Source of the DNA: Bacteroidia bacterium
GTDB taxonomy: Bacteria > Bacteroidota > Bacteroidia > Bacteroidales > Prolixibacteraceae
Assembly: GCA_026391295.1 (NCBI GenBank)
Contig: JAPLDS010000052.1
Coordinates: forward strand, 1-64,000
DNA length: 64,000 nt
Direction: 5' to 3'
This document shows positions 1 to 64,000 of the stretch, piece by piece (the first letter of the stretch is position 1; each line of letters opens with the position of its first letter). A program made the translations under genes and the position numbers. The notes under the pieces were generated by a model. The model had not been told where the DNA came from. It did not search any database and saw only the letters and a program-made list of their open reading frames with translations.

Positions 1-532
1 TTCAACACATAGGCACATAGTTCAAAATAGATAGCACATTAGAAACTATTGTGTCTACTGTGTTTTTCCTGCTGTGACCTATTGTGTTTCTTTTTCTTTT
101 CACCACATAGGCACATAGTTCACATTAGAAAGCACATTAGAATCTATCGTGTCTAATGTGTTTTTCCTACTGTGTCTATTGTGTTTCTTTTTCTTTTCAA
201 CACATAGGCACATAGTTCAAAATAGATAGCACATTAGAAACTATTGTGTCTACTGTGTTTTTCCTACTGTGCCCTATTGTGTTTCTTTTATTTTTTTCAC
301 CACACTAGGCACATAGTTCACAATAGATAGCACATTAGAAACTATTGTGTCTAATGTGTTTTTCCTACTGTGTCTATTGTGTTTCTTTTTTTCTTTCACC
401 ACACAGGCACATAGTTCACATTAGAAACCCTATTGTGTCTACTGTGTTTTTCCTACTGTGTCCTATTGTGTTTATTTTTTTTCTTTTCACCACATTAGGC
501 ACATAGTTCACAATAGATAGCACATTAGAACA
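1..532. repeat. CACATAG-type tandem repeat array, five units plus a partial sixth
   Basis: Units begin at the TTCAMCACA boundary at about 1, 99, 196, 296, 395 and 486, giving a period of 91-100 bp; the last unit is cut at about 532. Within a unit the left half carries four blocks of the form CACATAG or CACATTAG. The right half carries four blocks of the form CTATTGTG or CTACTGTG, which are the same block inverted. Each unit ends in a T-rich tract. The unit is therefore a large imperfect dyad and reads similarly on both strands. There is no convincing ORF. The same unit recurs at 1991-2196, 29247-29577 and 30052-30288. The 1-571 stretch holds nothing else that I can see. Confidence 0.93.
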
Positions 533-571
533 ATGTTGATGTTGAGTGTCTTTCTCAAAGGTTCTATTTTT

Positions 572-1933
572 TTAGTTTTTATTCAAGTTTAGAATCCGAA
601 CAGCATTATCATGAAGGATAAGCTGCGCAATTTTCAGGGCTTCTTGTTCGGTGAAATAACCATCCCGAACTTTTTCTGTTAACACTTTTGTAACGATCTG
701 TTTGGCAAACAAGAGATGCCCATATACATTTTCTACATTCCGGAAGTCGCCACCGAAAGCCATAATCTTACTGGCTGGCACGGTTTCGAGCCACTCATGT
801 AGATAACGGATGCTATAAGATGGTGAGATAATATAAAGCCAACACATATCGATATATACATTTTTAAATCCTTTGGCGACAGCAGCTAACTCGCCTCCGA
901 AAGGATATCCTCCATGAAACAGAATAAATTTTACGTCTCGGTATTTTAAAAATAGATTGGTGAGGTGCGTTGGATTTGAGTTATCGATATAGTTCCCATC
1001 ACCCGCCTGAAGCCCAGTATGAAATTGAATCGGTGTTTTCGTTTCTCTTGCAAGATCTAAGATCCGATGGACCATATAATCTTGTAATGGTTTTATCTCC
1101 GGCCCATTGTATTTGAGTATTTGTCCTGCAGGTAATGCCATGATTTTACGAAATACCTCTTCGGCTTTCTCCTTGCTGACATCTTCGAAATAGAGGTCTC
1201 GTTCGTAGGCAACTCCAATCTTAATGGCAACATTATTATGCGCTAAAGCTTTGTGGAACGTCACCCCTAAAGCCGTTACAAAATCATCAAGATTACGAAT
1301 AGGGGTGTTTTGCTCTTTGGCTATTCCTTCAATTTTTTTGGCTGAGACGGCAAAGATAAACTCTCCTAAACGTTTTACATGTTTAAATGTTTTGGGATCT
1401 GCTAACATGGTGTCGTCTCCATCAACCAAAAAATAATCGATATTGCACTTTTCATTTAAGACCGTGTTATACCAATTTGTCTGATAGGCTTGCTTTATCT
1501 TCGCAGATAAGGGTTCAACTGTCGTCTCATTTAAATCTTTGATCCCAAATAGCTTATCGGCTGTCAGCAATGCCGCACGACAATAGGCTGTGTTAAATGT
1601 TTGTTCCCAATACGGTTTTAAGATATTCCATTTTTCCATCACGGTCAGTGAGTCGGTCAGCAAGGTGTTGAAGGTTTGTTTGGGCATCCCTGCTGAGCGG
1701 ATATCGTCGTAGGCGTAGTGCTGTAATAACAACATAAAGTCTAATTTGCCAGGTCTTATCCAGCCCGCCTGATCCTCAAGGTGCTCATGGGTATCGACGA
1801 TTTTCATCTTGTCGACATACGATTTTATTCGTTGCTCAAAACCAGTAGCTGGTGCAGCCTTGACTTGCACCTGCGCCTTCAAAGAAATTCCGAAAGCTGT
1901 ATAAAGTGCTATGAATAAGATTGTTTTTTTCAT
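572..1933 (-). CDS. Exported amidohydrolase (amidohydrolase_2-like TIM barrel)
   Basis: 453 residues with a signal peptide of about 20 residues ending near LKAQ. The mature protein opens with IVDTHEHLED (His49, His51), the HxH metal-binding start of amidohydrolase-superfamily TIM barrels. Further candidate metal ligands follow: FHTG (His305), FHGG (about 342) and FGGDF (about 397). The order HxH, H, H, D fits the amidohydrolase_2 branch, which includes decarboxylases, lactonases and uronate-isomerase-like enzymes. The substrate is not predictable. Export is unusual for this superfamily and suggests periplasmic action on a sugar-acid or aglycone. The gene lies between two copies of the CACATAG repeat array, so it is probably transcribed separately from the block upstream. 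Family fold is fairly sure, reaction is not. Confidence 0.8.
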   Translation of the reverse strand: MKKTILFIALYTAFGISLKAQVQVKAAPATGFEQRIKSYVDKMKIVDTHEHLEDQAGWIRPGKLDFMLLLQHYAYDDIRSAGMPKQTFNTLLTDSLTVMEKWNILKPYWEQTFNTAYCRAALLTADKLFGIKDLNETTVEPLSAKIKQAYQTNWYNTVLNEKCNIDYFLVDGDDTMLADPKTFKHVKRLGEFIFAVSAKKIEGIAKEQNTPIRNLDDFVTALGVTFHKALAHNNVAIKIGVAYERDLYFEDVSKEKAEEVFRKIMALPAGQILKYNGPEIKPLQDYMVHRILDLARETKTPIQFHTGLQAGDGNYIDNSNPTHLTNLFLKYRDVKFILFHGGYPFGGELAAVAKGFKNVYIDMCWLYIISPSYSIRYLHEWLETVPASKIMAFGGDFRNVENVYGHLLFAKQIVTKVLTEKVRDGYFTEQEALKIAQLILHDNAVRILNLNKN

Positions 1934-1990
1934 AATAATTCGTTTAAGGCAAGTTTGTTTGGCTCAAAGTATAAAGCTAATAATTTAAAA

Positions 1991-2196
1991 TCCTATGTGT
2001 CCTATTATGCCTATTGTATTTCTTTTTTTCACCACATTAGGCACATAGGCCACATTAGAACCCACATTAGAATCTATTGTGTCTATTGTGTTTTTCCTAT
2101 TGTGTCCTATGTGTTTCTTTTTTTCACCACATTAGGCACATAGGCCACATTAGAACCCACATTAGAATCTATTGTGTCCTATGTGTTTCTTTTTTT
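1991..2196. repeat. CACATAG-type repeat array, two units plus a partial
   Basis: Two units start with TTCACCACATTAGG at about 2029 and 2124, preceded by a partial right half from 1991. They are more alike to each other than to the 1-532 units and have CACATAGGCCACATTAG spacing. The right half of the last unit overlaps the 3' end of the minus-strand gene at 2169-3152: the final residues KKETHRTQ and the TAG stop are encoded by repeat sequence. The array fills the space between the amidohydrolase and that gene. Confidence 0.92.
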
Positions 2197-3152
2197 ATAC
2201 TCAATTTATATACCGTACTTCTAATCTCTGCAAGGTTTCCTATGATCACATCATAATCATATTCATACACGCAGTTTTTCGTAAGCATAGCTTTTTTTGT
2301 TGGTGCAATATAGGATGTGGAAGAGCTTAAAGCCTCCCCGTCAATTTTTCCTGATAGTCCAGCATAAAACTTTTCGCACTTCGCATTGTAAATACCCATA
2401 CCCCAAAGATTATCATCAACAAAGGCCATCCAATGTTCAGAGACTGTTGGATACTTACCCCAGAAGCCACTTGCTAGATTGATAACCGTAGGGTTGTCCA
2501 GTTTATCATTTGTAAAAGGGGCTTTGCCCATATAGGCATAGAGATTTTTTAAAGCTGAAATGGGATAGACCGCAGGTAACTCCTGGTCACAAAGAATACT
2601 ATCGCGATAGATTTGATCCGTTCGGTGGCAGGTAATCTTATTGTGCACCCTTAAGATCGACCCTTCCAAGGTTGTCCATTGCTCCATCTCTGCCTCTGCT
2701 GGACGGTTATCCATATCCCAAAGCATTGGAACACATTTCACATATAGCTGATTTCCATTTTTTTTGTAGTCTAGTATCTGGGCTCGATGACGATTGTAGT
2801 CTCCAACTTGAATGGGGTTCCAAGGCCATGGTGACCAAGCTTTAGACTGTCCCTCAGCTTGCCTGTTTAGTCCATTTCCTGCATAATACGATTGCTGAAT
2901 ATATCTCCCTTCGTCTGAAATATTGACAATATTCCGCGTTGAGCCTGTTAACGAGAGATAGGATATGGCACCACCTCTGGTTAAGTCAAGCTTAAGTGTC
3001 AGAATCCCATTGTCGACAACTGCCACGGTATCTTGCATTTTAAATGCGGATGTCTGGCAATATGCTGTTTGCGAGATACTTGCGACTAAGACTAGACAAA
3101 GTTGAATAATCTTATTTATCGACTGTATATTTATACAATGATCTATTTTCAT
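2169..3152 (-). CDS. Unrecognised secreted protein, probably all-beta
   Basis: 327 residues with a hydrophobic N-terminal signal segment (about residues 14-32, ending YCQ). I do not recognise the family. Residues 40-300 read as alternating beta strands rich in aromatic residues (SPWPWNP, GFWGKYP, EHWMAFVDD, LWGMGIYN), as in galactose-mutarotase-like or lyase-associated beta sandwiches; that is inference only. The start overlaps the stop of the upstream DUF4838 gene by ATGA, so the two are probably translationally coupled. The last eight or so residues and the stop codon come from the CACATAG repeat, so the native C-terminus may have been replaced by repeat insertion. It is the last gene of the minus-strand block. 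Confidence 0.75.
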   Translation of the reverse strand: MKIDHCINIQSINKIIQLCLVLVASISQTAYCQTSAFKMQDTVAVVDNGILTLKLDLTRGGAISYLSLTGSTRNIVNISDEGRYIQQSYYAGNGLNRQAEGQSKAWSPWPWNPIQVGDYNRHRAQILDYKKNGNQLYVKCVPMLWDMDNRPAEAEMEQWTTLEGSILRVHNKITCHRTDQIYRDSILCDQELPAVYPISALKNLYAYMGKAPFTNDKLDNPTVINLASGFWGKYPTVSEHWMAFVDDNLWGMGIYNAKCEKFYAGLSGKIDGEALSSSTSYIAPTKKAMLTKNCVYEYDYDVIIGNLAEIRSTVYKLSIKKETHRTQ

Positions 3153-5728
3153 TCTTTGGCTGTTTCAACTGATTTATGAAATGCCTGTCTGTGAGGCTCT
3201 CCAGCTTCAGCATAATATGTCACCCCTTCTCGTTTAGCGATCTCGCAGAACTTCGCATAAGTGCCATCGTATTTAGCAAGGGCAGGAGTTCTTTTGCATT
3301 TTAAATATAAGATTGGCAGATAGGTTAATTCAACACGCTTTACCACCTCATCGTTATCCGCAACTTTTATCGCTCGATTAAATAGATCACATGACTGGCG
3401 GATAAATTCATCCGAGAATAGGGGATCTTCAGGAGTGGTGCCTAAGTGAATATGAGTATCCGGAGTTACACGATTTTGTACGAGATCGAAATATTCTCGA
3501 ATCAACTTTCCTGAGCGTCCATAATAGCCAAACATAAAGTCATTGATTACGCTTTCCGTATTGCATTTGGGGTTCCATAATAAGCGGGAGATAAGGTACG
3601 CTTTAAGCTCCGAAAATTCACCACCTCTAGCTTGGTAGGAGGCTTGTTCCATAATTCCAATGGCGTTATTCTCACTTAATGTTTGGATGTTCGGTTGCAG
3701 TACTCTAAAGTTTGGATAGGGCATTACATAATGACTAAAATTAACCACGTAGTCCCAGATGTATAGATGAGGAGCCAAAGCTGACCACTTTTTTAAGTCG
3801 TTGATAAATGATTTGTTCTCAGGACACGATTTAAAATCATGTGCAAAACAACATTCAATACTACAAAGTCGCACGACCACATTGTTGCGAGGATGGATGC
3901 TCGTTGGAGGCGTTCGAGTATATTGATAAGCCAGCGTACCGATAAACTTATCGGGAAACTCCTTCTCAACAGCTTGTGCTACTTGATTCACGAACCAGAT
4001 CATCAAACCAGATTCAGAGCCTTCTCTTTTAACAATCGCCTGACATTTATCACATTGACATGGGTTGTGCCAGTCGTTTTGTGACACATCGTAGATCAAG
4101 TATTCTGGACTTTCGCGCATCCGCTTTTTGATTCGCTCAATGATTATTTTTAGTACATCGGCATTGGTGATACACAATTGTGCCCGCTCAAAGATTCGTT
4201 TTCCATCTATTAGGCTGTAATATTCAGGGTGTTTTTTGTAAAATTCTTCTGGTGGCATAAGCGGATAAAAAGTGTGTACCGCCCAATAATTCTCGGTTCC
4301 ACCAATTTGTGGGTTTGACTTATCAAATCCCAAGGTGCCATTCATCCTATTTCTAGCGGCCCAAGTCGGATTGAAAGCTTCAAAATAAAAATCATTTCGG
4401 ACGCGTATACCTGGCTTTTCTGAATGGTCAATCCAGTCGAATGAAGATTCTGTTCTTTTGGGAATCACACTCACGGTAGGTGTATACCAGCGACAACCCA
4501 ACTCGTTTTCTAAGTAAGCCATTACGCCATACATGGTGCCCCGTGCTTTGCCACCATAGATTAGAATATCCGATCCTGAATTGAAATAACGGAACGATTC
4601 ATCTAGTTCTGCTGGTTTATTCACTCCTGTTTTTTGCTGAACAATCGCGTTAAAGCCAATCACAAATTGCGAGCCCTTGTGAGGGGCATCAAGTTGTTCT
4701 ATTGGAAGTTCTGCGCCACCAATCTCTTTGATCCAATGTTGAAGTTCTTTAGCTGCCCACTGCTCTGATGGCGATGCTTCCCGATCAAGTGCAATGCGAT
4801 AATCGGATTTTCCATTTGCAAACAAGGTATGAATTTGGCGCTTCCCAGCATAGAATGGAATAGCTTGTGTAAGCAGTTCTCCATTTTTTAAGCGCAATTT
4901 TATGGACGCAGAGTAGGCTTGATAATCGTTTGACTTAAGCTCTAAAGCTCTGGTAAATTCAGTTGAAAATTCGGTGCTTTGAACGACTGTTTTTTGACTG
5001 TTTTGAACTTCAATGCTTAGTTTGGCTAAAATTTGTTGCAGCACTGGAGTCATGAATTTAGAGGTTAGCTTAGCTTTCCCATCTTCTCCTGCCGAGATAT
5101 TGAATATATCCCCTTTTTTTAATAATTCAGCTGTTGAGAAGGGCTTGAATCGAACACAGTATCCCCATTGATTCGCTCGCTGTTCGATTTTAAATAAGAT
5201 GGTATTCTTCCCTTTATTTAGTGCTACAGGAATCATATCATCGTCAACAAACATGCCACGGCGAGGCGGATAGTCCCATACTTGCTTCCCATTGACCCAT
5301 AATGAGCCGCCATCATTGGTGCCAAAGCAGAGCAGCATAATTTTTGCTTCTGTCGACTCAACTTCGGTGTAGGCATACGCTACTAGATTCGGATCTCTAG
5401 ATAAAATCTTGTCTAAACGGATGGTCGAATCTGGAGCATTGTAAAGTTTCCACTTTACCGATCCCTTAGGCAGCTTGAGTTGGTCGCCTGACTTCGCATG
5501 CAGATTTCTCTCCCCGCCAGTTTTTAACAAATAGTCGAGGGTGTAATTGTTTAGATGACCCCATGAGTCTGCAACATCAGCTGGCTCTTTTAGGGGTATT
5601 GGCCCACAGATAAGCCACGATTTAATCCATTGATTAGGCAATGCTTGTTGAGGCGTTAACGACTGACCAAAACTCAACGAGTTCAGAAGGATTAGGCATA
5701 AAATAGACAGAATTGCAAATTTTTTCAT
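3149..5728 (-). CDS. DUF4838 family secreted glycoside-hydrolase-like protein
   Basis: 859 residues with a signal peptide (about 1-21, ending SFG). The region from about 25 to 200 resembles a beta-sandwich accessory domain (WIKSWLICGPIPL, LWVNGKQVWDY). Residues 300-415 look like the alpha/beta N-terminal domain seen in GH67/GH20-type enzymes (AAKELQHWIKEIGG, GGKARGTMYGVMAYLE). The DUF4838 barrel follows, with the typical SQNDWHNPCQCDKC (about 550), YQYTRTPP, RLCSIECCFAHD and FGYYGRSGKLIREY motifs. DUF4838 proteins are putative exo-acting hydrolases of unproven specificity. The gene is full length and lies 11 bp downstream of a broken paralogue (5740-8233), with ATGA coupling to the next gene. 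Confidence 0.88.
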   Translation of the reverse strand: MKKFAILSILCLILLNSLSFGQSLTPQQALPNQWIKSWLICGPIPLKEPADVADSWGHLNNYTLDYLLKTGGERNLHAKSGDQLKLPKGSVKWKLYNAPDSTIRLDKILSRDPNLVAYAYTEVESTEAKIMLLCFGTNDGGSLWVNGKQVWDYPPRRGMFVDDDMIPVALNKGKNTILFKIEQRANQWGYCVRFKPFSTAELLKKGDIFNISAGEDGKAKLTSKFMTPVLQQILAKLSIEVQNSQKTVVQSTEFSTEFTRALELKSNDYQAYSASIKLRLKNGELLTQAIPFYAGKRQIHTLFANGKSDYRIALDREASPSEQWAAKELQHWIKEIGGAELPIEQLDAPHKGSQFVIGFNAIVQQKTGVNKPAELDESFRYFNSGSDILIYGGKARGTMYGVMAYLENELGCRWYTPTVSVIPKRTESSFDWIDHSEKPGIRVRNDFYFEAFNPTWAARNRMNGTLGFDKSNPQIGGTENYWAVHTFYPLMPPEEFYKKHPEYYSLIDGKRIFERAQLCITNADVLKIIIERIKKRMRESPEYLIYDVSQNDWHNPCQCDKCQAIVKREGSESGLMIWFVNQVAQAVEKEFPDKFIGTLAYQYTRTPPTSIHPRNNVVVRLCSIECCFAHDFKSCPENKSFINDLKKWSALAPHLYIWDYVVNFSHYVMPYPNFRVLQPNIQTLSENNAIGIMEQASYQARGGEFSELKAYLISRLLWNPKCNTESVINDFMFGYYGRSGKLIREYFDLVQNRVTPDTHIHLGTTPEDPLFSDEFIRQSCDLFNRAIKVADNDEVVKRVELTYLPILYLKCKRTPALAKYDGTYAKFCEIAKREGVTYYAEAGEPHRQAFHKSVETAKE

Positions 5729-5739
5729 GGTTGTTTTAA

Positions 5740-8233
5740 TTAAGGTTTTTGTTCTTCAATGGCTCGGTGAAAGGATAACCGATGGGGTTCACCTGATTCG
5801 GAATAGTGTGTGATCTTTTCCCGTTCTGTAATCTTGCAAAATTTGGCATAAGTGCCATCGGCCTTCGCTAAGGCAGGTGTCTGTTTGCATTTTAGATAAA
5901 GAATAGGGACTGAGGCCATCTCAACATGGCGTAGGATCTCCGCATTATCGGCAACCAATTCAGCTTGAGCAAAAATCTCAAGGCAGCTGTGAATAAACGC
6001 ATCGGTGAAATGCTTCTCCTCTGTAGATAAGCAGTGTATATGCACATCTTTGGTTACTAAGCCTTGAAGTTGATCGAAATATTTTCGGATAATTTTGCCC
6101 GATCGACCATAATAGCCACTCATAAAATCATTGATGACAGCATCGGCATTGCAGTCGGGATTCCAAAGTAATTTTGAGATTAGATAAGATCTTAACTCTG
6201 CAAATTCGCCTCCTCTACTTTGGTAGGCAGCTTGCTCCATGATGCCAATGGTATGGTTGTCTCGGAAAGTTTGAATGTTCGGTTGTAAGACTGAAAAGTT
6301 AGGGTATGGCATTTGGTAGTGGTTGAAATTTACCACGTAATCCCAAATGTAAAGATGAGGTGCAAGAGATGACCATCCCTCCAGATCGGCCAAGAAGGTT
6401 TTATTCTCTTTGCAAGATTTAAAATCGTGCGAGAAACAACATTCAATGCTGCAGAATCGAACCACAACATTTTCCTTAGGTTTAATGTTTACTGGCGGTT
6501 TACGCGTATACTGATACGATAGTGTTCCAATATATTTTGTCGGAAATTCTTGTTTAACTGCATCGGCTACCTGATTGACAAACCAGATTAGAATACCTGA
6601 TTCACCACCGTATTGGTTCGCTATATGCAGACAATTATCACATTGACACGGGTTATGCCAGTCGTTTTGCGAAACATCATAAATCAAATATTCGGGGCTC
6701 TCTCGCATCCGTTTTTTGATCCGGTCGATCATCACCGCTAAAACTGCGGAGTTTGAAAGACACAGTTGTGCCTGGTCAGCCACACGTTTTCCTTCTATAT
6801 AACTATAGTATTCTGGATGTTTCGCGAATAGTTCTGCAGGAGGCATCAATTGAAAGAATGTGTGCACATTCCAATAACTCTCCACGCCACCAGGCTGAAC
6901 GCGATATCCCATGGCTCCATTGACCTTATTATGAGCAGCCCAAGTTGGATCGAATGCCTCATAGTAAAAATCATTTCTCACCCTTATCCCTGGACCTTCT
7001 GAATGACTCGTTCTCTAAAAAGCTAAGCACGCCATACATCGTTCCACGTTGCTTTCCTCCAGAAATATAGATGCTCTCTCCAATGTTGCAATAACGATAA
7101 GTTTCGTCAGCCTCTTCAGGGAAAGCAAGATTAGCCTGCTTGGCCATTGTCTCGTTGTATCCAATTACGATCTGAGCTCCACGATACATTGGATCGAAAT
7201 TCTGAATGTCAAAGGTGGCTTTTGAGATCTCTTTTAGCCAATGCTGCAATTCTTTGGCTGCCCACTGTTCTGATTCCGAGGCTTGTGGGTCAACAGATAT
7301 CCGGTAGTTTGTTTTGCCATTTGAGAAGAGCGAATACTCCACTCGTTTGCCAACCGTAAAATGTGTCTGCTGTGAGAATTTCTCGCCAGAGCTTAACTCA
7401 TACGCTATTTTGGCGGTGAAGGGTTTAAATGCACCAGCATCTAATTGAAAACTCTTTAGGTAATCAGTAGTTCTTTTCTCCTCCAAGACAGTCTTTTCTC
7501 TGTCGTTAACAACTGTTAGTTTTAGATTATTAATCAGCTGAGATAGGACTAAGTTCGAAAGTGAAGATCCAAGTCTGGTCTCCCCTTTTTCATTTGATGT
7601 GACTGTGAATAGATCTGCTTTTGCGGTTAGCTGACTTGGCTTAAATGGGAGAAATCTGAAGCAGTATCCCCAAGCATTGCCATGTTGTTCAACTTTTAGG
7701 AGGATTTTATTGATCCCTTTTTTGAGTACAATGGGTATTAGATCTTCATCCGGTAGGACGGGGCGTTTTACTTTATAGTCCCAGACCAATAGATTATTGA
7801 CCCATAATCGACATCCGTCATTGGTCCCCATCGCTACGGTCCACACTTTATCCTCATTGGCAATAACCTCTGTGTAGGCATAGGCGCAAAGCGGCGATTC
7901 ACGGGAGAGAATTTTCCGAAGGTCAACGATTGAATCGGGGGTACTATAGCTAGCCCATTTTAGAGTCTGTTTTTTAAGTTTGACTAAGGCGCCATCCTTC
8001 ACCTTTAAATTGGCTTCTCCTCCTAGGCTATTCAGATAGTCATCGGTAAAGCCTTGGATATGGCCCCATGCTTTGACTGGATCATTCCAAAACTTTAAAG
8101 GTATTGGTCCGCATAATAGCCACGATTTCACCCATTGACCAGCAACAACAGGCTGAGGGGCAAGGGGTGTTGCAAATGCAGTCGATTTTATAGCCAAGGC
8201 TAAAAATACGACTGCGAAAAATGATTTTCCCAT
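5740..8233 (-). pseudogene. DUF4838 paralogue broken by a ~74 bp out-of-frame deletion
   Basis: Two fragments together match the neighbouring 859-residue DUF4838 protein from end to end. Fragment A runs from the ATG at 8233 (signal peptide MGKSFFAVVFLALAI; an upstream ATG at 8266 lies inside a hairpin and adds an unlikely leader) to FLENE, then goes out of frame and stops at 6971. Fragment B resumes in another frame at HSEGPGIRVRNDF and runs to 5740. Compared with the paralogue, about 25 codons (the segment starting LGCRWYTP and ending FDWID) are missing between 7005 and 7006, with one leftover base, hence ~74 bp deleted. The rest of both fragments is well conserved, including SQNDWHNPCQCDNC, so the lesion is recent or an assembly error. 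Confidence 0.85.
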
Positions 8234-8255
8234 AGTCAAAAGTTTAAGGTTTAAA

Positions 8256-8293
8256 CTTAGGCACATAAGTAGTTAGTGTCTTATGTGCCTAAG
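8256..8293. repeat. Perfect 14-bp hairpin resembling the CACATAG repeat
   Basis: CTTAGGCACATAAG at 8256-8269 is exactly mirrored by CTTATGTGCCTAAG at 8280-8293, with a 10-base loop. The arm contains GGCACATAAG, close to the GGCACATAG block of the long arrays, so it may be a solo, reduced copy. It lies between the stop of the 8317-10746 gene and the start of the broken DUF4838 gene. No long T-run follows on the minus strand, so termination is possible but not clear. Confidence 0.75.
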
Positions 8294-8316
8294 AATTAGA
8301 GGCAATAGTGGTGTTG

Positions 8317-10746
8317 TTAGTTTTTTATGATCCAGATCTCAGCAACTTGTGATCCTCGTTCGCCTTCGCCTTTATCGTCGTCGCCGCACGACCAAGTAAA
8401 GGTGACTTTCCCATCTTGAGTCACTGCTTTTGGAATTGGGAATTCAAACATTGGCTTAGTTCCCATCCGAATATAATCGTGAATCTTCACTCCGTCGGCA
8501 ACAAGTTTCATTTTAGAACGGAAACGACCAGTATAGGCAATGCGCAGGGTGTAGGTTGCATTTGGATCTAAATTATCATACTCCATTTGTAATGGCGTAT
8601 CGTAAAGTGTGTTGATCTGATTCATCCATGCCAGGGGGGTTGTCTGTCCTTCAAAGCCTTTTGCAACAATCTCATGCACCCAGTCGACACCTGATAATCC
8701 TACCCCGAAACTTACGCGAGGAGACTCTAAACTTCCTGGATCCTCGGCCCAAGTTTTCTTTGCTTTTACACGTTTCCATGCCGATAGTGATCCGAAATTA
8801 TCGTAAAAGCCACCTGGACCAGGATCAGTGCGGTGAAGCATTTTTTCAATCGCAGCAATCTTATCATTCTCTGTACTAATTTTTTCAATCCGCTTTAATT
8901 GATCAAGCATCCATAAGGCATCATTCAAGGGGATGTCGATGTTATCGATAAAATTTCCTCGTCCACTCATCGCATGATGTTTTATGATGGTTAGCTGCGA
9001 TCCAAAGCTCCGAAATAAAGAGTCTGCAAGAGCATAACATCTAGCTTTTAATTCTGGTGAGATTTGCTTCTCATTTGCTAAAGTTAAAGTGGCGCGTGCT
9101 TGAGAGATCGCCTCTTTTGAGCCAAGTTTCTTTGACTGTTCTAGGATGTTTCTGGCTTCGCGTTCAAGTGAGGCTTCATAGATAAGTCTTCGTTGCGTGT
9201 AACCATCAAAATAAGCTCTGATCAATCCACTTTGGAAACGAGGACTACTAAGTACGCTTTGAGGCGCAGTTTTTTCCATGGCTTGCCACTGCTGAAGGGT
9301 CAGCTGTACCTGGTCGTTAGATAATAATGGACCTCTTAGGTTTTTCTCTAATGATAGCAGTCCTTGAGCTACACCTTCCGAGTAGTCGTACCCGACGAAG
9401 AATCGTGCATATTCGCGAAGAGTTTCGAGCACAGGGGTAGACGGATTCCAGTCTTGATCGGTCCACACAAATTTATTCACGTCGTCATTGGTCCCTTCAG
9501 AATAGCTAATACTTCCGCTGGCATAGTTTGCATAGAAGTTATGGATATATTTCTCGTCTTCGGGTCTTGGATTGATGCATTCGCGACCTAAAGTCATGGC
9601 ATAGGCAATATCCCAATTTGGAACAGGGAACTGCGAGCTATAACTATGCGTAATATCAGGATATAAGCGTATCGGAATCGAAGGGTCGATTAATTTTTTT
9701 ACTTCAGGAAGCGGAGTTTTAATCCATGGACCATAAACAACGCCGCCAAACCAGTCATATTTCTTGTTCACATGACCATAAAACTTGCTATACCACTCTT
9801 TGCTCGGCTTGAATACTTGTGGCGACACCCAGATCTTCGCGTTTGGATGATATTTCTTTAAGACTACAGCCTCTTTTTGCAACCAGTTAAATAGGATGTC
9901 TGGTTCAAGGTCGCCTGGATCGCCAGCTGGGACGAATAACGCATCTAGTTTAGGCAGGCTACTAAAGACTTTTTCGCGCTCAGCGATCTCAACTTTTAGG
10001 GAGTCTTGATTGGTGTAATCAGACCCCATATTGGGATACCACATCCATACATCTAAACCATAAGACTGGCAAATGCGTGATTGCTCAACAATCATTTTGC
10101 TAGCCGGATATTTCATGTTTACACTTGTGGCATCGTCATCGGTACGAGGAGGCATAATCTCAATACTATTTACTCCAAAGATGGCAAGATCACGAATATA
10201 ACGGTCGTAATTTGCAATTGTCCAGGCATCATATGCATTGGTTTTTGGACGGTAGCCTAGTTGATGTCCACGTATTGGATATACTGGAGTTGAGGAGATA
10301 TTCAGGTTTTCAGGAATTAAGATCTTACCCTCTCTAAGCTCGATCTTACGTAGCAATTTACCTACACCAAATAGGGTGCCTCGCTCATCGTATCCAGCAA
10401 TGACAACGGTATTTTTATCGATCAATGAAATTTTAAATCCATCCTTGCCAGTTGCAGTAAGTTTATGGATCGCTGCTTTATATTTTGCGTCAAGCTTATC
10501 CATCTTCGATTCAACTCCGACTATGATTGTTGGTGTCGCTGGAGTAGCTTTAGAGATTGTTGGAAGCAAGATCTTGCTTCGTGTCTGAATCTCTTCGGTT
10601 AGGACCTGAACAGCCTTTTGAAGTTGCAGATTTTTTTTCTCAGAAAGCAAAACTTTTGCCTTCGAGAAATCCACGTTCTGGGCAATTCCTATCTGCGAAA
10701 TAAATAGGCAGATCAGGAGTAGTTGATAGAAATTTCTGTAGTTCAT
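8317..10746 (-). CDS. Secreted GH67/GH20-like putative glycoside hydrolase (paralogue 1 of 3)
   Basis: 809 residues with a signal peptide of about 22. Residues 25-165 form an alpha/beta N-terminal domain of the GH67/GH20/GH84 type (LQKAVQVLTEEI, ERGTLFGVGKLLRKIEL). A TIM-barrel-like region follows (YPIRGHQLGYRPKTNAYDAW, IFGVNSIEIMPP, LDALFVPAGDPG near 276, YSEGTNDDVNKFVW). After it come a helical region (about 480-640) and a C-terminal beta domain (NATYTLRIAYTGRF). Two related genes sit at 58791-61133 and 61162-63501. I cannot assign a CAZy family. The strand-4 motif reads GDPG rather than the GDE of GH20, so GH20 chemistry is not supported. The gene is in the minus-strand block, 38 bp after the metallophosphoesterase gene. 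Confidence 0.75.
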   Translation of the reverse strand: MNYRNFYQLLLICLFISQIGIAQNVDFSKAKVLLSEKKNLQLQKAVQVLTEEIQTRSKILLPTISKATPATPTIIVGVESKMDKLDAKYKAAIHKLTATGKDGFKISLIDKNTVVIAGYDERGTLFGVGKLLRKIELREGKILIPENLNISSTPVYPIRGHQLGYRPKTNAYDAWTIANYDRYIRDLAIFGVNSIEIMPPRTDDDATSVNMKYPASKMIVEQSRICQSYGLDVWMWYPNMGSDYTNQDSLKVEIAEREKVFSSLPKLDALFVPAGDPGDLEPDILFNWLQKEAVVLKKYHPNAKIWVSPQVFKPSKEWYSKFYGHVNKKYDWFGGVVYGPWIKTPLPEVKKLIDPSIPIRLYPDITHSYSSQFPVPNWDIAYAMTLGRECINPRPEDEKYIHNFYANYASGSISYSEGTNDDVNKFVWTDQDWNPSTPVLETLREYARFFVGYDYSEGVAQGLLSLEKNLRGPLLSNDQVQLTLQQWQAMEKTAPQSVLSSPRFQSGLIRAYFDGYTQRRLIYEASLEREARNILEQSKKLGSKEAISQARATLTLANEKQISPELKARCYALADSLFRSFGSQLTIIKHHAMSGRGNFIDNIDIPLNDALWMLDQLKRIEKISTENDKIAAIEKMLHRTDPGPGGFYDNFGSLSAWKRVKAKKTWAEDPGSLESPRVSFGVGLSGVDWVHEIVAKGFEGQTTPLAWMNQINTLYDTPLQMEYDNLDPNATYTLRIAYTGRFRSKMKLVADGVKIHDYIRMGTKPMFEFPIPKAVTQDGKVTFTWSCGDDDKGEGERGSQVAEIWIIKN

Positions 10747-10784
10747 TTTAGTTTGTATAAGTTATAGGGATGAGTGTTTTAGTT

Positions 10785-12683
10785 TTAATGAAAAAGCAGT
10801 TCAGATTTTAGGGGGTCCCAATCTTCAGCATCTCCCTTTTTTAGATATAGCCTCAAACGTTGAGGTCCAATCTTTTCTAGATATTCAATTTTCAGAACAT
10901 GAAATCCTTGTTGCAGAGCTGCAGTTCCAGTCTCGGTTCCTTTGGGGGAAGCATGATCGGTAACAACGACGCGGTTGTCTATTGTAATCCGACAGGCATC
11001 ATCGGCTTTTGACATAAACTGATAGAAACCATCCTCAGGAATTTTAATAAATCCGGTGTAAAGAACTCCCCAGTGGTCTTCTCTTTGAGCTAAATCCTGC
11101 ACGGCAAAATTCGTCGCTAGGCCTTTTGTTTTTGCAACAAGTGCAGGGAAATCAGGAATTGTATTCCATTCTCCTTCAAAATAGCTGTAATTTAAACCAG
11201 TTGTTAAGTTGGTTACTTGGGTTGCTTTCTGAAAATCCGTTTTTTCGAAATTTTCAGCTTCAACAGCCGAGTATTCTTCTTTGTCGTTTTTTAGGTAACC
11301 TGATACGTTAGAGCTTTCTTTTAACTCGATTGGTTTAAGATATGGTGCTTCTTGGTTATTAATTTTGGCGATCATTGAGAGTTTTTTTGAAAAAGGATGA
11401 GCTAATTCAATGGTCGTTTGATCGATAAATAGGGGAGACGTATGATTAATTATGGAAGGTCTGGTTGGGTTCACCTCAATTTGATGTTTCCCTTGAAGAG
11501 AGAATCCAGGATAATCAGGCCCGCTATATTTCATCTCCCAGAAAAATTGCAATAAATCGCTCGTCCCTTTGGTGATTGGTTTAATCGCATGAAATGGAAT
11601 CTCAATCGACTGACTTGCTCCAGCAGAAAGCTGAATCGCTATCTCTGGATTTTCAATCTGCAATTGATGGTGATGCAAGAAATTCAGTTTAATATCTAGC
11701 GGTGTATCGGATGGGTTTTTAAAGGTTAAATAGAGCGTGCCATGAGTTAATAATTCCCCTTTGTTGCATAGCACAAGATTTTTAAACATCGTGTTTTCAA
11801 GCAATGGCTTAGCCATCTTCGCTGTCTTTTCATTGCTGATATCGTGGGCTAAAATTCCATCTAACCTTAAGTTTGCGATTATTGGACCCTCGTCTGTCAT
11901 GGATACCCATGAGATATGATCAAATTCGCCGATATAGGTTCCTCTTAATGCGCTGCTTCCGCCAGTGGTCGATAAGATGTAATAATTCGAATTGTTTCGT
12001 TTTGAATAATTGTAGTTGTGTTCATGACCAGCTATTACAGTATACTTACGGCTTGCTAATTCTTGTTCGATTTTATCAAAACGACCGTTGGTTTTATACT
12101 TCCAAATTGGGTGGTGCATAAATATAAAGGTCCATCGGACATCTGAATTTTTCTTTAAGGTATTTATCACAAAATCTGTCTGTTCTGTGGTAAGGTTGTA
12201 ATTTTCGTCGTCGTTTGTGTCGAGGCTGATGAACAGTGTGTTTTTATAAACAAAGCTGTAGTAGCGTCTGCCATATAGCTTCTCCCACTCTGCTGCCATG
12301 GTTTTATTGGTGATGTCATGGTTTCCTGGCAGGTAGAAGAAAGGCATTTTTAATCCGGAGATTACGCCGTTTACTGTTGCCCAGTCTTTTTTAATTACTG
12401 CGGTGTCGGTGGTATATCCCGTTATTAAATCACCCACACACATCACAAATTCCGGCATCATCATATTCAGTTTCTTGACGCCATCCTCAAAGACTCCAGG
12501 TCTGTTTCCACCTGTACGATCACTAATAATTCCAAATTGAAAGTTCTTCGGGTCGTTGTAGAAATTAAGATTTGTCCAAGGCTTTTTCACCGTCTTAACG
12601 TCCGACTTAAACCGCGTAGGAGTTTTGCAGTCTGAAAAGAGAAGGATCAATAAGCTACTTAATAAGATCAATCGATATTTCAT
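10785..12683 (-). CDS. Metallophosphoesterase lipoprotein with C-terminal PA14-like domain
   Basis: 632 residues from the ATG at 12683, chosen because it gives a clean lipoprotein signal (MKYRLILLSSLLILLFSDC, lipid Cys19). An upstream in-frame ATG at 12728 would overlap the GH109 gene. The calcineurin-like core occupies about residues 40-260: GIISDRTGG (a variant of the usual DxH), CVGDLI, LPGNHD, FMHHPIW and IAGHEHNY. The C-terminal 130 residues (YFEGEWNTIPDF, GFIKIPEDGFYQFMSKADD, RITIDNRVV, HVLKIEYLE) match a PA14-like sugar-binding sandwich. Probably a surface phosphoesterase anchored to glycan. It follows GH109 by 22 bp in the same direction. Confidence 0.85.
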   Translation of the reverse strand: MKYRLILLSSLLILLFSDCKTPTRFKSDVKTVKKPWTNLNFYNDPKNFQFGIISDRTGGNRPGVFEDGVKKLNMMMPEFVMCVGDLITGYTTDTAVIKKDWATVNGVISGLKMPFFYLPGNHDITNKTMAAEWEKLYGRRYYSFVYKNTLFISLDTNDDENYNLTTEQTDFVINTLKKNSDVRWTFIFMHHPIWKYKTNGRFDKIEQELASRKYTVIAGHEHNYNYSKRNNSNYYILSTTGGSSALRGTYIGEFDHISWVSMTDEGPIIANLRLDGILAHDISNEKTAKMAKPLLENTMFKNLVLCNKGELLTHGTLYLTFKNPSDTPLDIKLNFLHHHQLQIENPEIAIQLSAGASQSIEIPFHAIKPITKGTSDLLQFFWEMKYSGPDYPGFSLQGKHQIEVNPTRPSIINHTSPLFIDQTTIELAHPFSKKLSMIAKINNQEAPYLKPIELKESSNVSGYLKNDKEEYSAVEAENFEKTDFQKATQVTNLTTGLNYSYFEGEWNTIPDFPALVAKTKGLATNFAVQDLAQREDHWGVLYTGFIKIPEDGFYQFMSKADDACRITIDNRVVVTDHASPKGTETGTAALQQGFHVLKIEYLEKIGPQRLRLYLKKGDAEDWDPLKSELLFH

Positions 12684-12705
12684 AACAGTCAAGGAGTAAA
12701 TTCGT

Positions 12706-14136
12706 TTATGCTTTGGATTTATTTGCATTTCTAACTTCTGTTGTTCCTCCCCCTTTACGGGTTAGTTCAACTGGCGCATTTGTTTTCCAATTGCCATTCG
12801 TAAAGTCAGGTATGTCGACGGAGTTCGAACGGTTAGCAACAGATTTTTCACTTAATGGTGCAATAGAACTCCAGAGAGCAGCATCGTAAACATTTTCATC
12901 GAGCGGAAGCCCATTTCTTAGACAATCGATTAGACGCCAGTCCATCATAAAATCCATCCCCCCATGACCACCAATTCTTTTTGCCATTTCGCCAATACGT
13001 TTAACGATCTCAGGGGTGTATTTTTCTTCTACTGCTTTCATCTCGATCTCTGTGAGCCACCCATGGCCATTGGAGATGCGAGCTGGCTCAGGCCATTTGC
13101 TAGCCATCCCTTTTGTTCCACTGATTAGATGGATACGGGAATAGGGTCGAGGACTTGTGACATCGTGCTGAACCATAATGGTACGTCCTTTCATCGTTCG
13201 AATGGTCGTGGTGTTCATATTGCCGCGGAATTGCTTCCCGACAAATTCGCTGTAGAAATTATCCGTTGCAGCTAGCTCACTAGCTTTCGCACTCATTTGA
13301 AAATCTTTTGACGACACAGAAGTGAGAAAATCCATCTGATCCCCTCGGTTGATATTCATAATCTGACAAATCGGACCGAGGCCATGTGTCGGATAGATAT
13401 TACCCTCGCGGTAATTCTCTTTTAGTCGCCACATGTCTGAATATTTTGACTTGCTAAAATTCCCTTCCAAGAGGTCGTGGATGTAGGCACCTTCACCATG
13501 AATGATCTCGCCAAAGTATCCCTGTCGAGCCATGTTAAGGGTTAGCAGTTCAAAGAAATCGTAACAGCAATTCTCTAGCATCATAAAATGCTTTCTGGTT
13601 TTTTCAGATGTTTCGACTAATTGCCAGCACTCGTCAATAGTTTTGGCAGCTGGTACTTCAGATGCGGCATGTTTGCCACTCTCCATGGCATACACTGCCA
13701 TTGGCGTGTGCCAAGCCCATGGTGTGGTAATATAGATTAGGTCCAGATCTGCACTCTGGCACATCTCTTTCCAGATCTCTTTTGATCCACTATAGGATCT
13801 TGCTTTTGGCAGACCGTGTTTTTCAAGTATGGCTTGACATTTATCGACTCTTTCGCTTTGTATATCACACAGTGCAACAATCTCAACACCCTCAATATTC
13901 GACATCCGCTCAACAGCTCCTGGTCCACGATTCCCTAAGCCAATGAAGCCAATGCGCACTTTATCAAGCTTTGGTGCAGCGTATCCGCTCATGTTAAAGC
14001 GTGACTTAGTTGTCGTTCTATTTGTTTCTGCCGGGGAGGCATGGTCAACTTCGTTTGCACGAGTAGATAGTCCAGCGGCAAGTACACCAGTGCCTAGAAT
14101 TGTCTTTTTGAGAAAATTTCTGCGATCGGAAGTCAT
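12706..14136 (-). CDS. GH109-type NAD-dependent alpha-N-acetylgalactosaminidase (Gfo/Idh/MocA fold)
   Basis: 476 residues. The N-terminus has a Tat-type signal (RRNFLKKTILGTG), fitting a cofactor-containing exported protein. The Rossmann motif FIGLGNRGPGAVERM (about 64-78) binds NAD. HTPMAVYAMESGKHAASEVPAA and MMLENCCYDFFELLTLNMARQG are close to the segments of characterised GH109 enzymes and separate it from ordinary Gfo/Idh/MocA dehydrogenases. GH109 removes terminal alpha-GalNAc by an oxidation-elimination mechanism using bound NAD. Length is normal for the family (about 450). It starts 10 bp after the stop of the ADP-ribosylglycohydrolase-like gene. GalNAc specificity is inferred from family. 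Confidence 0.9.
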   Translation of the reverse strand: MTSDRRNFLKKTILGTGVLAAGLSTRANEVDHASPAETNRTTTKSRFNMSGYAAPKLDKVRIGFIGLGNRGPGAVERMSNIEGVEIVALCDIQSERVDKCQAILEKHGLPKARSYSGSKEIWKEMCQSADLDLIYITTPWAWHTPMAVYAMESGKHAASEVPAAKTIDECWQLVETSEKTRKHFMMLENCCYDFFELLTLNMARQGYFGEIIHGEGAYIHDLLEGNFSKSKYSDMWRLKENYREGNIYPTHGLGPICQIMNINRGDQMDFLTSVSSKDFQMSAKASELAATDNFYSEFVGKQFRGNMNTTTIRTMKGRTIMVQHDVTSPRPYSRIHLISGTKGMASKWPEPARISNGHGWLTEIEMKAVEEKYTPEIVKRIGEMAKRIGGHGGMDFMMDWRLIDCLRNGLPLDENVYDAALWSSIAPLSEKSVANRSNSVDIPDFTNGNWKTNAPVELTRKGGGTTEVRNANKSKA

Positions 14137-14146
14137 GGTTTACAGT

Positions 14147-15757
14147 TTAGTACTGAAATGTAAATTTAAAATTATCTGCGATCTTTGGTCCAGTTTTAAA
14201 AACCACAGCTTCAGAAAGATAAATAGTTGATCCTTCGGCTTCTGCTCGCTTTTCATTTTTGACCACAACTTTAAGAATGTGCTTACCTTGTGGAAGTTGA
14301 GTAATCATGAAAATACTGGTGTTCCCTGGTGATTGATGGGAGAAATTAAAGTAGCAGTCGATTGTCCTTTTGAATTGACCATCGACATAAATATCTGCCT
14401 TGCCAGCATTGCGATCCCAATTCCCAGCGATAGATACTCCTGTCCCTTCAAAGGTAAATGTAGCTTCATCGCCCGCATTGGCACTAAATCGAGATTGTGG
14501 AATTGTATCTGATTTGAATTTCGTTTCCCATTTTCCCTTAAATGCCCATCCTCCTTTTTCAAATGGAGTCACTCTGCGATCAAAAATAAGGTTCGGGAAG
14601 GAGGATTCTGCGATGCCAGCTTTAGGTGCTTGCGGATTGATGGTTATTAGCTGCTCAGTGGCCTGTCCACCCTCTTGTATTGTAATCTGTTTAACGTAAT
14701 CAATTGTTTTTGTAATGGTCTTTTTAAATGAGTAATCGGTATTGATAAAAAGTGAATCTCCCAAATATTCAACTTGTTTACGATACTCTTTTGGAAAGGC
14801 GCTAAATCCTTTTAATACGCCAAGTACACCTAAGGCGCTTGATGGATTACAATCTGAATCTTGACCACATCGAGTGGAGATCTCCATTGTTTTTAATGGA
14901 TCACCCTCTCCATAAAGCAATCCAAATACGATGTAGGCACCGTTAAGTTTTGCATCGATATTATAGCTTGAGCCTGCTCCACAAATGTCTATGCTTGCCC
15001 ATTTCTTTTCTAGCTCTTTCCAGGCAGCGCGCCAATCTTTGGGATAGTGGCCGTGAAGAAGGATGGCGTCACTAATAATTTTTGCGTATTCGCTCTCTTG
15101 CGGAAGAGATTTTAGGGCATGCTCAACGACTTTTAAGATGTCGTTTTCAAAATAGGCTTCTGAATAGAGTGCAGCGACAAAATTACCACCATAAACACCA
15201 TCGCCATAATTCATGATATGGCCAATCTTCTGTGCCATTTTAGTGGCTGTCTGTGGCATGCCTGGACACATCAATCCAATATAGTCAGCTTCGATTTGAA
15301 AATCAATATCGTCCGCATGAGCATTGTATTCAGGACTTCCCGATTGGGGCGGGAAGATGCTGTCGAAATAGTTTTTTCTTGCCTGCACATTGGCATGCCA
15401 AAGTTTATAGCCCGATTTTGCAAATAATTCTTGAAATTTCTTCGCCGGTGCATCCATGCCATATTGATCCATGGTCATCATAAAGGTTAACTGCACATAG
15501 ATATCGTCCTCTAAAAGGGCCAGATTAGTTTGCGAAGGAGTCCACTTAATCGAATCTTCTAAGGTAAATCCATGCGCCACAAATTCGGTCGGTACGCCAT
15601 AGCTTACACCAATCATTTTTCCTGCCCAGCCTCCTGCAATTTTATCTTTGAGCACCTCGATGGGGATAGTGCGCTGTATTTTATTCTTGTTTTCTTGGCA
15701 TGAAGTTAGGTTTAAGCAAAGAAGCAGGATCAGACTGGAGAAGAGGTTTAGTTTCAT
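14147..15757 (-). CDS. ADP-ribosylglycohydrolase-family lipoprotein
   Basis: 536 residues with a lipobox (LNLTSCQ, Cys20). Residues 35-330 are an ADP-ribosyl-glycohydrolase (DraG-type) domain: KIAGGWAGKMIGVSYG, LEDDIYVQLTFM, HADDIDFQIEADYIGL and GQDSDCNPSSALGVLGVLKG, with the paired acidic metal ligands in place. The last ~150 residues form an added beta domain (FTFEGTGVSIAGNW, DIYVDGQFKRTIDCYFN) resembling a carbohydrate-binding module. Cytoplasmic relatives remove ADP-ribose from proteins. A lipid-anchored copy inside a glycan locus probably acts on an N- or O-glycoside outside the cell; that is inference. Preceded by a terminator at 15811-15850, so it may have its own promoter. Confidence 0.87.
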   Translation of the reverse strand: MKLNLFSSLILLLCLNLTSCQENKNKIQRTIPIEVLKDKIAGGWAGKMIGVSYGVPTEFVAHGFTLEDSIKWTPSQTNLALLEDDIYVQLTFMMTMDQYGMDAPAKKFQELFAKSGYKLWHANVQARKNYFDSIFPPQSGSPEYNAHADDIDFQIEADYIGLMCPGMPQTATKMAQKIGHIMNYGDGVYGGNFVAALYSEAYFENDILKVVEHALKSLPQESEYAKIISDAILLHGHYPKDWRAAWKELEKKWASIDICGAGSSYNIDAKLNGAYIVFGLLYGEGDPLKTMEISTRCGQDSDCNPSSALGVLGVLKGFSAFPKEYRKQVEYLGDSLFINTDYSFKKTITKTIDYVKQITIQEGGQATEQLITINPQAPKAGIAESSFPNLIFDRRVTPFEKGGWAFKGKWETKFKSDTIPQSRFSANAGDEATFTFEGTGVSIAGNWDRNAGKADIYVDGQFKRTIDCYFNFSHQSPGNTSIFMITQLPQGKHILKVVVKNEKRAEAEGSTIYLSEAVVFKTGPKIADNFKFTFQY

Positions 15758-15810
15758 TATAGTTGTGAAGGATTTTTCTGGATTTAGCTTTTTTGGTCGT
15801 TTATTAGGTT

Positions 15811-15850
15811 AAAAAAGGCAGCCATTGATAATAGATGGCTGCCTTTAAAA
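15811..15850 (-). terminator. Rho-independent terminator after the PhoPQ-related gene
   Basis: A 12-bp perfect stem AAAGGCAGCCAT / ATGGCTGCCTTT (15814-15825 and 15835-15846) with a 9-base loop. On the minus strand it is followed by a run of six T. It lies just after the stop of the 15863-17221 gene and splits the minus-strand block into two transcription units. Confidence 0.8.
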
Positions 15851-15862
15851 TTTTATTTTGGA

Positions 15863-17221
15863 CTAGTTCCGAAGCAATAATTTTCGGTCATTGGTGACAA
15901 ACATACGAGTACTCTGTGTGTAGTCTGGTCCGAATGGCGCTTTGTATTTCAAGTCGATATAGAATGCTTTGTATCCCGATTCAGGTATTTGAACGGTTAC
16001 CGTAATGTCTTTCTGGTGTGCTGCATTTAAGCTCATCCCAGACCAATGTTCGTCTCTGAAATCTTGGTCTTTTGAATCGGCGCTCCAGATCAAGGCATCA
16101 ACAAGTATCTCAGGTGTTGACTTAATCTTAAGTGTTAATGTTTTATTATCTTGAGAGATAGTATAGTTACAAATTGCATATTTCCCGTTGGTTACTGTGG
16201 TGCCAACGAAGGCACTAAGTGTTGCAAAGGCTTTTTTCTTGTCGCCAAGGTCATGTGCTGCATTTGGAGTGTAACAGATATGGTTGTCGCCAGGTATGCT
16301 ATCGATGTAATTCTTAACTGCATCTGCTGGCCAATATGGGTCGTTGGTGCCCATAAAAATCATTTTTGGCATCGTCAATAATTTGCGATACGAATAAGGG
16401 TCAACCATTTTTACTAAATCGCTTCCACCTGGGGTATTAAACTGTTGAGCAATTCCAAGATTCACGTAGTCTTGGATTTCAACACTATAATCGCCCCATA
16501 CCTTTTTTTGGTAATCTACATTGACAGGCATATTAAGAACATCAATAACCATTGGTCCAATTGCTTTTACACGTTTATCATTTGCTCCAGTCAACCAAGT
16601 TGTCCATCCTCTTTTTGACGCCCCAGAAACAATAAAATGACCTACGTTTTTCTTGATCTCTTTAGTGGCAAATTTTTGAACTACATCCATCGCACGAACA
16701 GCACTCTTTGTCATAGCAAAAAGCAATGGCCAGGTGAAATCATGATCTTGAAGATAGCTATGAAGGGTAAATGAGATTAGTGCATCTTCCGTACGGTCGC
16801 CATAAAGTGGTTGGTTTGGAACCTGCCAGATCAAGGAAACTATCGATTTATTTGTTTTGGCTAGATTGCTTAAATTAACGACTAAGTCTTCATCCCATTT
16901 ATGTGTGCTTGGAACGGTTTTATCATTATGACCGCCAGTAATAAATAGAAGGGCATCGTTGTATTTTAGATCTTCAGGAACCATGATAAACATCTCATGT
17001 TTCCAAGTAATTCCGCGCCATACCTGCGAGGTGTATTCTAAACGATAAAGCATCACTCCATCACCCTTCATTTTCTCTTTGACCTCCCATTTAAAGGAGT
17101 TGTCGTTATTATGAAGATATGCCTGAAGAGCTGTCTCCGGGGTGATTGCCTTTGGTGTTGCTGCTGAGCCAGTTAAAAAAGAACAGCATAGAAATAATAG
17201 TCCAAAAATTAATTTTCTCAT
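15863..17221 (-). CDS. PhoPQ-activated pathogenicity-related (PqaA-like) protein
   Basis: 452 residues with a signal peptide (about 1-20, ending GSAA). The sequence matches the PhoPQ_related family: ETALQAYLHNNDNSFKWEV, HEMFIMVPED, FITGGHND, VSGASKRGWTTWL (candidate nucleophile Ser of an alpha/beta hydrolase), FMGTNDPYWPADA and NAAHDLG. The serine, a late aspartate (GTNDPYW) and histidine (AAHDL) would complete a hydrolase triad. The biochemical role of the family is not established; an esterase or deacylase acting on glycan substituents would suit the context. It lies 44 bp after the GH172 gene and is the last gene before the terminator. Confidence 0.85.
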   Translation of the reverse strand: MRKLIFGLLFLCCSFLTGSAATPKAITPETALQAYLHNNDNSFKWEVKEKMKGDGVMLYRLEYTSQVWRGITWKHEMFIMVPEDLKYNDALLFITGGHNDKTVPSTHKWDEDLVVNLSNLAKTNKSIVSLIWQVPNQPLYGDRTEDALISFTLHSYLQDHDFTWPLLFAMTKSAVRAMDVVQKFATKEIKKNVGHFIVSGASKRGWTTWLTGANDKRVKAIGPMVIDVLNMPVNVDYQKKVWGDYSVEIQDYVNLGIAQQFNTPGGSDLVKMVDPYSYRKLLTMPKMIFMGTNDPYWPADAVKNYIDSIPGDNHICYTPNAAHDLGDKKKAFATLSAFVGTTVTNGKYAICNYTISQDNKTLTLKIKSTPEILVDALIWSADSKDQDFRDEHWSGMSLNAAHQKDITVTVQIPESGYKAFYIDLKYKAPFGPDYTQSTRMFVTNDRKLLLRN

Positions 17222-17265
17222 TTTTAAAAATTTATATAATACATGGTTTAAAAGTAATTATTTTT

Positions 17266-18753
17266 TTAAATATCTTCAAGACGAAGAAGGATTAAGCTGC
17301 TTATTCCAATGGCAAATTGTGGCTTCAGAAGTGTGCTCCTATTTGGAGATGCTCCCTGACCTTTTAATTTAAATTTATGACTGCCAGACGAGAGGTTAAA
17401 GGTGCCAAAAACATATTCCGACCAGTCGCCTCCTTTGCTTAGCATATTCAACAGAACACCTGCTGGTTGATTGTCTATCATCGGCTGATATTGACTTCCG
17501 AAAAGGTCATCGACAAGAACGGCTGAGAATTTATATCGACCTGATTGTTTTAATTCAAAGGTAAACTCAATCTCGCCATCGGATGTCTCGGGTGCAAAGC
17601 GAATTCCTTCGGGTTCCTTCGTAAACTTATTGGGTGTTGCTATCATCGGCAATGCTGAGGCAAGCAAAATCTGGTATGGAGGTGTTCGCTGAGCCAAAGG
17701 TGCAATTTTAGAATCTGAATATACAGCTGGTGTCTGGTACCAAAAAGAAACAGAGCTGATCCAATCGGCTCGTTCATTGGAACTAGAATGTTTGGTGCCG
17801 TCATCATCAACTACGCTACCGCGATGCTCAATATCGAATTTTAGTGACTTGCTGAATCGAATAGGATCTTTCAAATGCCAGCGATAAGCCGATACTCGAT
17901 CTCCAACTAATGGTCCTTCATACAGTGATACGCCATGATAGGCGCTTGAAAACTCTCGAAATCCCCAAGCATCCCCAAAGTAATCTTCCGTTCCTGTGCC
18001 TTGTATAGAGGGGTGTTTTTCACCATCGATGTAAAAACGGTCGTCACCCTCACCGAACCATCCATTGACCACTTGAAGGACAGAGTAGACTGTTCCAACA
18101 TAATTTCCTTTGCCGGTTGTGTTGAGAATCGTATGATCGCCTGAAGCGGCTCTATTTTGTTGGTTGTATCTTGCGTGGAAATACAATATATCTTTTGGGA
18201 GAGATTCAACTTTTTCCCAGTCTACATAATAGTAAAGTTCAAATGGACCGAATCCTTGCATTTCATTGGTTAAGGTAATTTTGGCATGTTTCTTAAAGGG
18301 CATGTCCCAGAAGCAGCTGCGCGAACGGCCCAAAGATGACACACTTATTGGTAATGATTCAAGATCTTTGTTTTTGCCATGACCAACACCAAAGAAATCA
18401 CCAAGTGGGACTTCGATACTTGGTTTTTCAGCATTGTCCCAATAGACTCGAAGTATTACGGCATTCGAAGAGAATGGGTTTAGGGAGGCCGTGGTATTCC
18501 AGATATGCTTTATGATTCCGGGACCTTCAAGATCTGCAACGATCAATGTTTCACCAGGCATGATCTCTTTAGAGTCGCCATTCCCATTGAAATTGAGATC
18601 ACTACTCGACACTCTTCTGCTTTGTGCCGACGACGCATGTGTAAGTTGATCAAGAACCGAAAGATCAGCTGATCCAGCTTGTTGTGCTTTTAGAGCATTA
18701 AAAGACGCGATGGAAAAACAAATAATTAAAATTTTCGCGAAAAAAATCTTCAT
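17266..18753 (-). CDS. GH172 (DUF2961) family glycoside hydrolase
   Basis: 495 residues with a signal peptide of about 24 ending LKAQ. It is a DUF2961/GH172 protein: VSSSDLNFNGNGDSK, LIVADLEGPGIIKHIWNT, PLGDFFGVGHG, IQGTGTEDYFGDAWGF (around 255) and YRWHLKDPIRF are hallmark segments of the double jelly-roll core. Characterised GH172 enzymes release fructofuranose or arabinofuranose units from plant or mycobacterial furanosides. A further C-terminal segment (about 390-490, GRYKFSAVLVDDLFGSQYQP) looks like an added beta domain. It follows the susD-like gene after a hairpin. Exact substrate unknown. Confidence 0.9.
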   Translation of the reverse strand: MKIFFAKILIICFSIASFNALKAQQAGSADLSVLDQLTHASSAQSRRVSSSDLNFNGNGDSKEIMPGETLIVADLEGPGIIKHIWNTTASLNPFSSNAVILRVYWDNAEKPSIEVPLGDFFGVGHGKNKDLESLPISVSSLGRSRSCFWDMPFKKHAKITLTNEMQGFGPFELYYYVDWEKVESLPKDILYFHARYNQQNRAASGDHTILNTTGKGNYVGTVYSVLQVVNGWFGEGDDRFYIDGEKHPSIQGTGTEDYFGDAWGFREFSSAYHGVSLYEGPLVGDRVSAYRWHLKDPIRFSKSLKFDIEHRGSVVDDDGTKHSSSNERADWISSVSFWYQTPAVYSDSKIAPLAQRTPPYQILLASALPMIATPNKFTKEPEGIRFAPETSDGEIEFTFELKQSGRYKFSAVLVDDLFGSQYQPMIDNQPAGVLLNMLSKGGDWSEYVFGTFNLSSGSHKFKLKGQGASPNRSTLLKPQFAIGISSLILLRLEDI

Positions 18754-18778
18754 CTCAAGTTTTAGTTACAATTTCATT

Positions 18779-18825
18779 TAAAAATTAAGCAGGGGTATTG
18801 TAAAAATACCACCTGCTTATTTTTA
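18779..18825 (-). terminator. Hairpin after the first susD-like gene
   Basis: AAGCAGG-G-GTATT (from 18787) pairs with AATACC-A-CCTGCTT (to 18818) with one mismatch and a short A/T loop. On the minus strand it is followed by AATTTTTAAA. It sits between susD and the GH172 gene, so it could act as an intra-operon attenuator that keeps SusCD levels above those of the enzymes. Confidence 0.6.
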
Positions 18826-18838
18826 TACTTCGAAAGGT

Positions 18839-20491
18839 TTACCAGGGTTTCCCTGTCCCTTGTTGCAACCAGTTTTTCGACCAGTTGCTGTTTTGTCCAT
18901 CTGTGGAAAAGGCTGTAGATTGTAGTTTCCCGATTGCTGTATTTGAATTTTCGGGATTGTATAACTTCTCGTTATTTCCGTAAGTAAACCTTACAGGTAA
19001 TACTGATCTTTTTGCTGAAGGGCCAGATTGAATTGCCGGTAATCCTGTTCTGATATAATCCATCCAAGATTCAGTTGCTGCAGTCCAGCTAGCAATCCAT
19101 TTTTGTTCCATAATCCGCGCAAGCGTGCCGTTGTATGCAACACCAGAATTTGCAATATAGCTGTCGTAAGAACTACCTACACTCCATGTTTGCAAGGATG
19201 CTTGAACGCCTGCATTGTAATGAGCTGTTGCAGTCCCACCAGCATTCCATCCTTTAAGGGCAATTTCTGCAAGGCTAAAACGAATTTCTGCGGCAGATAG
19301 TAATCTAACCTTAAGCAAAGGGCCTGAGGCTGCTCTATAGATATCGTTGAGTTGAGAAGCATGTGGATTGGCGCTACCTTGTTGAAGTGATGGGTTTAAA
19401 TTATAGAAAAACTCAAATGTTGACCATGCTGGAGGGTATCCCACATAATCAGGATCAAGATTTAGCGTCACATGATAAGTTGACTGAAACTCATTCGCAA
19501 TTTCTTTTGAAATGATTCGCTTGCCGTCCACAATTTCATCATAATCGGCAGGTTTACTCTGGTCAACGACAAGAGGCGTTTTTACTTTTGCTGCCCAGAT
19601 GTTTAGACGAGGGTCATTTAATGCTTGCAATTTAGTAACCAATGTAGCACAAGGCTTAACTCGCGTGAAATTTGAGAGGTCGTTGCTAAACTGCGTAGCT
19701 GTTGGCCATGAATCGGATGGGCTTAATCCAATAAAGCTATAGCTAGCATCGTCTGCTGCATCAAGGATAAGCGGATATTTAATTGGATCACCTGTTATTT
19801 TCTCAATCCCGGCTTTCGCAATTGCAGGCTCTTTTGTTGAGATTCTTAAATAATATCTCAATGCTAATGAATTAGAGAATTTCTGCCATTGACGAACATT
19901 ACCGTTGTAAAGCACATCTTGAGCAGGGTCGATTTTGTAGGTGCTTTGCTCTTTTGAAAATAGGGTGTTCGCACTGTCAAGCATCGCAACTACGCCTAGA
20001 TAGATGCTTTTCTGAGCATCAAATGCAGGCTTAAAGTATGCTGAGCCTGCCTCTCCTTTAAGCGCTTGACTATAAGGAGCATCTCCCCATAAATCGGCGA
20101 TTATGCCAAAATTATAGGCTTTAAATAGCATGGCAACACCGGCCTGAAAGTCTAGATTTGCAGCTTTCGATTTTTTAAGCATCTCCTCTGCATTTCTAAG
20201 TATCCCATAATATCCGGCCCAGCTTTGGTCACTCCAGTCGTATCTGTTGTGGCCACCAGCCCATCCATCTTTTTGGGTGTGTTGCATAACTCCTGCGATA
20301 TCTCCGTAACCCATATTTATAACTGATCCGCCTGTTGCCGTGATAACAGTTGCCATCAGGAAGTTCGGCGAAGTATTTGCTGGGTCAACACCGTTCGGAT
20401 TAATATTCATTTCGGCCAAGTTTTTACATGAAAAAGTAAATATGGCGAGCAGCAACAAGGCTGCGTATGATGTGTTTTTTATAATATTCAT
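18839..20491 (-). CDS. SusD/RagB-family surface glycan-binding lipoprotein (locus 1)
   Basis: 550 residues with a lipobox (AIFTFSCKN, Cys22). It belongs to the SusD-like_2 branch: MNINPNGVDPANTSPNFLMATV, GIIADLWGDAPYSQAL, FSNSLALRYYLRIS, AEIRFSLAEIALKGW and ESWMDYIRTGLP. SusD proteins form the lid of the SusC transporter and capture oligosaccharides at the outer surface. The gene starts 22 bp after the susC stop, as usual. It is related to, but clearly diverged from, the second SusD at 35537-37180, so the loci are not recent copies. The ligand cannot be read from sequence. Confidence 0.95.
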   Translation of the reverse strand: MNIIKNTSYAALLLLAIFTFSCKNLAEMNINPNGVDPANTSPNFLMATVITATGGSVINMGYGDIAGVMQHTQKDGWAGGHNRYDWSDQSWAGYYGILRNAEEMLKKSKAANLDFQAGVAMLFKAYNFGIIADLWGDAPYSQALKGEAGSAYFKPAFDAQKSIYLGVVAMLDSANTLFSKEQSTYKIDPAQDVLYNGNVRQWQKFSNSLALRYYLRISTKEPAIAKAGIEKITGDPIKYPLILDAADDASYSFIGLSPSDSWPTATQFSNDLSNFTRVKPCATLVTKLQALNDPRLNIWAAKVKTPLVVDQSKPADYDEIVDGKRIISKEIANEFQSTYHVTLNLDPDYVGYPPAWSTFEFFYNLNPSLQQGSANPHASQLNDIYRAASGPLLKVRLLSAAEIRFSLAEIALKGWNAGGTATAHYNAGVQASLQTWSVGSSYDSYIANSGVAYNGTLARIMEQKWIASWTAATESWMDYIRTGLPAIQSGPSAKRSVLPVRFTYGNNEKLYNPENSNTAIGKLQSTAFSTDGQNSNWSKNWLQQGTGKPW

Positions 20492-20513
20492 AATATAGAT
20501 TTTTTAAAGGTTA

Positions 20514-23500
20514 CTAAAACGTAAGGTCGAATTTAACACCTACAGGGATTACCCATGGATCAAGGTTGTATCTTTCGATACCCTGCATAAATTGGACACC
20601 TCGTTTACCTCCTGTTGATTGTTCTGCTTGAAATGCCCTTTCCGGATCTACGCCAATCTTGGCTTTGGTCCAAAGCATGATATTCCGACTGTAAATTGAA
20701 ACCGATAATGCTTTAACTGCACCCATTCGGCTTATAATACTTGCAGGCAATTTGTAGCTAAGAGAAATTTCCCTTAGTTTAACAAAATCGGCATCGAACA
20801 TCGCATCTCTAGCAAAATCCCATCCATTACTAATGATGTAAGGTTGGAATAAGGTTCCAGTTTCACCTAGATTTTCTTTGTATGTAACTGTTCCACTTCC
20901 ATTGGTTACCGCGACAACACCTGGCACGAAAACTCCGTCATTTAAATAATTTCCACTTAAATTCTCACGGAAACCACCAAGCTCTTTTGTTGGTCCACCA
21001 ACGACATGGAAGCCGTTACGGATTAAATTGTCTTGATTCGCAACTAGCCAATCGCGAAGTTCTTTTCCAGTTCTTCCACCTGGATTAATCATGCTTTTTA
21101 ACCATGAGCCTGATAATCCATCATCACGTCCGTAACGCTCTGTTTGTGAAATAAATTGACCTCCGCATCTCCAGTCAAAAGTGAAATTCAAGGCAAATGA
21201 TTTATACGTAAGAGCTGAATTTACACCTAAGATAAATCTAGGGTTGTAGTTTCCAATCTTATTTCTAGAATCCTGAATCTCTTTATCTCTTATCCATTCA
21301 TAGTCAGGCTCCGGATTAATAATTGGGTAGCCATAGTATGGTGAACTTTTGTCGGTAACGGTTAGCATGGCAGCATCATAAATAGCGCCAACTTCATCGC
21401 CTACATATGACCATGCTCCACCATTTGCTTGTTCCCAGAATTTAATTGCTTCGATCCCTGGTGCAATTGATTTTACACGGGTTCTGTTGCGGGTAAGATT
21501 CGCGCTAATATCCCAACTCCAATCCTTCGTCTTAATTGGTGTGCCTCCTAAAGAGAGCTCCCATCCGCGACTTTCAAGTAAGCCAGCGTTGATATTGATT
21601 GCATCTGATCCTGTAGAACTAGCTATTGGGATGTTACGTAAGATCTGATTGCGATTGTCTGCCTTATAGAATGTTCCTTCAAATCTTAAGCGGTTTTGAA
21701 AGAATCCTAAATCAAGACCACCTTCCATCGAGGTTGCTTCTTCTGGTTTTAAGTTTGGCGCCAATAGTGTTCCTGATTTAGAAAGTCTAATTGCACTGCC
21801 CCATTGACCATCATTGCCATAGGTGTTGATAAGTTGATATGGATCAGTATCATTACCAACTTTGGCAATACCACCGCGCACTTTAAATAAAGATACATTC
21901 TCACCCATATTCGCCAGCTTGTCAACTAAGAAGCTTAATGATGCTGAAGGGTAGAAATAAGATTGGTTCGCTACTGGAAGTGTACTTGACCAGTCGTTAC
22001 GTGCAGTAAGATCAAGATAGATTCTGTCTTTCCATCCTAAATTCGCAACACTATATAGACTATAGATCCCTTTTTGAGAATATCCACTTCCATAAGAAAG
22101 TGTGCCATTCTTAATATTTCCAACTGTAAATACGTTAGGGACGATTAGACCAGCTGTTGATGAATTTGATATTCCTTGTCCCGTTGTATAAAGTGCGTTG
22201 CCCCCAACAGAGAAAGAAAGACTGAAGTCATTAACTTGTTTTGCATACGTGGCTAAAAAGTCAGTATTGCGTTGGTAACTCTTCGAGTCAGAAATTCCGT
22301 ATGCTCCATTGTTTGGCTCGTCAGTGTATCCTGGACCTATTTTAGATTCCCGAGTCTCACTAAATTGATCAAGTGCATAGCGAACAAATAGACTTAATTC
22401 TTTTGTGATTTGCCAGTCTGCTTTAAGATTGCCATAAATACGATCTCTAGTGTAACTGTTGTTCACTTCATTCGCTAGGAAGTATGGGTTGTTATAGTCT
22501 GGAACCGATGGTACATTTTGTACAACGCCTTCTTTTCCAGGTGCCCAATAGTTTCTGAGTTCACGAATGTCGGTATTTTGAGGTACGGCATAAGCCCATT
22601 GCATTGGATTCGTTCCTCTATTACTAGATGGTCTGTTGTTTGACCATGACTTATTAATATTGATATTTGAGCTTATCGTAATATTCTCACGTGCTTTAAT
22701 TGTAGCTGATGTTGTTAAGTTATTTCTAAACAAATCAGAGTTTGGTATAACTCCATGATTCGTCATATTGGAAACCCCAATACGATAATGAAAACCTTCC
22801 GTATTATTTGAGACTGCAACCTCATTTGAAGTGGTTACTCCGGTTCTCACAAAATTCTTAACGTTATTTGGATGCGACACCAATTCCGTTGGAACTTGAA
22901 CACCGTTCGCATCTTTAGGGCTATTCCACTGAACTGCGAAATAACCTTTGTCTAATGGATAACCACTTCCAGCCTTTGAAGTTGGATCAACAACCATTGT
23001 TGTCCCCGGAGGTAAATCAGCTGGCGTAAATGGCAAAATTCCATTTGCAAATTGTTTCGATATATCCCAGAATTTATAAGGATTGTCAAATACAGTATTC
23101 GACGTAACATCGATTTTAACTCCTTTGTTTTTCTTGCCTGATTTGGTTGTGATTAATACCACCCCATTTCCTGCACGAGAACCATATAGGGCCGCTGCAC
23201 TTGCACCCTTTAACACCGATACACTCTCAATGTCGTTTGAATTCACATCGGAGATTGCATTTCCGTAGTCAACTTTATTATCGTTACCAAATCCAGACAC
23301 GTTATTTAATGTATTTGAAATTGGAACTCCATCAACCACAAAGAGTGGCTGATTGTCGTTGCTTAGCGAGGTTGCACCTCTAATCACCATACTCACCGAA
23401 GAACCTGTTCCTCCAGTAGAGTTGATTTGAACTCCAGCAACTTTTCCTGATAAAGCGTTTACTGCATTCTCCTGAACAACTCTTGACATATCCTCGCCAC

Positions 23501-23960
23501 TAACTTTCGCTACGGCAAATCCAAGAGATTTTTCTTTTCTAGAGATGCCTAGCGCGGTAACAACCACTTCGTCAACGGTTAGAACACTTTCAGTTAATAC
23601 AACATTAATGACTTTTTGACCATTTACAGGCACTTCAAGAGTTTTGTAGCCAATAAACGAAAAGATTAAGATTGGATTATTCCCGGAAGCATCAACGGTA
23701 AATCCACCATCCATATTGGTGATTGTTCCTTTGGTGGTCCCTTTTAATTGGATACTTACCCCTGGCATCGTTGTTTTGTCAGATGCGGAAGTTACTTTTC
23801 CATTTACCGATACACTTTGCTGGGTTTCAGAATTCTCTAGCAACCCAGTCTGATCTGACTTTGCAGAACCTGTCAATGCAGTTCCGATAAGCAGGGAAGT
23901 GGCCAACATTGTCGGCAACAATTGCCTGGTTATACTTCTAAATACGTTTTTATATTTCAT
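20514..23960 (-). CDS. SusC/RagA-family TonB-dependent outer-membrane transporter (locus 1)
   Basis: 1148 residues with an N-terminal signal (about 1-33). Residues ~50-135 form a carboxypeptidase-regulatory-like beta domain (GKVTSASDKTTMPGVSIQLKG). Then comes the SusC-type TonB motif DEVVVTALG (about 130), the plug (NALSGKVAGVQINSTG, VVDGVPI, GSRAGNGVVLITTKSG) and a 22-strand barrel ending in KFDLTF. There is no STN domain, so direct TonB-linked anti-sigma signalling is unlikely. It imports oligosaccharides with its SusD partner. A PKD lipoprotein gene lies 55 bp upstream in the same direction and probably shares its promoter. Confidence 0.96.
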   Translation of the reverse strand: MKYKNVFRSITRQLLPTMLATSLLIGTALTGSAKSDQTGLLENSETQQSVSVNGKVTSASDKTTMPGVSIQLKGTTKGTITNMDGGFTVDASGNNPILIFSFIGYKTLEVPVNGQKVINVVLTESVLTVDEVVVTALGISRKEKSLGFAVAKVSGEDMSRVVQENAVNALSGKVAGVQINSTGGTGSSVSMVIRGATSLSNDNQPLFVVDGVPISNTLNNVSGFGNDNKVDYGNAISDVNSNDIESVSVLKGASAAALYGSRAGNGVVLITTKSGKKNKGVKIDVTSNTVFDNPYKFWDISKQFANGILPFTPADLPPGTTMVVDPTSKAGSGYPLDKGYFAVQWNSPKDANGVQVPTELVSHPNNVKNFVRTGVTTSNEVAVSNNTEGFHYRIGVSNMTNHGVIPNSDLFRNNLTTSATIKARENITISSNININKSWSNNRPSSNRGTNPMQWAYAVPQNTDIRELRNYWAPGKEGVVQNVPSVPDYNNPYFLANEVNNSYTRDRIYGNLKADWQITKELSLFVRYALDQFSETRESKIGPGYTDEPNNGAYGISDSKSYQRNTDFLATYAKQVNDFSLSFSVGGNALYTTGQGISNSSTAGLIVPNVFTVGNIKNGTLSYGSGYSQKGIYSLYSVANLGWKDRIYLDLTARNDWSSTLPVANQSYFYPSASLSFLVDKLANMGENVSLFKVRGGIAKVGNDTDPYQLINTYGNDGQWGSAIRLSKSGTLLAPNLKPEEATSMEGGLDLGFFQNRLRFEGTFYKADNRNQILRNIPIASSTGSDAININAGLLESRGWELSLGGTPIKTKDWSWDISANLTRNRTRVKSIAPGIEAIKFWEQANGGAWSYVGDEVGAIYDAAMLTVTDKSSPYYGYPIINPEPDYEWIRDKEIQDSRNKIGNYNPRFILGVNSALTYKSFALNFTFDWRCGGQFISQTERYGRDDGLSGSWLKSMINPGGRTGKELRDWLVANQDNLIRNGFHVVGGPTKELGGFRENLSGNYLNDGVFVPGVVAVTNGSGTVTYKENLGETGTLFQPYIISNGWDFARDAMFDADFVKLREISLSYKLPASIISRMGAVKALSVSIYSRNIMLWTKAKIGVDPERAFQAEQSTGGKRGVQFMQGIERYNLDPWVIPVGVKFDLTF

Positions 23961-24015
23961 AATGATTGAATATACTTGTTATAAATTTGTCCTTGTCATA
24001 CTTCCTTTATCGTAG

Positions 24016-24945
24016 TTACCTAACTACGTCAAAGGCAAGAATTATTGCATGGGTGTTTCTTGGAAAACTGCCTGGGTCAGCTGCCATAAACATAACTACC
24101 TTCATTGAACTATCGGTTATATCTCGCACAATTACTTTACGCTGGCGATCCATAAAGCCAATAAACTCTGTTCCTGTGAAATCTAGCGTGCTTACATTTG
24201 CATAGGTAACCGTGCCATTGCTTCCATATACCGATGGGATAGTTAAATTTTCTTTGTTAACAAGAGTAAATTTAGCTCCTACCTGAGGGGTGTATTTTGC
24301 AGTACATAGGCCATAGTCGCTACCATTAGAACTAACGATCCCTGAACCACCATTAGTTAAGTATTGATTTACAATACCTCCAAATGAGGCGTGGTCTGCT
24401 TTAACATCATGACTGTAACTCCCATTGTAGTTAAAAGTAAAAGTATCATCATAGATCTCGCCAAGACCAAGATTTCCAAAGATACCAGCTCCAAGAGGAT
24501 CCGCAGCAAGCGAAAAGTCAGCATCTGCATTTGCAAATAGACCTCCACTAGCCGTACTGCTAATTTTCCATGTCTTTCCTTTGTAGCCAACCATTGTATG
24601 ATCTCCAGTTAGCAGATCATATGGTGTTAACGCCACAGCAAGTTTTACCTTGTAAGATGCGGTGTCTCCTTGGGCATTTTTCCCAATTAGCTTAGCAACA
24701 TAGTAGCCTCCATCTTTGTAAACATGGACAGGATTTTTTTCTGTACTGGTAGTGCCATCGCCGAAATCCCACAACCAAGTCGTTGCACGTAAGGTAAGTG
24801 CAGTAAAGGCAGCTTGCTTATCTGCAATACTGAAAAATACCCCTACCTGGGGTGGCTCAGCTATTGTAGACTCCTTCTTGCACGATTGAAATGTGACCAT
24901 TCCAATGACAAGAGTAAGGCAAAATAACATTAATTTTCTTCTCAT
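24016..24945 (-). CDS. PKD-domain lipoprotein, possible surface glycan-binding protein
   Basis: 309 residues with a lipobox (MVTFQSCKK, Cys22). Residues ~40-105 are a PKD domain with the typical TWLWDFGDGTTSTEKNPVHVYKDGGYYVAKL. The remaining ~190 residues are a beta-rich domain (GKTWKISSTASGG, LDFTGTEFIGFMDRQRKV, DSSMKVVMFMAADPG) like those in Bacteroidota surface glycan-binding lipoproteins. It is encoded upstream of susC rather than in the usual place after susD. Likely role: capturing glycan at the surface beside SusCD. The binding target is unknown. Confidence 0.83.
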   Translation of the reverse strand: MRRKLMLFCLTLVIGMVTFQSCKKESTIAEPPQVGVFFSIADKQAAFTALTLRATTWLWDFGDGTTSTEKNPVHVYKDGGYYVAKLIGKNAQGDTASYKVKLAVALTPYDLLTGDHTMVGYKGKTWKISSTASGGLFANADADFSLAADPLGAGIFGNLGLGEIYDDTFTFNYNGSYSHDVKADHASFGGIVNQYLTNGGSGIVSSNGSDYGLCTAKYTPQVGAKFTLVNKENLTIPSVYGSNGTVTYANVSTLDFTGTEFIGFMDRQRKVIVRDITDSSMKVVMFMAADPGSFPRNTHAIILAFDVVR

Positions 24946-25266
24946 AATCGTTAAATAATTGGTTATTAAATATTTGATTGTTGTTTGTTGTTTGTTGTTA
25001 GCATTGTTGTGCTACTGCGATTTTTATTAAAGTCTTATTAGATAGGTTGTTAATGGAAAAAAGTTGTTCGCAGTGTATTCTAAAAATTGGTTGTATTTTC
25101 ATTAAAAAACGACTAAACATTTTTTAACTTTTGATTAATAAAATTAACACGAGCGGTTTATCAAATATAATAGAAAATTGCTTGTAATACATTGTATTTT
25201 CACCTGTGTGGTTTGCGAATTAAAATTGGTTTAATTTTGATTCGCATTTTTAACATAATCGATGAA
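24946..25266. promoter_or_regulatory. Divergent intergenic region of locus 1
   Basis: A 321-bp A+T-rich gap between the PKD-SusC operon (minus) and the CPBP gene (plus). It contains a TTGTTTG-like run near 24975-25003. The complement of 25162-25169 reads TATATTTG, which fits the Bacteroidota -7 consensus TAnnTTTG and would serve the minus-strand operon with a long leader. No convincing -33 TTG is found at the right distance. No ORF or hairpin of note. Confidence 0.3.
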
Positions 25267-26448
25267 ATGAAAAATTCAAATGACCTATTAACTGAAATCA
25301 AAAGTGGTGCAATTGGGACTGCTTTTTTAACGATATTATTCATCCTGCAATTTGGTTCAGTTACTCCAATCGCCGATTTGGCTATTGCCCTTCCGTTCTT
25401 TATCGCACTCTATTTTATCTTTCTTAATTTAGGTAAACATGCAGTATCGGCTGGACTTACAGCTTGGATCCATGGACGAATTTTCAGAGTGTTACTATTC
25501 CCGATCATCTTAATGGCTATTTATGTACTCTATATTCTACTGAACGGACAAAATCCAATTAAAGGTGCTTTGGCTTTATCCCCGTATCTAATTGTTCTGC
25601 CAGCATTGATTTTTATCGCGAAGCGAAATAGAAATACAAACGTCGATTGGATTGATTTTACAGCCTTCCTTTTATATCTCTTGCCAACCGCATTTTTAAA
25701 AGTCGAGCCATCAGGAGAACTGCCGTTTAATGCCAATGGCTTTGATTCCGTTTATCATATTGTTTTAATGCTCTCTGCCGTCTATACTTTTGGTGTCGTT
25801 CGTAATCTAAAAGATGTTGGTTTTTATCCGGTGTTGAATTGGCGATATTTTGGCATTGCAGTCTTGTCATGGGCTGCATTCTACTCCTTTGTTATGCTGG
25901 TGGGCTCTTCTGTAAACTTTGTGAAATACATCGGTCATGATTCTATTGACCAAGATCTGATGCGCAAAATTGCGGTTACTCTATTAGCGACATTTTTACA
26001 TACGGCCATATTCGAAGAGCTCTTCTTTAGAGGATTATTATTAAATCTTTTCACAAAACGAATTGGACAAGCTAAAACTTGGAAGGTCTTTTGGATTTGT
26101 GGATTGGTCATAGCCATCCCTGCAGCAATATTAGTCGGTTATACTTTAAAAGGCGAACGTCAATGGTTCCCACTTTTGATGAGTTTACTGATTTTTGCAG
26201 CAGCCTATTATATTGAGAAAAAAGGGAAACATGATTCAGGCGTATATACTGGATTGGCGATTACCAGTGTCATCTTTGGATTGGTCCACTACCATTCACA
26301 CGCCATTATCTATATCGGCTTTGCTTGCGTTGCCGGTTGGGCCTATGGGTATACTTATTTGAAGACCAAGAACGTTTTTTATAGTGCAATTGTCCATACA
26401 CTAGTTAATAGTAGTGTTGTCATCTTTGGATTGGAGTTTATAAAATAA
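25267..26448 (+). CDS. CPBP-family intramembrane glutamic endopeptidase
   Basis: 393 residues if started at the ATG at 25267; an in-frame TTG at 25192 would add 25 unlikely residues. The protein is polytopic with about eight hydrophobic segments. The C-terminal half has the CPBP/Abi motifs: EELFFRG (EExxxR, about 249), FGLVHYHSH (about 340) and a final AIVHTLVNS. These residues line the intramembrane active site of Rce1-type proteases. Bacterial members process prenylated or small peptides, or confer self-immunity; nothing here names the substrate. It is transcribed away from the PKD-SusC operon and does not obviously belong to it. Confidence 0.88.
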   Translation: MKNSNDLLTEIKSGAIGTAFLTILFILQFGSVTPIADLAIALPFFIALYFIFLNLGKHAVSAGLTAWIHGRIFRVLLFPIILMAIYVLYILLNGQNPIKGALALSPYLIVLPALIFIAKRNRNTNVDWIDFTAFLLYLLPTAFLKVEPSGELPFNANGFDSVYHIVLMLSAVYTFGVVRNLKDVGFYPVLNWRYFGIAVLSWAAFYSFVMLVGSSVNFVKYIGHDSIDQDLMRKIAVTLLATFLHTAIFEELFFRGLLLNLFTKRIGQAKTWKVFWICGLVIAIPAAILVGYTLKGERQWFPLLMSLLIFAAAYYIEKKGKHDSGVYTGLAITSVIFGLVHYHSHAIIYIGFACVAGWAYGYTYLKTKNVFYSAIVHTLVNSSVVIFGLEFIK

Positions 26449-26485
26449 AACTTAGTGCAGTTTCGCGATCTTTGCAGTAAAAAAA

Positions 26486-26528
26486 GTTAAACCGCAATGG
26501 ACGCAAAGGTGGCGAAAGGCACGCAATT
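26486..26528. repeat. Short GCAAAGG-type intergenic repeat
   Basis: The stretch AAACCGCAATGGACGCAAAG (from 26489) continues with GGCGAAAGGCACGCAA. It iterates a CGCAAAGG/CGCAATGG block, reminiscent of intergenic repeats I recall in many environmental bacteria. It is a single short element in the gap between the CPBP and GH31 genes and has the same layout logic (short iterated blocks) as the CACATAG arrays, but a different sequence. Confidence 0.55.
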
Positions 26529-26603
26529 TTTTCTGTTGAATCTCATTTAATTTATTAAGCATAATTTAGATCTAATCTACAATTTTTATAATTCCACATA
26601 GGT

Positions 26604-28388
26604 ATGAAATTACAGGCTGGCGGCAGGAAAATCTTAAAATATTTAGTAATCATACTATTTGTATTATCATTGTTCTACTATTTCCTTTTCGCTTTCCCAT
26701 TTCGTGGAGCACCATTTAATGCTCAGCGTCATGGAAATCCTCCCTTAACTCCTCCTTGGGCACTCGAATGTTGGTTGTGGGAAGATGATGAGAATACCTC
26801 GGCTCGTGTCGACACCTTGCTGCAAGGGTATGCAAAGTATGACGTTCCGGTGCGCACAGTAATCCTGGATAGTCCTTGGAGTTTGCGTTACAACGATTTC
26901 GAAATTGATACCCTATTATATCCGAAACCGAAAGAGTGGTTTAAGAAAATGCAGGATAACGGTTATCGCGTGGTGATGTGGATGACCACGATGGTGAATA
27001 GCGAAAGTCCGGATACCCGAGTAAAACATTCCGAACCTTGGTATTCAGAAGCCAAAGCCAAGGGGTATTTAGCCGCCGATGGCGATCAAATTAAATGGTG
27101 GAAAGGAAAGGGTGGTTTTATTGATTATACCAATCCAGAAGCGGTAAAATGGTGGAGAGGACTGCAGAAAACAGTCTACGATTATGGTATTGATGGATGG
27201 AAACTCGATGGTACTGCCACCTTATTCTCAACACGAATTGGCTCTTTCCCGCTGTTTTATAAGATGACCCATGACGGCCTTATGACGGCACGTACCTATA
27301 TGGATCACTACTACCGTGACGAATATAACTATGGCCTTTCACAGAATCCTGAGTTTGCAACCATGTCACGTGCCATCGATAATTGGTACCATCCCGAAGG
27401 ATTTGCTCCAATAGACGCTTCTCCAGTCAACTGGGTGGGTGATCAGAAACATACGTGGCAGTCGACTGGGGTGATTACGGAAGAAGATAAGAAGAACAAG
27501 GATATTGCGATGGATGGTATTGACGGCATAGAACAAGCCATGCAAAATATTCTGGCGAGTGCGAAGCTTGGTTACAACATCATTGGATCTGATGTGGCTG
27601 GTTTCTCAGGTGCCATTATTCCGCCTCGTTTGTATATGCGTTGGACTCAGTTCTCAACTTTTTGTGGATTATTTCTAAATGGCGGTCATGGCGAGAGGGC
27701 TTTATGGAAGCGAACTCCTCAAGAGCTTGAAGTGATTCGGAAATTCTCGTGGTTACACACTGAGCTGGTTCCTTATATGTATTCGTATGTTGTGAAAGCG
27801 CACAATGGTGGCAAACGACTTCAGACTCCAATAGAAGGAAAATATCAGTATATGTTCGGAGATAATTTACTTATTGCACCAATCTATAAGGATGAACTAA
27901 AAAATAAGGTGACTCTGCCTGCTGGCAAATGGCGTTATTTCTTCAACGACAAAGAGGTTCTTGAGGGACCAAAAACTTTTGAACGCGACTTTCCTCTGGA
28001 TGAATATCCGGTCTATGTTCGTGAAGGTTCAATTACACCGATGAACATTTCACGCGATTATACCCAAATTGGAGATAAAAGTTCAGCAGGCTTTTTGACT
28101 TATTTGATTTATCCATTCGACAAGAGTGAATTTACAGTTTCTCATCCAGATAAGAGTGGAAACACCACTGTGCAGGTTGAAAGTACCTCCGCTGCTATCC
28201 AAGTTTCTCTTAGTGGTCAACATAAAGCCCATATATTAGCTATACACCTCGACCGGAAGCCTTCGAGCGTGAAGCTTGATGATGCTCTTTTGGTTGACTC
28301 GTTGAATTATTCTTTTGATGAAAAGAGGCAGCGGTTAAATATTAAGACTGAAACTTACCAGTCGGGAAAGTATGTTATTGTGAAGTGA
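26604..28388 (+). CDS. GH31-family glycoside hydrolase, membrane-anchored
   Basis: 594 residues with one N-terminal hydrophobic segment (about 10-30), so either a signal anchor or a signal peptide. The GH31 barrel spans about 45-420: WALECWLWEDDE, GYRVVMWMTTMVN, GIDGWKLDG (nucleophile Asp202), WVGDQKHTW (acid/base Asp280) and IIGSDVAGFSG. A beta domain follows. GH31 contains alpha-glucosidases, alpha-xylosidases and related enzymes. The N-terminal beta domain of classical GH31 is mostly missing, so this is a compact member. It stands alone, between a GCAAAGG-type repeat and the NicO-like gene. Confidence 0.88.
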   Translation: MKLQAGGRKILKYLVIILFVLSLFYYFLFAFPFRGAPFNAQRHGNPPLTPPWALECWLWEDDENTSARVDTLLQGYAKYDVPVRTVILDSPWSLRYNDFEIDTLLYPKPKEWFKKMQDNGYRVVMWMTTMVNSESPDTRVKHSEPWYSEAKAKGYLAADGDQIKWWKGKGGFIDYTNPEAVKWWRGLQKTVYDYGIDGWKLDGTATLFSTRIGSFPLFYKMTHDGLMTARTYMDHYYRDEYNYGLSQNPEFATMSRAIDNWYHPEGFAPIDASPVNWVGDQKHTWQSTGVITEEDKKNKDIAMDGIDGIEQAMQNILASAKLGYNIIGSDVAGFSGAIIPPRLYMRWTQFSTFCGLFLNGGHGERALWKRTPQELEVIRKFSWLHTELVPYMYSYVVKAHNGGKRLQTPIEGKYQYMFGDNLLIAPIYKDELKNKVTLPAGKWRYFFNDKEVLEGPKTFERDFPLDEYPVYVREGSITPMNISRDYTQIGDKSSAGFLTYLIYPFDKSEFTVSHPDKSGNTTVQVESTSAAIQVSLSGQHKAHILAIHLDRKPSSVKLDDALLVDSLNYSFDEKRQRLNIKTETYQSGKYVIVK

Positions 28389-28467
28389 TCTGAGTGTGCC
28401 AATTGCTAGATTGCAGAAATGTTCTTTGTTCTAGCCAATTTAAAGTTGTAATTTGCCGCTCAATTTA

Positions 28468-28486
28468 GTGCACTTTTGGAGTGCAC
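28468..28486 (+). promoter_or_regulatory. Inverted repeat overlapping the NicO-like start codon
   Basis: GTGCACTTTTGGAGTGCAC is a perfect 7-bp inverted repeat with a 5-base loop. It overlaps the GTG start at 28481 and includes the only GGAG near it. It could fold in mRNA over the start region or be an operator for a dimeric repressor. Both readings are inference. Confidence 0.4.
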
Positions 28487-29233
28487 ATAAATATAAATTT
28501 TAGTGAAGTGCTAACTGTATTAACTGGATTTCTTGCGAGTGTTGCGCATGTCGCTACAGGTCCTGATCATCTTGCTGCTGTTACCCCCCTAGCGATTGAT
28601 AGTCGAAAGAAATCATGGGCCATCGGTTTTTCATGGGGCTTCGGTCATACCGTTGGAATGTTGCTAATTGGCGGTCTGTTTTTAGTCTTTAAGGAGTTTT
28701 TACCTGTCGAGAGCATATCTAAATATAGCGAAACAATCATTGGGATTCTTTTGATTGGCGTTGGGATTTGGGCACTAAAAAGAGGGTATTCAAAGCATTC
28801 GCATGGCGATCGTCCTCATGCTCATTTTCATACAACTCCAAATTTGTATGCTCATGTTCATTCTCATTCACATGCCACTCCTCTGCTTGAAAACGAACTA
28901 AATGAGCACGGTCATTCGCATGCCGTAAACATGAATCAGAATGTACTCTCTGCATTTTTTATTGGGACGGTTCATGGCTTAGCTGGATTTAGTCATTTGT
29001 TTGCTTTGCTTCCATCGTTAGCCTTCCCTAGTTTTTGGTCGTCTGTTGTTTATATTGTCGCATTTGCTGTCGGGACTATTTTTACGATGATGACGTTTGC
29101 TTTCTCATTAGGTCTTTTAGCTCATCGTGCTGAAGCAGGGGGCAAAGAGTTGTTTTTGAAACGGTTTTCTTTGACTGGGGCTATTTTAGCGATAGCAATT
29201 GGAATCTTGTGGATCATTCATCCCATAGGATAA
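28481..29233 (+). CDS. NicO/UreH-like nickel-cobalt transport family membrane protein
   Basis: 250 residues from a GTG; a TAG lies in frame at 28466, so no longer start exists, and a second GTG at 28508 is possible. There are six hydrophobic segments. The first has HVATGPDHLAAVTPLAID, the family's metal-transport motif (H-x4-DH type), and a later one has GTVHGLAGFSHLFALLP. A cytosolic His-rich loop (residues ~105-150, HSHGDRPHAHFH, HVHSHSHA, HGHSHA) would bind nickel, cobalt or another divalent metal. No urease or hydrogenase genes are near, so the metal user is elsewhere. The function is family-based. Confidence 0.8.
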   Translation: MHININFSEVLTVLTGFLASVAHVATGPDHLAAVTPLAIDSRKKSWAIGFSWGFGHTVGMLLIGGLFLVFKEFLPVESISKYSETIIGILLIGVGIWALKRGYSKHSHGDRPHAHFHTTPNLYAHVHSHSHATPLLENELNEHGHSHAVNMNQNVLSAFFIGTVHGLAGFSHLFALLPSLAFPSFWSSVVYIVAFAVGTIFTMMTFAFSLGLLAHRAEAGGKELFLKRFSLTGAILAIAIGILWIIHPIG

Positions 29234-29246
29234 AAGCATTTTCTTT

Positions 29247-29577
29247 TTCACCACATTAGGCACATAGGCCACATAGAAAGCACATTAGAATCTATTGAGT
29301 CTACTGTGTTTCTTTTCCTATTGTGTTCTATTGTGTTTCTTTTTTCTTTTTCACCAAATTAGAAACCTATGTGTCCTATGTGCCTACTGTGTTTCTCTTT
29401 TTCACCACATAGGCACATAGTTCACATAGAAGAGCATATTAGAAACTATTGTGTCTATTGTCTTCTTTTCCTATTATGTTCTATTGTGTTTCTTTTTTCT
29501 TTTTCACCACATTAGGCACATAGTTCACAATGGACAAGCAAATTAGAACCCTATGTGTCATATTGTGTTTCTTTTTT
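29247..29577. repeat. CACATAG-type repeat array upstream of the GxxExxY gene, four units
   Basis: Units start at about 29247, 29350, 29401 and 29503. Units 1, 3 and 4 have the four-plus-four block layout or most of it. The second is a short ~50-bp unit and the fourth has a decayed right half. The array begins a few bases after the NicO stop and ends about 55 bp before the GxxExxY start. With the array at 30052-30288 it encloses that gene. Confidence 0.92.
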
Positions 29578-29632
29578 TCTATTTGATTCTTTTTTTTCAA
29601 TATCACCATAGATTATCGTAAATTGTTAAGTC

Positions 29633-30046
29633 ATGACACAGAAATATCTAAATGATTTAACCCATGTTATTCTAGGAGCAGCTATTGAGGTGCATAAAGA
29701 ATTGGGCCCTGGACTGCTTGAGAGTATTTATGAAAGATGCTTGGGGCATTTGTTAATCGAAGAAGGGATACTTGTCTCATCCCAACAACGAGTTCCGCTG
29801 ATTTTCAGAGGTCTTAAACTAGATTGCGATCTGCGTTTTGATTTATTAGTCGATAACTTGATAATTGTTGAGGTAAAGGCAGTGGAGAGGTTAATGCCAA
29901 TTCATGAAGCCCAACTATTGACATACCTAAATCTTCTATCCAAACCCAAAGGAGTATTGATTAATTTTAATTGCACCAACATATTCAAGGAAGGACAAAA
30001 AACAATGGTGAATGAGCTTTATGCTTCTTTGCCTAGCGGATACTAA
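29633..30046 (+). CDS. GxxExxY protein, PD-(D/E)XK nuclease-like fold
   Basis: 137 residues, full length for the family (about 125-140). The defining motif is GLLESIY (27-33), preceded by VILGAAIEVHKELGPG. The PD-(D/E)XK core is visible as Asp70 (RFDLLVDN), Glu80 and Lys82 (IVEVKAVE), followed by QLLTYL (Gln94, Tyr98) as in RecB-like nucleases. There is no signal peptide, so it is cytoplasmic. The biological role of the family is unproven. The gene lies inside the CACATAG repeat array, with repeat units ending ~55 bp before it and resuming 6 bp after its stop, and it shares no operon with its neighbours. The nuclease fold plus dyad repeats suggests a repeat-associated role (inference). Confidence 0.9.
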   Translation: MTQKYLNDLTHVILGAAIEVHKELGPGLLESIYERCLGHLLIEEGILVSSQQRVPLIFRGLKLDCDLRFDLLVDNLIIVEVKAVERLMPIHEAQLLTYLNLLSKPKGVLINFNCTNIFKEGQKTMVNELYASLPSGY

Positions 30047-30051
30047 CTTTT

Positions 30052-30288
30052 ACCTATGTGTCCTATTGTGTCTATTGTGTTTCTTTTCCTATTGTGTCCT
30101 ACTGTGTTTCTTTTTTTTCACCACATAGGCACATAGGCCACATAGAAAGCACATTAGAAACCTATTGTGTCTATTGTGTTTCTTTTCCTATTGTGTTCTA
30201 TTGTGTTTCTTTTTTTTCACCACATAGGCACATAGTTCACATTAGAAAGCACATTAGAATCTATTGTGTCTACTGTGTTTTCTTTTCC
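30052..30288. repeat. CACATAG-type repeat array downstream of the GxxExxY gene
   Basis: It starts with a right half-unit (30052-30116), then a complete unit from 30117 and another from 30216 to about 30288. It begins 6 bp after the GxxExxY stop. The right half-unit here and the decayed right half at 29540-29577 are what would be expected if the gene sat within one original array. A translated reading gives low-complexity HIGHI/YCVYCV strings only, which are not a real protein. Confidence 0.92.
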
Positions 30289-30345
30289 TTCTCACTTATT
30301 TAATTATTTTTGAGACTGATTAACAACTAACTAAACATTTTAAGG

Positions 30346-31608
30346 ATGAAAAAACAATGGATTAGTATTCTAATTGTCGGAATGTCGTTTGCTACTGCGT
30401 GGGCTATTCGCGGACAATTTGGACATGAGCCTGGAGCTTCTTGGGCTGCTGGTATTGGAGCCTTGGCATTAGTTTTAGTGTCGCAACGGAAAGATTGGTT
30501 TGCCAAAATCTTACCTGTCGCGTTAGCTTCGATGGTTGGCTGGGGCGGCTGTGGAATGATAAGCTACGGAATAGTTGTTGGCTATGGTCGAAATGTCGAC
30601 TTTGTAAATGCCGCTTATGGCTTAGTTATGCTATTTGTAATTGGAGGACTCTTTGGACTCCTTGGGGGTGGCCTTGTAGGACTAACCTTGGACTCCTCAA
30701 AGAAAAAGCCTGTGTACTGGAATAGCTTAATGGCTGAGATGGTTGCAGGTGGTATTGTAGGATATTATTTATTGATCCAAGCTTTTGGCTTTCTTATGAC
30801 TCCGCCTCGCTCCGAAGCCTGGGCCGTTTGCTTAGGTGCTGGACTGGCCATGATCTGGTATATGGTGCGCAACGAACACAAAGCACCACTTCGTGTCGCG
30901 TATTTTGCTGCAATGGGAGCAGGGTTTGGCTTTGGCTTTGGAAATGTACTCCAGATATTGGGAGATATTCTAGCCATTCAATTTAATATGTGGAACGTCA
31001 TGGAATATAGTATCGGCTTCTTTGGTGGCTCAGGTATGGCATATGGTGTATTTAGTTCTGTGTGGCCAGAAGAAACGACTGCGCCTCAGAAATGGCAAAA
31101 TAAATTCGCCTATTTTGTGGTGTTTCTCTTAATCCCATACTTGGTCTTCTCTAATTCTAATTTGATCCAGGTATTTTTTATTACCCCTAATGCCGAAAGT
31201 CTTCCAGCAGCTTCCTTGGTTGGAAGCTCGATAGCTGTTCTTATTCTTTTTGCTTTAGCACTCTTGGGATGGACTAAAACCATTCAGTCAAATGGTGAAA
31301 TTAGTAGAAGCTTAATCTTACAATTGTTTTTAGGTTATTGGGCGACCTATATTTTCCTTAGCTATGGTCTTACAGGTGGCTTTAGAGGTAATTTTATGCT
31401 CAATCATCACCTATATGTGCTAAATTTTATCGTTGTTATACTGTTATTGCGCCAAAATAGTCCATCTTTCTTTGAAATCCCTACCGCAAATGTTGACTCG
31501 AAAAATTGGCTGAAGTATACCCTATGTATAGTAGCCGTATTGGTGCTGCTTGCTTTTGTTTTGATCCACTTGCATGGTGACATAGGTGGTAAAAACGCTA
31601 GATTCTAG
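30346..31608 (+). CDS. Unrecognised polytopic membrane protein
   Basis: 420 residues with ten or more hydrophobic segments, among them glycine-rich ones (GLFGLLGGGLVGLTL, GAGFGFGFGNVLQILGD). The first segment carries AIRGQFGHEPGASWA, a striking charged motif at the membrane face. I do not recognise the family; a transporter is the simplest reading, but no substrate can be named. It starts 58 bp after the repeat array and is followed by a hairpin terminator, so it is probably transcribed alone. The second SusCD locus begins about 520 bp downstream. Confidence 0.75.
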   Translation: MKKQWISILIVGMSFATAWAIRGQFGHEPGASWAAGIGALALVLVSQRKDWFAKILPVALASMVGWGGCGMISYGIVVGYGRNVDFVNAAYGLVMLFVIGGLFGLLGGGLVGLTLDSSKKKPVYWNSLMAEMVAGGIVGYYLLIQAFGFLMTPPRSEAWAVCLGAGLAMIWYMVRNEHKAPLRVAYFAAMGAGFGFGFGNVLQILGDILAIQFNMWNVMEYSIGFFGGSGMAYGVFSSVWPEETTAPQKWQNKFAYFVVFLLIPYLVFSNSNLIQVFFITPNAESLPAASLVGSSIAVLILFALALLGWTKTIQSNGEISRSLILQLFLGYWATYIFLSYGLTGGFRGNFMLNHHLYVLNFIVVILLLRQNSPSFFEIPTANVDSKNWLKYTLCIVAVLVLLAFVLIHLHGDIGGKNARF

Positions 31609-31644
31609 GTATTTAAAGCTTTGTTGCTTGTTTTATATTCTTTA

Positions 31645-31692
31645 AAGGATCTCTTTGAAATTTAGTGTTCAGAGAGATCCTTCCTATTCGTT
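31645..31692 (+). terminator. Hairpin terminator after the membrane-protein gene
   Basis: AAGGATCTCT (31645-31654) pairs perfectly with AGAGATCCTT (31673-31682) across an 18-base loop, followed by a T-rich stretch. It lies 37 bp after the stop at 31608. Confidence 0.6.
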
Positions 31693-32130
31693 TTATTTTG
31701 TGCTTCCTTCTGGTTTGTGATCCAGATGGCAATTCTTTTTTTATCGTCTTTAGCTGCCTTCTTAGCTCTTCAATAGCTCCTGTTTATCATAGTATTTTCG
31801 CACTATCTCCTATTTTTAAACATTTTAAAGGGTTAAATTTAAAGCAAGTATGTTAATATTCTATGTTTATCTGTTAAAATAGCGTAAGTGAATCTTGGGC
31901 GAATCGCTTAATTTTGATTCCAATTATTTATTTTAGTTAAAAATATAGCTCAAAACATTAACGAATGTTAATTTATGCCTATATTTGCTCACTGATTAAA
32001 TAAGTTTATAGTCTAGAAACGTTTTATTTGGCGCAACTATTGAACTGCTTAAACTAAGGAATACAGTCAATTAGAGTTGTTTTAAGGGCTATAAATAAAA
32101 TTTTATTATTAATAAATTAATTAATTAACT
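31693..32130 (+). promoter_or_regulatory. Upstream region of the second susC, possible operator and -7 element
   Basis: A gene-free A+T-rich stretch. ATTAACGAATGTTAAT (31957-31972) is an inverted repeat (ATTAAC/GTTAAT). It lies just before TATATTTG (31980-31987), which fits the Bacteroidota -7 consensus TAnnTTTG. A clear -33 TTG is not visible. If correct, the susC mRNA has a ~140-nt leader. A conceptual ORF at 31665-31856 has no coding signal. Low confidence. Confidence 0.3.
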
Positions 32131-35100
32131 ATGAAAAGAAAAATCTTTCAAATGCTCCTACTCGGGATGTGTGTTCTTTTTACGAGCAACACATTTGCCC
32201 AAGTTAAGGTGAGCGGTGTTGTTAAGGGAACCTCGGGAGAAGTACTTCCAGGGGCGACTATCGTTGTCAAAGGAACAACGAATGGTGTAGTTACCGATTT
32301 CGATGGTAAATACAACATCTCAGTTCCAAGTGCACAGTCTACTTTGGTAGTTTCATTCGTTGGAATGGAAAGCCAGTCTGTAGCTGTTAATGGCAAATCT
32401 TCTGTTAATGTTACTTTAGCTTCATCTTCAGTTGCTGTTGATGAGGTAGTTGTAACAGCTTTGGGTATTACAAGACAGCAAAAATCTCTGGGTTATGCTG
32501 TTGCGGAAGTCAAAGGTGAAGAGATGCAGAGATCAGCAAATGCGAATGCTTTGAACTCATTAGCCGGTAAGGTTACTGGTGTTCAGATCAGTTCTACAGG
32601 TGCTGCTGGTTCTTCTGTAAACGTTGTTATTCGTGGTGCTTCGTCACTTACTTCTGACAACCAACCTCTTTATGTTGTTGATGGTATCCCAATGAACAAC
32701 TCATTAAGTAACATGTCTGCTCTTGGATCAGGTAACACGGTCGATTTCGGTAGTGCTATTTCTGATGTGAACGCGGATGATATCGAATCTGTTTCTATTC
32801 TTAAGGGACCTAGTGCTGCGGCTCTTTATGGTTCACGTGCAGGTAACGGAGTTGTCTTGATTACTACTAAATCAGGTAAAGGTGGTCGTAAAGGTCTTGG
32901 AGTTACTGTAACTTCAAATACTGAGATCGAAAGCCCTTACAAATACCTTGATTATTTAAATAACGGTTGGGGTTACGGACCACGTCCATACTCTCAAGAT
33001 ATGCGTCCAAACAATGGCAGACCTTATATGGATATCAATCCAACACAAGCTGCTTGGAATGGTCCTGCGTTAGATGGAAAGACTTTGGCTTACCAATGGC
33101 CTTATCCAACTGATCAAGGAGGTAACTATATTGCTACTCCTATGATTAACCATCCAAACAATGTTAAAAACTTCTTCCAGACAGGTTTTACGTCTACCAA
33201 TAACATTGAAATCGCGGATGCTAATGAAAAAGCAAATTATAGAGTATCGTTCAACGATATGGAGAATAAAGGTTTGATCCCTAACTCTGATTTGCATCGT
33301 AAAACAATCTCTTTCAACACTTCTGTTAAGTTAAATTCAAAACTTAGCGTTAGCGCAGTTCTTAACTATGCTCGTTCAAATGCGAAGAATCGTCCAGCGA
33401 TTGGCAATGGTACTAACCCAATGCAATCGATTTACGAATTAAACAATGAAATCGATGGTAATGACTTAAAGAACTATTGGAAACCAGGTATGACTGGAAT
33501 TCAACAAAACAGTCCTTATGCTCTTGGAAGTAGCTCTGCAAGTAGTGGTGTTAACAACCCTTACTTTGTGGCGAATGAAGTAAACAACGGATTCACTAGA
33601 GATCGTGTTTATGGTGATGCTAGACTTGATTATAAGATCACTTCAAATTTAAGCTTCTTTGCTCGTTACTCAATTGATACTTACAGTGAGTTTAGAGATG
33701 GTAAGATTGCGAAGAGTTATACTGGTGCTCGTAATGGTTACTATGGTCTAGTAAACTCAAGATTGACTGAGAACAACTCAGACTTCTTGTTTACTTACGA
33801 GAAAAAAATCTCTGACTTTAGTCTTACTGCTTCTGCAGGGGGAAATGCACGTTACTACACTGGTCTTTCTAACAGTATGCAGTCATCTGGTGCTGGTTTG
33901 ATTGTTCCTGGAATTTTTGCAATTACTAATATGTTGCAATCAAGTTTACAAGTTAGCTCAGGTTCATCACAGAAAGCTGTTTATTCTCTTTATGCACTAG
34001 GTTCATTAGGATATAAAGATTTAGCTTACCTTGATGTGACTGCACGTAACGACTGGTCAAGTACACTTCCAGCAGCCAACCGTTCATATTTCTACCCATC
34101 AGCTTCTTTAAGTTTATTGGTAAATAAAATGGTAGACTTAGGTTCTAATGTTTCTTTGGCTAAACTACGTGGTGGTATTGCACAAGTAGGTAATGATACA
34201 TCTCCTTATCAGCTTCTTGCTGGTCTAGGTGCAGGTTCATGGAATGGTTTAACAACGTTCTCTGTACCTGGAAACTTATTGAATCCAACACTTAAACCTG
34301 AGATCAAGACTTCGAAAGAGATTGGGTTTAACTTAAACTTATACGATAGCCGTTTACGTTTAGAAGGAACTTATTATACTGCTGACAACAAAAATCAGAT
34401 CTTGAATAATACACTTTCTCCTTCTTCTTCTTATGGATCACAAAAATTCAATGCAGGATTGGTAACTAGTGAAGGTATGGAGTTTGCCCTTGGTGGAACA
34501 CCTATCAAAACGAAAGACCTTACTTGGGATGTTAACATGAACTGGTCAACAAACTCGTTAACATTGAAATCTCTTGCTCCTGGTGTTACTCGTATCATTC
34601 TTTGGACAAATGCTAAAGGTGGTGCAATGTCTTGGGTTGGTGAGAAAATCGGAAATATCGTTGATGCTGAGTTAAAACGTGTAACTGACAAAACTTCTCC
34701 TTATTATGGCTGGCCACTTTTGGATAGCGACGGTTATGAGCAAATTAAAGGTGTAAACGAGGTTAATGGGAAACGTAATTCTCCAATCATTGGTAACTTC
34801 TTCCCTGACTATATGATGGGCTTCCAAACTTCGGTTAAATACAAAAAATGGAGATTAAGTGCAAGTCTTGACTATCGTAAAGGTGGACAGTTTGTATCTC
34901 AGACGCTTCGTTACAACGAATCTGACTTACATGGTTCTCGTATCTTAGGTACATTCATCCACCCTCCAAAAGGTGCTGATGTAGCTACTTGGTTGAAAGC
35001 TCACGCTAGTCTATTCGGTCCTAACGGAACTGCCTTCCCAGTTGTCGGTGGTCCTACAGCTGATTACGGCGGTCAGCCATATTCAGATGGTGGAATTACA

Positions 35101-35517
35101 GCTAACGATGGTGTGTTCATGCCTGGTGTTAGCGGTAGTGTTGATGCTGCTGGAAAATTCACTTTGGGAGAAGAGTTCTTAAGTCAACCTGTAGATTACT
35201 ATGGTGACTATTATGGATGGGGTTTAACAAAAACTGCAACTTTCGATGCTGACTTTGTGAAACTAAGAGATCTTTCAATTTCTTACCAACTGCCAGGCCT
35301 AAAATCATTGGGTATTCAGAATGCAACAATTTCGATCTATACCAGCAATGTTATCGTTTGGACTAAAGCAAAAATTGGTATCGATCCTGAGCAAGCATTT
35401 AACAACAGTCTTGGAAGTGCAAACGTTGGTGTTGGCCAGTTTGCTCAAGGTATTGAGCGTGATAACGTAACACCTTGGACCATTCCAGTTGGATTTAAAC
35501 TGAATGTAAGTTTCTGA
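32131..35517 (+). CDS. SusC/RagA-family TonB-dependent outer-membrane transporter (locus 2)
   Basis: 1128 residues with a signal peptide (about 1-23, ending TFAQ). It has the carboxypeptidase-regulatory-like domain (VSGVVKGTSGEVLPGATIVVKG, to ~105), TonB motif DEVVVTALG (about 109), the plug (NALNSLAGKVTGVQIS, YVVDGIPM, GSRAGNGVVLITTKSG) and a barrel ending in LNVSF. No STN domain. The whole layout parallels the SusC at 20514-23960, but the barrel has diverged (GSSSASSGVNNPYF, FIHPPKGADVATW), so substrates probably differ. Codon use is unusually rich in T-ending and abundant codons, suggesting high expression. SusD follows after 20 bp. Confidence 0.96.
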   Translation: MKRKIFQMLLLGMCVLFTSNTFAQVKVSGVVKGTSGEVLPGATIVVKGTTNGVVTDFDGKYNISVPSAQSTLVVSFVGMESQSVAVNGKSSVNVTLASSSVAVDEVVVTALGITRQQKSLGYAVAEVKGEEMQRSANANALNSLAGKVTGVQISSTGAAGSSVNVVIRGASSLTSDNQPLYVVDGIPMNNSLSNMSALGSGNTVDFGSAISDVNADDIESVSILKGPSAAALYGSRAGNGVVLITTKSGKGGRKGLGVTVTSNTEIESPYKYLDYLNNGWGYGPRPYSQDMRPNNGRPYMDINPTQAAWNGPALDGKTLAYQWPYPTDQGGNYIATPMINHPNNVKNFFQTGFTSTNNIEIADANEKANYRVSFNDMENKGLIPNSDLHRKTISFNTSVKLNSKLSVSAVLNYARSNAKNRPAIGNGTNPMQSIYELNNEIDGNDLKNYWKPGMTGIQQNSPYALGSSSASSGVNNPYFVANEVNNGFTRDRVYGDARLDYKITSNLSFFARYSIDTYSEFRDGKIAKSYTGARNGYYGLVNSRLTENNSDFLFTYEKKISDFSLTASAGGNARYYTGLSNSMQSSGAGLIVPGIFAITNMLQSSLQVSSGSSQKAVYSLYALGSLGYKDLAYLDVTARNDWSSTLPAANRSYFYPSASLSLLVNKMVDLGSNVSLAKLRGGIAQVGNDTSPYQLLAGLGAGSWNGLTTFSVPGNLLNPTLKPEIKTSKEIGFNLNLYDSRLRLEGTYYTADNKNQILNNTLSPSSSYGSQKFNAGLVTSEGMEFALGGTPIKTKDLTWDVNMNWSTNSLTLKSLAPGVTRIILWTNAKGGAMSWVGEKIGNIVDAELKRVTDKTSPYYGWPLLDSDGYEQIKGVNEVNGKRNSPIIGNFFPDYMMGFQTSVKYKKWRLSASLDYRKGGQFVSQTLRYNESDLHGSRILGTFIHPPKGADVATWLKAHASLFGPNGTAFPVVGGPTADYGGQPYSDGGITANDGVFMPGVSGSVDAAGKFTLGEEFLSQPVDYYGDYYGWGLTKTATFDADFVKLRDLSISYQLPGLKSLGIQNATISIYTSNVIVWTKAKIGIDPEQAFNNSLGSANVGVGQFAQGIERDNVTPWTIPVGFKLNVSF

Positions 35518-35536
35518 TCTTGAACTTTAAAAAAAT

Positions 35537-37180
35537 ATGAAATATATGAAAACAATTTTTAAATTAACTCTCGTTTTAATGGTAGTCGTTTTTGCCTCGT
35601 GCAGGGACCTTACCAAAACAAACGTGGATCCTAATACGATCAGTCAGATCACTGTTGATCCAAACTACGTGATGACAACATCGATTGTAAATACGGTTAG
35701 ACCTTATCAGGATGAGAACTACAACGGTGATTGCGCTGGTATTATGTCCTATGTACAGAAGAGTGGATGGGGATCTGGATTACAGTATTTTAACTGGACT
35801 GATAACCGTTCATGGGCTGGTAATTATGGTACTCTAAGAGATATCTACCTTTTACGTGACCGTGCTACTGATTCAAAATCTGATTTCCACCTTGGAGTCG
35901 CTTTGATCTTAAAAAGTTTCACATTTGCGCAGATTACCTCTCTTTGGGGTGATGCTCCTTATAGTGATGCTGGTTTAGGTGCATTAAACACTAAGCCTAA
36001 GTTTGATGCGCAGGAAGATATTTTCAAAGGTATACTTGCTGATCTTAAAACAGCAAACACTCTTTTATCTAAACCTGCGACAGCTTACGGCAATATCAAT
36101 CCAAGTGCTGATGTTATTTATGCTGGTAACCCTGCTAAATGGCAGAAATTGGCTAACTCGTTGAGATTACGTTATTTAATGCGTCTTTCGGTTAAAAGTC
36201 CTGCAGTTGCAAAGGCTGGTATCGAAGAGATCATGGGTAACCCAACGACCTATCCAATTTTCAGTTCTACGGCTGATGATGCTCTTATGTCTTATCCAGG
36301 ATTGTCTTCAGCTGACTCTTGGAATACTGCAATTGCTTGGGATGGTACACCTGCACAAGGTAACTTTACCAGACTTCAATTGTGTGCTTACTTCAGAGAT
36401 GTTCTAGTTGGTGTGAATGACCCTCGTCTTCCAGTATGGTTTAAACCAGTAGCTTCAAAAGTTACTGTAGCAAGCATACCTGCAAATACATCAACTACTA
36501 CTTATCGGATTTATACTCCAAGTAACTGGATCTCTGCTACGCCAACCTCTACTACAGGTGTTGTGCTTGTGGATACCGCAAATTATGTTGGTATTCCATT
36601 GGCGATTGCGAAAAATGAGCCATTTACTTATAATCTAAATCCTAGTCCAGTTCAGGGTGGTGCGAACATTCACGTTTCTGGTATGACCGATATGTTTAAA
36701 GCTAATGCTAATGCATTGCTTAAAGCTAGAGCGATTACTTATGCTGAAGTTTGTTTTATCCTTGCAGAGGCAGCTCAAAGGGGTTACGCCACTGGTGGTA
36801 CTCAACAAACATTCTACAATTCTGGTATTCAGGCTTCTTTAACAACTTGGGGTGTTGGAAGTTCATATGCTACATACATCGCGAAAGCTGGTGTTGCTTA
36901 TGACGGAACTCTATCTCAGTTGATGACTCAGAAATATATCTCTGGTTTCTTGAATGCTCAGGAAACTTGGTTCGACTGGAGAAGAACTGGCTTACCAGTT
37001 ATTCCAATCGGTAATGCAGGTTACAAAAACACCTTGCCACTTCGTTGGAGATATGATATGACTGAGTTGAACATTAACGTTGTAAATTCAACTGCTGCGA
37101 TCTCTAAACTAGTTCCAACTGCCAACACTGGTCAGACTGGTAACGATGATTCTTGGTCAAAAATGTGGTTATTACAATAA
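35537..37180 (+). CDS. SusD/RagB-family surface glycan-binding lipoprotein (locus 2)
   Basis: 547 residues with a lipobox (VVVFASCRD, Cys22). SusD-like_2 features: LTKTNVDPNTISQITVDPNYVMTT, ITSLWGDAPYSDAGLG, LANSLRLRYLMRLS, YAEVCFILAEAAQRGY and ETWFDWRRTGLP. It partners the SusC encoded 20 bp upstream. It has an insertion near 305-350 (VTVASIPANTSTTTYRIY, SATPTSTTGVVL) compared with the locus-1 SusD, possibly shaping ligand binding. A strong terminator follows at once, so the downstream enzyme genes are not obligatorily co-transcribed. Confidence 0.95.
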   Translation: MKYMKTIFKLTLVLMVVVFASCRDLTKTNVDPNTISQITVDPNYVMTTSIVNTVRPYQDENYNGDCAGIMSYVQKSGWGSGLQYFNWTDNRSWAGNYGTLRDIYLLRDRATDSKSDFHLGVALILKSFTFAQITSLWGDAPYSDAGLGALNTKPKFDAQEDIFKGILADLKTANTLLSKPATAYGNINPSADVIYAGNPAKWQKLANSLRLRYLMRLSVKSPAVAKAGIEEIMGNPTTYPIFSSTADDALMSYPGLSSADSWNTAIAWDGTPAQGNFTRLQLCAYFRDVLVGVNDPRLPVWFKPVASKVTVASIPANTSTTTYRIYTPSNWISATPTSTTGVVLVDTANYVGIPLAIAKNEPFTYNLNPSPVQGGANIHVSGMTDMFKANANALLKARAITYAEVCFILAEAAQRGYATGGTQQTFYNSGIQASLTTWGVGSSYATYIAKAGVAYDGTLSQLMTQKYISGFLNAQETWFDWRRTGLPVIPIGNAGYKNTLPLRWRYDMTELNINVVNSTAAISKLVPTANTGQTGNDDSWSKMWLLQ

Positions 37181-37207
37181 TCAGATTTAGATTTTAATCT
37201 AGCATAT

Positions 37208-37247
37208 AAAAAGGTGCTGTCGGAAACGACAGCACCTTTTTTGTTTT
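37208..37247 (+). terminator. Strong Rho-independent terminator after the second susD
   Basis: AAAAAGGTGCTGTCG (37208-37222) and CGACAGCACCTTTTT (37227-37241) form a 15-bp perfect stem capped by a GAAA tetraloop, followed by more T. It ends the susCD transcript. The rest of the gap to 37532 is A+T-rich, with no other feature I can support. Confidence 0.92.
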
Positions 37248-37531
37248 TGCAATGCCTCAGTTGTCATTGTTTGAGCACTGGTCAAATGTAGATTATATGA
37301 CATTTTTCTTCTCGTTTTCTTTCATCCATAATTTAAAAAAAATTATCCTCGTCTTACTGTTTAGGAATCGAGCTCAAGATGCTAATTTCCAGCTGCTTAA
37401 ATGCCTAATTTTGCAAGTGTTAAAACCGTAAAAATCAAGAAATATTATACGAAATTGCAAACAGGATAGCTTAAGTTTTCTTATATTAGTACCCTTGTTG
37501 TTTTGTTTTTCTATTCATAAAATCTAATACT

Positions 37532-39778
37532 TTGATGAAAAAAATCGTCGCATTTTTTACCCTAGCTTATTCTCTTTCTAGTTTTGCTGTATTGGCTCAG
37601 CCTGGAAGTGCAGTTAAACCTGTTTTCAAGGATATTCCATTTTCTCAGAACTACAGTATAAAATATAAGCTTAAGGAAGAGGGACTAAAACTTGAAAAAG
37701 TCTTCGCCGATCGAAATGGGGCCATTCAAATTCTTTCATCTGCGGGCTTGTTAAAAACCTATGCTGGTGCATTCTTATATCCCGGAACCCTTGTCCCAGA
37801 TTTGGCCTACCGTCCAATGGGTGATAAGAAAATATCTAATCTTGGTGTGTTGCAAAATCAATTTATCTACTTAGATGATAAGGCTGTTTTAAGTAATGCT
37901 TGGGCTGGAAAATTCTATTCAAAACATGAAACTCCTGAAGCCAAAATCTTTGCTGTCTCTCCAGATTTTACCTCCCTTATTTCTGATGGCACATCATTAA
38001 AACTGGTGCAGGAATCTAAAAATACTTGGTCAGGAAAGCTAACTAATGATAACATTTTAGCGATAAAATATAACTCTGAAAATGGTCTATTTTGGATTTT
38101 AGGGACTAAGTCATTGAGCTCATATTCTTTAAAAGATCAGAAACTAAAATTGGTTTATGAAGGTGTCAATTTTACAGATTTTGACTTGACTGATGCGGGT
38201 AAAAAAGCTGTCATTGGCACATCAAACGGCTTTCTTGAAGTGAATATTCAAACGGGAAAACAGGTCGGTGATGTTTATCGTAAAATTCCTGTTACAGATA
38301 TTACCTGTGTTACCACTATCAATGGGAAAGTATGGTTGGGCACATCGGATGGAGCTTTCATGATTCGCGGCGATGGTAAATATGATTATTACAACGGAGA
38401 ACGTTGGATCATTGGTGATGCGGTCAAACATATTGCAGCTGGACCAGATCACTCGGTGCTTATCCTTACCGATAAAGGTCTTGGACAGATCTGTTTTCAG
38501 CAAATGACCCTGGAAGAGAAAGCATTGTTTTACGAAAAACAAGTCCGTCAACGCCATATCCGAAATGGCTTTAACTCTTCTCTTGAAGGGATGAAAGATG
38601 GAGACATCTCTACTGGACTATTGAAAGATTCAGATAATGATGGTCTATGGACTGCGATGTATTTGGGTGGTCAGATATTCAGATATGCGGCAACGAAGTC
38701 AGACGAAGCACTGCAAAACTGCTACGAATCGTTGGATGCTCTAGAGCGCTTGTATTCTATTAATTCAAATGCTGTTGGATTCCCCGCTCGATCATTTGAG
38801 CGCCGTGGCGATATAAACAGGTTGTCGGATCACGATCGTTGGAGGCACGCTGAGGACCCTGAATGGGATTGGAAAGCAACCACTAGTAGCGATGAGGCAA
38901 TTGGTCATATTTTTGCTTTAGGTGCCATGGCCGAACTTATCAATGTGGAGCCGATGAAATCTCGAGCTATCCACTTAATTGATATTTTAATGCAACATAT
39001 TGTTGACCATAATTATTACTTGATTGACTGGGATGGCAAGCCAACGACATGGGGACGCTGGAATCCTGAATATGTGAATGCACGTCCAGTCATGGTTGGC
39101 GATCGGAAAATCTGCTCTTCGAATATTACTTCGATGTTGCAAACTGCCTACCACTTTACCCATAAAGAGATTTACAAGCAAAAAGCGCTTGAGCTTTTGT
39201 ATAAGAATGGTTATCTCGAGAACCTAATGCGCCCTATGAAATCAATTGGAGAGGCTCCTGCAAATTCAGATGAGTTGAGTAAAGATCTCTCAAATGGTTG
39301 GAATCACTCGGATGATGAGATGTATTTTATTGGCTATTGGGGTCTTTATCGTTATGCGCTAAATGCAGATCTGAAAACGCAGTATAAAGCTTCTATTATT
39401 GACCACTGGGAGATCGAACGGCCGGAGAAAGAGGCCGCTTGGAATATCTTCACCGCATTGGCTAGTAATGAGTTTGACCTAAAGGAATCAGTGTGGTGGC
39501 TTCAACGCTATCCACTTGATATGATTCACTGGTCTATTCAAAATAGTCATCGGAAAGATATTGAAATGGTTGCTCCGAATTTCAGACAGCAAACAATAAC
39601 AGAGGTTTTACCTCCAGACGAACGACCTGTTCATCGCCACAATGGCAACATGTTTAGCTTGGATAATAAACGTAAACGAGGTGATGGAAATGGCGAAGAG
39701 AGTGCTGGCGATATCTGGCTGCTCCCTTATTGGATGGGGAGATACTTGGGCGTTATTAGCGCTCCGGTGAAAAAATAA
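37532..39778 (+). CDS. Exported propeller plus alpha/alpha-toroid protein (family copy 1)
   Basis: 748 residues with a signal peptide (about 1-22, ending VLAQ). Residues ~30-325 have short repeating blades (FADRNGAIQILSSAGLLKTY, NGKVWLGTSDGAFMIRGDGKYDYYNGERWI), like the ligand-binding propellers of hybrid sensors but with no kinase. Residues ~330-748 are helical and look like an (alpha/alpha)6 toroid: DNDGLWTAMYLGG, FPARSFERR, WDWKATTSSDEAIGHIFA (about 448-461), YLIDWDGKPTTWGRWNPE, WNHSDDEMYF, YPLDMIHWSIQNSHRKD and GDIWLLPYWMGRYLG. I know no named family. Conserved acids in an exported toroid suggest a hydrolase or lyase (inference). Four paralogues lie at 39852, 45767, 53498 and 55685. Confidence 0.72.
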   Translation: MMKKIVAFFTLAYSLSSFAVLAQPGSAVKPVFKDIPFSQNYSIKYKLKEEGLKLEKVFADRNGAIQILSSAGLLKTYAGAFLYPGTLVPDLAYRPMGDKKISNLGVLQNQFIYLDDKAVLSNAWAGKFYSKHETPEAKIFAVSPDFTSLISDGTSLKLVQESKNTWSGKLTNDNILAIKYNSENGLFWILGTKSLSSYSLKDQKLKLVYEGVNFTDFDLTDAGKKAVIGTSNGFLEVNIQTGKQVGDVYRKIPVTDITCVTTINGKVWLGTSDGAFMIRGDGKYDYYNGERWIIGDAVKHIAAGPDHSVLILTDKGLGQICFQQMTLEEKALFYEKQVRQRHIRNGFNSSLEGMKDGDISTGLLKDSDNDGLWTAMYLGGQIFRYAATKSDEALQNCYESLDALERLYSINSNAVGFPARSFERRGDINRLSDHDRWRHAEDPEWDWKATTSSDEAIGHIFALGAMAELINVEPMKSRAIHLIDILMQHIVDHNYYLIDWDGKPTTWGRWNPEYVNARPVMVGDRKICSSNITSMLQTAYHFTHKEIYKQKALELLYKNGYLENLMRPMKSIGEAPANSDELSKDLSNGWNHSDDEMYFIGYWGLYRYALNADLKTQYKASIIDHWEIERPEKEAAWNIFTALASNEFDLKESVWWLQRYPLDMIHWSIQNSHRKDIEMVAPNFRQQTITEVLPPDERPVHRHNGNMFSLDNKRKRGDGNGEESAGDIWLLPYWMGRYLGVISAPVKK

Positions 39779-39826
39779 AGTTCAATCCGTTAGCGGACGG
39801 ATTAAACTTTGAATTATTTTTTTTTT
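39777..39826 (+). terminator. Rho-independent terminator between the first two propeller/toroid genes
   Basis: AAAGTTCAATCCGT (39777-39790) pairs with ACGGATTAAACTTT (39797-39810) with one mismatch and a 6-base loop, followed by a T-rich tract to 39826. It overlaps the stop of the upstream gene. Confidence 0.85.
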
Positions 39827-39851
39827 AAAGTCTTATAAATTAAACCATAAA

Positions 39852-41955
39852 ATGAAAAAAGTTACTCTATTGGGTTTTATAGTAGCCCTACTATTTTGTT
39901 CGAAAATCAGTTTTGCTCAGACAACTGAGAAACACCTTGATAAGCCATTTATACAGGATTTTAGCGTTAAATATACACTTGAAGATCAGACTGTAATTTT
40001 AAAAAATGCAGCTGCTGATCACAATGGATATATTCAGATTCTCTCCTCAAAAGGGTTGCTTAGACCACGTAATGGTCAGTTTCTTTTTCCTGGAACGTTA
40101 GTCACAGACCGTCAAGATCGTCCAACATCTGACAAGCATATTTCTAGCATTGCAACATTCCAAGACCAGTTGGTTTATCTTGATGATAAGGCTGTCTTTA
40201 GTAATGCTTGGGCTGGAAAATTATTTGTTAAACATGCTTTGCCAGGTGCTAACATTTTAACTGTTGGCAAGGATTTTGGATTTCTAATCTCAGATGGAAA
40301 AGTTTTAAAACTGATCTCTAATTCTACCGTTGCGTGGGAAGGATCGTTAGCTGGCGAATCTGTAAAAGAGATCAAGTTTGATGCGAAATCTAATCTTTAC
40401 TGGATTTTAGGAGCCGCTTCGATACAGGTTTTCTCTCCAGACAAGAAACAACTTACAAAGGTTATGGATGGAACTACTTTTACTTGCTTAGCACCAGTTG
40501 CAGGAAAGGTTTTCGTAGGAACGAAAGATGGTTATTTAGAGCTAGATGCTAAGACTCAAAAACAACTAGGTGGAATCCATCAAAAAATGCCTTGGACTGA
40601 GATTACCTCTGCAAATGAGGTAAATGGAGAACTTTGGTTTGGGTCTACCTATGGTGCGATGATGCTTCGAGCAGATGGAAAATTTAACTATTTCGCCTCT
40701 AAACGTTGGCTCCCTTCCGACACGATCGTGAGTATCACCAAAGGTCCTGAGCATTCAGTTTTGGTCTTGACAAATGGTGGTATGGCACAGATCTCATTCA
40801 AGTCGATGACTTTGGAAGAGAAGGCGATGTATTACGAAAAACAAGTACGTGACCGTCATATCCGACTCGGTTTTAATGCTACTATTTCGGGTATGACCAA
40901 TGGTGATGTGACCACTGGAAGTCTTGAAAATTCAGATAATGATGGGTTGTGGACAACCATGTATTTAGCTGGAGAGACCTTCCGCTATGCAGTCACTAAA
41001 TCAGACGAGGCGCTTCAGTATGTGCGCGAATCACTTGATGCTATTGAACGTTTATACACCATCAATCCATTGCACAATGGTTTCCCATCACGGTCTTTTG
41101 AAAGAGCGGGATATAACAAGACCAGTGAGCCTTGGCGGGCTACTGAAGATCCTGAATGGGATTGGAAATCAACAACAAGTAGTGATGAAGCCATTGGTCA
41201 TATTTTTGCTTGTGGAGCCATTGCAGAGCTTGTGCCTGATCCAGCATTGAAGAAACAGGCGATTACGATTATTGACACCTTGATGTCGCATGTCGTGACA
41301 AACGATTTCTATATGATCGATTGGAATGGTCAGCCAACATAAGGATGCTGCATTCTTGCTTATGAAAAAGCACGGTTACCTCGAAAACCTGATGCAGCCA
41401 ATGAAAGGAATAGGAATGGCTCCCAAAGATGCTGATGGCCTAAGTCAGAGATTATCGAGCGAATGGAATCACTCCGACGATGAGATGTATTATTGCGGAT
41501 ATTGGGGGCTTTACCGATATGCCCTTAATGATACCCTTAAGGCAAAATATAAAGAGGCAATAATCGATCATTGGGAAATTGAACGACCTGAAAAAGAGGG
41601 GCTTTGGAATATCATGACCGCAATTGCAGGAGCGAAGAAAATTGATTTAAATGAAGCCATTTGGTACCTACAGCGCTATCCTCTTGATATGATTAACTGG
41701 ACTGTTGTAGCGAGTCATCGAAAAGATATCGAGAAGATTGCCCCAAACTTCAGAAATCAAACAATTACAGAAGTCCTTCCTCCCGATGAGCTGCCGCTAT
41801 TTAGACATAACGAGAACCGTTTTAATCTAGAGGGTCATGACAATGGCAGTTCAGAACAAAGCGCAGGCGATATCTGGCTACTCCCTTATTGGATCGGTCG
41901 TTATCTAAATGTGATTGGTGCTCCTGAAAAAGCAGCTGCTGTAGTAAAAAAATAA
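39852..41955 (+). pseudogene. Propeller/toroid paralogue (copy 2) broken by a ~128 bp deletion
   Basis: The first frame (39852-41342) encodes a signal peptide, propeller and half of the toroid up to MIDWNGQPT, then hits TAA. Compared with copy 1, the next ~43 codons (starting TWGRWNPE, ending HKEIY) are absent. The remaining codons follow in another frame, from AAFLLMKKHGYLENLM to the stop at 41955 (WNHSDDEMYY, YPLDMINW, GDIWLLPYWIGRYLN). The junction is near 41338-41340, and about 128 bp are missing. Both parts are otherwise intact and highly similar to copy 1. The downstream part could be read only by internal initiation. Real lesion or assembly error cannot be told apart here. Confidence 0.85.
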
Positions 41956-41965
41956 GTGTTTTTGT

Positions 41966-42016
41966 ATAGAGGAATAGGCGAAAGAATTTTCTTATCCCTG
42001 TTCCTCTATTTTTTTA
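41966..42016 (+). terminator. Terminator after the broken propeller/toroid gene
   Basis: ATAGAGGAA (from 41966) pairs with TTCCTCTAT (42001-42009) over a long loop, followed by a run of T. It separates the broken gene from the phosphatase-like gene. Confidence 0.75.
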
Positions 42017-42073
42017 AGTTAGATTCAATTCTATTGGTCTTGTTCTATTAAAACTAACTCAAAGCCATCCCTT

Positions 42074-43843
42074 ATGGTTCCATTCTCAAAAGTTTCTATT
42101 TTTCTGGTTTGTGCTGCATTTATTATACTATCATGTAGTCATCCTACTTCAACCCTTTCGGTAAAAGAGGTCATGGATAAGACCTTTACAAACATCTATC
42201 ATACGATGCGTGCGGATGAATTGTCTGCATTGAATGAGCAGAAAGTTTTGAGCTTATTTACGCCAGACGAACATGAGGTATTGTCAACACGCCATTGGTC
42301 TTTCGACGTGAATACGCCTGTTGTCGTTTCTATTTTCCGAAGTATCGAACAAAAAACAGTCCCATTTTGGTTACCTGAGCAGGGTTTCACAAAAACAACT
42401 TTAACAGCAAAAAATGAAAATACAACCTATGAGGTATGGCAGAAAAAAATTCCTGCTGGTCATGTAGGACTTGGTGTCAATGGATTTGAAAATTACACCT
42501 TGCATTACTTCGTTTCCGTTGCCCCACAGAGTAAAAGTGCTAAGCTAATATTAAGCAATCTCTTCCCCGCAAATCAAACTGTCGATTCGCTACGAGTTGG
42601 TGTTCCTATTTATCACGATTGGGAAGAGTTAGTGTTAACTGAAATTCCTGCTGATTTGAAGGGAGAACAGCTACTTACAACAATCAGAGGTCGTGGTGTT
42701 GAAAGTCATCTGATTGGTGCTTTTCGGAAGACTACCCATCCTTCGTCTGCGAAACCCGACCAAGTGATGCTCACCTGGAGTTCAGACCCTTCGACTGGAA
42801 TTGATGTGCAGTGGCGCACTGACACCACAATTGCCACTGGAACTGTTAAGTATCGAATCAAAGGAACGAACGAAGAATTTGCTGCTTCAGCTACAAGCTA
42901 TCGCATGGAAGATCGGGTGCTGATGAACGATCGGTATATCAATCGATTTACGGCGTCACTTCGAAATCTAAAACCAGCTACGACCTATGAATATTTAGTG
43001 GCGCCGCAATCGCAGTGGAACGATCTTCAGTCCTTTTCTACACCAGCTCCTGATAACAAATTTGCATTTACTTGGTTTGGCGACACCCATTATTCGCCTA
43101 AATTCGGAGATATATTTGTTAAATCAGCGAAGACTTATCCGGATGCTGCCTTTTATTCCATCGCAGGTGATCAGGTTAGTGATGGGCTTTACCGTAATCA
43201 GTGGGATGATCTATTTGAGTATTCGAAAGATGTTATCTCTCGTAAACCTTTCATGTCGGTATTGGGTAATCACGACGCTCGTTATGGTCTCGGAGCCTCG
43301 ATGTATCGCGAGCTATTTAGTTATCCGAAAGATAGCCCAGTAGGTGTTGAACCTGAACGCACCTACGCTTTTGAATATAAGAACGCCCTATTTTTAATGA
43401 TTGATTGTGTATCACCAATTGAGACGCAAAGTGCTTGGATTGAAAATCAACTGGCAAAATCAAAAGCAACTTGGAAATTTGCGATGTTCCATTTCCCTCC
43501 ATATAACTGGGAAGAGCCCTATTTAGATATCCAAAAAGCATGGGTTCCAATTTTCGACAAGTATCATGTCGATATGGTGATGGGTGGGCATATTCATTAT
43601 TACATGCGCTCAAACCCCATGAAAGCTGGCAAGGTTGTCTCTTCCTATAATGATGGAACGGCTTACATTATCTCAATTGGAATCGAGGCTCATGCCAGGG
43701 AGATGTCGCCTGAGCCTTATGCGGCTGTTCGAAATAACGAAGGTCCATTATTCCAAAATGTACGTATCAATGGTAATAAATTATCGTATGTCTCAGTGAA
43801 TGCTGAAAACAAGATTATTGACTCATTTGAAATAAAAAAATAA
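42074..43843 (+). CDS. Purple-acid-phosphatase-like metallophosphoesterase lipoprotein
   Basis: 589 residues with a lipobox (FIILSCSH, Cys21). Residues ~225-320 form the fibronectin-like N-terminal domain of purple acid phosphatases (QVMLTWSSDPSTGIDVQWRT, LRNLKPATTYEYLV). The catalytic core follows: FTWFGDTHY (about 335), IAGDQVSDG, VLGNHDARYG (about 397), FHFPPYNW and VMGGHIHYYMRS (about 504), giving the full set of metal ligands. Residues 25-220 are an extra N-terminal region of unknown function. It probably releases phosphate from sugar phosphates or phosphorylated glycan at the cell surface. GH127 follows 69 bp downstream. Confidence 0.88.
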   Translation: MVPFSKVSIFLVCAAFIILSCSHPTSTLSVKEVMDKTFTNIYHTMRADELSALNEQKVLSLFTPDEHEVLSTRHWSFDVNTPVVVSIFRSIEQKTVPFWLPEQGFTKTTLTAKNENTTYEVWQKKIPAGHVGLGVNGFENYTLHYFVSVAPQSKSAKLILSNLFPANQTVDSLRVGVPIYHDWEELVLTEIPADLKGEQLLTTIRGRGVESHLIGAFRKTTHPSSAKPDQVMLTWSSDPSTGIDVQWRTDTTIATGTVKYRIKGTNEEFAASATSYRMEDRVLMNDRYINRFTASLRNLKPATTYEYLVAPQSQWNDLQSFSTPAPDNKFAFTWFGDTHYSPKFGDIFVKSAKTYPDAAFYSIAGDQVSDGLYRNQWDDLFEYSKDVISRKPFMSVLGNHDARYGLGASMYRELFSYPKDSPVGVEPERTYAFEYKNALFLMIDCVSPIETQSAWIENQLAKSKATWKFAMFHFPPYNWEEPYLDIQKAWVPIFDKYHVDMVMGGHIHYYMRSNPMKAGKVVSSYNDGTAYIISIGIEAHAREMSPEPYAAVRNNEGPLFQNVRINGNKLSYVSVNAENKIIDSFEIKK

Positions 43844-43912
43844 GTTGAAGAGTAATTATAGTGCCATGCAATCGAAGTGTGACAGAATGGTTAATTTGGT
43901 TCGTTTTAAACG

Positions 43913-45745
43913 TTGTTGTTTATGAGAATAATATTCATATCGTTTATATTCATACTCTTTACGCAGGGATTATTCGCTCAGCCTTCGGTTGATAGGCTAA
44001 TTCCAGTACCCTTAAGCTCTGTTAAGGTAGAGGGTGAAATGGGGCGGCGTATTGATATTACCATTCTATCAAATTTGCTGGAACTCGACGTTGACAAAGA
44101 TTTTTTGGCTCCATTTTTAGTAAAAGAGACGAAAAAGTCAAACTACATTGGTCTTGGCAAGTTAATCGATGCGACTGCGAAGTTTGCTGCTTATAGTGGA
44201 GACTCAAAGGTTATTGCTTTAAAAAATAAGTTAACTTCTTCGATTATTAAAGCGCAAGAAACAGATGGTTATCTGGGGAATATGGCACCTTCAAATCGAA
44301 TGTGGAAGCTTTGGGATGTGCATGAAGTGGGTTATATTATATATGGACTAATCACCGACTATACTCTTTTTGGTTCTGAGTCGTCTCTTGCTGCGGCAAA
44401 AAAGGGTGGCGATTATCTTCTTCGAAATTGGTCGTCAATGCCCATTGGATGGCAGGATAGTACTGGGGTAGGACTACATGTTGCAGGTATCGGAATCGAT
44501 CGCACCATGATTGCTTTATTTAAGGCAACGAAGGATCGACGTTACCTAGATTTCTGTGATAAGGTGTTGCATTTACACCAGTGGAACCCTGGAATAGTGC
44601 TTGGTCGTCGTAAATTAGTCGAAGGTCATATCTATAGTTATATGGCTGCTTCCCTAGCTCAATTGGAACTCTATCGTCTTGAGCAGGATAAGAATCTTTT
44701 GATCCCTACCATGAACGCGATAGACTTTTTATTTAATCAAAATGGGGTGGCCATCAGTGGTGGCGCAGGTCAAGTGGAGATCTGGACCAACGATCAAGAT
44801 GGAGGCCGGGATCTGGGTGAGACATGTGCAACAGCTTATCAACTCCGTGTCTACGATAATCTCCTGCGGATGAAAGAGGATTCTAGATATGGCGATATCA
44901 TGGAACGCACCATCTTCAATGCCTTGTTTGGTGCGCAATCAACAGATGGTCGCAAAGTTCGTTATTTTACCCCATTAGAAGGCGATCGATCCTATCACGA
45001 TGCAGACACCTATTGTTGTCCAAATAATTACAGACGAATACTCGCAGAACTTCCAAGCATGGTTTATTATAAATCGGGTAATGGAGTAGCAGTGAATCTT
45101 TATACATCCTCTAAAGCAACGATTCAGCTTGGAGCGAATCGGAAAGTTGGTTTGACTCAGCAGACTGATTATCCTAATTCTGGTCAGGTTATTTTGAAGA
45201 TTGATCCATTAACTACAGCCGTCTTTCCGGTCAAACTTCGGATCCCATTGTGGTGTAAAAATGCTTCTGTTGCTATCAATGGGGTGATAGCTAAGGTTAA
45301 CTGTAAACCAGGATTTTTTGCTATTCTTGAACGAGAGTGGAAGCGTGGAGACCAGATCACGTTGCAATTACCTATGGAGTGGCGTCTTGTAAAAGGTCGT
45401 GAGCGTCAAGCAGGTCGTGTTGCGATTATGCGCGGTCCATTACTTTTTGGTCTCAATCCGACTCAAGAAAAATCGCTTGCGAATAGATCGGCTGCGGATT
45501 TAGGTCGATTAATCGTTTCTAAGAAAATGTTAGATCCCCTGGCTGTTCATGCGGATGGATTTTATCCCACAGCCATCGGATGTCAGTTAAAAGCAGGATC
45601 GAAAATGTGGGCGATGGATAACCCTGGAGATCTTGATCTTTTATTTTCTGAGTTTGCCGATCCTGGGATTCGGTGCACCTATTTTAAGACCCCTAATCTT
45701 ACTGAAGCAGTAGAGGATGAATTAATAGGTTTGAATTTTAATTAA
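43913..45745 (+). CDS. GH127-type (DUF1680) beta-L-arabinofuranosidase-like enzyme
   Basis: 610 residues with a signal peptide (about 1-22, ending LFAQ). Typical DUF1680/GH127 layout: an (alpha/alpha)6 barrel with AQETDGYLGNM, LHVAGIGIDRTMIAL, DLGETCATAYQ (about 302) and YCCPNNYRR (about 367), then beta domains (VKLRIPLWCKNASVAINGV, QLPMEWRLVKGRERQAGRVAIMRGPLLF). The Glu and Cys residues in the two motifs match the zinc-cysteine site of characterised GH127 enzymes, where a Cys is nucleophile. Those enzymes remove beta-L-arabinofuranose; some related DUF1680 families act on other sugars. It is the middle of a phosphatase, GH127, propeller/toroid run with 69- and 21-bp gaps. Confidence 0.87.
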   Translation: MLFMRIIFISFIFILFTQGLFAQPSVDRLIPVPLSSVKVEGEMGRRIDITILSNLLELDVDKDFLAPFLVKETKKSNYIGLGKLIDATAKFAAYSGDSKVIALKNKLTSSIIKAQETDGYLGNMAPSNRMWKLWDVHEVGYIIYGLITDYTLFGSESSLAAAKKGGDYLLRNWSSMPIGWQDSTGVGLHVAGIGIDRTMIALFKATKDRRYLDFCDKVLHLHQWNPGIVLGRRKLVEGHIYSYMAASLAQLELYRLEQDKNLLIPTMNAIDFLFNQNGVAISGGAGQVEIWTNDQDGGRDLGETCATAYQLRVYDNLLRMKEDSRYGDIMERTIFNALFGAQSTDGRKVRYFTPLEGDRSYHDADTYCCPNNYRRILAELPSMVYYKSGNGVAVNLYTSSKATIQLGANRKVGLTQQTDYPNSGQVILKIDPLTTAVFPVKLRIPLWCKNASVAINGVIAKVNCKPGFFAILEREWKRGDQITLQLPMEWRLVKGRERQAGRVAIMRGPLLFGLNPTQEKSLANRSAADLGRLIVSKKMLDPLAVHADGFYPTAIGCQLKAGSKMWAMDNPGDLDLLFSEFADPGIRCTYFKTPNLTEAVEDELIGLNFN

Positions 45746-45766
45746 TTACATATAAACTAATACACT

Positions 45767-48076
45767 ATGAAATCTTTTCTTCAAACAATGGCCATCGCAC
45801 TGATGTTCTTGAGCCTTAACGCAGGTTTCTCAAATGCTCAGGTTTCGAAGGTTCAAAAAACAGTCAAAGGTTCACCCGATGAGGTGTATCTTCAAGAAGT
45901 TGCAAAACGGATCGTAACCGCACATCCGGTGGAAGGTATTGCCGTTTTCAAGGACGATTGTTTCGCTGTTATTCAAGGGCAGATTAATCTGTTGCAGAAA
46001 GATGTCTTTGTTCCAGAGGCAGCTTCACCATCAAACGTTAAAAGAATTATTGTTATTGGCGGCGATCTTTGGGCGCTTGCATTAGATGGGCTTTATCGGT
46101 ATAACGCTCATTCGTGGCAGAAGATAGATAGCCAAGAGTATGTCGATCTTTGTATCCATCAAGGAAAGCTTCATGGTGCAACAAAAGAGGAGATTTTCAG
46201 ACTTGAGAACGATCATTTTGTTTCAACAAAACCTAAAGGTGGATATAACTCAAGCGACATTACCATGTTGATGGAAGATGGATCACAGGTTCATGCTGAT
46301 CCCGTGCGGATTGGTCCGATCATGCGCATTGCTTCGTATAGCGGAACGTTATATGTGCTGCAGCCAGGTAAGCTTATACTTTTTGATGGCCTTGTGGTAA
46401 ATGAAGATTTTATCGACTGGGGTAGACTGCCATCCAAAACAACCACGGGCATGCTCTCTGATGGAAGCAAATTGTTTGTAAGCACCAATAAGGGTCTGGG
46501 TGTTTTTCGTGGGGGTGCAATGACTGCCCTTCAAGGTAAAGATGGATTGCCAATTGAGAATACCACCTGTCTGGCCAAAGGATTTGAGGATGACATCTGG
46601 ATTGGTACAGCTCGTGGAGCTGTTCGAAAAGTCAAGAATGAATGGCATTATTTTGGTTCTGATCAGTGGCTTCCTGGATTGCAGGTAAGTGAAATTGCTG
46701 TTGGGAAAAGTGAAGTTTATGTGGCTACTGACAAAGGTGTTGGAATCATAAGCTATGTGCCTTATACGCTTCAGAAAAAAGCTGCTTTTTACGAGCAACA
46801 TATACTTAACTGGGGTCATAAGCGTTTAGGATTTGTCCATACGTTGTATAAAAAAGATGGGGAATGGATTCGTGAAGTAAGTGATAACGATGGCGGTAAC
46901 ACCGCTACCTATCTTGCGGCGATGAGTTATAAGTATGCCGTAACGGGCGATCTTGCGGCTCGCAAAGAGGCTGTTGAAGCTTTCAAAGCTTTAGTATGGC
47001 TTGAGCGAATCTCTACTGTCAGAGGATTTTTTGCACGCGCTATCTGGTCGCCAACTGGAGATCAGTGTGAACGTGCGACTCAAGGGTCAGGGGGGTTGCC
47101 GGCTCGTTGGTATCCTACTAAAGACGGCAAATGGTTTTGGAAAGGTGATACCTCCAGTGATGAGGTGACCTCTCATTTCTATGCCGTTTCTCTATTCTAT
47201 GATATCGTTGCTCAGGGTCCCGAAAAGGAGATGGCTCGTGAGCACATGAATCGTATCGCTGGGTATATTCTTAAAAACGGGTATGTCTTCAACGATTTAG
47301 ATGGCAAGCCAACACGCTGGGGTCGCTGGAATCCCGAATATCTATTGCGTCCATATGGCTACAACGACAGAGGTGTTAATGGTCTTGAGGTGTTAGCCTA
47401 TATGCAGTCGGCCTATGCAGTTACCGGTGATCAGAAATTTGAGAAGGGGATGAAACAATTAGTTGGCTATGGTTATGCCGAAAATACCATTCGTCAAAAA
47501 AACACCTTCCCACCATCTACACTTGCTCCATGGGATGATAACCTGGCTTTTGAAAGTTACAATACCTTGCTCCGTTATACTACCGATCCACAATTGCGAT
47601 CGATCTATTTGAGGAGTCTTGAACGATCATGGGAGGTCAAACGTATGGAGCATATCCCTTGGTTTAATTTCTCCTATGGGGCTCTTTCTGGTAATGAGTG
47701 TGAAATTGAACAGTCTGTTAAGCATCTGCGCGAGTGGACACTTGATTGTGGTGAATATAATTATCGCAACTCTCTTCGTGACGATTTATTTGTGGAGGCT
47801 GGATATACCTCGTATGAGGGTGGATTAAAAGCGATGTCGCCTCGTGAGACTTCGGTGAAATCAGGTAGTCGAAGAGCCATTGATCTTGATGGGGGTAACA
47901 ATGGCAATGTAATCAAAGAACCGACGGGATTTCTAAGAGACTATTGGATGGGTCGTTATCATGGCTTTATTCAATCCCCGTCAACAACTGATCCAGCTTT
48001 ACTGACCGTTCCTAAAGATAACTCAGGCCCTCATGGAGCTAAACCGTATGATGGACCTGGACGGCCGGAGTTTTGA
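45767..48076 (+). CDS. Exported propeller plus alpha/alpha-toroid protein (family copy 3)
   Basis: 769 residues with a signal peptide (about 1-24, ending FSNAQ). It has the same two-part layout as 37532-39778: blades such as DDIWIGTARGAVRKVKNEWHYFG, then the toroid with DNDGGNTATYLAAMSYKYAV, FFARAIWSPTGDQC, WFWKGDTSSDEVTSHFYAV, NDLDGKPTRWGRWNPE and LRDYWMGRYHGF. This copy is more divergent: the Asp-Asp pair of NHSDDE reads WDDNLAFES, and the second Glu-rich helix differs. It adds a proline-rich C-terminus (GPHGAKPYDGPGRPEF). It is 21 bp after GH127 and probably co-transcribed. The function is unknown, as for the other copies. Confidence 0.72.
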   Translation: MKSFLQTMAIALMFLSLNAGFSNAQVSKVQKTVKGSPDEVYLQEVAKRIVTAHPVEGIAVFKDDCFAVIQGQINLLQKDVFVPEAASPSNVKRIIVIGGDLWALALDGLYRYNAHSWQKIDSQEYVDLCIHQGKLHGATKEEIFRLENDHFVSTKPKGGYNSSDITMLMEDGSQVHADPVRIGPIMRIASYSGTLYVLQPGKLILFDGLVVNEDFIDWGRLPSKTTTGMLSDGSKLFVSTNKGLGVFRGGAMTALQGKDGLPIENTTCLAKGFEDDIWIGTARGAVRKVKNEWHYFGSDQWLPGLQVSEIAVGKSEVYVATDKGVGIISYVPYTLQKKAAFYEQHILNWGHKRLGFVHTLYKKDGEWIREVSDNDGGNTATYLAAMSYKYAVTGDLAARKEAVEAFKALVWLERISTVRGFFARAIWSPTGDQCERATQGSGGLPARWYPTKDGKWFWKGDTSSDEVTSHFYAVSLFYDIVAQGPEKEMAREHMNRIAGYILKNGYVFNDLDGKPTRWGRWNPEYLLRPYGYNDRGVNGLEVLAYMQSAYAVTGDQKFEKGMKQLVGYGYAENTIRQKNTFPPSTLAPWDDNLAFESYNTLLRYTTDPQLRSIYLRSLERSWEVKRMEHIPWFNFSYGALSGNECEIEQSVKHLREWTLDCGEYNYRNSLRDDLFVEAGYTSYEGGLKAMSPRETSVKSGSRRAIDLDGGNNGNVIKEPTGFLRDYWMGRYHGFIQSPSTTDPALLTVPKDNSGPHGAKPYDGPGRPEF

Positions 48077-48114
48077 GTGTATTGGATGAGCGTCTATTTT
48101 TAGATTTGTCAGAG

Positions 48115-48350
48115 TTGAACCCACTTCGGGGTTCCTGCCCCAGATTAGCACCTGGGGTTATTGAAATTACAGTCCTTCGGACTTTTTACTGCGCTGAAGG
48201 GGTTTCCATCAGGTGACGGATGAATAACCGTGGGTGTAACTATAGAAGCAGGAATAAATCCTAAAATAACCCTGAAAGGGTGAAATCATAATAACTGTGG
48301 GTGCAGCCCACGGAAGAAAAACATCAACAACAGCCCTGAAGGGGTTGAAT
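48115..48350. repeat. REP-like cluster of short palindromes
   Basis: The gap after 48076 holds a string of G+C-rich hairpins: AACCC..GGGGTT (48118-48133), CCCCAG/CTGGGG (48138-48157), AGTCCTTCGGACT (48171-48183) and GTGGGTGCAGCCCAC (48297-48311). Two copies of a CCCTGAAAGGG/CCCTGAAGGGG block are also present. This looks like the REP-type repeat that many Bacteroidota carry. No transposase is nearby. Confidence 0.75.
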
Positions 48351-48384
48351 ATCTAAAAAATAACTAACTTCAACTAATAATTAA

Positions 48385-48516
48385 GCAGATAAACCTAAGA
48401 CATATTATGACGAAAAGTCCAAATTTCAAATAGCAAAATTCAAATGTGCAATAATTTATATTTATTTTCACTTTGCCTTTTGATATTTGAATCTTGCATT
48501 TTGATTTTTTATCTGC
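48385..48516. repeat. ~130-bp imperfect inverted repeat with CAAATTCAAA blocks
   Basis: GCAGATAAA (48385-48393) and TTTATCTGC (48508-48516) are exact 9-bp terminal inverted repeats. Inside, AAATTTCAAAT/CAAAATTCAAATG blocks on the left oppose TTTGATATTTGAAT/GCATTTTGAT blocks on the right. There is no ORF. It could be a non-autonomous mobile element or a structured intergenic repeat. It sits between the REP-like cluster and the GH92 gene. Confidence 0.6.
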
Positions 48517-48553
48517 AGACTTTGTACCTTGAATTTCTTTCTAAACTAAACAT

Positions 48554-50932
48554 ATGAAAACTTTTCTTTCTCGCTTATTCCTCCTAATTTTTTTGCTGGC
48601 CGCAGGAATTCAATATTCTGCCCAGGCTCAGTCCGATAAAGCGACTGACCATGTCAATCCATTGTTAGGGACCGACTTTTTCGGACATACTTATCCAGGT
48701 GCTGCCTTGCCTTTTGCAATGGTTCATCTCAGTCCAGATATGAATACTCAGGGCTGGACCTACTGCGCTGGATATATCTATTCCGACAACTCCATTATGG
48801 GCTTTAGTCATACCCACTGGAGCGGTGTGGGGATGGTGAATGGGGGCGAAGTCTTGCTAATGCCTAATGTTGGCGATAAGTTGCATACGACACCAGGTGC
48901 TCCTGAGAATCCAGGCGAAGGATATCGTTCGCGCTTTGATCATGCGGATGAAGTGGCTTCTCCGGGGTATTACTCCGTTGTGCTTAAAGATTACAAGGTC
49001 AAGGTTGAGCTAACAGCCACTAAGCGAGCTGGATTTCATCGGTATACTTTCCCAAAAGCTAATAATGCGCGGGTGATCTTAGATTTAGGTCATCAGATAG
49101 GGGAGAATAAATCGGAGCAATTATCTGAGTTGCGAATTATTGAAAATAAACGAATCGAAGGGGTGAAAAGCGCTGGACTAGGAAAAGTTTATTTTGTTGC
49201 TGAGTTTAGTAAGCCATTTGCCTATTATGGAACATTTGATAATGATCTAAAAACACCAGAATCTGGCGGTAGCATCTGGCCATATAAAAATGGGGAAGTG
49301 GGTAAAAATATTGGAGCCTTCGTAAATTTCAAGACTACTGAAAACGAACAGATTTTAGTGAAAGTTGGAATTAGCTATACTAGTCTTGAGGGTGCTCGTA
49401 ACAACCTACATACTGAGATTCCAAATTGCGATTTTGATGGGATCCGTGGCGCTGCGCAAAAAACGTGGGAGAGTGAGCTGTCACGCGTTAAGATTGATGG
49501 TGCAACAGACGATCAAAAGGAGATATTCTATTCCGCACTTTATCACTCTTTGTTAGCTGAATATATTTCGCAAGATGTGGATGGTAAGTATTATGGTTCC
49601 GATAAAAAAATTCATGAGGCAAAAGGGTATGATTTCTATGGCTCATTCTCTTGCTGGGATACCTATCGTTCGCAGCATCCTTTGTTGACCGTTATCGCTC
49701 CCGACCACGTGAATGATATTGTGAAGTCGATCGTTGCCAAGACGAAAGACTACGGCTGGTTGCCTGCTCAGCATTTTATGAATTTATTTGGAGAGACTAT
49801 GGTTGGCGATCATCTTATTCCAATTATTGTAGATGCTTATATCAAAGGTTTCCACGATTTTGATGTTGAATTTATTTATAAAGCGATGCGCACCAAGGCC
49901 TTAGAAGAACCAAAGCCTCCTGTGCCTCATCATGCGGGTCGTTCAGGCTTGAAATATTATATTGAGCTTGGCTACACGCCGGTGGATAAAGTTACGGAGT
50001 CGGTGCCGAATACCTTGGAGCTTGCTTACGACGATTGGTGTATTGCTCAGTTAGCGCAGGCCTTGGGTAAAAAAGAAGACTATGCGTTGTTTATGAAACG
50101 GGCCTCTAACTATCAAAATCTTTGGGAGCCAAAATCAAAGTTTATGCGCCCTAAGCTTACCGATGGAAATTGGTTGGAACCATTAAATGGTCGCGAGCAG
50201 GAGATTGTTAAAGTTGGCGAGCATTCATATTATAAATATTTTGATCCATTGTTGGTTGGAAAACGACCAAGTCGCCACTATACCGAATCAAATGCATGGC
50301 AATATATCTGGTCAGTACAGCATGATGTAAAAGGTTTGATAAATTTATTTGGAGGTAACAAAGCATTTACCGCGAAGCTCGATACCTTCTTTCAGATGAG
50401 TCCGAATATTTCTGCTCCGAAATATGTTGGTGTGGTAGGTACGATTGGTCAATATGTTCATGGCAATCAGCCATCTCATCATGTCTCCTATCTGTATGAT
50501 TTTGCTGGTGAGCCTTGGAAGACACAGAAATGGGCTCGGGAAGTCACTGTTGAGCTATACCGCAGTGGCCCTGGCGGAATTTGTGGTAATGAAGATATGG
50601 GCTCACTTTCGTCGTGGTATGTTTTAAGTGCGATGGGTATTTATCCGGTTACGCCGGGTAGTCCGTATTATGCCATTGGTAGTCCATTGTTTGGCAGCGC
50701 CACTATAAAGGTTGGTAATGGAAAGACCTTTGTGATCGAAACGCATAATAATTCAGCAGAGAATAAATATATCCAGTCGGCGAAACTTAATGGCAAGCCC
50801 TTAAACAAAACATGGCTGTCATACAAAGAAATTACCGACGGTGGAAAAGTCCAATTTGAGATGGGACCAACACCGAATAAAAACTGGGGAAGCAAACCGC
50901 AAGATGCTCCTCCTTCGATGAGTGTACGTTAA
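48554..50932 (+). CDS. GH92-family alpha-mannosidase
   Basis: 792 residues with a signal peptide (about 1-25, ending AQAQ). Hallmark GH92 segments are present: VNPLLGTDFFGHTYPGAALPFAMVHLSPD, GFSHTHWSGVG, FYSALYHSLL, SCWDTYRSQHPL, WLPAQHFMNLFGETMVGDH, NEPSHHVSYLYDFAG-like QPSHHVSYLYDFAGEPW, and GICGNEDMGSLSSWYVLSAMGIYP (about 675-695). GH92 enzymes are calcium-dependent inverting exo-alpha-mannosidases (1,2, 1,3, 1,4 or 1,6, by subgroup). Full length. It is separated from the preceding genes by two repeat elements and ends at a perfect bidirectional terminator, so it is likely a single-gene transcript. Confidence 0.95.
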   Translation: MKTFLSRLFLLIFLLAAGIQYSAQAQSDKATDHVNPLLGTDFFGHTYPGAALPFAMVHLSPDMNTQGWTYCAGYIYSDNSIMGFSHTHWSGVGMVNGGEVLLMPNVGDKLHTTPGAPENPGEGYRSRFDHADEVASPGYYSVVLKDYKVKVELTATKRAGFHRYTFPKANNARVILDLGHQIGENKSEQLSELRIIENKRIEGVKSAGLGKVYFVAEFSKPFAYYGTFDNDLKTPESGGSIWPYKNGEVGKNIGAFVNFKTTENEQILVKVGISYTSLEGARNNLHTEIPNCDFDGIRGAAQKTWESELSRVKIDGATDDQKEIFYSALYHSLLAEYISQDVDGKYYGSDKKIHEAKGYDFYGSFSCWDTYRSQHPLLTVIAPDHVNDIVKSIVAKTKDYGWLPAQHFMNLFGETMVGDHLIPIIVDAYIKGFHDFDVEFIYKAMRTKALEEPKPPVPHHAGRSGLKYYIELGYTPVDKVTESVPNTLELAYDDWCIAQLAQALGKKEDYALFMKRASNYQNLWEPKSKFMRPKLTDGNWLEPLNGREQEIVKVGEHSYYKYFDPLLVGKRPSRHYTESNAWQYIWSVQHDVKGLINLFGGNKAFTAKLDTFFQMSPNISAPKYVGVVGTIGQYVHGNQPSHHVSYLYDFAGEPWKTQKWAREVTVELYRSGPGGICGNEDMGSLSSWYVLSAMGIYPVTPGSPYYAIGSPLFGSATIKVGNGKTFVIETHNNSAENKYIQSAKLNGKPLNKTWLSYKEITDGGKVQFEMGPTPNKNWGSKPQDAPPSMSVR

Positions 50933-50937
50933 TCTCA

Positions 50938-50976
50938 TTCATAAAAAAAGCCCCAGTCAGGGGCTTTTTTTATGAA
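50938..50976. terminator. Bidirectional terminator between GH92 and DUF1080 genes
   Basis: A 17-bp perfect stem, TTCATAAAAAAAGCCCC (50938-50954) against its complement (50960-50976), with a 5-base loop. A-rich on one side and T-rich on the other, so it works for both convergent genes. Confidence 0.95.
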
Positions 50977-50994
50977 GTGAATTCTGGTTAAACC

Positions 50995-52032
50995 TTATTT
51001 TACAATTGGAGTTAACACAAGATTCCGATATGATACCTTACCGTGATCTCCTTGAAGATAGATAGGACCAGGGGTAAATACATCTGATTTCATCGCACCT
51101 CCAGTTGGGCCGAAGATAGGTTGGTTATCGATGATTTTTACTCCATTCAAGATCACCGTGGCATGACGGTCGCATAGGGTGATATCCATCGATTGCCATT
51201 CGCCTGCAGGCTTCTCAGCTGCTGAAGTTGGTGTGATCCGACTATATACAGCGCCCATATTATGCGGGTCAAGCTCGTGTTTGTATGAATCGACTACTTG
51301 GACTTCATACATACCACGAAGGTAAACACCACTGTTGCTTCCGGCAGGAACATTGACCTCTAATTTTAAATTGAAATCTTCAAACTCTTGCTCTGTCCGA
51401 AGGTTGCCATAGCTTACATGAGCCCCTTCAACTTGAACAGGATCATTGGAAAGCAAACCGTTTGAAACAGAGAAGCCATTTTTCTGCTTGTCATTGATCA
51501 GTTTCCAGCCACTAAGATCTTTCCCATTAAACAAGGTTGTTGGAGTTCCAAACTTCACTTTTGATAAGTCAGGAGCAGGAGGTGGCGCTGGTAATTTTGT
51601 TCCACTAAATGCCGTAGAATCAACTCCAGTTCCATCACGATGAGGGTTGTAGATATACCCAACAATCTTATCGCCTTGTCTTTTTACTTCAAGCCAATTG
51701 GTAACTTGATGCGAGCGTAAAGCTTCGTTCTTCTCGTTTTTTGTCCGAATAACTTTGTCTCCTCTCTCGACAATCAGCGAATTATTATGCAAGTAAACAT
51801 TAGCCACTGGCACGACACTTCCTCCACCCCAAAGTAGGTCGGCATCGATATAGCCCTTCTCTTGACGGACTTCCAGCCATCCCACAGAGCCTCCTTTGAT
51901 GTCGATCGTCCACTGACCAAAGAACTCATTTACTTCAATTTTTTTTGCTGCTGCAACTTTCGGTTTGAAATTGCAAGAAGTCAAAGACAATGCTGCCAAC
52001 ACGACTCCTAGATAGATAAATTTAGCTTTCAT
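50995..52032 (-). CDS. DUF1080 (3-keto-disaccharide hydrolase-type) lipoprotein
   Basis: 345 residues from the ATG at 52032, which gives a lipoprotein signal (MKAKFIYLGVVLAALSLTSC, Cys20). The longer ORF start at 52137 adds a non-signal leader. Residues ~30-150 form a small beta domain (FGQWTIDIKGGSVGWLEVRQ). The DUF1080 jelly roll follows from ~165: LFNGKDLSGWKLI, FEDFNLKLEVNVPAGSNSGVYLRGMYEVQVVDSY, VYSRITPTSAAEKPAGEWQSMDI and GPIYLQGDHGKVSYRNLVL. DUF1080 proteins include 3-keto-glycoside hydrolases, which would fit a route that oxidises sugars at C3 first. No keto-forming dehydrogenase is in the window except Gfo/Idh-fold GH109. Confidence 0.87.
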   Translation of the reverse strand: MKAKFIYLGVVLAALSLTSCNFKPKVAAAKKIEVNEFFGQWTIDIKGGSVGWLEVRQEKGYIDADLLWGGGSVVPVANVYLHNNSLIVERGDKVIRTKNEKNEALRSHQVTNWLEVKRQGDKIVGYIYNPHRDGTGVDSTAFSGTKLPAPPPAPDLSKVKFGTPTTLFNGKDLSGWKLINDKQKNGFSVSNGLLSNDPVQVEGAHVSYGNLRTEQEFEDFNLKLEVNVPAGSNSGVYLRGMYEVQVVDSYKHELDPHNMGAVYSRITPTSAAEKPAGEWQSMDITLCDRHATVILNGVKIIDNQPIFGPTGGAMKSDVFTPGPIYLQGDHGKVSYRNLVLTPIVK

Positions 52033-52249
52033 TGATTTAAAAATTAGTTTGTAAAATTTAAACTGACAGGATAAATAATTAGTTTTGAGGCAGGTTATTC
52101 GGCTATTCAATAATACCACATATTTGTAATATATCAAACTTCTTAATGATAATTCCTTCGCTGTTTTTTCGTTCGAAATCTATTAAATTTGGAGTGCTTA
52201 AACTTCAGGAAAAATAAATAGGTTAAACATTTTACCTATCCTTGTTGTA

Positions 52250-53473
52250 GTGATTACAGAAGATAAGGTTCCCTCGTCTTTTAAAGAATATTGCAGTTTA
52301 ATTATGGAACAAAATATCGATTATATAGCCCTTAGTGAAAACGGAAACAAAAAGTTTACCGACGAAGATTACCCAGGAGCTATCTTAGATTACACTCAAG
52401 CTATCGCGCTAAATTCGAATGATGCTGAGCTTTACTATAACCGTGGCAACGCGAAATACAATTTAAATGATTTTTTCGGTGCTATTGCCGACTATAATGT
52501 GGCACTCGAGATTGACTCTGGCTACGACATGGTATACAATAATAGGGGAAATGCAAAGAATGCTTTGAACGATTATCGAGGAGCTATTGCTGATTATTCT
52601 GCTGCTATAACCGCCGATGCAGAGGATGCCACTGCGCTTTATAATAGAGGTTTTGCGAAGAATAGCATTGAAGATTTTAGAGGGGCAGTCATTGATTTTA
52701 CTGCAGCTATTGCAATCGATCCGATGCATATTGAGGCTTATTACAATCGAGGGGTAAGCAATTTTTTCTTGCGGAATTATAAAAGTGCCATCACCGATTA
52801 TTCAAAAGTCATCTCCTTGGAGCCATACGATTCAATGGCATTTTGTAGTAGGGGATTGGCCCGAAAAGGGTTAGATGATTTCGATGGATCGATCCGTGAT
52901 TTTACGATGGCTATTGATCTTAATGGAGAGGATGTTGTTTCGTATTACAATAGAGCGTTAGCAAAAAATGCCCTATTTGACTATCGAGGTGCAATTGATG
53001 ATTTCTCTATGGTCCTTGTTCTTAGTCCAAAATATACCTTGATCTATAATCTTCGTGGTCATGCCAAAGGTAATCTTCAAGATTATGCAGGAGCCATAGC
53101 CGATTATACCAAAGTTATAGAGGCGGAGCCAAACGACGTTCTGGCTTGGTCTAGCCGAGGATTTGCGAAAAATGCCATACAAGATTTTAGGGGAGCTGTA
53201 GCCGATTATACCAAAGTCATCGAGCTAAATTCAACCTATCCCTCCATTTACACCCATCGCGGGAATGCGAAATGCAACCTTAAACTTTATGGTGGAGCAG
53301 TAGCTGATTTCACTTCTGCTATCCAACTTAATCCTGATGATGCTGAATCGATCTATGCTCGTGGATTAACACGCCTCGATCTGGGACAACAGCATGAGGC
53401 AGCGTTAGATTTCCAACGAGCTGCTGAGTTGGGTTCTGCGGATGCCATAGAAGCTATTGCGAAATACTGCTAA
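52250..53473 (+). CDS. Tetratricopeptide repeat protein
   Basis: 407 residues if read from the GTG at 52250; an ATG at 52304 (MEQNIDYIAL) is an equally good start, since nothing before it is conserved. Eleven to twelve 34-residue TPR units follow back to back, each like NRGNAKYNLNDFFGAIADYNVALEID, with the strongly kept pattern Y-N-R-G-x-A-K and GAIxDYxxAI. There is no signal peptide, so it is probably cytoplasmic. It is a scaffold for protein-protein contact; partners cannot be named. It is monocistronic, divergent from the DUF1080 gene, and its stop lies only 25 bp from the convergent stop of the next operon. Confidence 0.9.
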   Translation: MITEDKVPSSFKEYCSLIMEQNIDYIALSENGNKKFTDEDYPGAILDYTQAIALNSNDAELYYNRGNAKYNLNDFFGAIADYNVALEIDSGYDMVYNNRGNAKNALNDYRGAIADYSAAITADAEDATALYNRGFAKNSIEDFRGAVIDFTAAIAIDPMHIEAYYNRGVSNFFLRNYKSAITDYSKVISLEPYDSMAFCSRGLARKGLDDFDGSIRDFTMAIDLNGEDVVSYYNRALAKNALFDYRGAIDDFSMVLVLSPKYTLIYNLRGHAKGNLQDYAGAIADYTKVIEAEPNDVLAWSSRGFAKNAIQDFRGAVADYTKVIELNSTYPSIYTHRGNAKCNLKLYGGAVADFTSAIQLNPDDAESIYARGLTRLDLGQQHEAALDFQRAAELGSADAIEAIAKYC

Positions 53474-53497
53474 ATAGCATCAAATCATTCGTCTGTC

Positions 53498-55663
53498 TTA
53501 TTTCTGGAAGTAACCATGATACCTCCCCATCCAATAGGGAAGTAGGAAATAGGCCCCATCATCTTCATGAGTTCCATTTGAACCTATTATAAACTCTCGT
53601 GGATTTGAATTCGCCTTCACAATACCTGCCTCTGGCGTAGGAATAATTCGTGTAGCTTGCGCTTTTCTAGAGCGGTCAATAAGCTGGTCGGCTTGCAGAT
53701 CCCAGCGGTGACTATTATCCATAGTCCAGGTGATCATATCCATGGGGATAAGCTGAAGTTCCTCTTTGGCAATTGCTATATCACAATCTTTCTTGAGTGC
53801 TACACTTGCGATTATGTTCCATAGCGGAGTTCGATCGGGCTTCGCTGCGTTCCATGCTCGTTGAATACTTGTGGTATAAGTGGGAAGATGTTTAGTGTCT
53901 TTTGAATAAGCAAACAGTGAATAATAAGGAAGGTAGGTTAAGATATCATCTGAGTGGCTATTCTCATATGGAACGGCTCTCTTGGCCTCCAGTGTATTCT
54001 CTGCATAGTGATGCTTTTGAATCAGCATCTGATAAGCCTTTTCAAATTTTTGATCTCCAGTAATGTATACGGCAACTTTTAGGAAGGAGAGTATCTGCAG
54101 GGAATTAGTGCCTCGCTCATACCACCGACCTGGAACATTGTTCAGCGAATCGGGATTCCAAATGGCCCATTGTGTAGGCTTTCCATCGAAGTCAATAAAT
54201 TGGAAGTTATTCGTGATAATATGAGTCATTTCACGGTCAACGAGCCCTTTTATTCGCTTTTTTGTTGGAGCATCTGCAACTAGATCATAAAAAAGTGGAA
54301 TGGCAAATAGATGTCCGGCAAGCTCATCCGAGCTCGCATCATCGAGCCATTGCCACTTCCCATCGGCTGAAGGATGCCATTTTTTTGGATAGGGCGAACG
54401 CGACTGGATCACGGTATCAGAAGCGGCTGCAAAAGATCGTCCAGGCAACCCGCTGATTCCAGTTGCTGTTTCTAGTCGTTCTAGAGCTTCGTAGCTGTTA
54501 ATTGCATTTTTTTTCGCTTCTGGATCTTTAGTGACTGCATATCTAAAGCACTCAGCTGCCAAATAGATTGCCGTCCAGAGTCCATCGTTATCGTTGGTGG
54601 TTTTTTTACTCGTCGACAAGTCTCCTGGGGTAGTTAATAGCGATTGACTAATTAACCCATATCGGTTGTGGCGCAGGCTGATTCGTTCTTCAAAGACCGA
54701 AGCTTTCTGCTCCAAGGTCATGGGTGTTTGTTTAATCTGACTGATTCCTGAGGGTGTTGCAATCCATACGGTATGCTCGTCCAGTGGAAGTATGTCATTG
54801 ATTTTATTGTTTGGCAACCATCTCTTTCCATTGTAATAATGCCATGTTGAATCTTTCTTGATGGCTCCTTTATCGGTTCCAAGCCAGATAGTTTTATTGA
54901 AGGAGTGAATGGATGTGATTGGACCATAAGGGAGTCCGTCGGCACCTCTTAAAAGCCAATGGTCGCCATCTTTAGCTATACATCCGAGGGCAAAAAGTCC
55001 ACCAAACACCACGTCATTTTTAGCTGTTGTCTCAAGGGCAAAATACTGTCTCTTTAGCCCTTTTGCCATCAGATGGGCATCCATATTAAACCACCCTGCC
55101 GCAATTCGGAGCAAAAGTCCATTATTGGTCGCAACCCATAAATCGCCTTTTTGATCGGCGGCTATAGCATGTACCCTTGACCCCGCTGCAATTGAGACTG
55201 AATGCCACGAACCATCATAGGTTAAAAGACCATTATTGGTGCCAACATGTAGCACCTTTTCATTCTCCCAGGCTAGACAACTAATGGTATCGTTTTGCGA
55301 ATTCTCGGGAAGTTTAAGAAGAACGGTACTATCTCCATTTTGAATAAAATTCTTAGATGCCAGCCATATCTCATTTTTCTTGTCGAGCGTTGCCGTTTCC
55401 CAAACAGAATGGTTTGGTTTACCTGTCCAACTATTGTTTTGGAAGGAATAAATCCCATTTGACGTAACACAAGTAACTTTTTCCTTTGTTTTGAAAAGCT
55501 TTAAAATATTCGAAGATGCTAAATCGGGTAATTTTATATCGCTCTTTATCTCTTGTAGATAGGTTTCGTGAACGAGCTTTAAACCCACAGAGGGTTGAGA
55601 TTTCGTGTTGAACTGTATTGAAAATACAAGAAGAATACTGCAGATTAATCGATCGATTTTCAT
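53498..55663 (-). CDS. Exported propeller plus alpha/alpha-toroid protein (family copy 4)
   Basis: 721 residues with a signal peptide (about 1-22, ending NTKSQ). Propeller part (residues ~30-315): KEKVTCVTSNGIYSFQNNSW, GDLWVATNNGLLLR and KTIWLGTDKGAIKKDSTWHYYNGKRWL. Toroid part: DNDGLWTAIYLAAECFRYAVT, ASSDELAGHLFAIPL, FIDFDGKPTQWAIWNPD, NSHSDDILTYLPYY, LIPMDMITWTMDNSHRWD and YFLLPYWMGRYHGYF. It is the last gene of the minus-strand cluster, 22 bp after copy 5, and close to it in sequence, so they look like a tandem duplication. The function is unknown; signal peptide and conserved acids suggest a periplasmic glycan hydrolase or lyase. Confidence 0.72.
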   Translation of the reverse strand: MKIDRLICSILLVFSIQFNTKSQPSVGLKLVHETYLQEIKSDIKLPDLASSNILKLFKTKEKVTCVTSNGIYSFQNNSWTGKPNHSVWETATLDKKNEIWLASKNFIQNGDSTVLLKLPENSQNDTISCLAWENEKVLHVGTNNGLLTYDGSWHSVSIAAGSRVHAIAADQKGDLWVATNNGLLLRIAAGWFNMDAHLMAKGLKRQYFALETTAKNDVVFGGLFALGCIAKDGDHWLLRGADGLPYGPITSIHSFNKTIWLGTDKGAIKKDSTWHYYNGKRWLPNNKINDILPLDEHTVWIATPSGISQIKQTPMTLEQKASVFEERISLRHNRYGLISQSLLTTPGDLSTSKKTTNDNDGLWTAIYLAAECFRYAVTKDPEAKKNAINSYEALERLETATGISGLPGRSFAAASDTVIQSRSPYPKKWHPSADGKWQWLDDASSDELAGHLFAIPLFYDLVADAPTKKRIKGLVDREMTHIITNNFQFIDFDGKPTQWAIWNPDSLNNVPGRWYERGTNSLQILSFLKVAVYITGDQKFEKAYQMLIQKHHYAENTLEAKRAVPYENSHSDDILTYLPYYSLFAYSKDTKHLPTYTTSIQRAWNAAKPDRTPLWNIIASVALKKDCDIAIAKEELQLIPMDMITWTMDNSHRWDLQADQLIDRSRKAQATRIIPTPEAGIVKANSNPREFIIGSNGTHEDDGAYFLLPYWMGRYHGYFQK

Positions 55664-55684
55664 CCTGAAAATTTCTTATTAAAC

Positions 55685-57838
55685 CTATTTCTCAATGATC
55701 AATCCATGATACCTTCCCATCCAATAGGGAAGTAAGAAAAATGCGCCGTCGTCCTCGCCATGGCCATCCGAGCCTGAATCATAGAGATAGGTGTTACTGT
55801 TCCATTTTGATATGCCTCGCTCTGGAGTTGGAATGGGCCTAATTGCTTGTGCCTTGCCAAAACGATCGTTTAACTGGTCTCGGGGTAAATCCCAACGATG
55901 ACTATTCTCCATTCGCCAGGTGATTAGATCCATAGGGATTTGTTGAAGCTCCTCAAGGGCAATCTTAAGATCGCAATCTTTTTTGAGCCCAATACTCGAA
56001 ATGATGTTCCAGATTGGAATCCGATCGGGTTGCTCAACACGCCAACTGCGTTCGGTACTTTTTATAAATTTTGGCATTAGCTGAGCATCATTGGCATACC
56101 GCAGTAAGGTGTAGTTTGGTAAGAAGGCCAGTTCGTCATCCGAATGGTTGATATCGAAAGGTCCATACATCTTTTGCGGTATCATATTTTCGACATAGTG
56201 GTGTTTTTGTGTCAAGGTCTGATAGGCTTTTTCGAATTTCTGATCCCCGGTAACATGAAGACTCGCCTTTAGGAAGGCCAGTATCTGCATCGAGTTAATC
56301 CCTTTTTCGTACCACCAATTATTTGAGAAGTTTAAGGAGTCAGGAGTCCATACGGCCCAGCGTGTCGCTTTCCCATCGAGGTCTACGAGTTGGAAATTGT
56401 GATCAACGATGGTTCTCATCAATCTATGGACCAAGCTTTTAACCCGCTCTTTCATCTCAACTTCTGCCACTAAATCAAAAAATAGGGGATAGGCAAACAT
56501 ATGACCAACAATCTCGTCGGAGCTGGTATCACCCTTCCATTTCCATTTTTGATCAGGGGTTAAATGCCACTCCCCACCTTTGCCCGTATCTTCATCCGCT
56601 GCGGTGATTGATCGTGCCGGAAAGCCAGGCATTCCTGTCAGCTTCTCCAGTCGTTCGAGTGCTTCAAATGCTTTATTGGCATTTTTTTTCGCTTCGGGCT
56701 CTTTGGTAACTGCATATCGGTAGCTCTCTGCCGCTAGATAAATAGCTGTCCACAGTCCATCGTTATCATCTGTTCCAGTCCGACTTGTTGAAAGATCACC
56801 TGAAATACTTAAGCTAGATCCGCTAACCAATCCATAGCGGTCGTGACGCAGCCTGATTCGCTCTTCAAAGGCTTGTGCTTTTTGCACTAAGGTCATGCTA
56901 ACCTCTTGAATCTGATTGATCCCTTTCGAAGTAGCCACCCAGGTGGTATGTTCGTCGAATGGGAGAATATCGTTGGTCTTATTGTCAGAAAGCCATCGTT
57001 TTCCATTGTAGTAATGCCAGGTTTTGTCTCTCTTGATAACACCTTTGTCGGTACCCAGCCAGGTGGCCTCTTTTATTGTTTTAATCACGGTGATTGGTCC
57101 ATAAGGCAATCCATCGGCGCCTCTTAAGAGCCAGTGATTACCATCCGCAGCAATGCATCCAAAAGAGAATAGCCCACCGAATAAAACATCTCCAGCAGTT
57201 TTCCCATTTTGTAAGGCTGAATAATAACGTTTCAGACCGTTGGCCATTAAATCTTCATCTAAGTTAACCCATTGGTTATTCATCCGACGCAAGAGTCCTC
57301 CAGTTGAGGCTGCCCATAAATCACCTTTGGAATCTCTTAAAATTGAGTTTACTCGTTTTCCTGTTGAGCATGGGATCTCTGTCCAGCTGCCATTCCACGA
57401 GAGTAATCGATTTGTTGTTCCAATCCAAAGCGTTTCATTTTCTAGATAGAGACTTACAATGGTGTCTTGAGATGCTGTTTCCGGCAGGGTTAATTTTTTA
57501 TCCTCACCCTCTTTTTGAATTGTATTCTGATTGGCAAGCCACACTTTGCCCAGCTTATCTATGGTGGCAGTAAGCCAGCCGGTTCCAGATGGTTTTCCTA
57601 TCCAAGCTCCCTTTTCATAGCGAAAAACACCATTGGAGGCAACCGCAATAACCTTGTTCTCCTCCTTGAAGAGCTTAATAATTGTTGATTCAGCTGATTG
57701 AGGTAAGGCAATCTTAGTGCTTATCTCTTGGTAATACTTTCCGCTAATTACTGGCTTAATGGATTGTGCTGCAGCGGTCAAGCAGATTGCAGAAAATAAG
57801 ATGCTAATTAGGCTGGATAAGATGATTCTTCGTTTCAT
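55685..57838 (-). CDS. Exported propeller plus alpha/alpha-toroid protein (family copy 5)
   Basis: 717 residues with a signal peptide (about 1-24, ending AAAQ). It is colinear with copy 4: NKVIAVASNGVFRYEKGAW, GDLWAASTGGLLRRMNNQW and GTDKGVIKRDKTWHYYNGKRWL, then DNDGLWTAIYLAAESYRYAVT, FPARSITAADEDT, WKWKGDTSSDEIVGHMFAYPL, LVDLDGKATRWAVWTPD, NHSDDELAFLPNYTLLRYA and FFLLPYWMGRYHGLI. It lies 21 bp after the broken DHDPS-type gene and is intact. Same unrecognised family as 37532, 39852, 45767 and 53498. Confidence 0.72.
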   Translation of the reverse strand: MKRRIILSSLISILFSAICLTAAAQSIKPVISGKYYQEISTKIALPQSAESTIIKLFKEENKVIAVASNGVFRYEKGAWIGKPSGTGWLTATIDKLGKVWLANQNTIQKEGEDKKLTLPETASQDTIVSLYLENETLWIGTTNRLLSWNGSWTEIPCSTGKRVNSILRDSKGDLWAASTGGLLRRMNNQWVNLDEDLMANGLKRYYSALQNGKTAGDVLFGGLFSFGCIAADGNHWLLRGADGLPYGPITVIKTIKEATWLGTDKGVIKRDKTWHYYNGKRWLSDNKTNDILPFDEHTTWVATSKGINQIQEVSMTLVQKAQAFEERIRLRHDRYGLVSGSSLSISGDLSTSRTGTDDNDGLWTAIYLAAESYRYAVTKEPEAKKNANKAFEALERLEKLTGMPGFPARSITAADEDTGKGGEWHLTPDQKWKWKGDTSSDEIVGHMFAYPLFFDLVAEVEMKERVKSLVHRLMRTIVDHNFQLVDLDGKATRWAVWTPDSLNFSNNWWYEKGINSMQILAFLKASLHVTGDQKFEKAYQTLTQKHHYVENMIPQKMYGPFDINHSDDELAFLPNYTLLRYANDAQLMPKFIKSTERSWRVEQPDRIPIWNIISSIGLKKDCDLKIALEELQQIPMDLITWRMENSHRWDLPRDQLNDRFGKAQAIRPIPTPERGISKWNSNTYLYDSGSDGHGEDDGAFFLLPYWMGRYHGLIIEK

Positions 57839-57858
57839 GGTGTTATTCTTTAGGATTA

Positions 57859-58730
57859 TTAAGTTCGTTTTATCTCTTGTTCAAGATTGATGATGATTTT
57901 TATCAAGGAGTCAGCTAACTCTTTATGGATTTGGTCGAAAGGAAGTATGGGCTCGCGCACTTGATCTGTTGGATAGATCTGTTGCTGATAAAGCAATCGT
58001 TTAAAGAAGTGGATCGAGATATCGAGGTGTTGATTTGAGAAGGCAAGAACGGGTAAGATCTTTCGAAATAAATCGGTCGCTTCCGCCTCTTTACCTTCCG
58101 TCCAAAGTTTATATATTTTGGCATATATCCAATGCATTCCCGTGGGCATAAACGCGTGAACACCTCTTTTCAAACCCTCAATCATTTGTGTGACTGCCCA
58201 TCCTCCACTGATATTTAATCTCCCCTGCGTAAGGTTTAAGATCCGAGAGTATTTCACCCCAGCAGGTACTGTCTCCACTTTTAGGCATCTGAATGCGGGA
58301 ATCCATCGCTTGTGGCATTCCAATCTTGAAGCATAATCATCTCAAGATCGATCTCTGCCAGTTGCATAAAATGACTTTTAAACTGTTCGTCATTCTGATA
58401 AGGGATCTGAAATAACATATTTCGACAACCTAATTCGGCATAAGCTCGTAGAAGCTTTTTGCTTTTTATAAGATCGGGTTCTCCTGCCCCGGCAATAACA
58501 GGCACTTGGCCATTGACCTCTTGAAGAACCGATTCGACCATTTGTATTCGTTCGGTTTCCGTAAGTTTGGACACTTCGGAAGCCATGGCAGGAACTAGAA
58601 ACCCTGACACCCCAGCATTGATTGCCTCTCTGACATTTAATTTCAATGCCTGAAGATCAACCGAATTATCGGTCTTAAATGGAGTATTTAAAACCGTTAC
58701 AATGCCAAAAAGGGGATAAAGTTCCTTCAT
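57859..58730 (-). pseudogene. DHDPS/N-acetylneuraminate-lyase-family gene broken by a frame-shifting deletion
   Basis: The N-terminal part (58730 to ~58303) reads MKELYPLFGIVTVLNTPFK, GFLVPAMASEVSKLTETER, VIAGAG and MIMLQDWNATSDG, typical of the TIM-barrel class-I lyases. It then loses frame and stops. The C-terminal part (from ~58302 to 57859) continues in another frame with IPAFRCLKVETVPAGVKYS (the Lys in CLKVE would form the Schiff base), RLNISGGWAVTQMIEGL and GMHWIYAKIY. Between them the family normally has a short segment (my estimate 12-18 codons) which is absent, with the frame lost at 58302/58303. The enzyme would cleave or condense a pyruvate-derived sugar acid if repaired. Confidence 0.78.
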
Positions 58731-58742
58731 GAGAAATTGAAC

Positions 58743-58773
58743 AGTCCTGACTGCCTCGAAAGGTGTCAGGACT
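58743..58773 (-). terminator. Possible terminator before the broken lyase gene
   Basis: AGTCCTGAC (58743-58751) pairs perfectly with GTCAGGACT (58765-58773). On the minus strand only a weak T-rich tract follows (TGTTCAATTTC), so it may be an attenuator or processing site between the GH-like gene and the lyase. Confidence 0.5.
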
Positions 58774-58790
58774 ATTTTAATTAGTTAGCT

Positions 58791-61133
58791 TTATTTTTTC
58801 AATAACCAGATATCGCAAATTTTAGATTGATCGCGCCAGTTCATTTTTGATTCCTCTGGAATGTCAAACGTAACTTGAATCTTTCCATCGCTTACATATT
58901 TCGGTGAAAGTTGGAATTCTTTAAATTTCTCTAACTCCTTGCTGTAAACAGTTGGTGAAATACGTTCTCCGTCTACGCGGATTAAGGCATCGCCGTAACC
59001 AGCAATTCGTATGGTATAGTGTCCATTAGGATCAAGATCGGCATAGTCTAACTTTGGAAAGTTTTGATAAAGCTGCGTTGAAAGACGCTTGCGGCTTTTA
59101 CCATCTTCCCACCAAGCTACATCAGTAGCATCTTCGGTGCGGGTTTTTACGCGTGGTCCTTTAGAGATATCTGAGATGTTATCGTAATAACTTCCTGGAC
59201 CTGGATTTTCCCAGGTGCGAATGACATCAAGACGATCAAGCTTCTCCTTTTCAGTGGCCATCTTACTTACCTTCGCAAACTCATCAGTAAGCCACCATCT
59301 GTTGTTTAATGGGTAATCAAGGAAATCAAGGATTGCTCCACGTTCAGACCCGCTGGCGTGGTATTTTGCCACACTAGTCTGCATTCCAATAGACTTGTTT
59401 AAAGCTTCACAGTAATAGACAATCCGTTCTCTTAGAGAAGGCGAGATCTTTTCGTTATCTCCTTTATTTACGACGGCTAAAGCTTCAGTCATGGCTTTTT
59501 CAGACCCAATTTTGGTTGCTGTGCCTAGAATTTGATTTGCCTCTTTCTCAAGCTCTTGCTCATAGACTTTTCTTCTTTTTACATAGGTGTCGTAATATGA
59601 ACGCATCACCAACTGTTGCCAGCGCCAGTTTCCTTTTAGCTCAGGATGTTTCGCTTCGAGATTTTGCCAGAATGCAAAAGTCGTTTCAATACCTCCATTT
59701 TCCTCTACAGGTCCAACCCAGTTGCGCTCCAATGCTAATATCCCATCGGCACCAGCCTCAGCTACTGTAGAGCCGAAAAAGAAACGCGAATATTCGACCA
59801 TAACCTGACGGACATCTTTTTCAGGATTCCAACCCATCTGGCTCCAGGTGACCTTGTTGACATCATCATGAACACCATCAGAATAGGTAAGAAAACCATC
59901 AGTTAAAGGGGCAAAGCGATTGTGAACCTTTGCATAATAATACGGTTGAGGATTGCAAATTTCACGTCCTTCTGTTAGAGCATAAGCCTGATCCCAGTTT
60001 TCAGTAGGGTATTGACAGCGTATGGTATGGGTTACGTCAGGATAATGGCGGTGTTTGTATTGTTTCGGTAACCGGAAACGTGATTCTGCTAAATCCGGAC
60101 TACTTGGGCCATTCGCCACACCAGTAAGCCAGTCGGGTTTATTAGCCTCTAGATATTCATAGAAATAATTTACTTGTTGATCATTAAATCCTTGTAATGA
60201 AATCCACATACCAGCTTTAGGATGAACTTTTTTAAGTTCTGCAGCAATGGCTTTTAGGAAGGGCATAACGAATTTAGGATCGTTGCTACCTGGATCGCCT
60301 CCAGGGAAGAAAATACCATCTAAACGAGCGCAACTTTTATAGAAATTGATATGCTTTTGGACTTCTGCTTTGAAAAGTGCATCATTAGAAAGATCGACAT
60401 CAGCAGGTGTCCATGCCCAATAGTCAAGTCCATAATTGTTACAGATCTCCGACATTTTTGCATTAATCATATCGCGCGGGAAACGCATCACTGGCCCAAG
60501 AGGTCCGTCATGAAAAGGGATATTCTCAATGCTATTGGTACCAAATAGCGCCAGTTCACGGAAGTAAGTCTCAAACTGTGAAGCATCCCATGAATCCCAT
60601 GAATTAGCCGTATTGCGATACCCAATTTGATGACCACGAAGTGGGTAAGCAGGTGAAGTAGCGATTTCAATGTTCTTTGTGACTAGAATCTTGCCTTTTG
60701 TAAGTTCTGCTGTTCTAAGAAATTGACCAATAGCAAATACAACAGCTCTTTCATCAGCACCAATCAACCAAAGTACATCTTGACTACCTGCTTTCCCAAG
60801 CACAAGTCGCAACCCTTCTGGTTTATTCTCCGCTAGGTTGTCGCCTGACCTTTTAGGGACATCTAATCCATTAACTTGAGTATCGCTTGATTTGGCTAAG
60901 ATAATTAAAGAGCTAGCTCCAGACTTTGAAACCAATGGCAATTTAATAGCTGTGTGTTTGGCGACTTCTTCCTGTAAGACGCGAATGGCAGTTTCTCGAA
61001 CCGGCGAGTTTATCCCCGTCGATGCGACAATAGATGCTTTTGATAAATCGATATTTTGCGCAAATACGTTTACTCCAAGGAGCAGAATCGTTGCAGCAAA
61101 TAGCGATCGGATAATAAGAAATTTAGTTTTCAT
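58791..61133 (-). CDS. Secreted GH67/GH20-like putative glycoside hydrolase (paralogue 2 of 3)
   Basis: 780 residues with a signal peptide (about 1-25, ending VFAQ). An N-terminal alpha/beta domain (AIRVLQEEVAKHTAIKLPLV, ERAVVFAIGQFLRTAEL) precedes a barrel: YPLRGHQIGYRNTANSWDSWD, ALFGTNSIENIPF, LDGIFFPGGDPGSNDPKFV (about 278), GMWISLQGFN, YPDVTHTIRCQYPTENWDQAYA and YSDGVHDDVNKVTW (about 421). Then comes a helical region and a C-terminal beta domain (HYTIRIAGYGDALIRVDGERISP). It is a close tandem paralogue of 61162-63501 and more distant from 8317-10746. Catalytic residues are not assignable without a structure; Asp in GGDPG and the Asp pair in HDDVNK are the best candidates. Confidence 0.75.
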   Translation of the reverse strand: MKTKFLIIRSLFAATILLLGVNVFAQNIDLSKASIVASTGINSPVRETAIRVLQEEVAKHTAIKLPLVSKSGASSLIILAKSSDTQVNGLDVPKRSGDNLAENKPEGLRLVLGKAGSQDVLWLIGADERAVVFAIGQFLRTAELTKGKILVTKNIEIATSPAYPLRGHQIGYRNTANSWDSWDASQFETYFRELALFGTNSIENIPFHDGPLGPVMRFPRDMINAKMSEICNNYGLDYWAWTPADVDLSNDALFKAEVQKHINFYKSCARLDGIFFPGGDPGSNDPKFVMPFLKAIAAELKKVHPKAGMWISLQGFNDQQVNYFYEYLEANKPDWLTGVANGPSSPDLAESRFRLPKQYKHRHYPDVTHTIRCQYPTENWDQAYALTEGREICNPQPYYYAKVHNRFAPLTDGFLTYSDGVHDDVNKVTWSQMGWNPEKDVRQVMVEYSRFFFGSTVAEAGADGILALERNWVGPVEENGGIETTFAFWQNLEAKHPELKGNWRWQQLVMRSYYDTYVKRRKVYEQELEKEANQILGTATKIGSEKAMTEALAVVNKGDNEKISPSLRERIVYYCEALNKSIGMQTSVAKYHASGSERGAILDFLDYPLNNRWWLTDEFAKVSKMATEKEKLDRLDVIRTWENPGPGSYYDNISDISKGPRVKTRTEDATDVAWWEDGKSRKRLSTQLYQNFPKLDYADLDPNGHYTIRIAGYGDALIRVDGERISPTVYSKELEKFKEFQLSPKYVSDGKIQVTFDIPEESKMNWRDQSKICDIWLLKK

Positions 61134-61161
61134 GGTTTTGAAATTAGTATTTAGAGTTGAT

Positions 61162-63501
61162 TTATTTTTTGATCAGCCAAACATCGGAGATATGCGAATA
61201 TTTCGACCAGCGAAGATGCGACTCTTCAGGACGGTCGAAAGTTACTCTCATCTTTCCATCTTGGGTTATTGCTCTTGGGATAACAAATGCTTTAAACTCC
61301 CCAATCCCTTTATTGTAAACGGTTGGCTCAAGTCGCTCACCATCTACGCGAATTAGGGCATCGCCTAATCCACTTACCCGGATTATATATTTGCTTGTAA
61401 AATCAAGATCGTTGTATTCTAAGATTGGCTCAATTTGGAATAGCTGAGAAGATAAACGCTCACGCGTATTTCCTCCATTCCACCAGGCCACATCTGTGCC
61501 ATCATAGGAAGTCGTTTTTACATGTGGACTCGACTCAATATTAGAGACATCATCATAAAAACTGCCAGGTCCTGGATTCTCCCAATCTCGAATAATGGTA
61601 AGACGATCTAATTTTTGTGCTTCGTTACTCATGAGCTTAATCTTCTTAAACTCATCGGCAAGCCACCATCTGTTATTGAGGGGATAGTTTACAAATTGCA
61701 GAATACAGCCTCGTTGCGAGTTGGCAGCATGATAGTGCTCAACATCGGTTTGCAAGCCAATGGTTTTGAATAAATCATCACAGTATTTTACAATCTTTTG
61801 ATGGATATCGGTATTGATTGGCTTCGTTTCGGCTTGATTAACTAGTTCCAACGCTAATGACATTGCTTTTTCTGATCCAATCTCAGCTGCTGTTCTTAGA
61901 ATTTTATTGGCTTGTCTTTCAAGTTTCTGCTCATAAATTTTGCGTCTATGCTGATAGGTGTCATAATATGAACGTAAGACGAGCATTTTCCACCTCCAAT
62001 TTGTGAGTAGTTGCGGATTCTCAGACTCTAGTTTCTTCCAGAACTCAAAAGTTGTTTCAATACTTCCGTTTGTGGTAATTGGTCCTGACCAGTCGTGCTC
62101 TAAGGCATTAATTCCATCAGCCCCTTTTTTTGCCAGTGAAGATCCAAAGAAATAACGACAGTAGTCGGTAAGGATCTCGTTGACATCTAATTCGGTGTCC
62201 CACCCTTTCATACTCCAGGTTACTTTGTTCACGTCGTCATGACAGCCGTCTGAATAAGAAACAAATCCGTCAGTTAATTTTGCACTGGCAGCATGGATTT
62301 TGGCATACTGATTCGGTCGTGGATTGATTCCCTCTCGTCCGATCGTTAACATATAAGCCTGATCCCAATTTTGCATCGGATAGTCGCATCTTACATTATG
62401 GGTAATGTCAGGATAGTTGCGGTGCATATATTGCTTGGGTAGACGAAAGCGTGTCTCCGCAATTGGCGGACTGCCTGGGCCAGTAACAACTCCTTTTAGC
62501 CAAGCGGGACTGTTTTTTTCAAGGTATGAATAGAAATAATCAATCTTTTCGGCATTAAATCCTTGCAATGAAATCCATACCCCAGCTCCTGGATGGTATT
62601 TATGCAGTCGATCGTTTAACTTCTGCAAGAAAGGAAGTACATCACGTGGGTGGTTCTCACCTGGATCACCTCCAGGGAAAAATACGTTGTCAAGTTTCGG
62701 ACAGCTTTTGTAAAACGCTTCAGCTCTATTTAATTCTGCTTCTTGTTTTGAGGCAAGCGACAAGTCTGCAGATACAGGTGTCCAAACCCAATAGTCAATC
62801 CCATACAAAGCACATAATTCACTGATTCGAATATTCATCTCTTCAGGAGAGATCGTGAATAATACGCTGTCGTCTCGGTCGCCTAAAGGAATCGTCTCAA
62901 CGGCATTGGTGCCAAAAACGACTAAGTCACGAATGTATTGTTCGTATTTTTTTACGTCCCATGCATCGTATGAATTGGCATGATTGCGGTAACCTAATTG
63001 ATGACCCCGAATAGGCTGCATGGGTGAAGTTGCAAAGTCAAGAGGTTCCTCTAAATTGATTTTATGATTTGTCATCGTGGCGGTGCGCAATAACTTGCCA
63101 ATCCCAAATAGGACACCACGGGTGTCAGCACCGATGATCCAAACAATCGTTTTGTCTTTACTTTTCTCACTGACAATCCGATATCCCTCGCTTTTATCTT
63201 CGGGTAGATTGGTGCCAGCTCTTTTGGGCACTTTTACCCCATCGAGATTTTCATCTTTTGAGATGGCCAAGGCGATAATGGTTGACTTGTCCCAATGCTT
63301 TGAGAGTGGAAATGTTATTGAAGTTCTCTTTGCAACCTCTTCCTGCAATACCCGAATAGCCGTCTCCTTAACAGGGGAAACTAGTGACGGTGAAGCTAGT
63401 ATGGTTGACTTCGACAGGTCGATTGGTTGTCCAAATAGCAGTGCATGACTCGATAGCAGAAAGCTTACGATCAGCGCTTTAAAAAGATATGTCTTTTTCA
63501 T
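61162..63501 (-). CDS. Secreted GH67/GH20-like putative glycoside hydrolase (paralogue 3 of 3)
   Basis: 779 residues with a signal peptide (about 1-25, ending LLFGQ). Colinear with the 58791-61133 protein: IRVLQEEVAKRTSITFPLS, RGVLFGIGKLLRTATM, QPIRGHQLGYRNHANSYDAWD, LDNVFFPGGDPGENHPRDV (about 278), GVWISLQGFN, YPDITHNVRCDYPMQNWDQAYM, YSDGCHDDVNKVTW and GDALIRVDGERLEPTVY. The pair shares motif after motif and the gap between them is 28 bp, so a tandem duplication is likely. The start ATG overlaps the stop of the ceramidase-like gene as ATGA, so translation is probably coupled. Specificity unknown. Confidence 0.75.
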   Translation of the reverse strand: MKKTYLFKALIVSFLLSSHALLFGQPIDLSKSTILASPSLVSPVKETAIRVLQEEVAKRTSITFPLSKHWDKSTIIALAISKDENLDGVKVPKRAGTNLPEDKSEGYRIVSEKSKDKTIVWIIGADTRGVLFGIGKLLRTATMTNHKINLEEPLDFATSPMQPIRGHQLGYRNHANSYDAWDVKKYEQYIRDLVVFGTNAVETIPLGDRDDSVLFTISPEEMNIRISELCALYGIDYWVWTPVSADLSLASKQEAELNRAEAFYKSCPKLDNVFFPGGDPGENHPRDVLPFLQKLNDRLHKYHPGAGVWISLQGFNAEKIDYFYSYLEKNSPAWLKGVVTGPGSPPIAETRFRLPKQYMHRNYPDITHNVRCDYPMQNWDQAYMLTIGREGINPRPNQYAKIHAASAKLTDGFVSYSDGCHDDVNKVTWSMKGWDTELDVNEILTDYCRYFFGSSLAKKGADGINALEHDWSGPITTNGSIETTFEFWKKLESENPQLLTNWRWKMLVLRSYYDTYQHRRKIYEQKLERQANKILRTAAEIGSEKAMSLALELVNQAETKPINTDIHQKIVKYCDDLFKTIGLQTDVEHYHAANSQRGCILQFVNYPLNNRWWLADEFKKIKLMSNEAQKLDRLTIIRDWENPGPGSFYDDVSNIESSPHVKTTSYDGTDVAWWNGGNTRERLSSQLFQIEPILEYNDLDFTSKYIIRVSGLGDALIRVDGERLEPTVYNKGIGEFKAFVIPRAITQDGKMRVTFDRPEESHLRWSKYSHISDVWLIKK

Positions 63502-64000
63502 TTGTGATTTATTAATGGCATGGCTGTCCTTATCATTCCTTCTGCGATAACATCTCCAAGGTCTGGTCCGTAAAAGCTAACACTAGACTCATAACCTTCA
63601 CCATAAAGATATTGTTCGCGACTGAGGATATAACTAATCCATTCGTTGGCTAGACCCCCGATGGCTACATATTTTGATCCGTTTGCTCGTAATGCTTTTT
63701 TTACCCGCTGTCCTAAAACAGCAGTCATCTCACCCGGTGCACCAGCTATCACTAGATCGCCGATCCTTATGGCACCAATGCCAACCTCCTTGGGTCCTAA
63801 TACATCCATCACCACTTTGACCGTTTGAGCATTAAGTCCATATTCTTCCCCTCCAGTTTTCATGAATGAGGGGTGAGCTGCATGTTGAGGTAATTTGGAG
63901 GTTGTATAACTAGATTTGAATTGCTGAACTTTATTTGGGGTGATCGTTTGATACAATCCAAATGCTTTTTCAGCAATGATTTTTCCGTAGATCTCAATTT
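63498..64000 (-). CDS. Neutral/alkaline ceramidase-like protein, C-terminal part (cut by window end)
   Basis: Only the last ~167 codons are inside the window. The reading frame stays open to 64000 (EIYGKIIAEKAFG), so the TTG-started 152-residue ORF at 63956 is not a real start. SFMKTGGEEYGLNAQTVKVV, EVGIGAIRIGDLVIAGAPGEMTAVLGQRVK, NEWISYILSREQYLYGEGYES and YGPDLGDVI match the C-terminal half of the neutral ceramidase N-terminal-domain family. Family members hydrolyse ceramide or, in glycan loci, act on unknown esters or amides. Translation is probably coupled to the GH-like gene that follows (ATGA overlap). The N-terminus and catalytic serine region are outside the window. Confidence 0.8.
   Translation of the reverse strand, partial: IEIYGKIIAEKAFGLYQTITPNKVQQFKSSYTTSKLPQHAAHPSFMKTGGEEYGLNAQTVKVVMDVLGPKEVGIGAIRIGDLVIAGAPGEMTAVLGQRVKKALRANGSKYVAIGGLANEWISYILSREQYLYGEGYESSVSFYGPDLGDVIAEGMIRTAMPLINHK

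Follow-up and report, generated by a model that had tools for sequence, protein, structure and literature searches.

Three proteins encoded in one 64,000 nt stretch of a Bacteroidia (Prolixibacteraceae) genome, hereafter the window, belong to an unnamed family within the known GH67/GH115/GH84/GH20 structural group; the family is new with respect to Pfam, NCBIfam and the PDB, may bear an existing CAZy number, and is not a new kind of system. Its members probably are secreted, periplasmic TIM-barrel glycoside hydrolases. The family is often found in carbohydrate-use gene clusters yet lacks a Pfam, NCBIfam or PDB assignment, and a function for it would be a function for hundreds of hypothetical proteins. 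It also bears on how the GH20/GH67 scaffold works with a proline at the acid position.

The window corresponds to contig C40 in a genome of 2.93 Mb that is 97% complete, and all three genes lie on the reverse strand. As proposed in a preliminary description, members 1 (58791..61133, 780 aa) and 2 (61162..63501, 779 aa) form a tandem pair with 55% identity, accompanied by a distant paralogue, member 3 (8317..10746, 809 aa), that is 33% identical to the pair. Member 1 begins with a Sec-type signal peptide (residues 1-25, assigned by eye), followed in the AlphaFold model by a GH67N/GH20b-like N-domain, a TIM barrel (~160-430) and C-terminal helical and beta parts. Three motifs line the barrel of member 1, all given on the reverse strand: FPGGDPG at the end of strand 4 (60288..60308, residues 276-282), YPDVTH after strand 7 (60027..60044, residues 364-369) and YSDGVHDDVNK at and after strand 8 (59853..59885, residues 417-427). 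Their counterparts are FPGGDPG (62659..62679), YPDITH (62398..62415) and YSDGCHDDVNK (62224..62256) in member 2, and VPAGDPG (9913..9933, with A for the first G), YPDITH (9646..9663) and YSEGTNDDVNK (9472..9504, with E for D and N for H) in member 3. The three copies had been said to agree in the GGDPG and HDDVNK motifs; since the third differs from the pair in both, the agreement is limited to a shared core of GDPG and DDVNK, each of which was confined to the three copies among the 34 window proteins checked.

We assessed residue conservation in a 67-sequence alignment, using member 1 numbering. P277, G279, D280, P281 and G282 of the strand-4 motif and Y417, S418, G420, D423, N426 and K427 of the strand-8 motif are invariant (67/67), while G278 is kept in 64 and D424 in 65 of the 67 members; position 419 is D in 58 and E in nine, and position 422 is H in 52, N in 13 and T in two. 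Further invariant residues are R166, H168, Q169, R173, E203, W239, W241, Q314, R362, Y364, D366, H369 and R390-E391. A divergent subgroup (L180-L182) shares the motif core, as do the Asticcacaulis homologue WP_338736565.1 and those of Granulicella. A scan of environmental genomes turned up at least 252 loci with relatives, of which 78 were retained for analysis, from Bacteroidota, Acidobacteriota, Hydrogenedentota, Planctomycetota, Verrucomicrobiota, Omnitrophota and Nitrospirota. Plasmid records, in which the named relatives are annotated as hypothetical protein, extend the family to Alphaproteobacteria and Granulicella. The nearest named relatives are from Prolixibacteraceae and other uncultured Bacteroidia, and occurrence is patchy, with the family present in 34 of 140 genomes of its own taxonomic family and in three of 396 drawn across the phylum. 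Given this invariance, which in 67 homologues spans at least seven phyla, the motifs are a family feature, as had been supposed, rather than a product of decay. Pseudogene formation was likewise ruled out for the three copies themselves, which are all full length and conserved.

In the tree, each window copy sits in a line of its own; the three lines are well supported and old, which excludes a recent duplication. Member 2 thus has its own orthologue line, and orthologues of both pair members are neighbours in five other loci (L042, L043, L070, L071 and L077). By these sequence comparisons, the tandem arose through an old duplication.

The AlphaFold model (pLDDT 93.4, pTM 0.91) has a GH67/GH20-type N-domain, then a TIM barrel, then helical and beta C-terminal parts. 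Barrel strands 1-4 were read as residues 165-169, 201-204, 237-241 and 273-277, and strands 5-8 as 308-312, 336-341, 360-363 and 413-417, such that GGDPG ends strand 4 and YSDGxHDDVNK ends strand 8. Foldseek ranked GH115 first against the PDB (E 1e-19), followed by GH67 (3e-15), GH84 (1e-12), GH20 (2e-12) and GH89 (4e-11), although with TM scores of only 0.34-0.49 and a high overall RMSD even for the best folds, the match is to the class and not to one family. Eighteen of the 38 invariant D/E/H/K/R/N/Q/Y/W residues are at the C-terminal ends of strands, which make up 104 of the 780 positions (P 2e-7 over the whole protein, 0.003 within the barrel); in the model, this is the pattern expected for a working active site. 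We also considered that the family, within its superfamily, might lack hydrolytic activity or any catalysis and act, for example, as a lyase or a glycan-binding protein. The missing canonical strand-4 acid would be in keeping with such a role, and the genome encodes related families of this fold that are uncharacterised too. However, loss of catalysis normally relaxes residues of this kind, and here 38 polar or aromatic residues, concentrated at the barrel mouth, are invariant over at least seven phyla, making this an improbable explanation.

No Pfam model (all three copies searched) or NCBIfam model (copies 1 and 2 searched) reached its cut-off for the window copies, so that, within these two libraries, the HMM search named as a refuting check of the preliminary description did not refute it. 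The nearest model was the GH67 N-terminus (PF03648, cut-off 24.3), which gave 17.1 bits for copy 2, 23.1 bits for copy 3 and no match for copy 1. While phmmer with copy 1 against the PDB returned nothing useful, the family profile matched NagJ (GH84) and GH67 alpha-glucuronidase, in each case in the N-domain. The GH67/GH20-like accessory domain and barrel described initially were recovered by the profile search, by hhalign to GH67, GH20, GH84 and GH115, and by AlphaFold with Foldseek. The related N-domain, the TIM barrel and the conserved strand C-termini place the family in the GH67/GH115/GH84/GH20 structural group. GH163 is a DUF4838-linked family; a search of the literature on DUF4838, GH163 and new GH67/GH115/GH84-like families turned up no description of the family reported here.

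The resemblance to GH67 (PF03648/PF07488) lies in the N-terminal domain and the order of the barrel. The GH67 entries of the PDB matched by the family profile were 1k9d and 1mqp, and hhalign to the GH67 profile aligned the N-domain through to strand 5 (pairwise E 5e-10), breaking down beyond it; the C-terminal region differs, and the GH67 middle domain (PF07488) had no match in the window copies or their own genome (G000). The glutamate of SEGQPGP after strand 4 is the GH67 catalytic acid. As hhalign sets GGDP over ANSE, this glutamate is opposite P281. When the barrel alone was compared with GH67 and GH115 by hhalign, strands 6-8 did not align reliably, so we claim no residue equivalence there, including for the GH67 strand 6/7 bases. 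GH115 xylan alpha-1,2-glucuronidases (PF15979) were the best Foldseek matches (4c91, 4c90 and 7pug, E 1e-19 to 2e-17, at TM 0.39-0.49 and RMSD 15-18 A over full length), and their N-domain is alignable by hhalign. PF15979 had no match in the window copies or their genome, and the GH115 catalytic residues were not identified in the family; a loop Asp has been proposed as catalytic in GH115 (Asp332 of BoAgu115A, Asp303 of wtsAgu115A; PMC3879575, PMC9063842).

The likeness to GH20 beta-N-acetylhexosaminidases (PF00728, PF02838) is centred on the GGD of strand 4, where the E of the GH20 DE pair is replaced by P in all 67 members, as the preliminary description had anticipated in placing GGDPG there in lieu of GGDE. 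The GH20b-type N-domain scored above cut-off in L083, L108 and the family part of L103 and below it in the window copies. The family also occurs fused to GH20: a GH20 catalytic domain precedes the family domain in three Bryobacterales proteins (L093 and L103 by Pfam, L105 by eye). These fusions, the GH20b matches in L083 and L108 and the alignment of GGD-P with GGD-E raise the alternative of an exo- or endo-acting beta-N-acetylhexosaminidase with substrate-assisted catalysis, in which D280 would position the acetamido group and D366, E391 or H369 would be the acid/base. We consider this rather unlikely, given that proline invariably takes the place of the acid/base partner, for which the sequence offers no assignable substitute, that the GH20 catalytic model PF00728 was unmatched in the window copies, and that hhalign to GH20 was meaningful for the N-domain only. 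The family resembles GH84 O-GlcNAcases (PF07555) in the N-domain, with a profile match to NagJ at E 1.5e-6 alongside the Foldseek match, but lacks the GH84 DD pair: the GH84 alignment has another register at strand 4, with P277 opposite the first D, and no second carboxylate is kept. PF07555 was unmatched in the window copies and their genome. The Pfam model of GH89, to which the likeness is the Foldseek match, was not matched by the family either.

Because the second carboxylate is a proline, the chemistry of GH20 and GH84, which uses the strand-4 DE or DD pair, cannot run unchanged, and the proline in place of an essential acid probably means a different arrangement of catalytic residues; a GH67/GH115-like inverting arrangement would be the likeliest alternative. 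Clues to which residues these might be come from two sister families encoded in this genome. One, an 884 aa protein (L005, 82-2733 of contig C65) with the Cys-rich strand-4 loop GGDGGGCECDRC, matched the family at E 4e-58 over 723 columns and keeps D280 (in GGDGGGCECDRC), an acid at 366 (NEITH) and D423/N426. The other, a 599 aa protein (L007, 232-2028 of contig C51) with the Cys-rich strand-4 loop PYDQGGCGCDQC, matched at E 4e-30; in it, strand 7 is followed by an acid (FPEIS), and YSEGIFEDLNK is present. Its strand 4 is PYDQGGC, in a register that is not fixed relative to D280. Since the acids are retained in the 884 aa sister, and in the 599 aa sister after strand 7, D280 and D366 are the likeliest catalytic carboxylates, a best guess drawn from sequence comparison. 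Sugar would be bound at the barrel's C-terminal mouth, with D280 (strand 4) as general acid or substrate-positioning carboxylate, D366 (strand 7) as the second catalytic carboxylate, and E203, D423, H168, H369 and W239/W241 as putative sugar binders. That the family is a glycosidase we regard as likely. The chances that D280 and D366 are both essential appear about even, and those of a glycosidase with the D280/D366 layout, its substrate left open, a little short of even.

Neither sister family has a characterised member, and phmmer of the sister proteins against the PDB gave nothing useful, with only weak GH20 matches for the 599 aa protein. At its strand-8 motif, the 884 aa sister matches the final part of the DUF4838 model (PF16126); in contrast, the GGDPG family has no PF16126 match and no Cys-rich strand-4 loop of the kind seen in these proteins. 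DUF4838 proteins also adjoin copy 3 in the window.

Gene neighbourhoods provide clues to the substrate, though neighbour sets vary greatly among lineages. The pair is flanked directly downstream by an aldolase of the DHDPS/N-acetylneuraminate-lyase family (57859..58784, reverse strand); a DHDPS-family aldolase is in this position in four Bacteroidota loci, the window and a Solibacter locus (L111). An HpcH/HpaI-type aldolase neighbours the family in 17 of the 78 loci, with HpaI, 2-keto-3-deoxy-L-rhamnonate and GarL aldolases as its best NCBIfam models, all below cut-off. Acid sugars fit these adjacent aldolases better than hexosamines do, which would suit an inverting, GH67/GH115-like alpha-uronidase whose released sugar acid is processed by the neighbouring 2-keto-3-deoxy-acid-type aldolases. 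The alpha-glucuronidase families GH115 and GH67 are among the best fold and profile neighbours, and the invariant Arg and His at strand ends (R166, R173, R362, H168 and H369) agree with such an activity. We nevertheless find it doubtful: the GH67 acid is Pro in this family, a single lineage, the Aquirufa/Spirosoma-like Cytophagales, accounts for most of the 17 aldolase loci, a xylan-degrading gene set was not recognised beside the family, and the GH20 fusions and N-glycan-type clusters are at odds with it.

Other associations lead back to the D280/D366 glycosidase and suggest a different substrate for it. A GH2 gene with an exo-glucosaminidase Ig domain is directly upstream of the family gene in Proteiniphilum, and GH2 genes of the same cluster adjoin family genes in Tannerellaceae, Cyclobacteriaceae and Acidobacteriota loci. 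On a plasmid of Asticcacaulis sp. DW145 (L201, 775-19418), the family gene is part of a GH2-GH3-beta-galactosidase-GH125-GH92-family-GH29-GntR-GH84-like cluster, and the order in Granulicella is GH29-family-GH20-TonB. Plant N-glycan use in Bacteroides has an associated set of GH92, GH3, GH29 and GH2 (PMC9522356), and the alpha-1,6-mannosidase family GH125 is employed on N-glycans (PMC10154615). A GH92-type mannosidase is encoded near the pair (48554..50932, forward strand), and three to four GH92 genes surround family members in the G036 and G040 loci. Of 63 family genes, 11 have one of the listed GH92 genes no more than 15 kb away, where a simple model of random positions would give 1.8. This enrichment is overstated, since carbohydrate genes tend to cluster and several of the family genes counted lie beside one another; GH92 genes also are numerous, at 6-29 per genome in the same taxonomic family. 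The GH20 fusions, the GH2 exo-glucosaminidase neighbours and the Asticcacaulis cluster point, with some uncertainty, to GlcNAc-containing, N-glycan-like oligosaccharides. In this scheme, GlcNAc/GlcN-containing oligosaccharides such as N-glycan fragments would be degraded alongside GH92, GH2, GH3, GH20 and GH29 enzymes. We put forward a GlcNAc/N-glycan-type substrate tentatively, as the likeliest substrate class but one that falls clearly short of an even chance; the fuller proposal, an undescribed layout of strand-4 Asp-Pro and strand-7 Asp acting on a GlcNAc linkage of N-glycan-like oligosaccharides in at least seven phyla, is more speculative still and, taken as a whole, unlikely.

Additional neighbours were recorded. 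Directly upstream of the pair, a neutral ceramidase-like protein is represented by its C-terminal part (63498..63998, reverse strand), and a neighbour of this kind is also upstream in L070, L071, L074, L076 and L077. An M55 D-aminopeptidase domain follows the family domain in two near-identical proteins from Omnitrophota MAGs (L083 and L097). An HGSNAT/NagX-type acetyltransferase was a strong match only in L078 (307 bits, below the cut-off of 480), and YdjC, sulfatases and alkaline phosphatase were other neighbours. Two recurring neighbour families (~527 aa, L043 1138-2721; ~443 aa, L055 10314-11642) had no Pfam match. Several related propeller plus alpha/alpha proteins are encoded near the pair (37532-57838), and the two scanned had little Pfam content beyond Reg_prop.

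Three genes in the window appear to be split. The aldolase at 57859-58784 extends over two frames, its orthologues in L070 (~96% DNA identity) and L071 being in one. A propeller plus alpha/alpha protein is encoded in two overlapping frames (39852-41342 and 41326-41955, forward strand), near a 748 aa paralogue at 37532-39778, and a DUF4838 protein apparently occupies two frames (5740-6981 and 6971-8266, reverse strand) beside a full-length neighbour (3149-5728). Three such genes in one window suggest either assembly indels or real decay.
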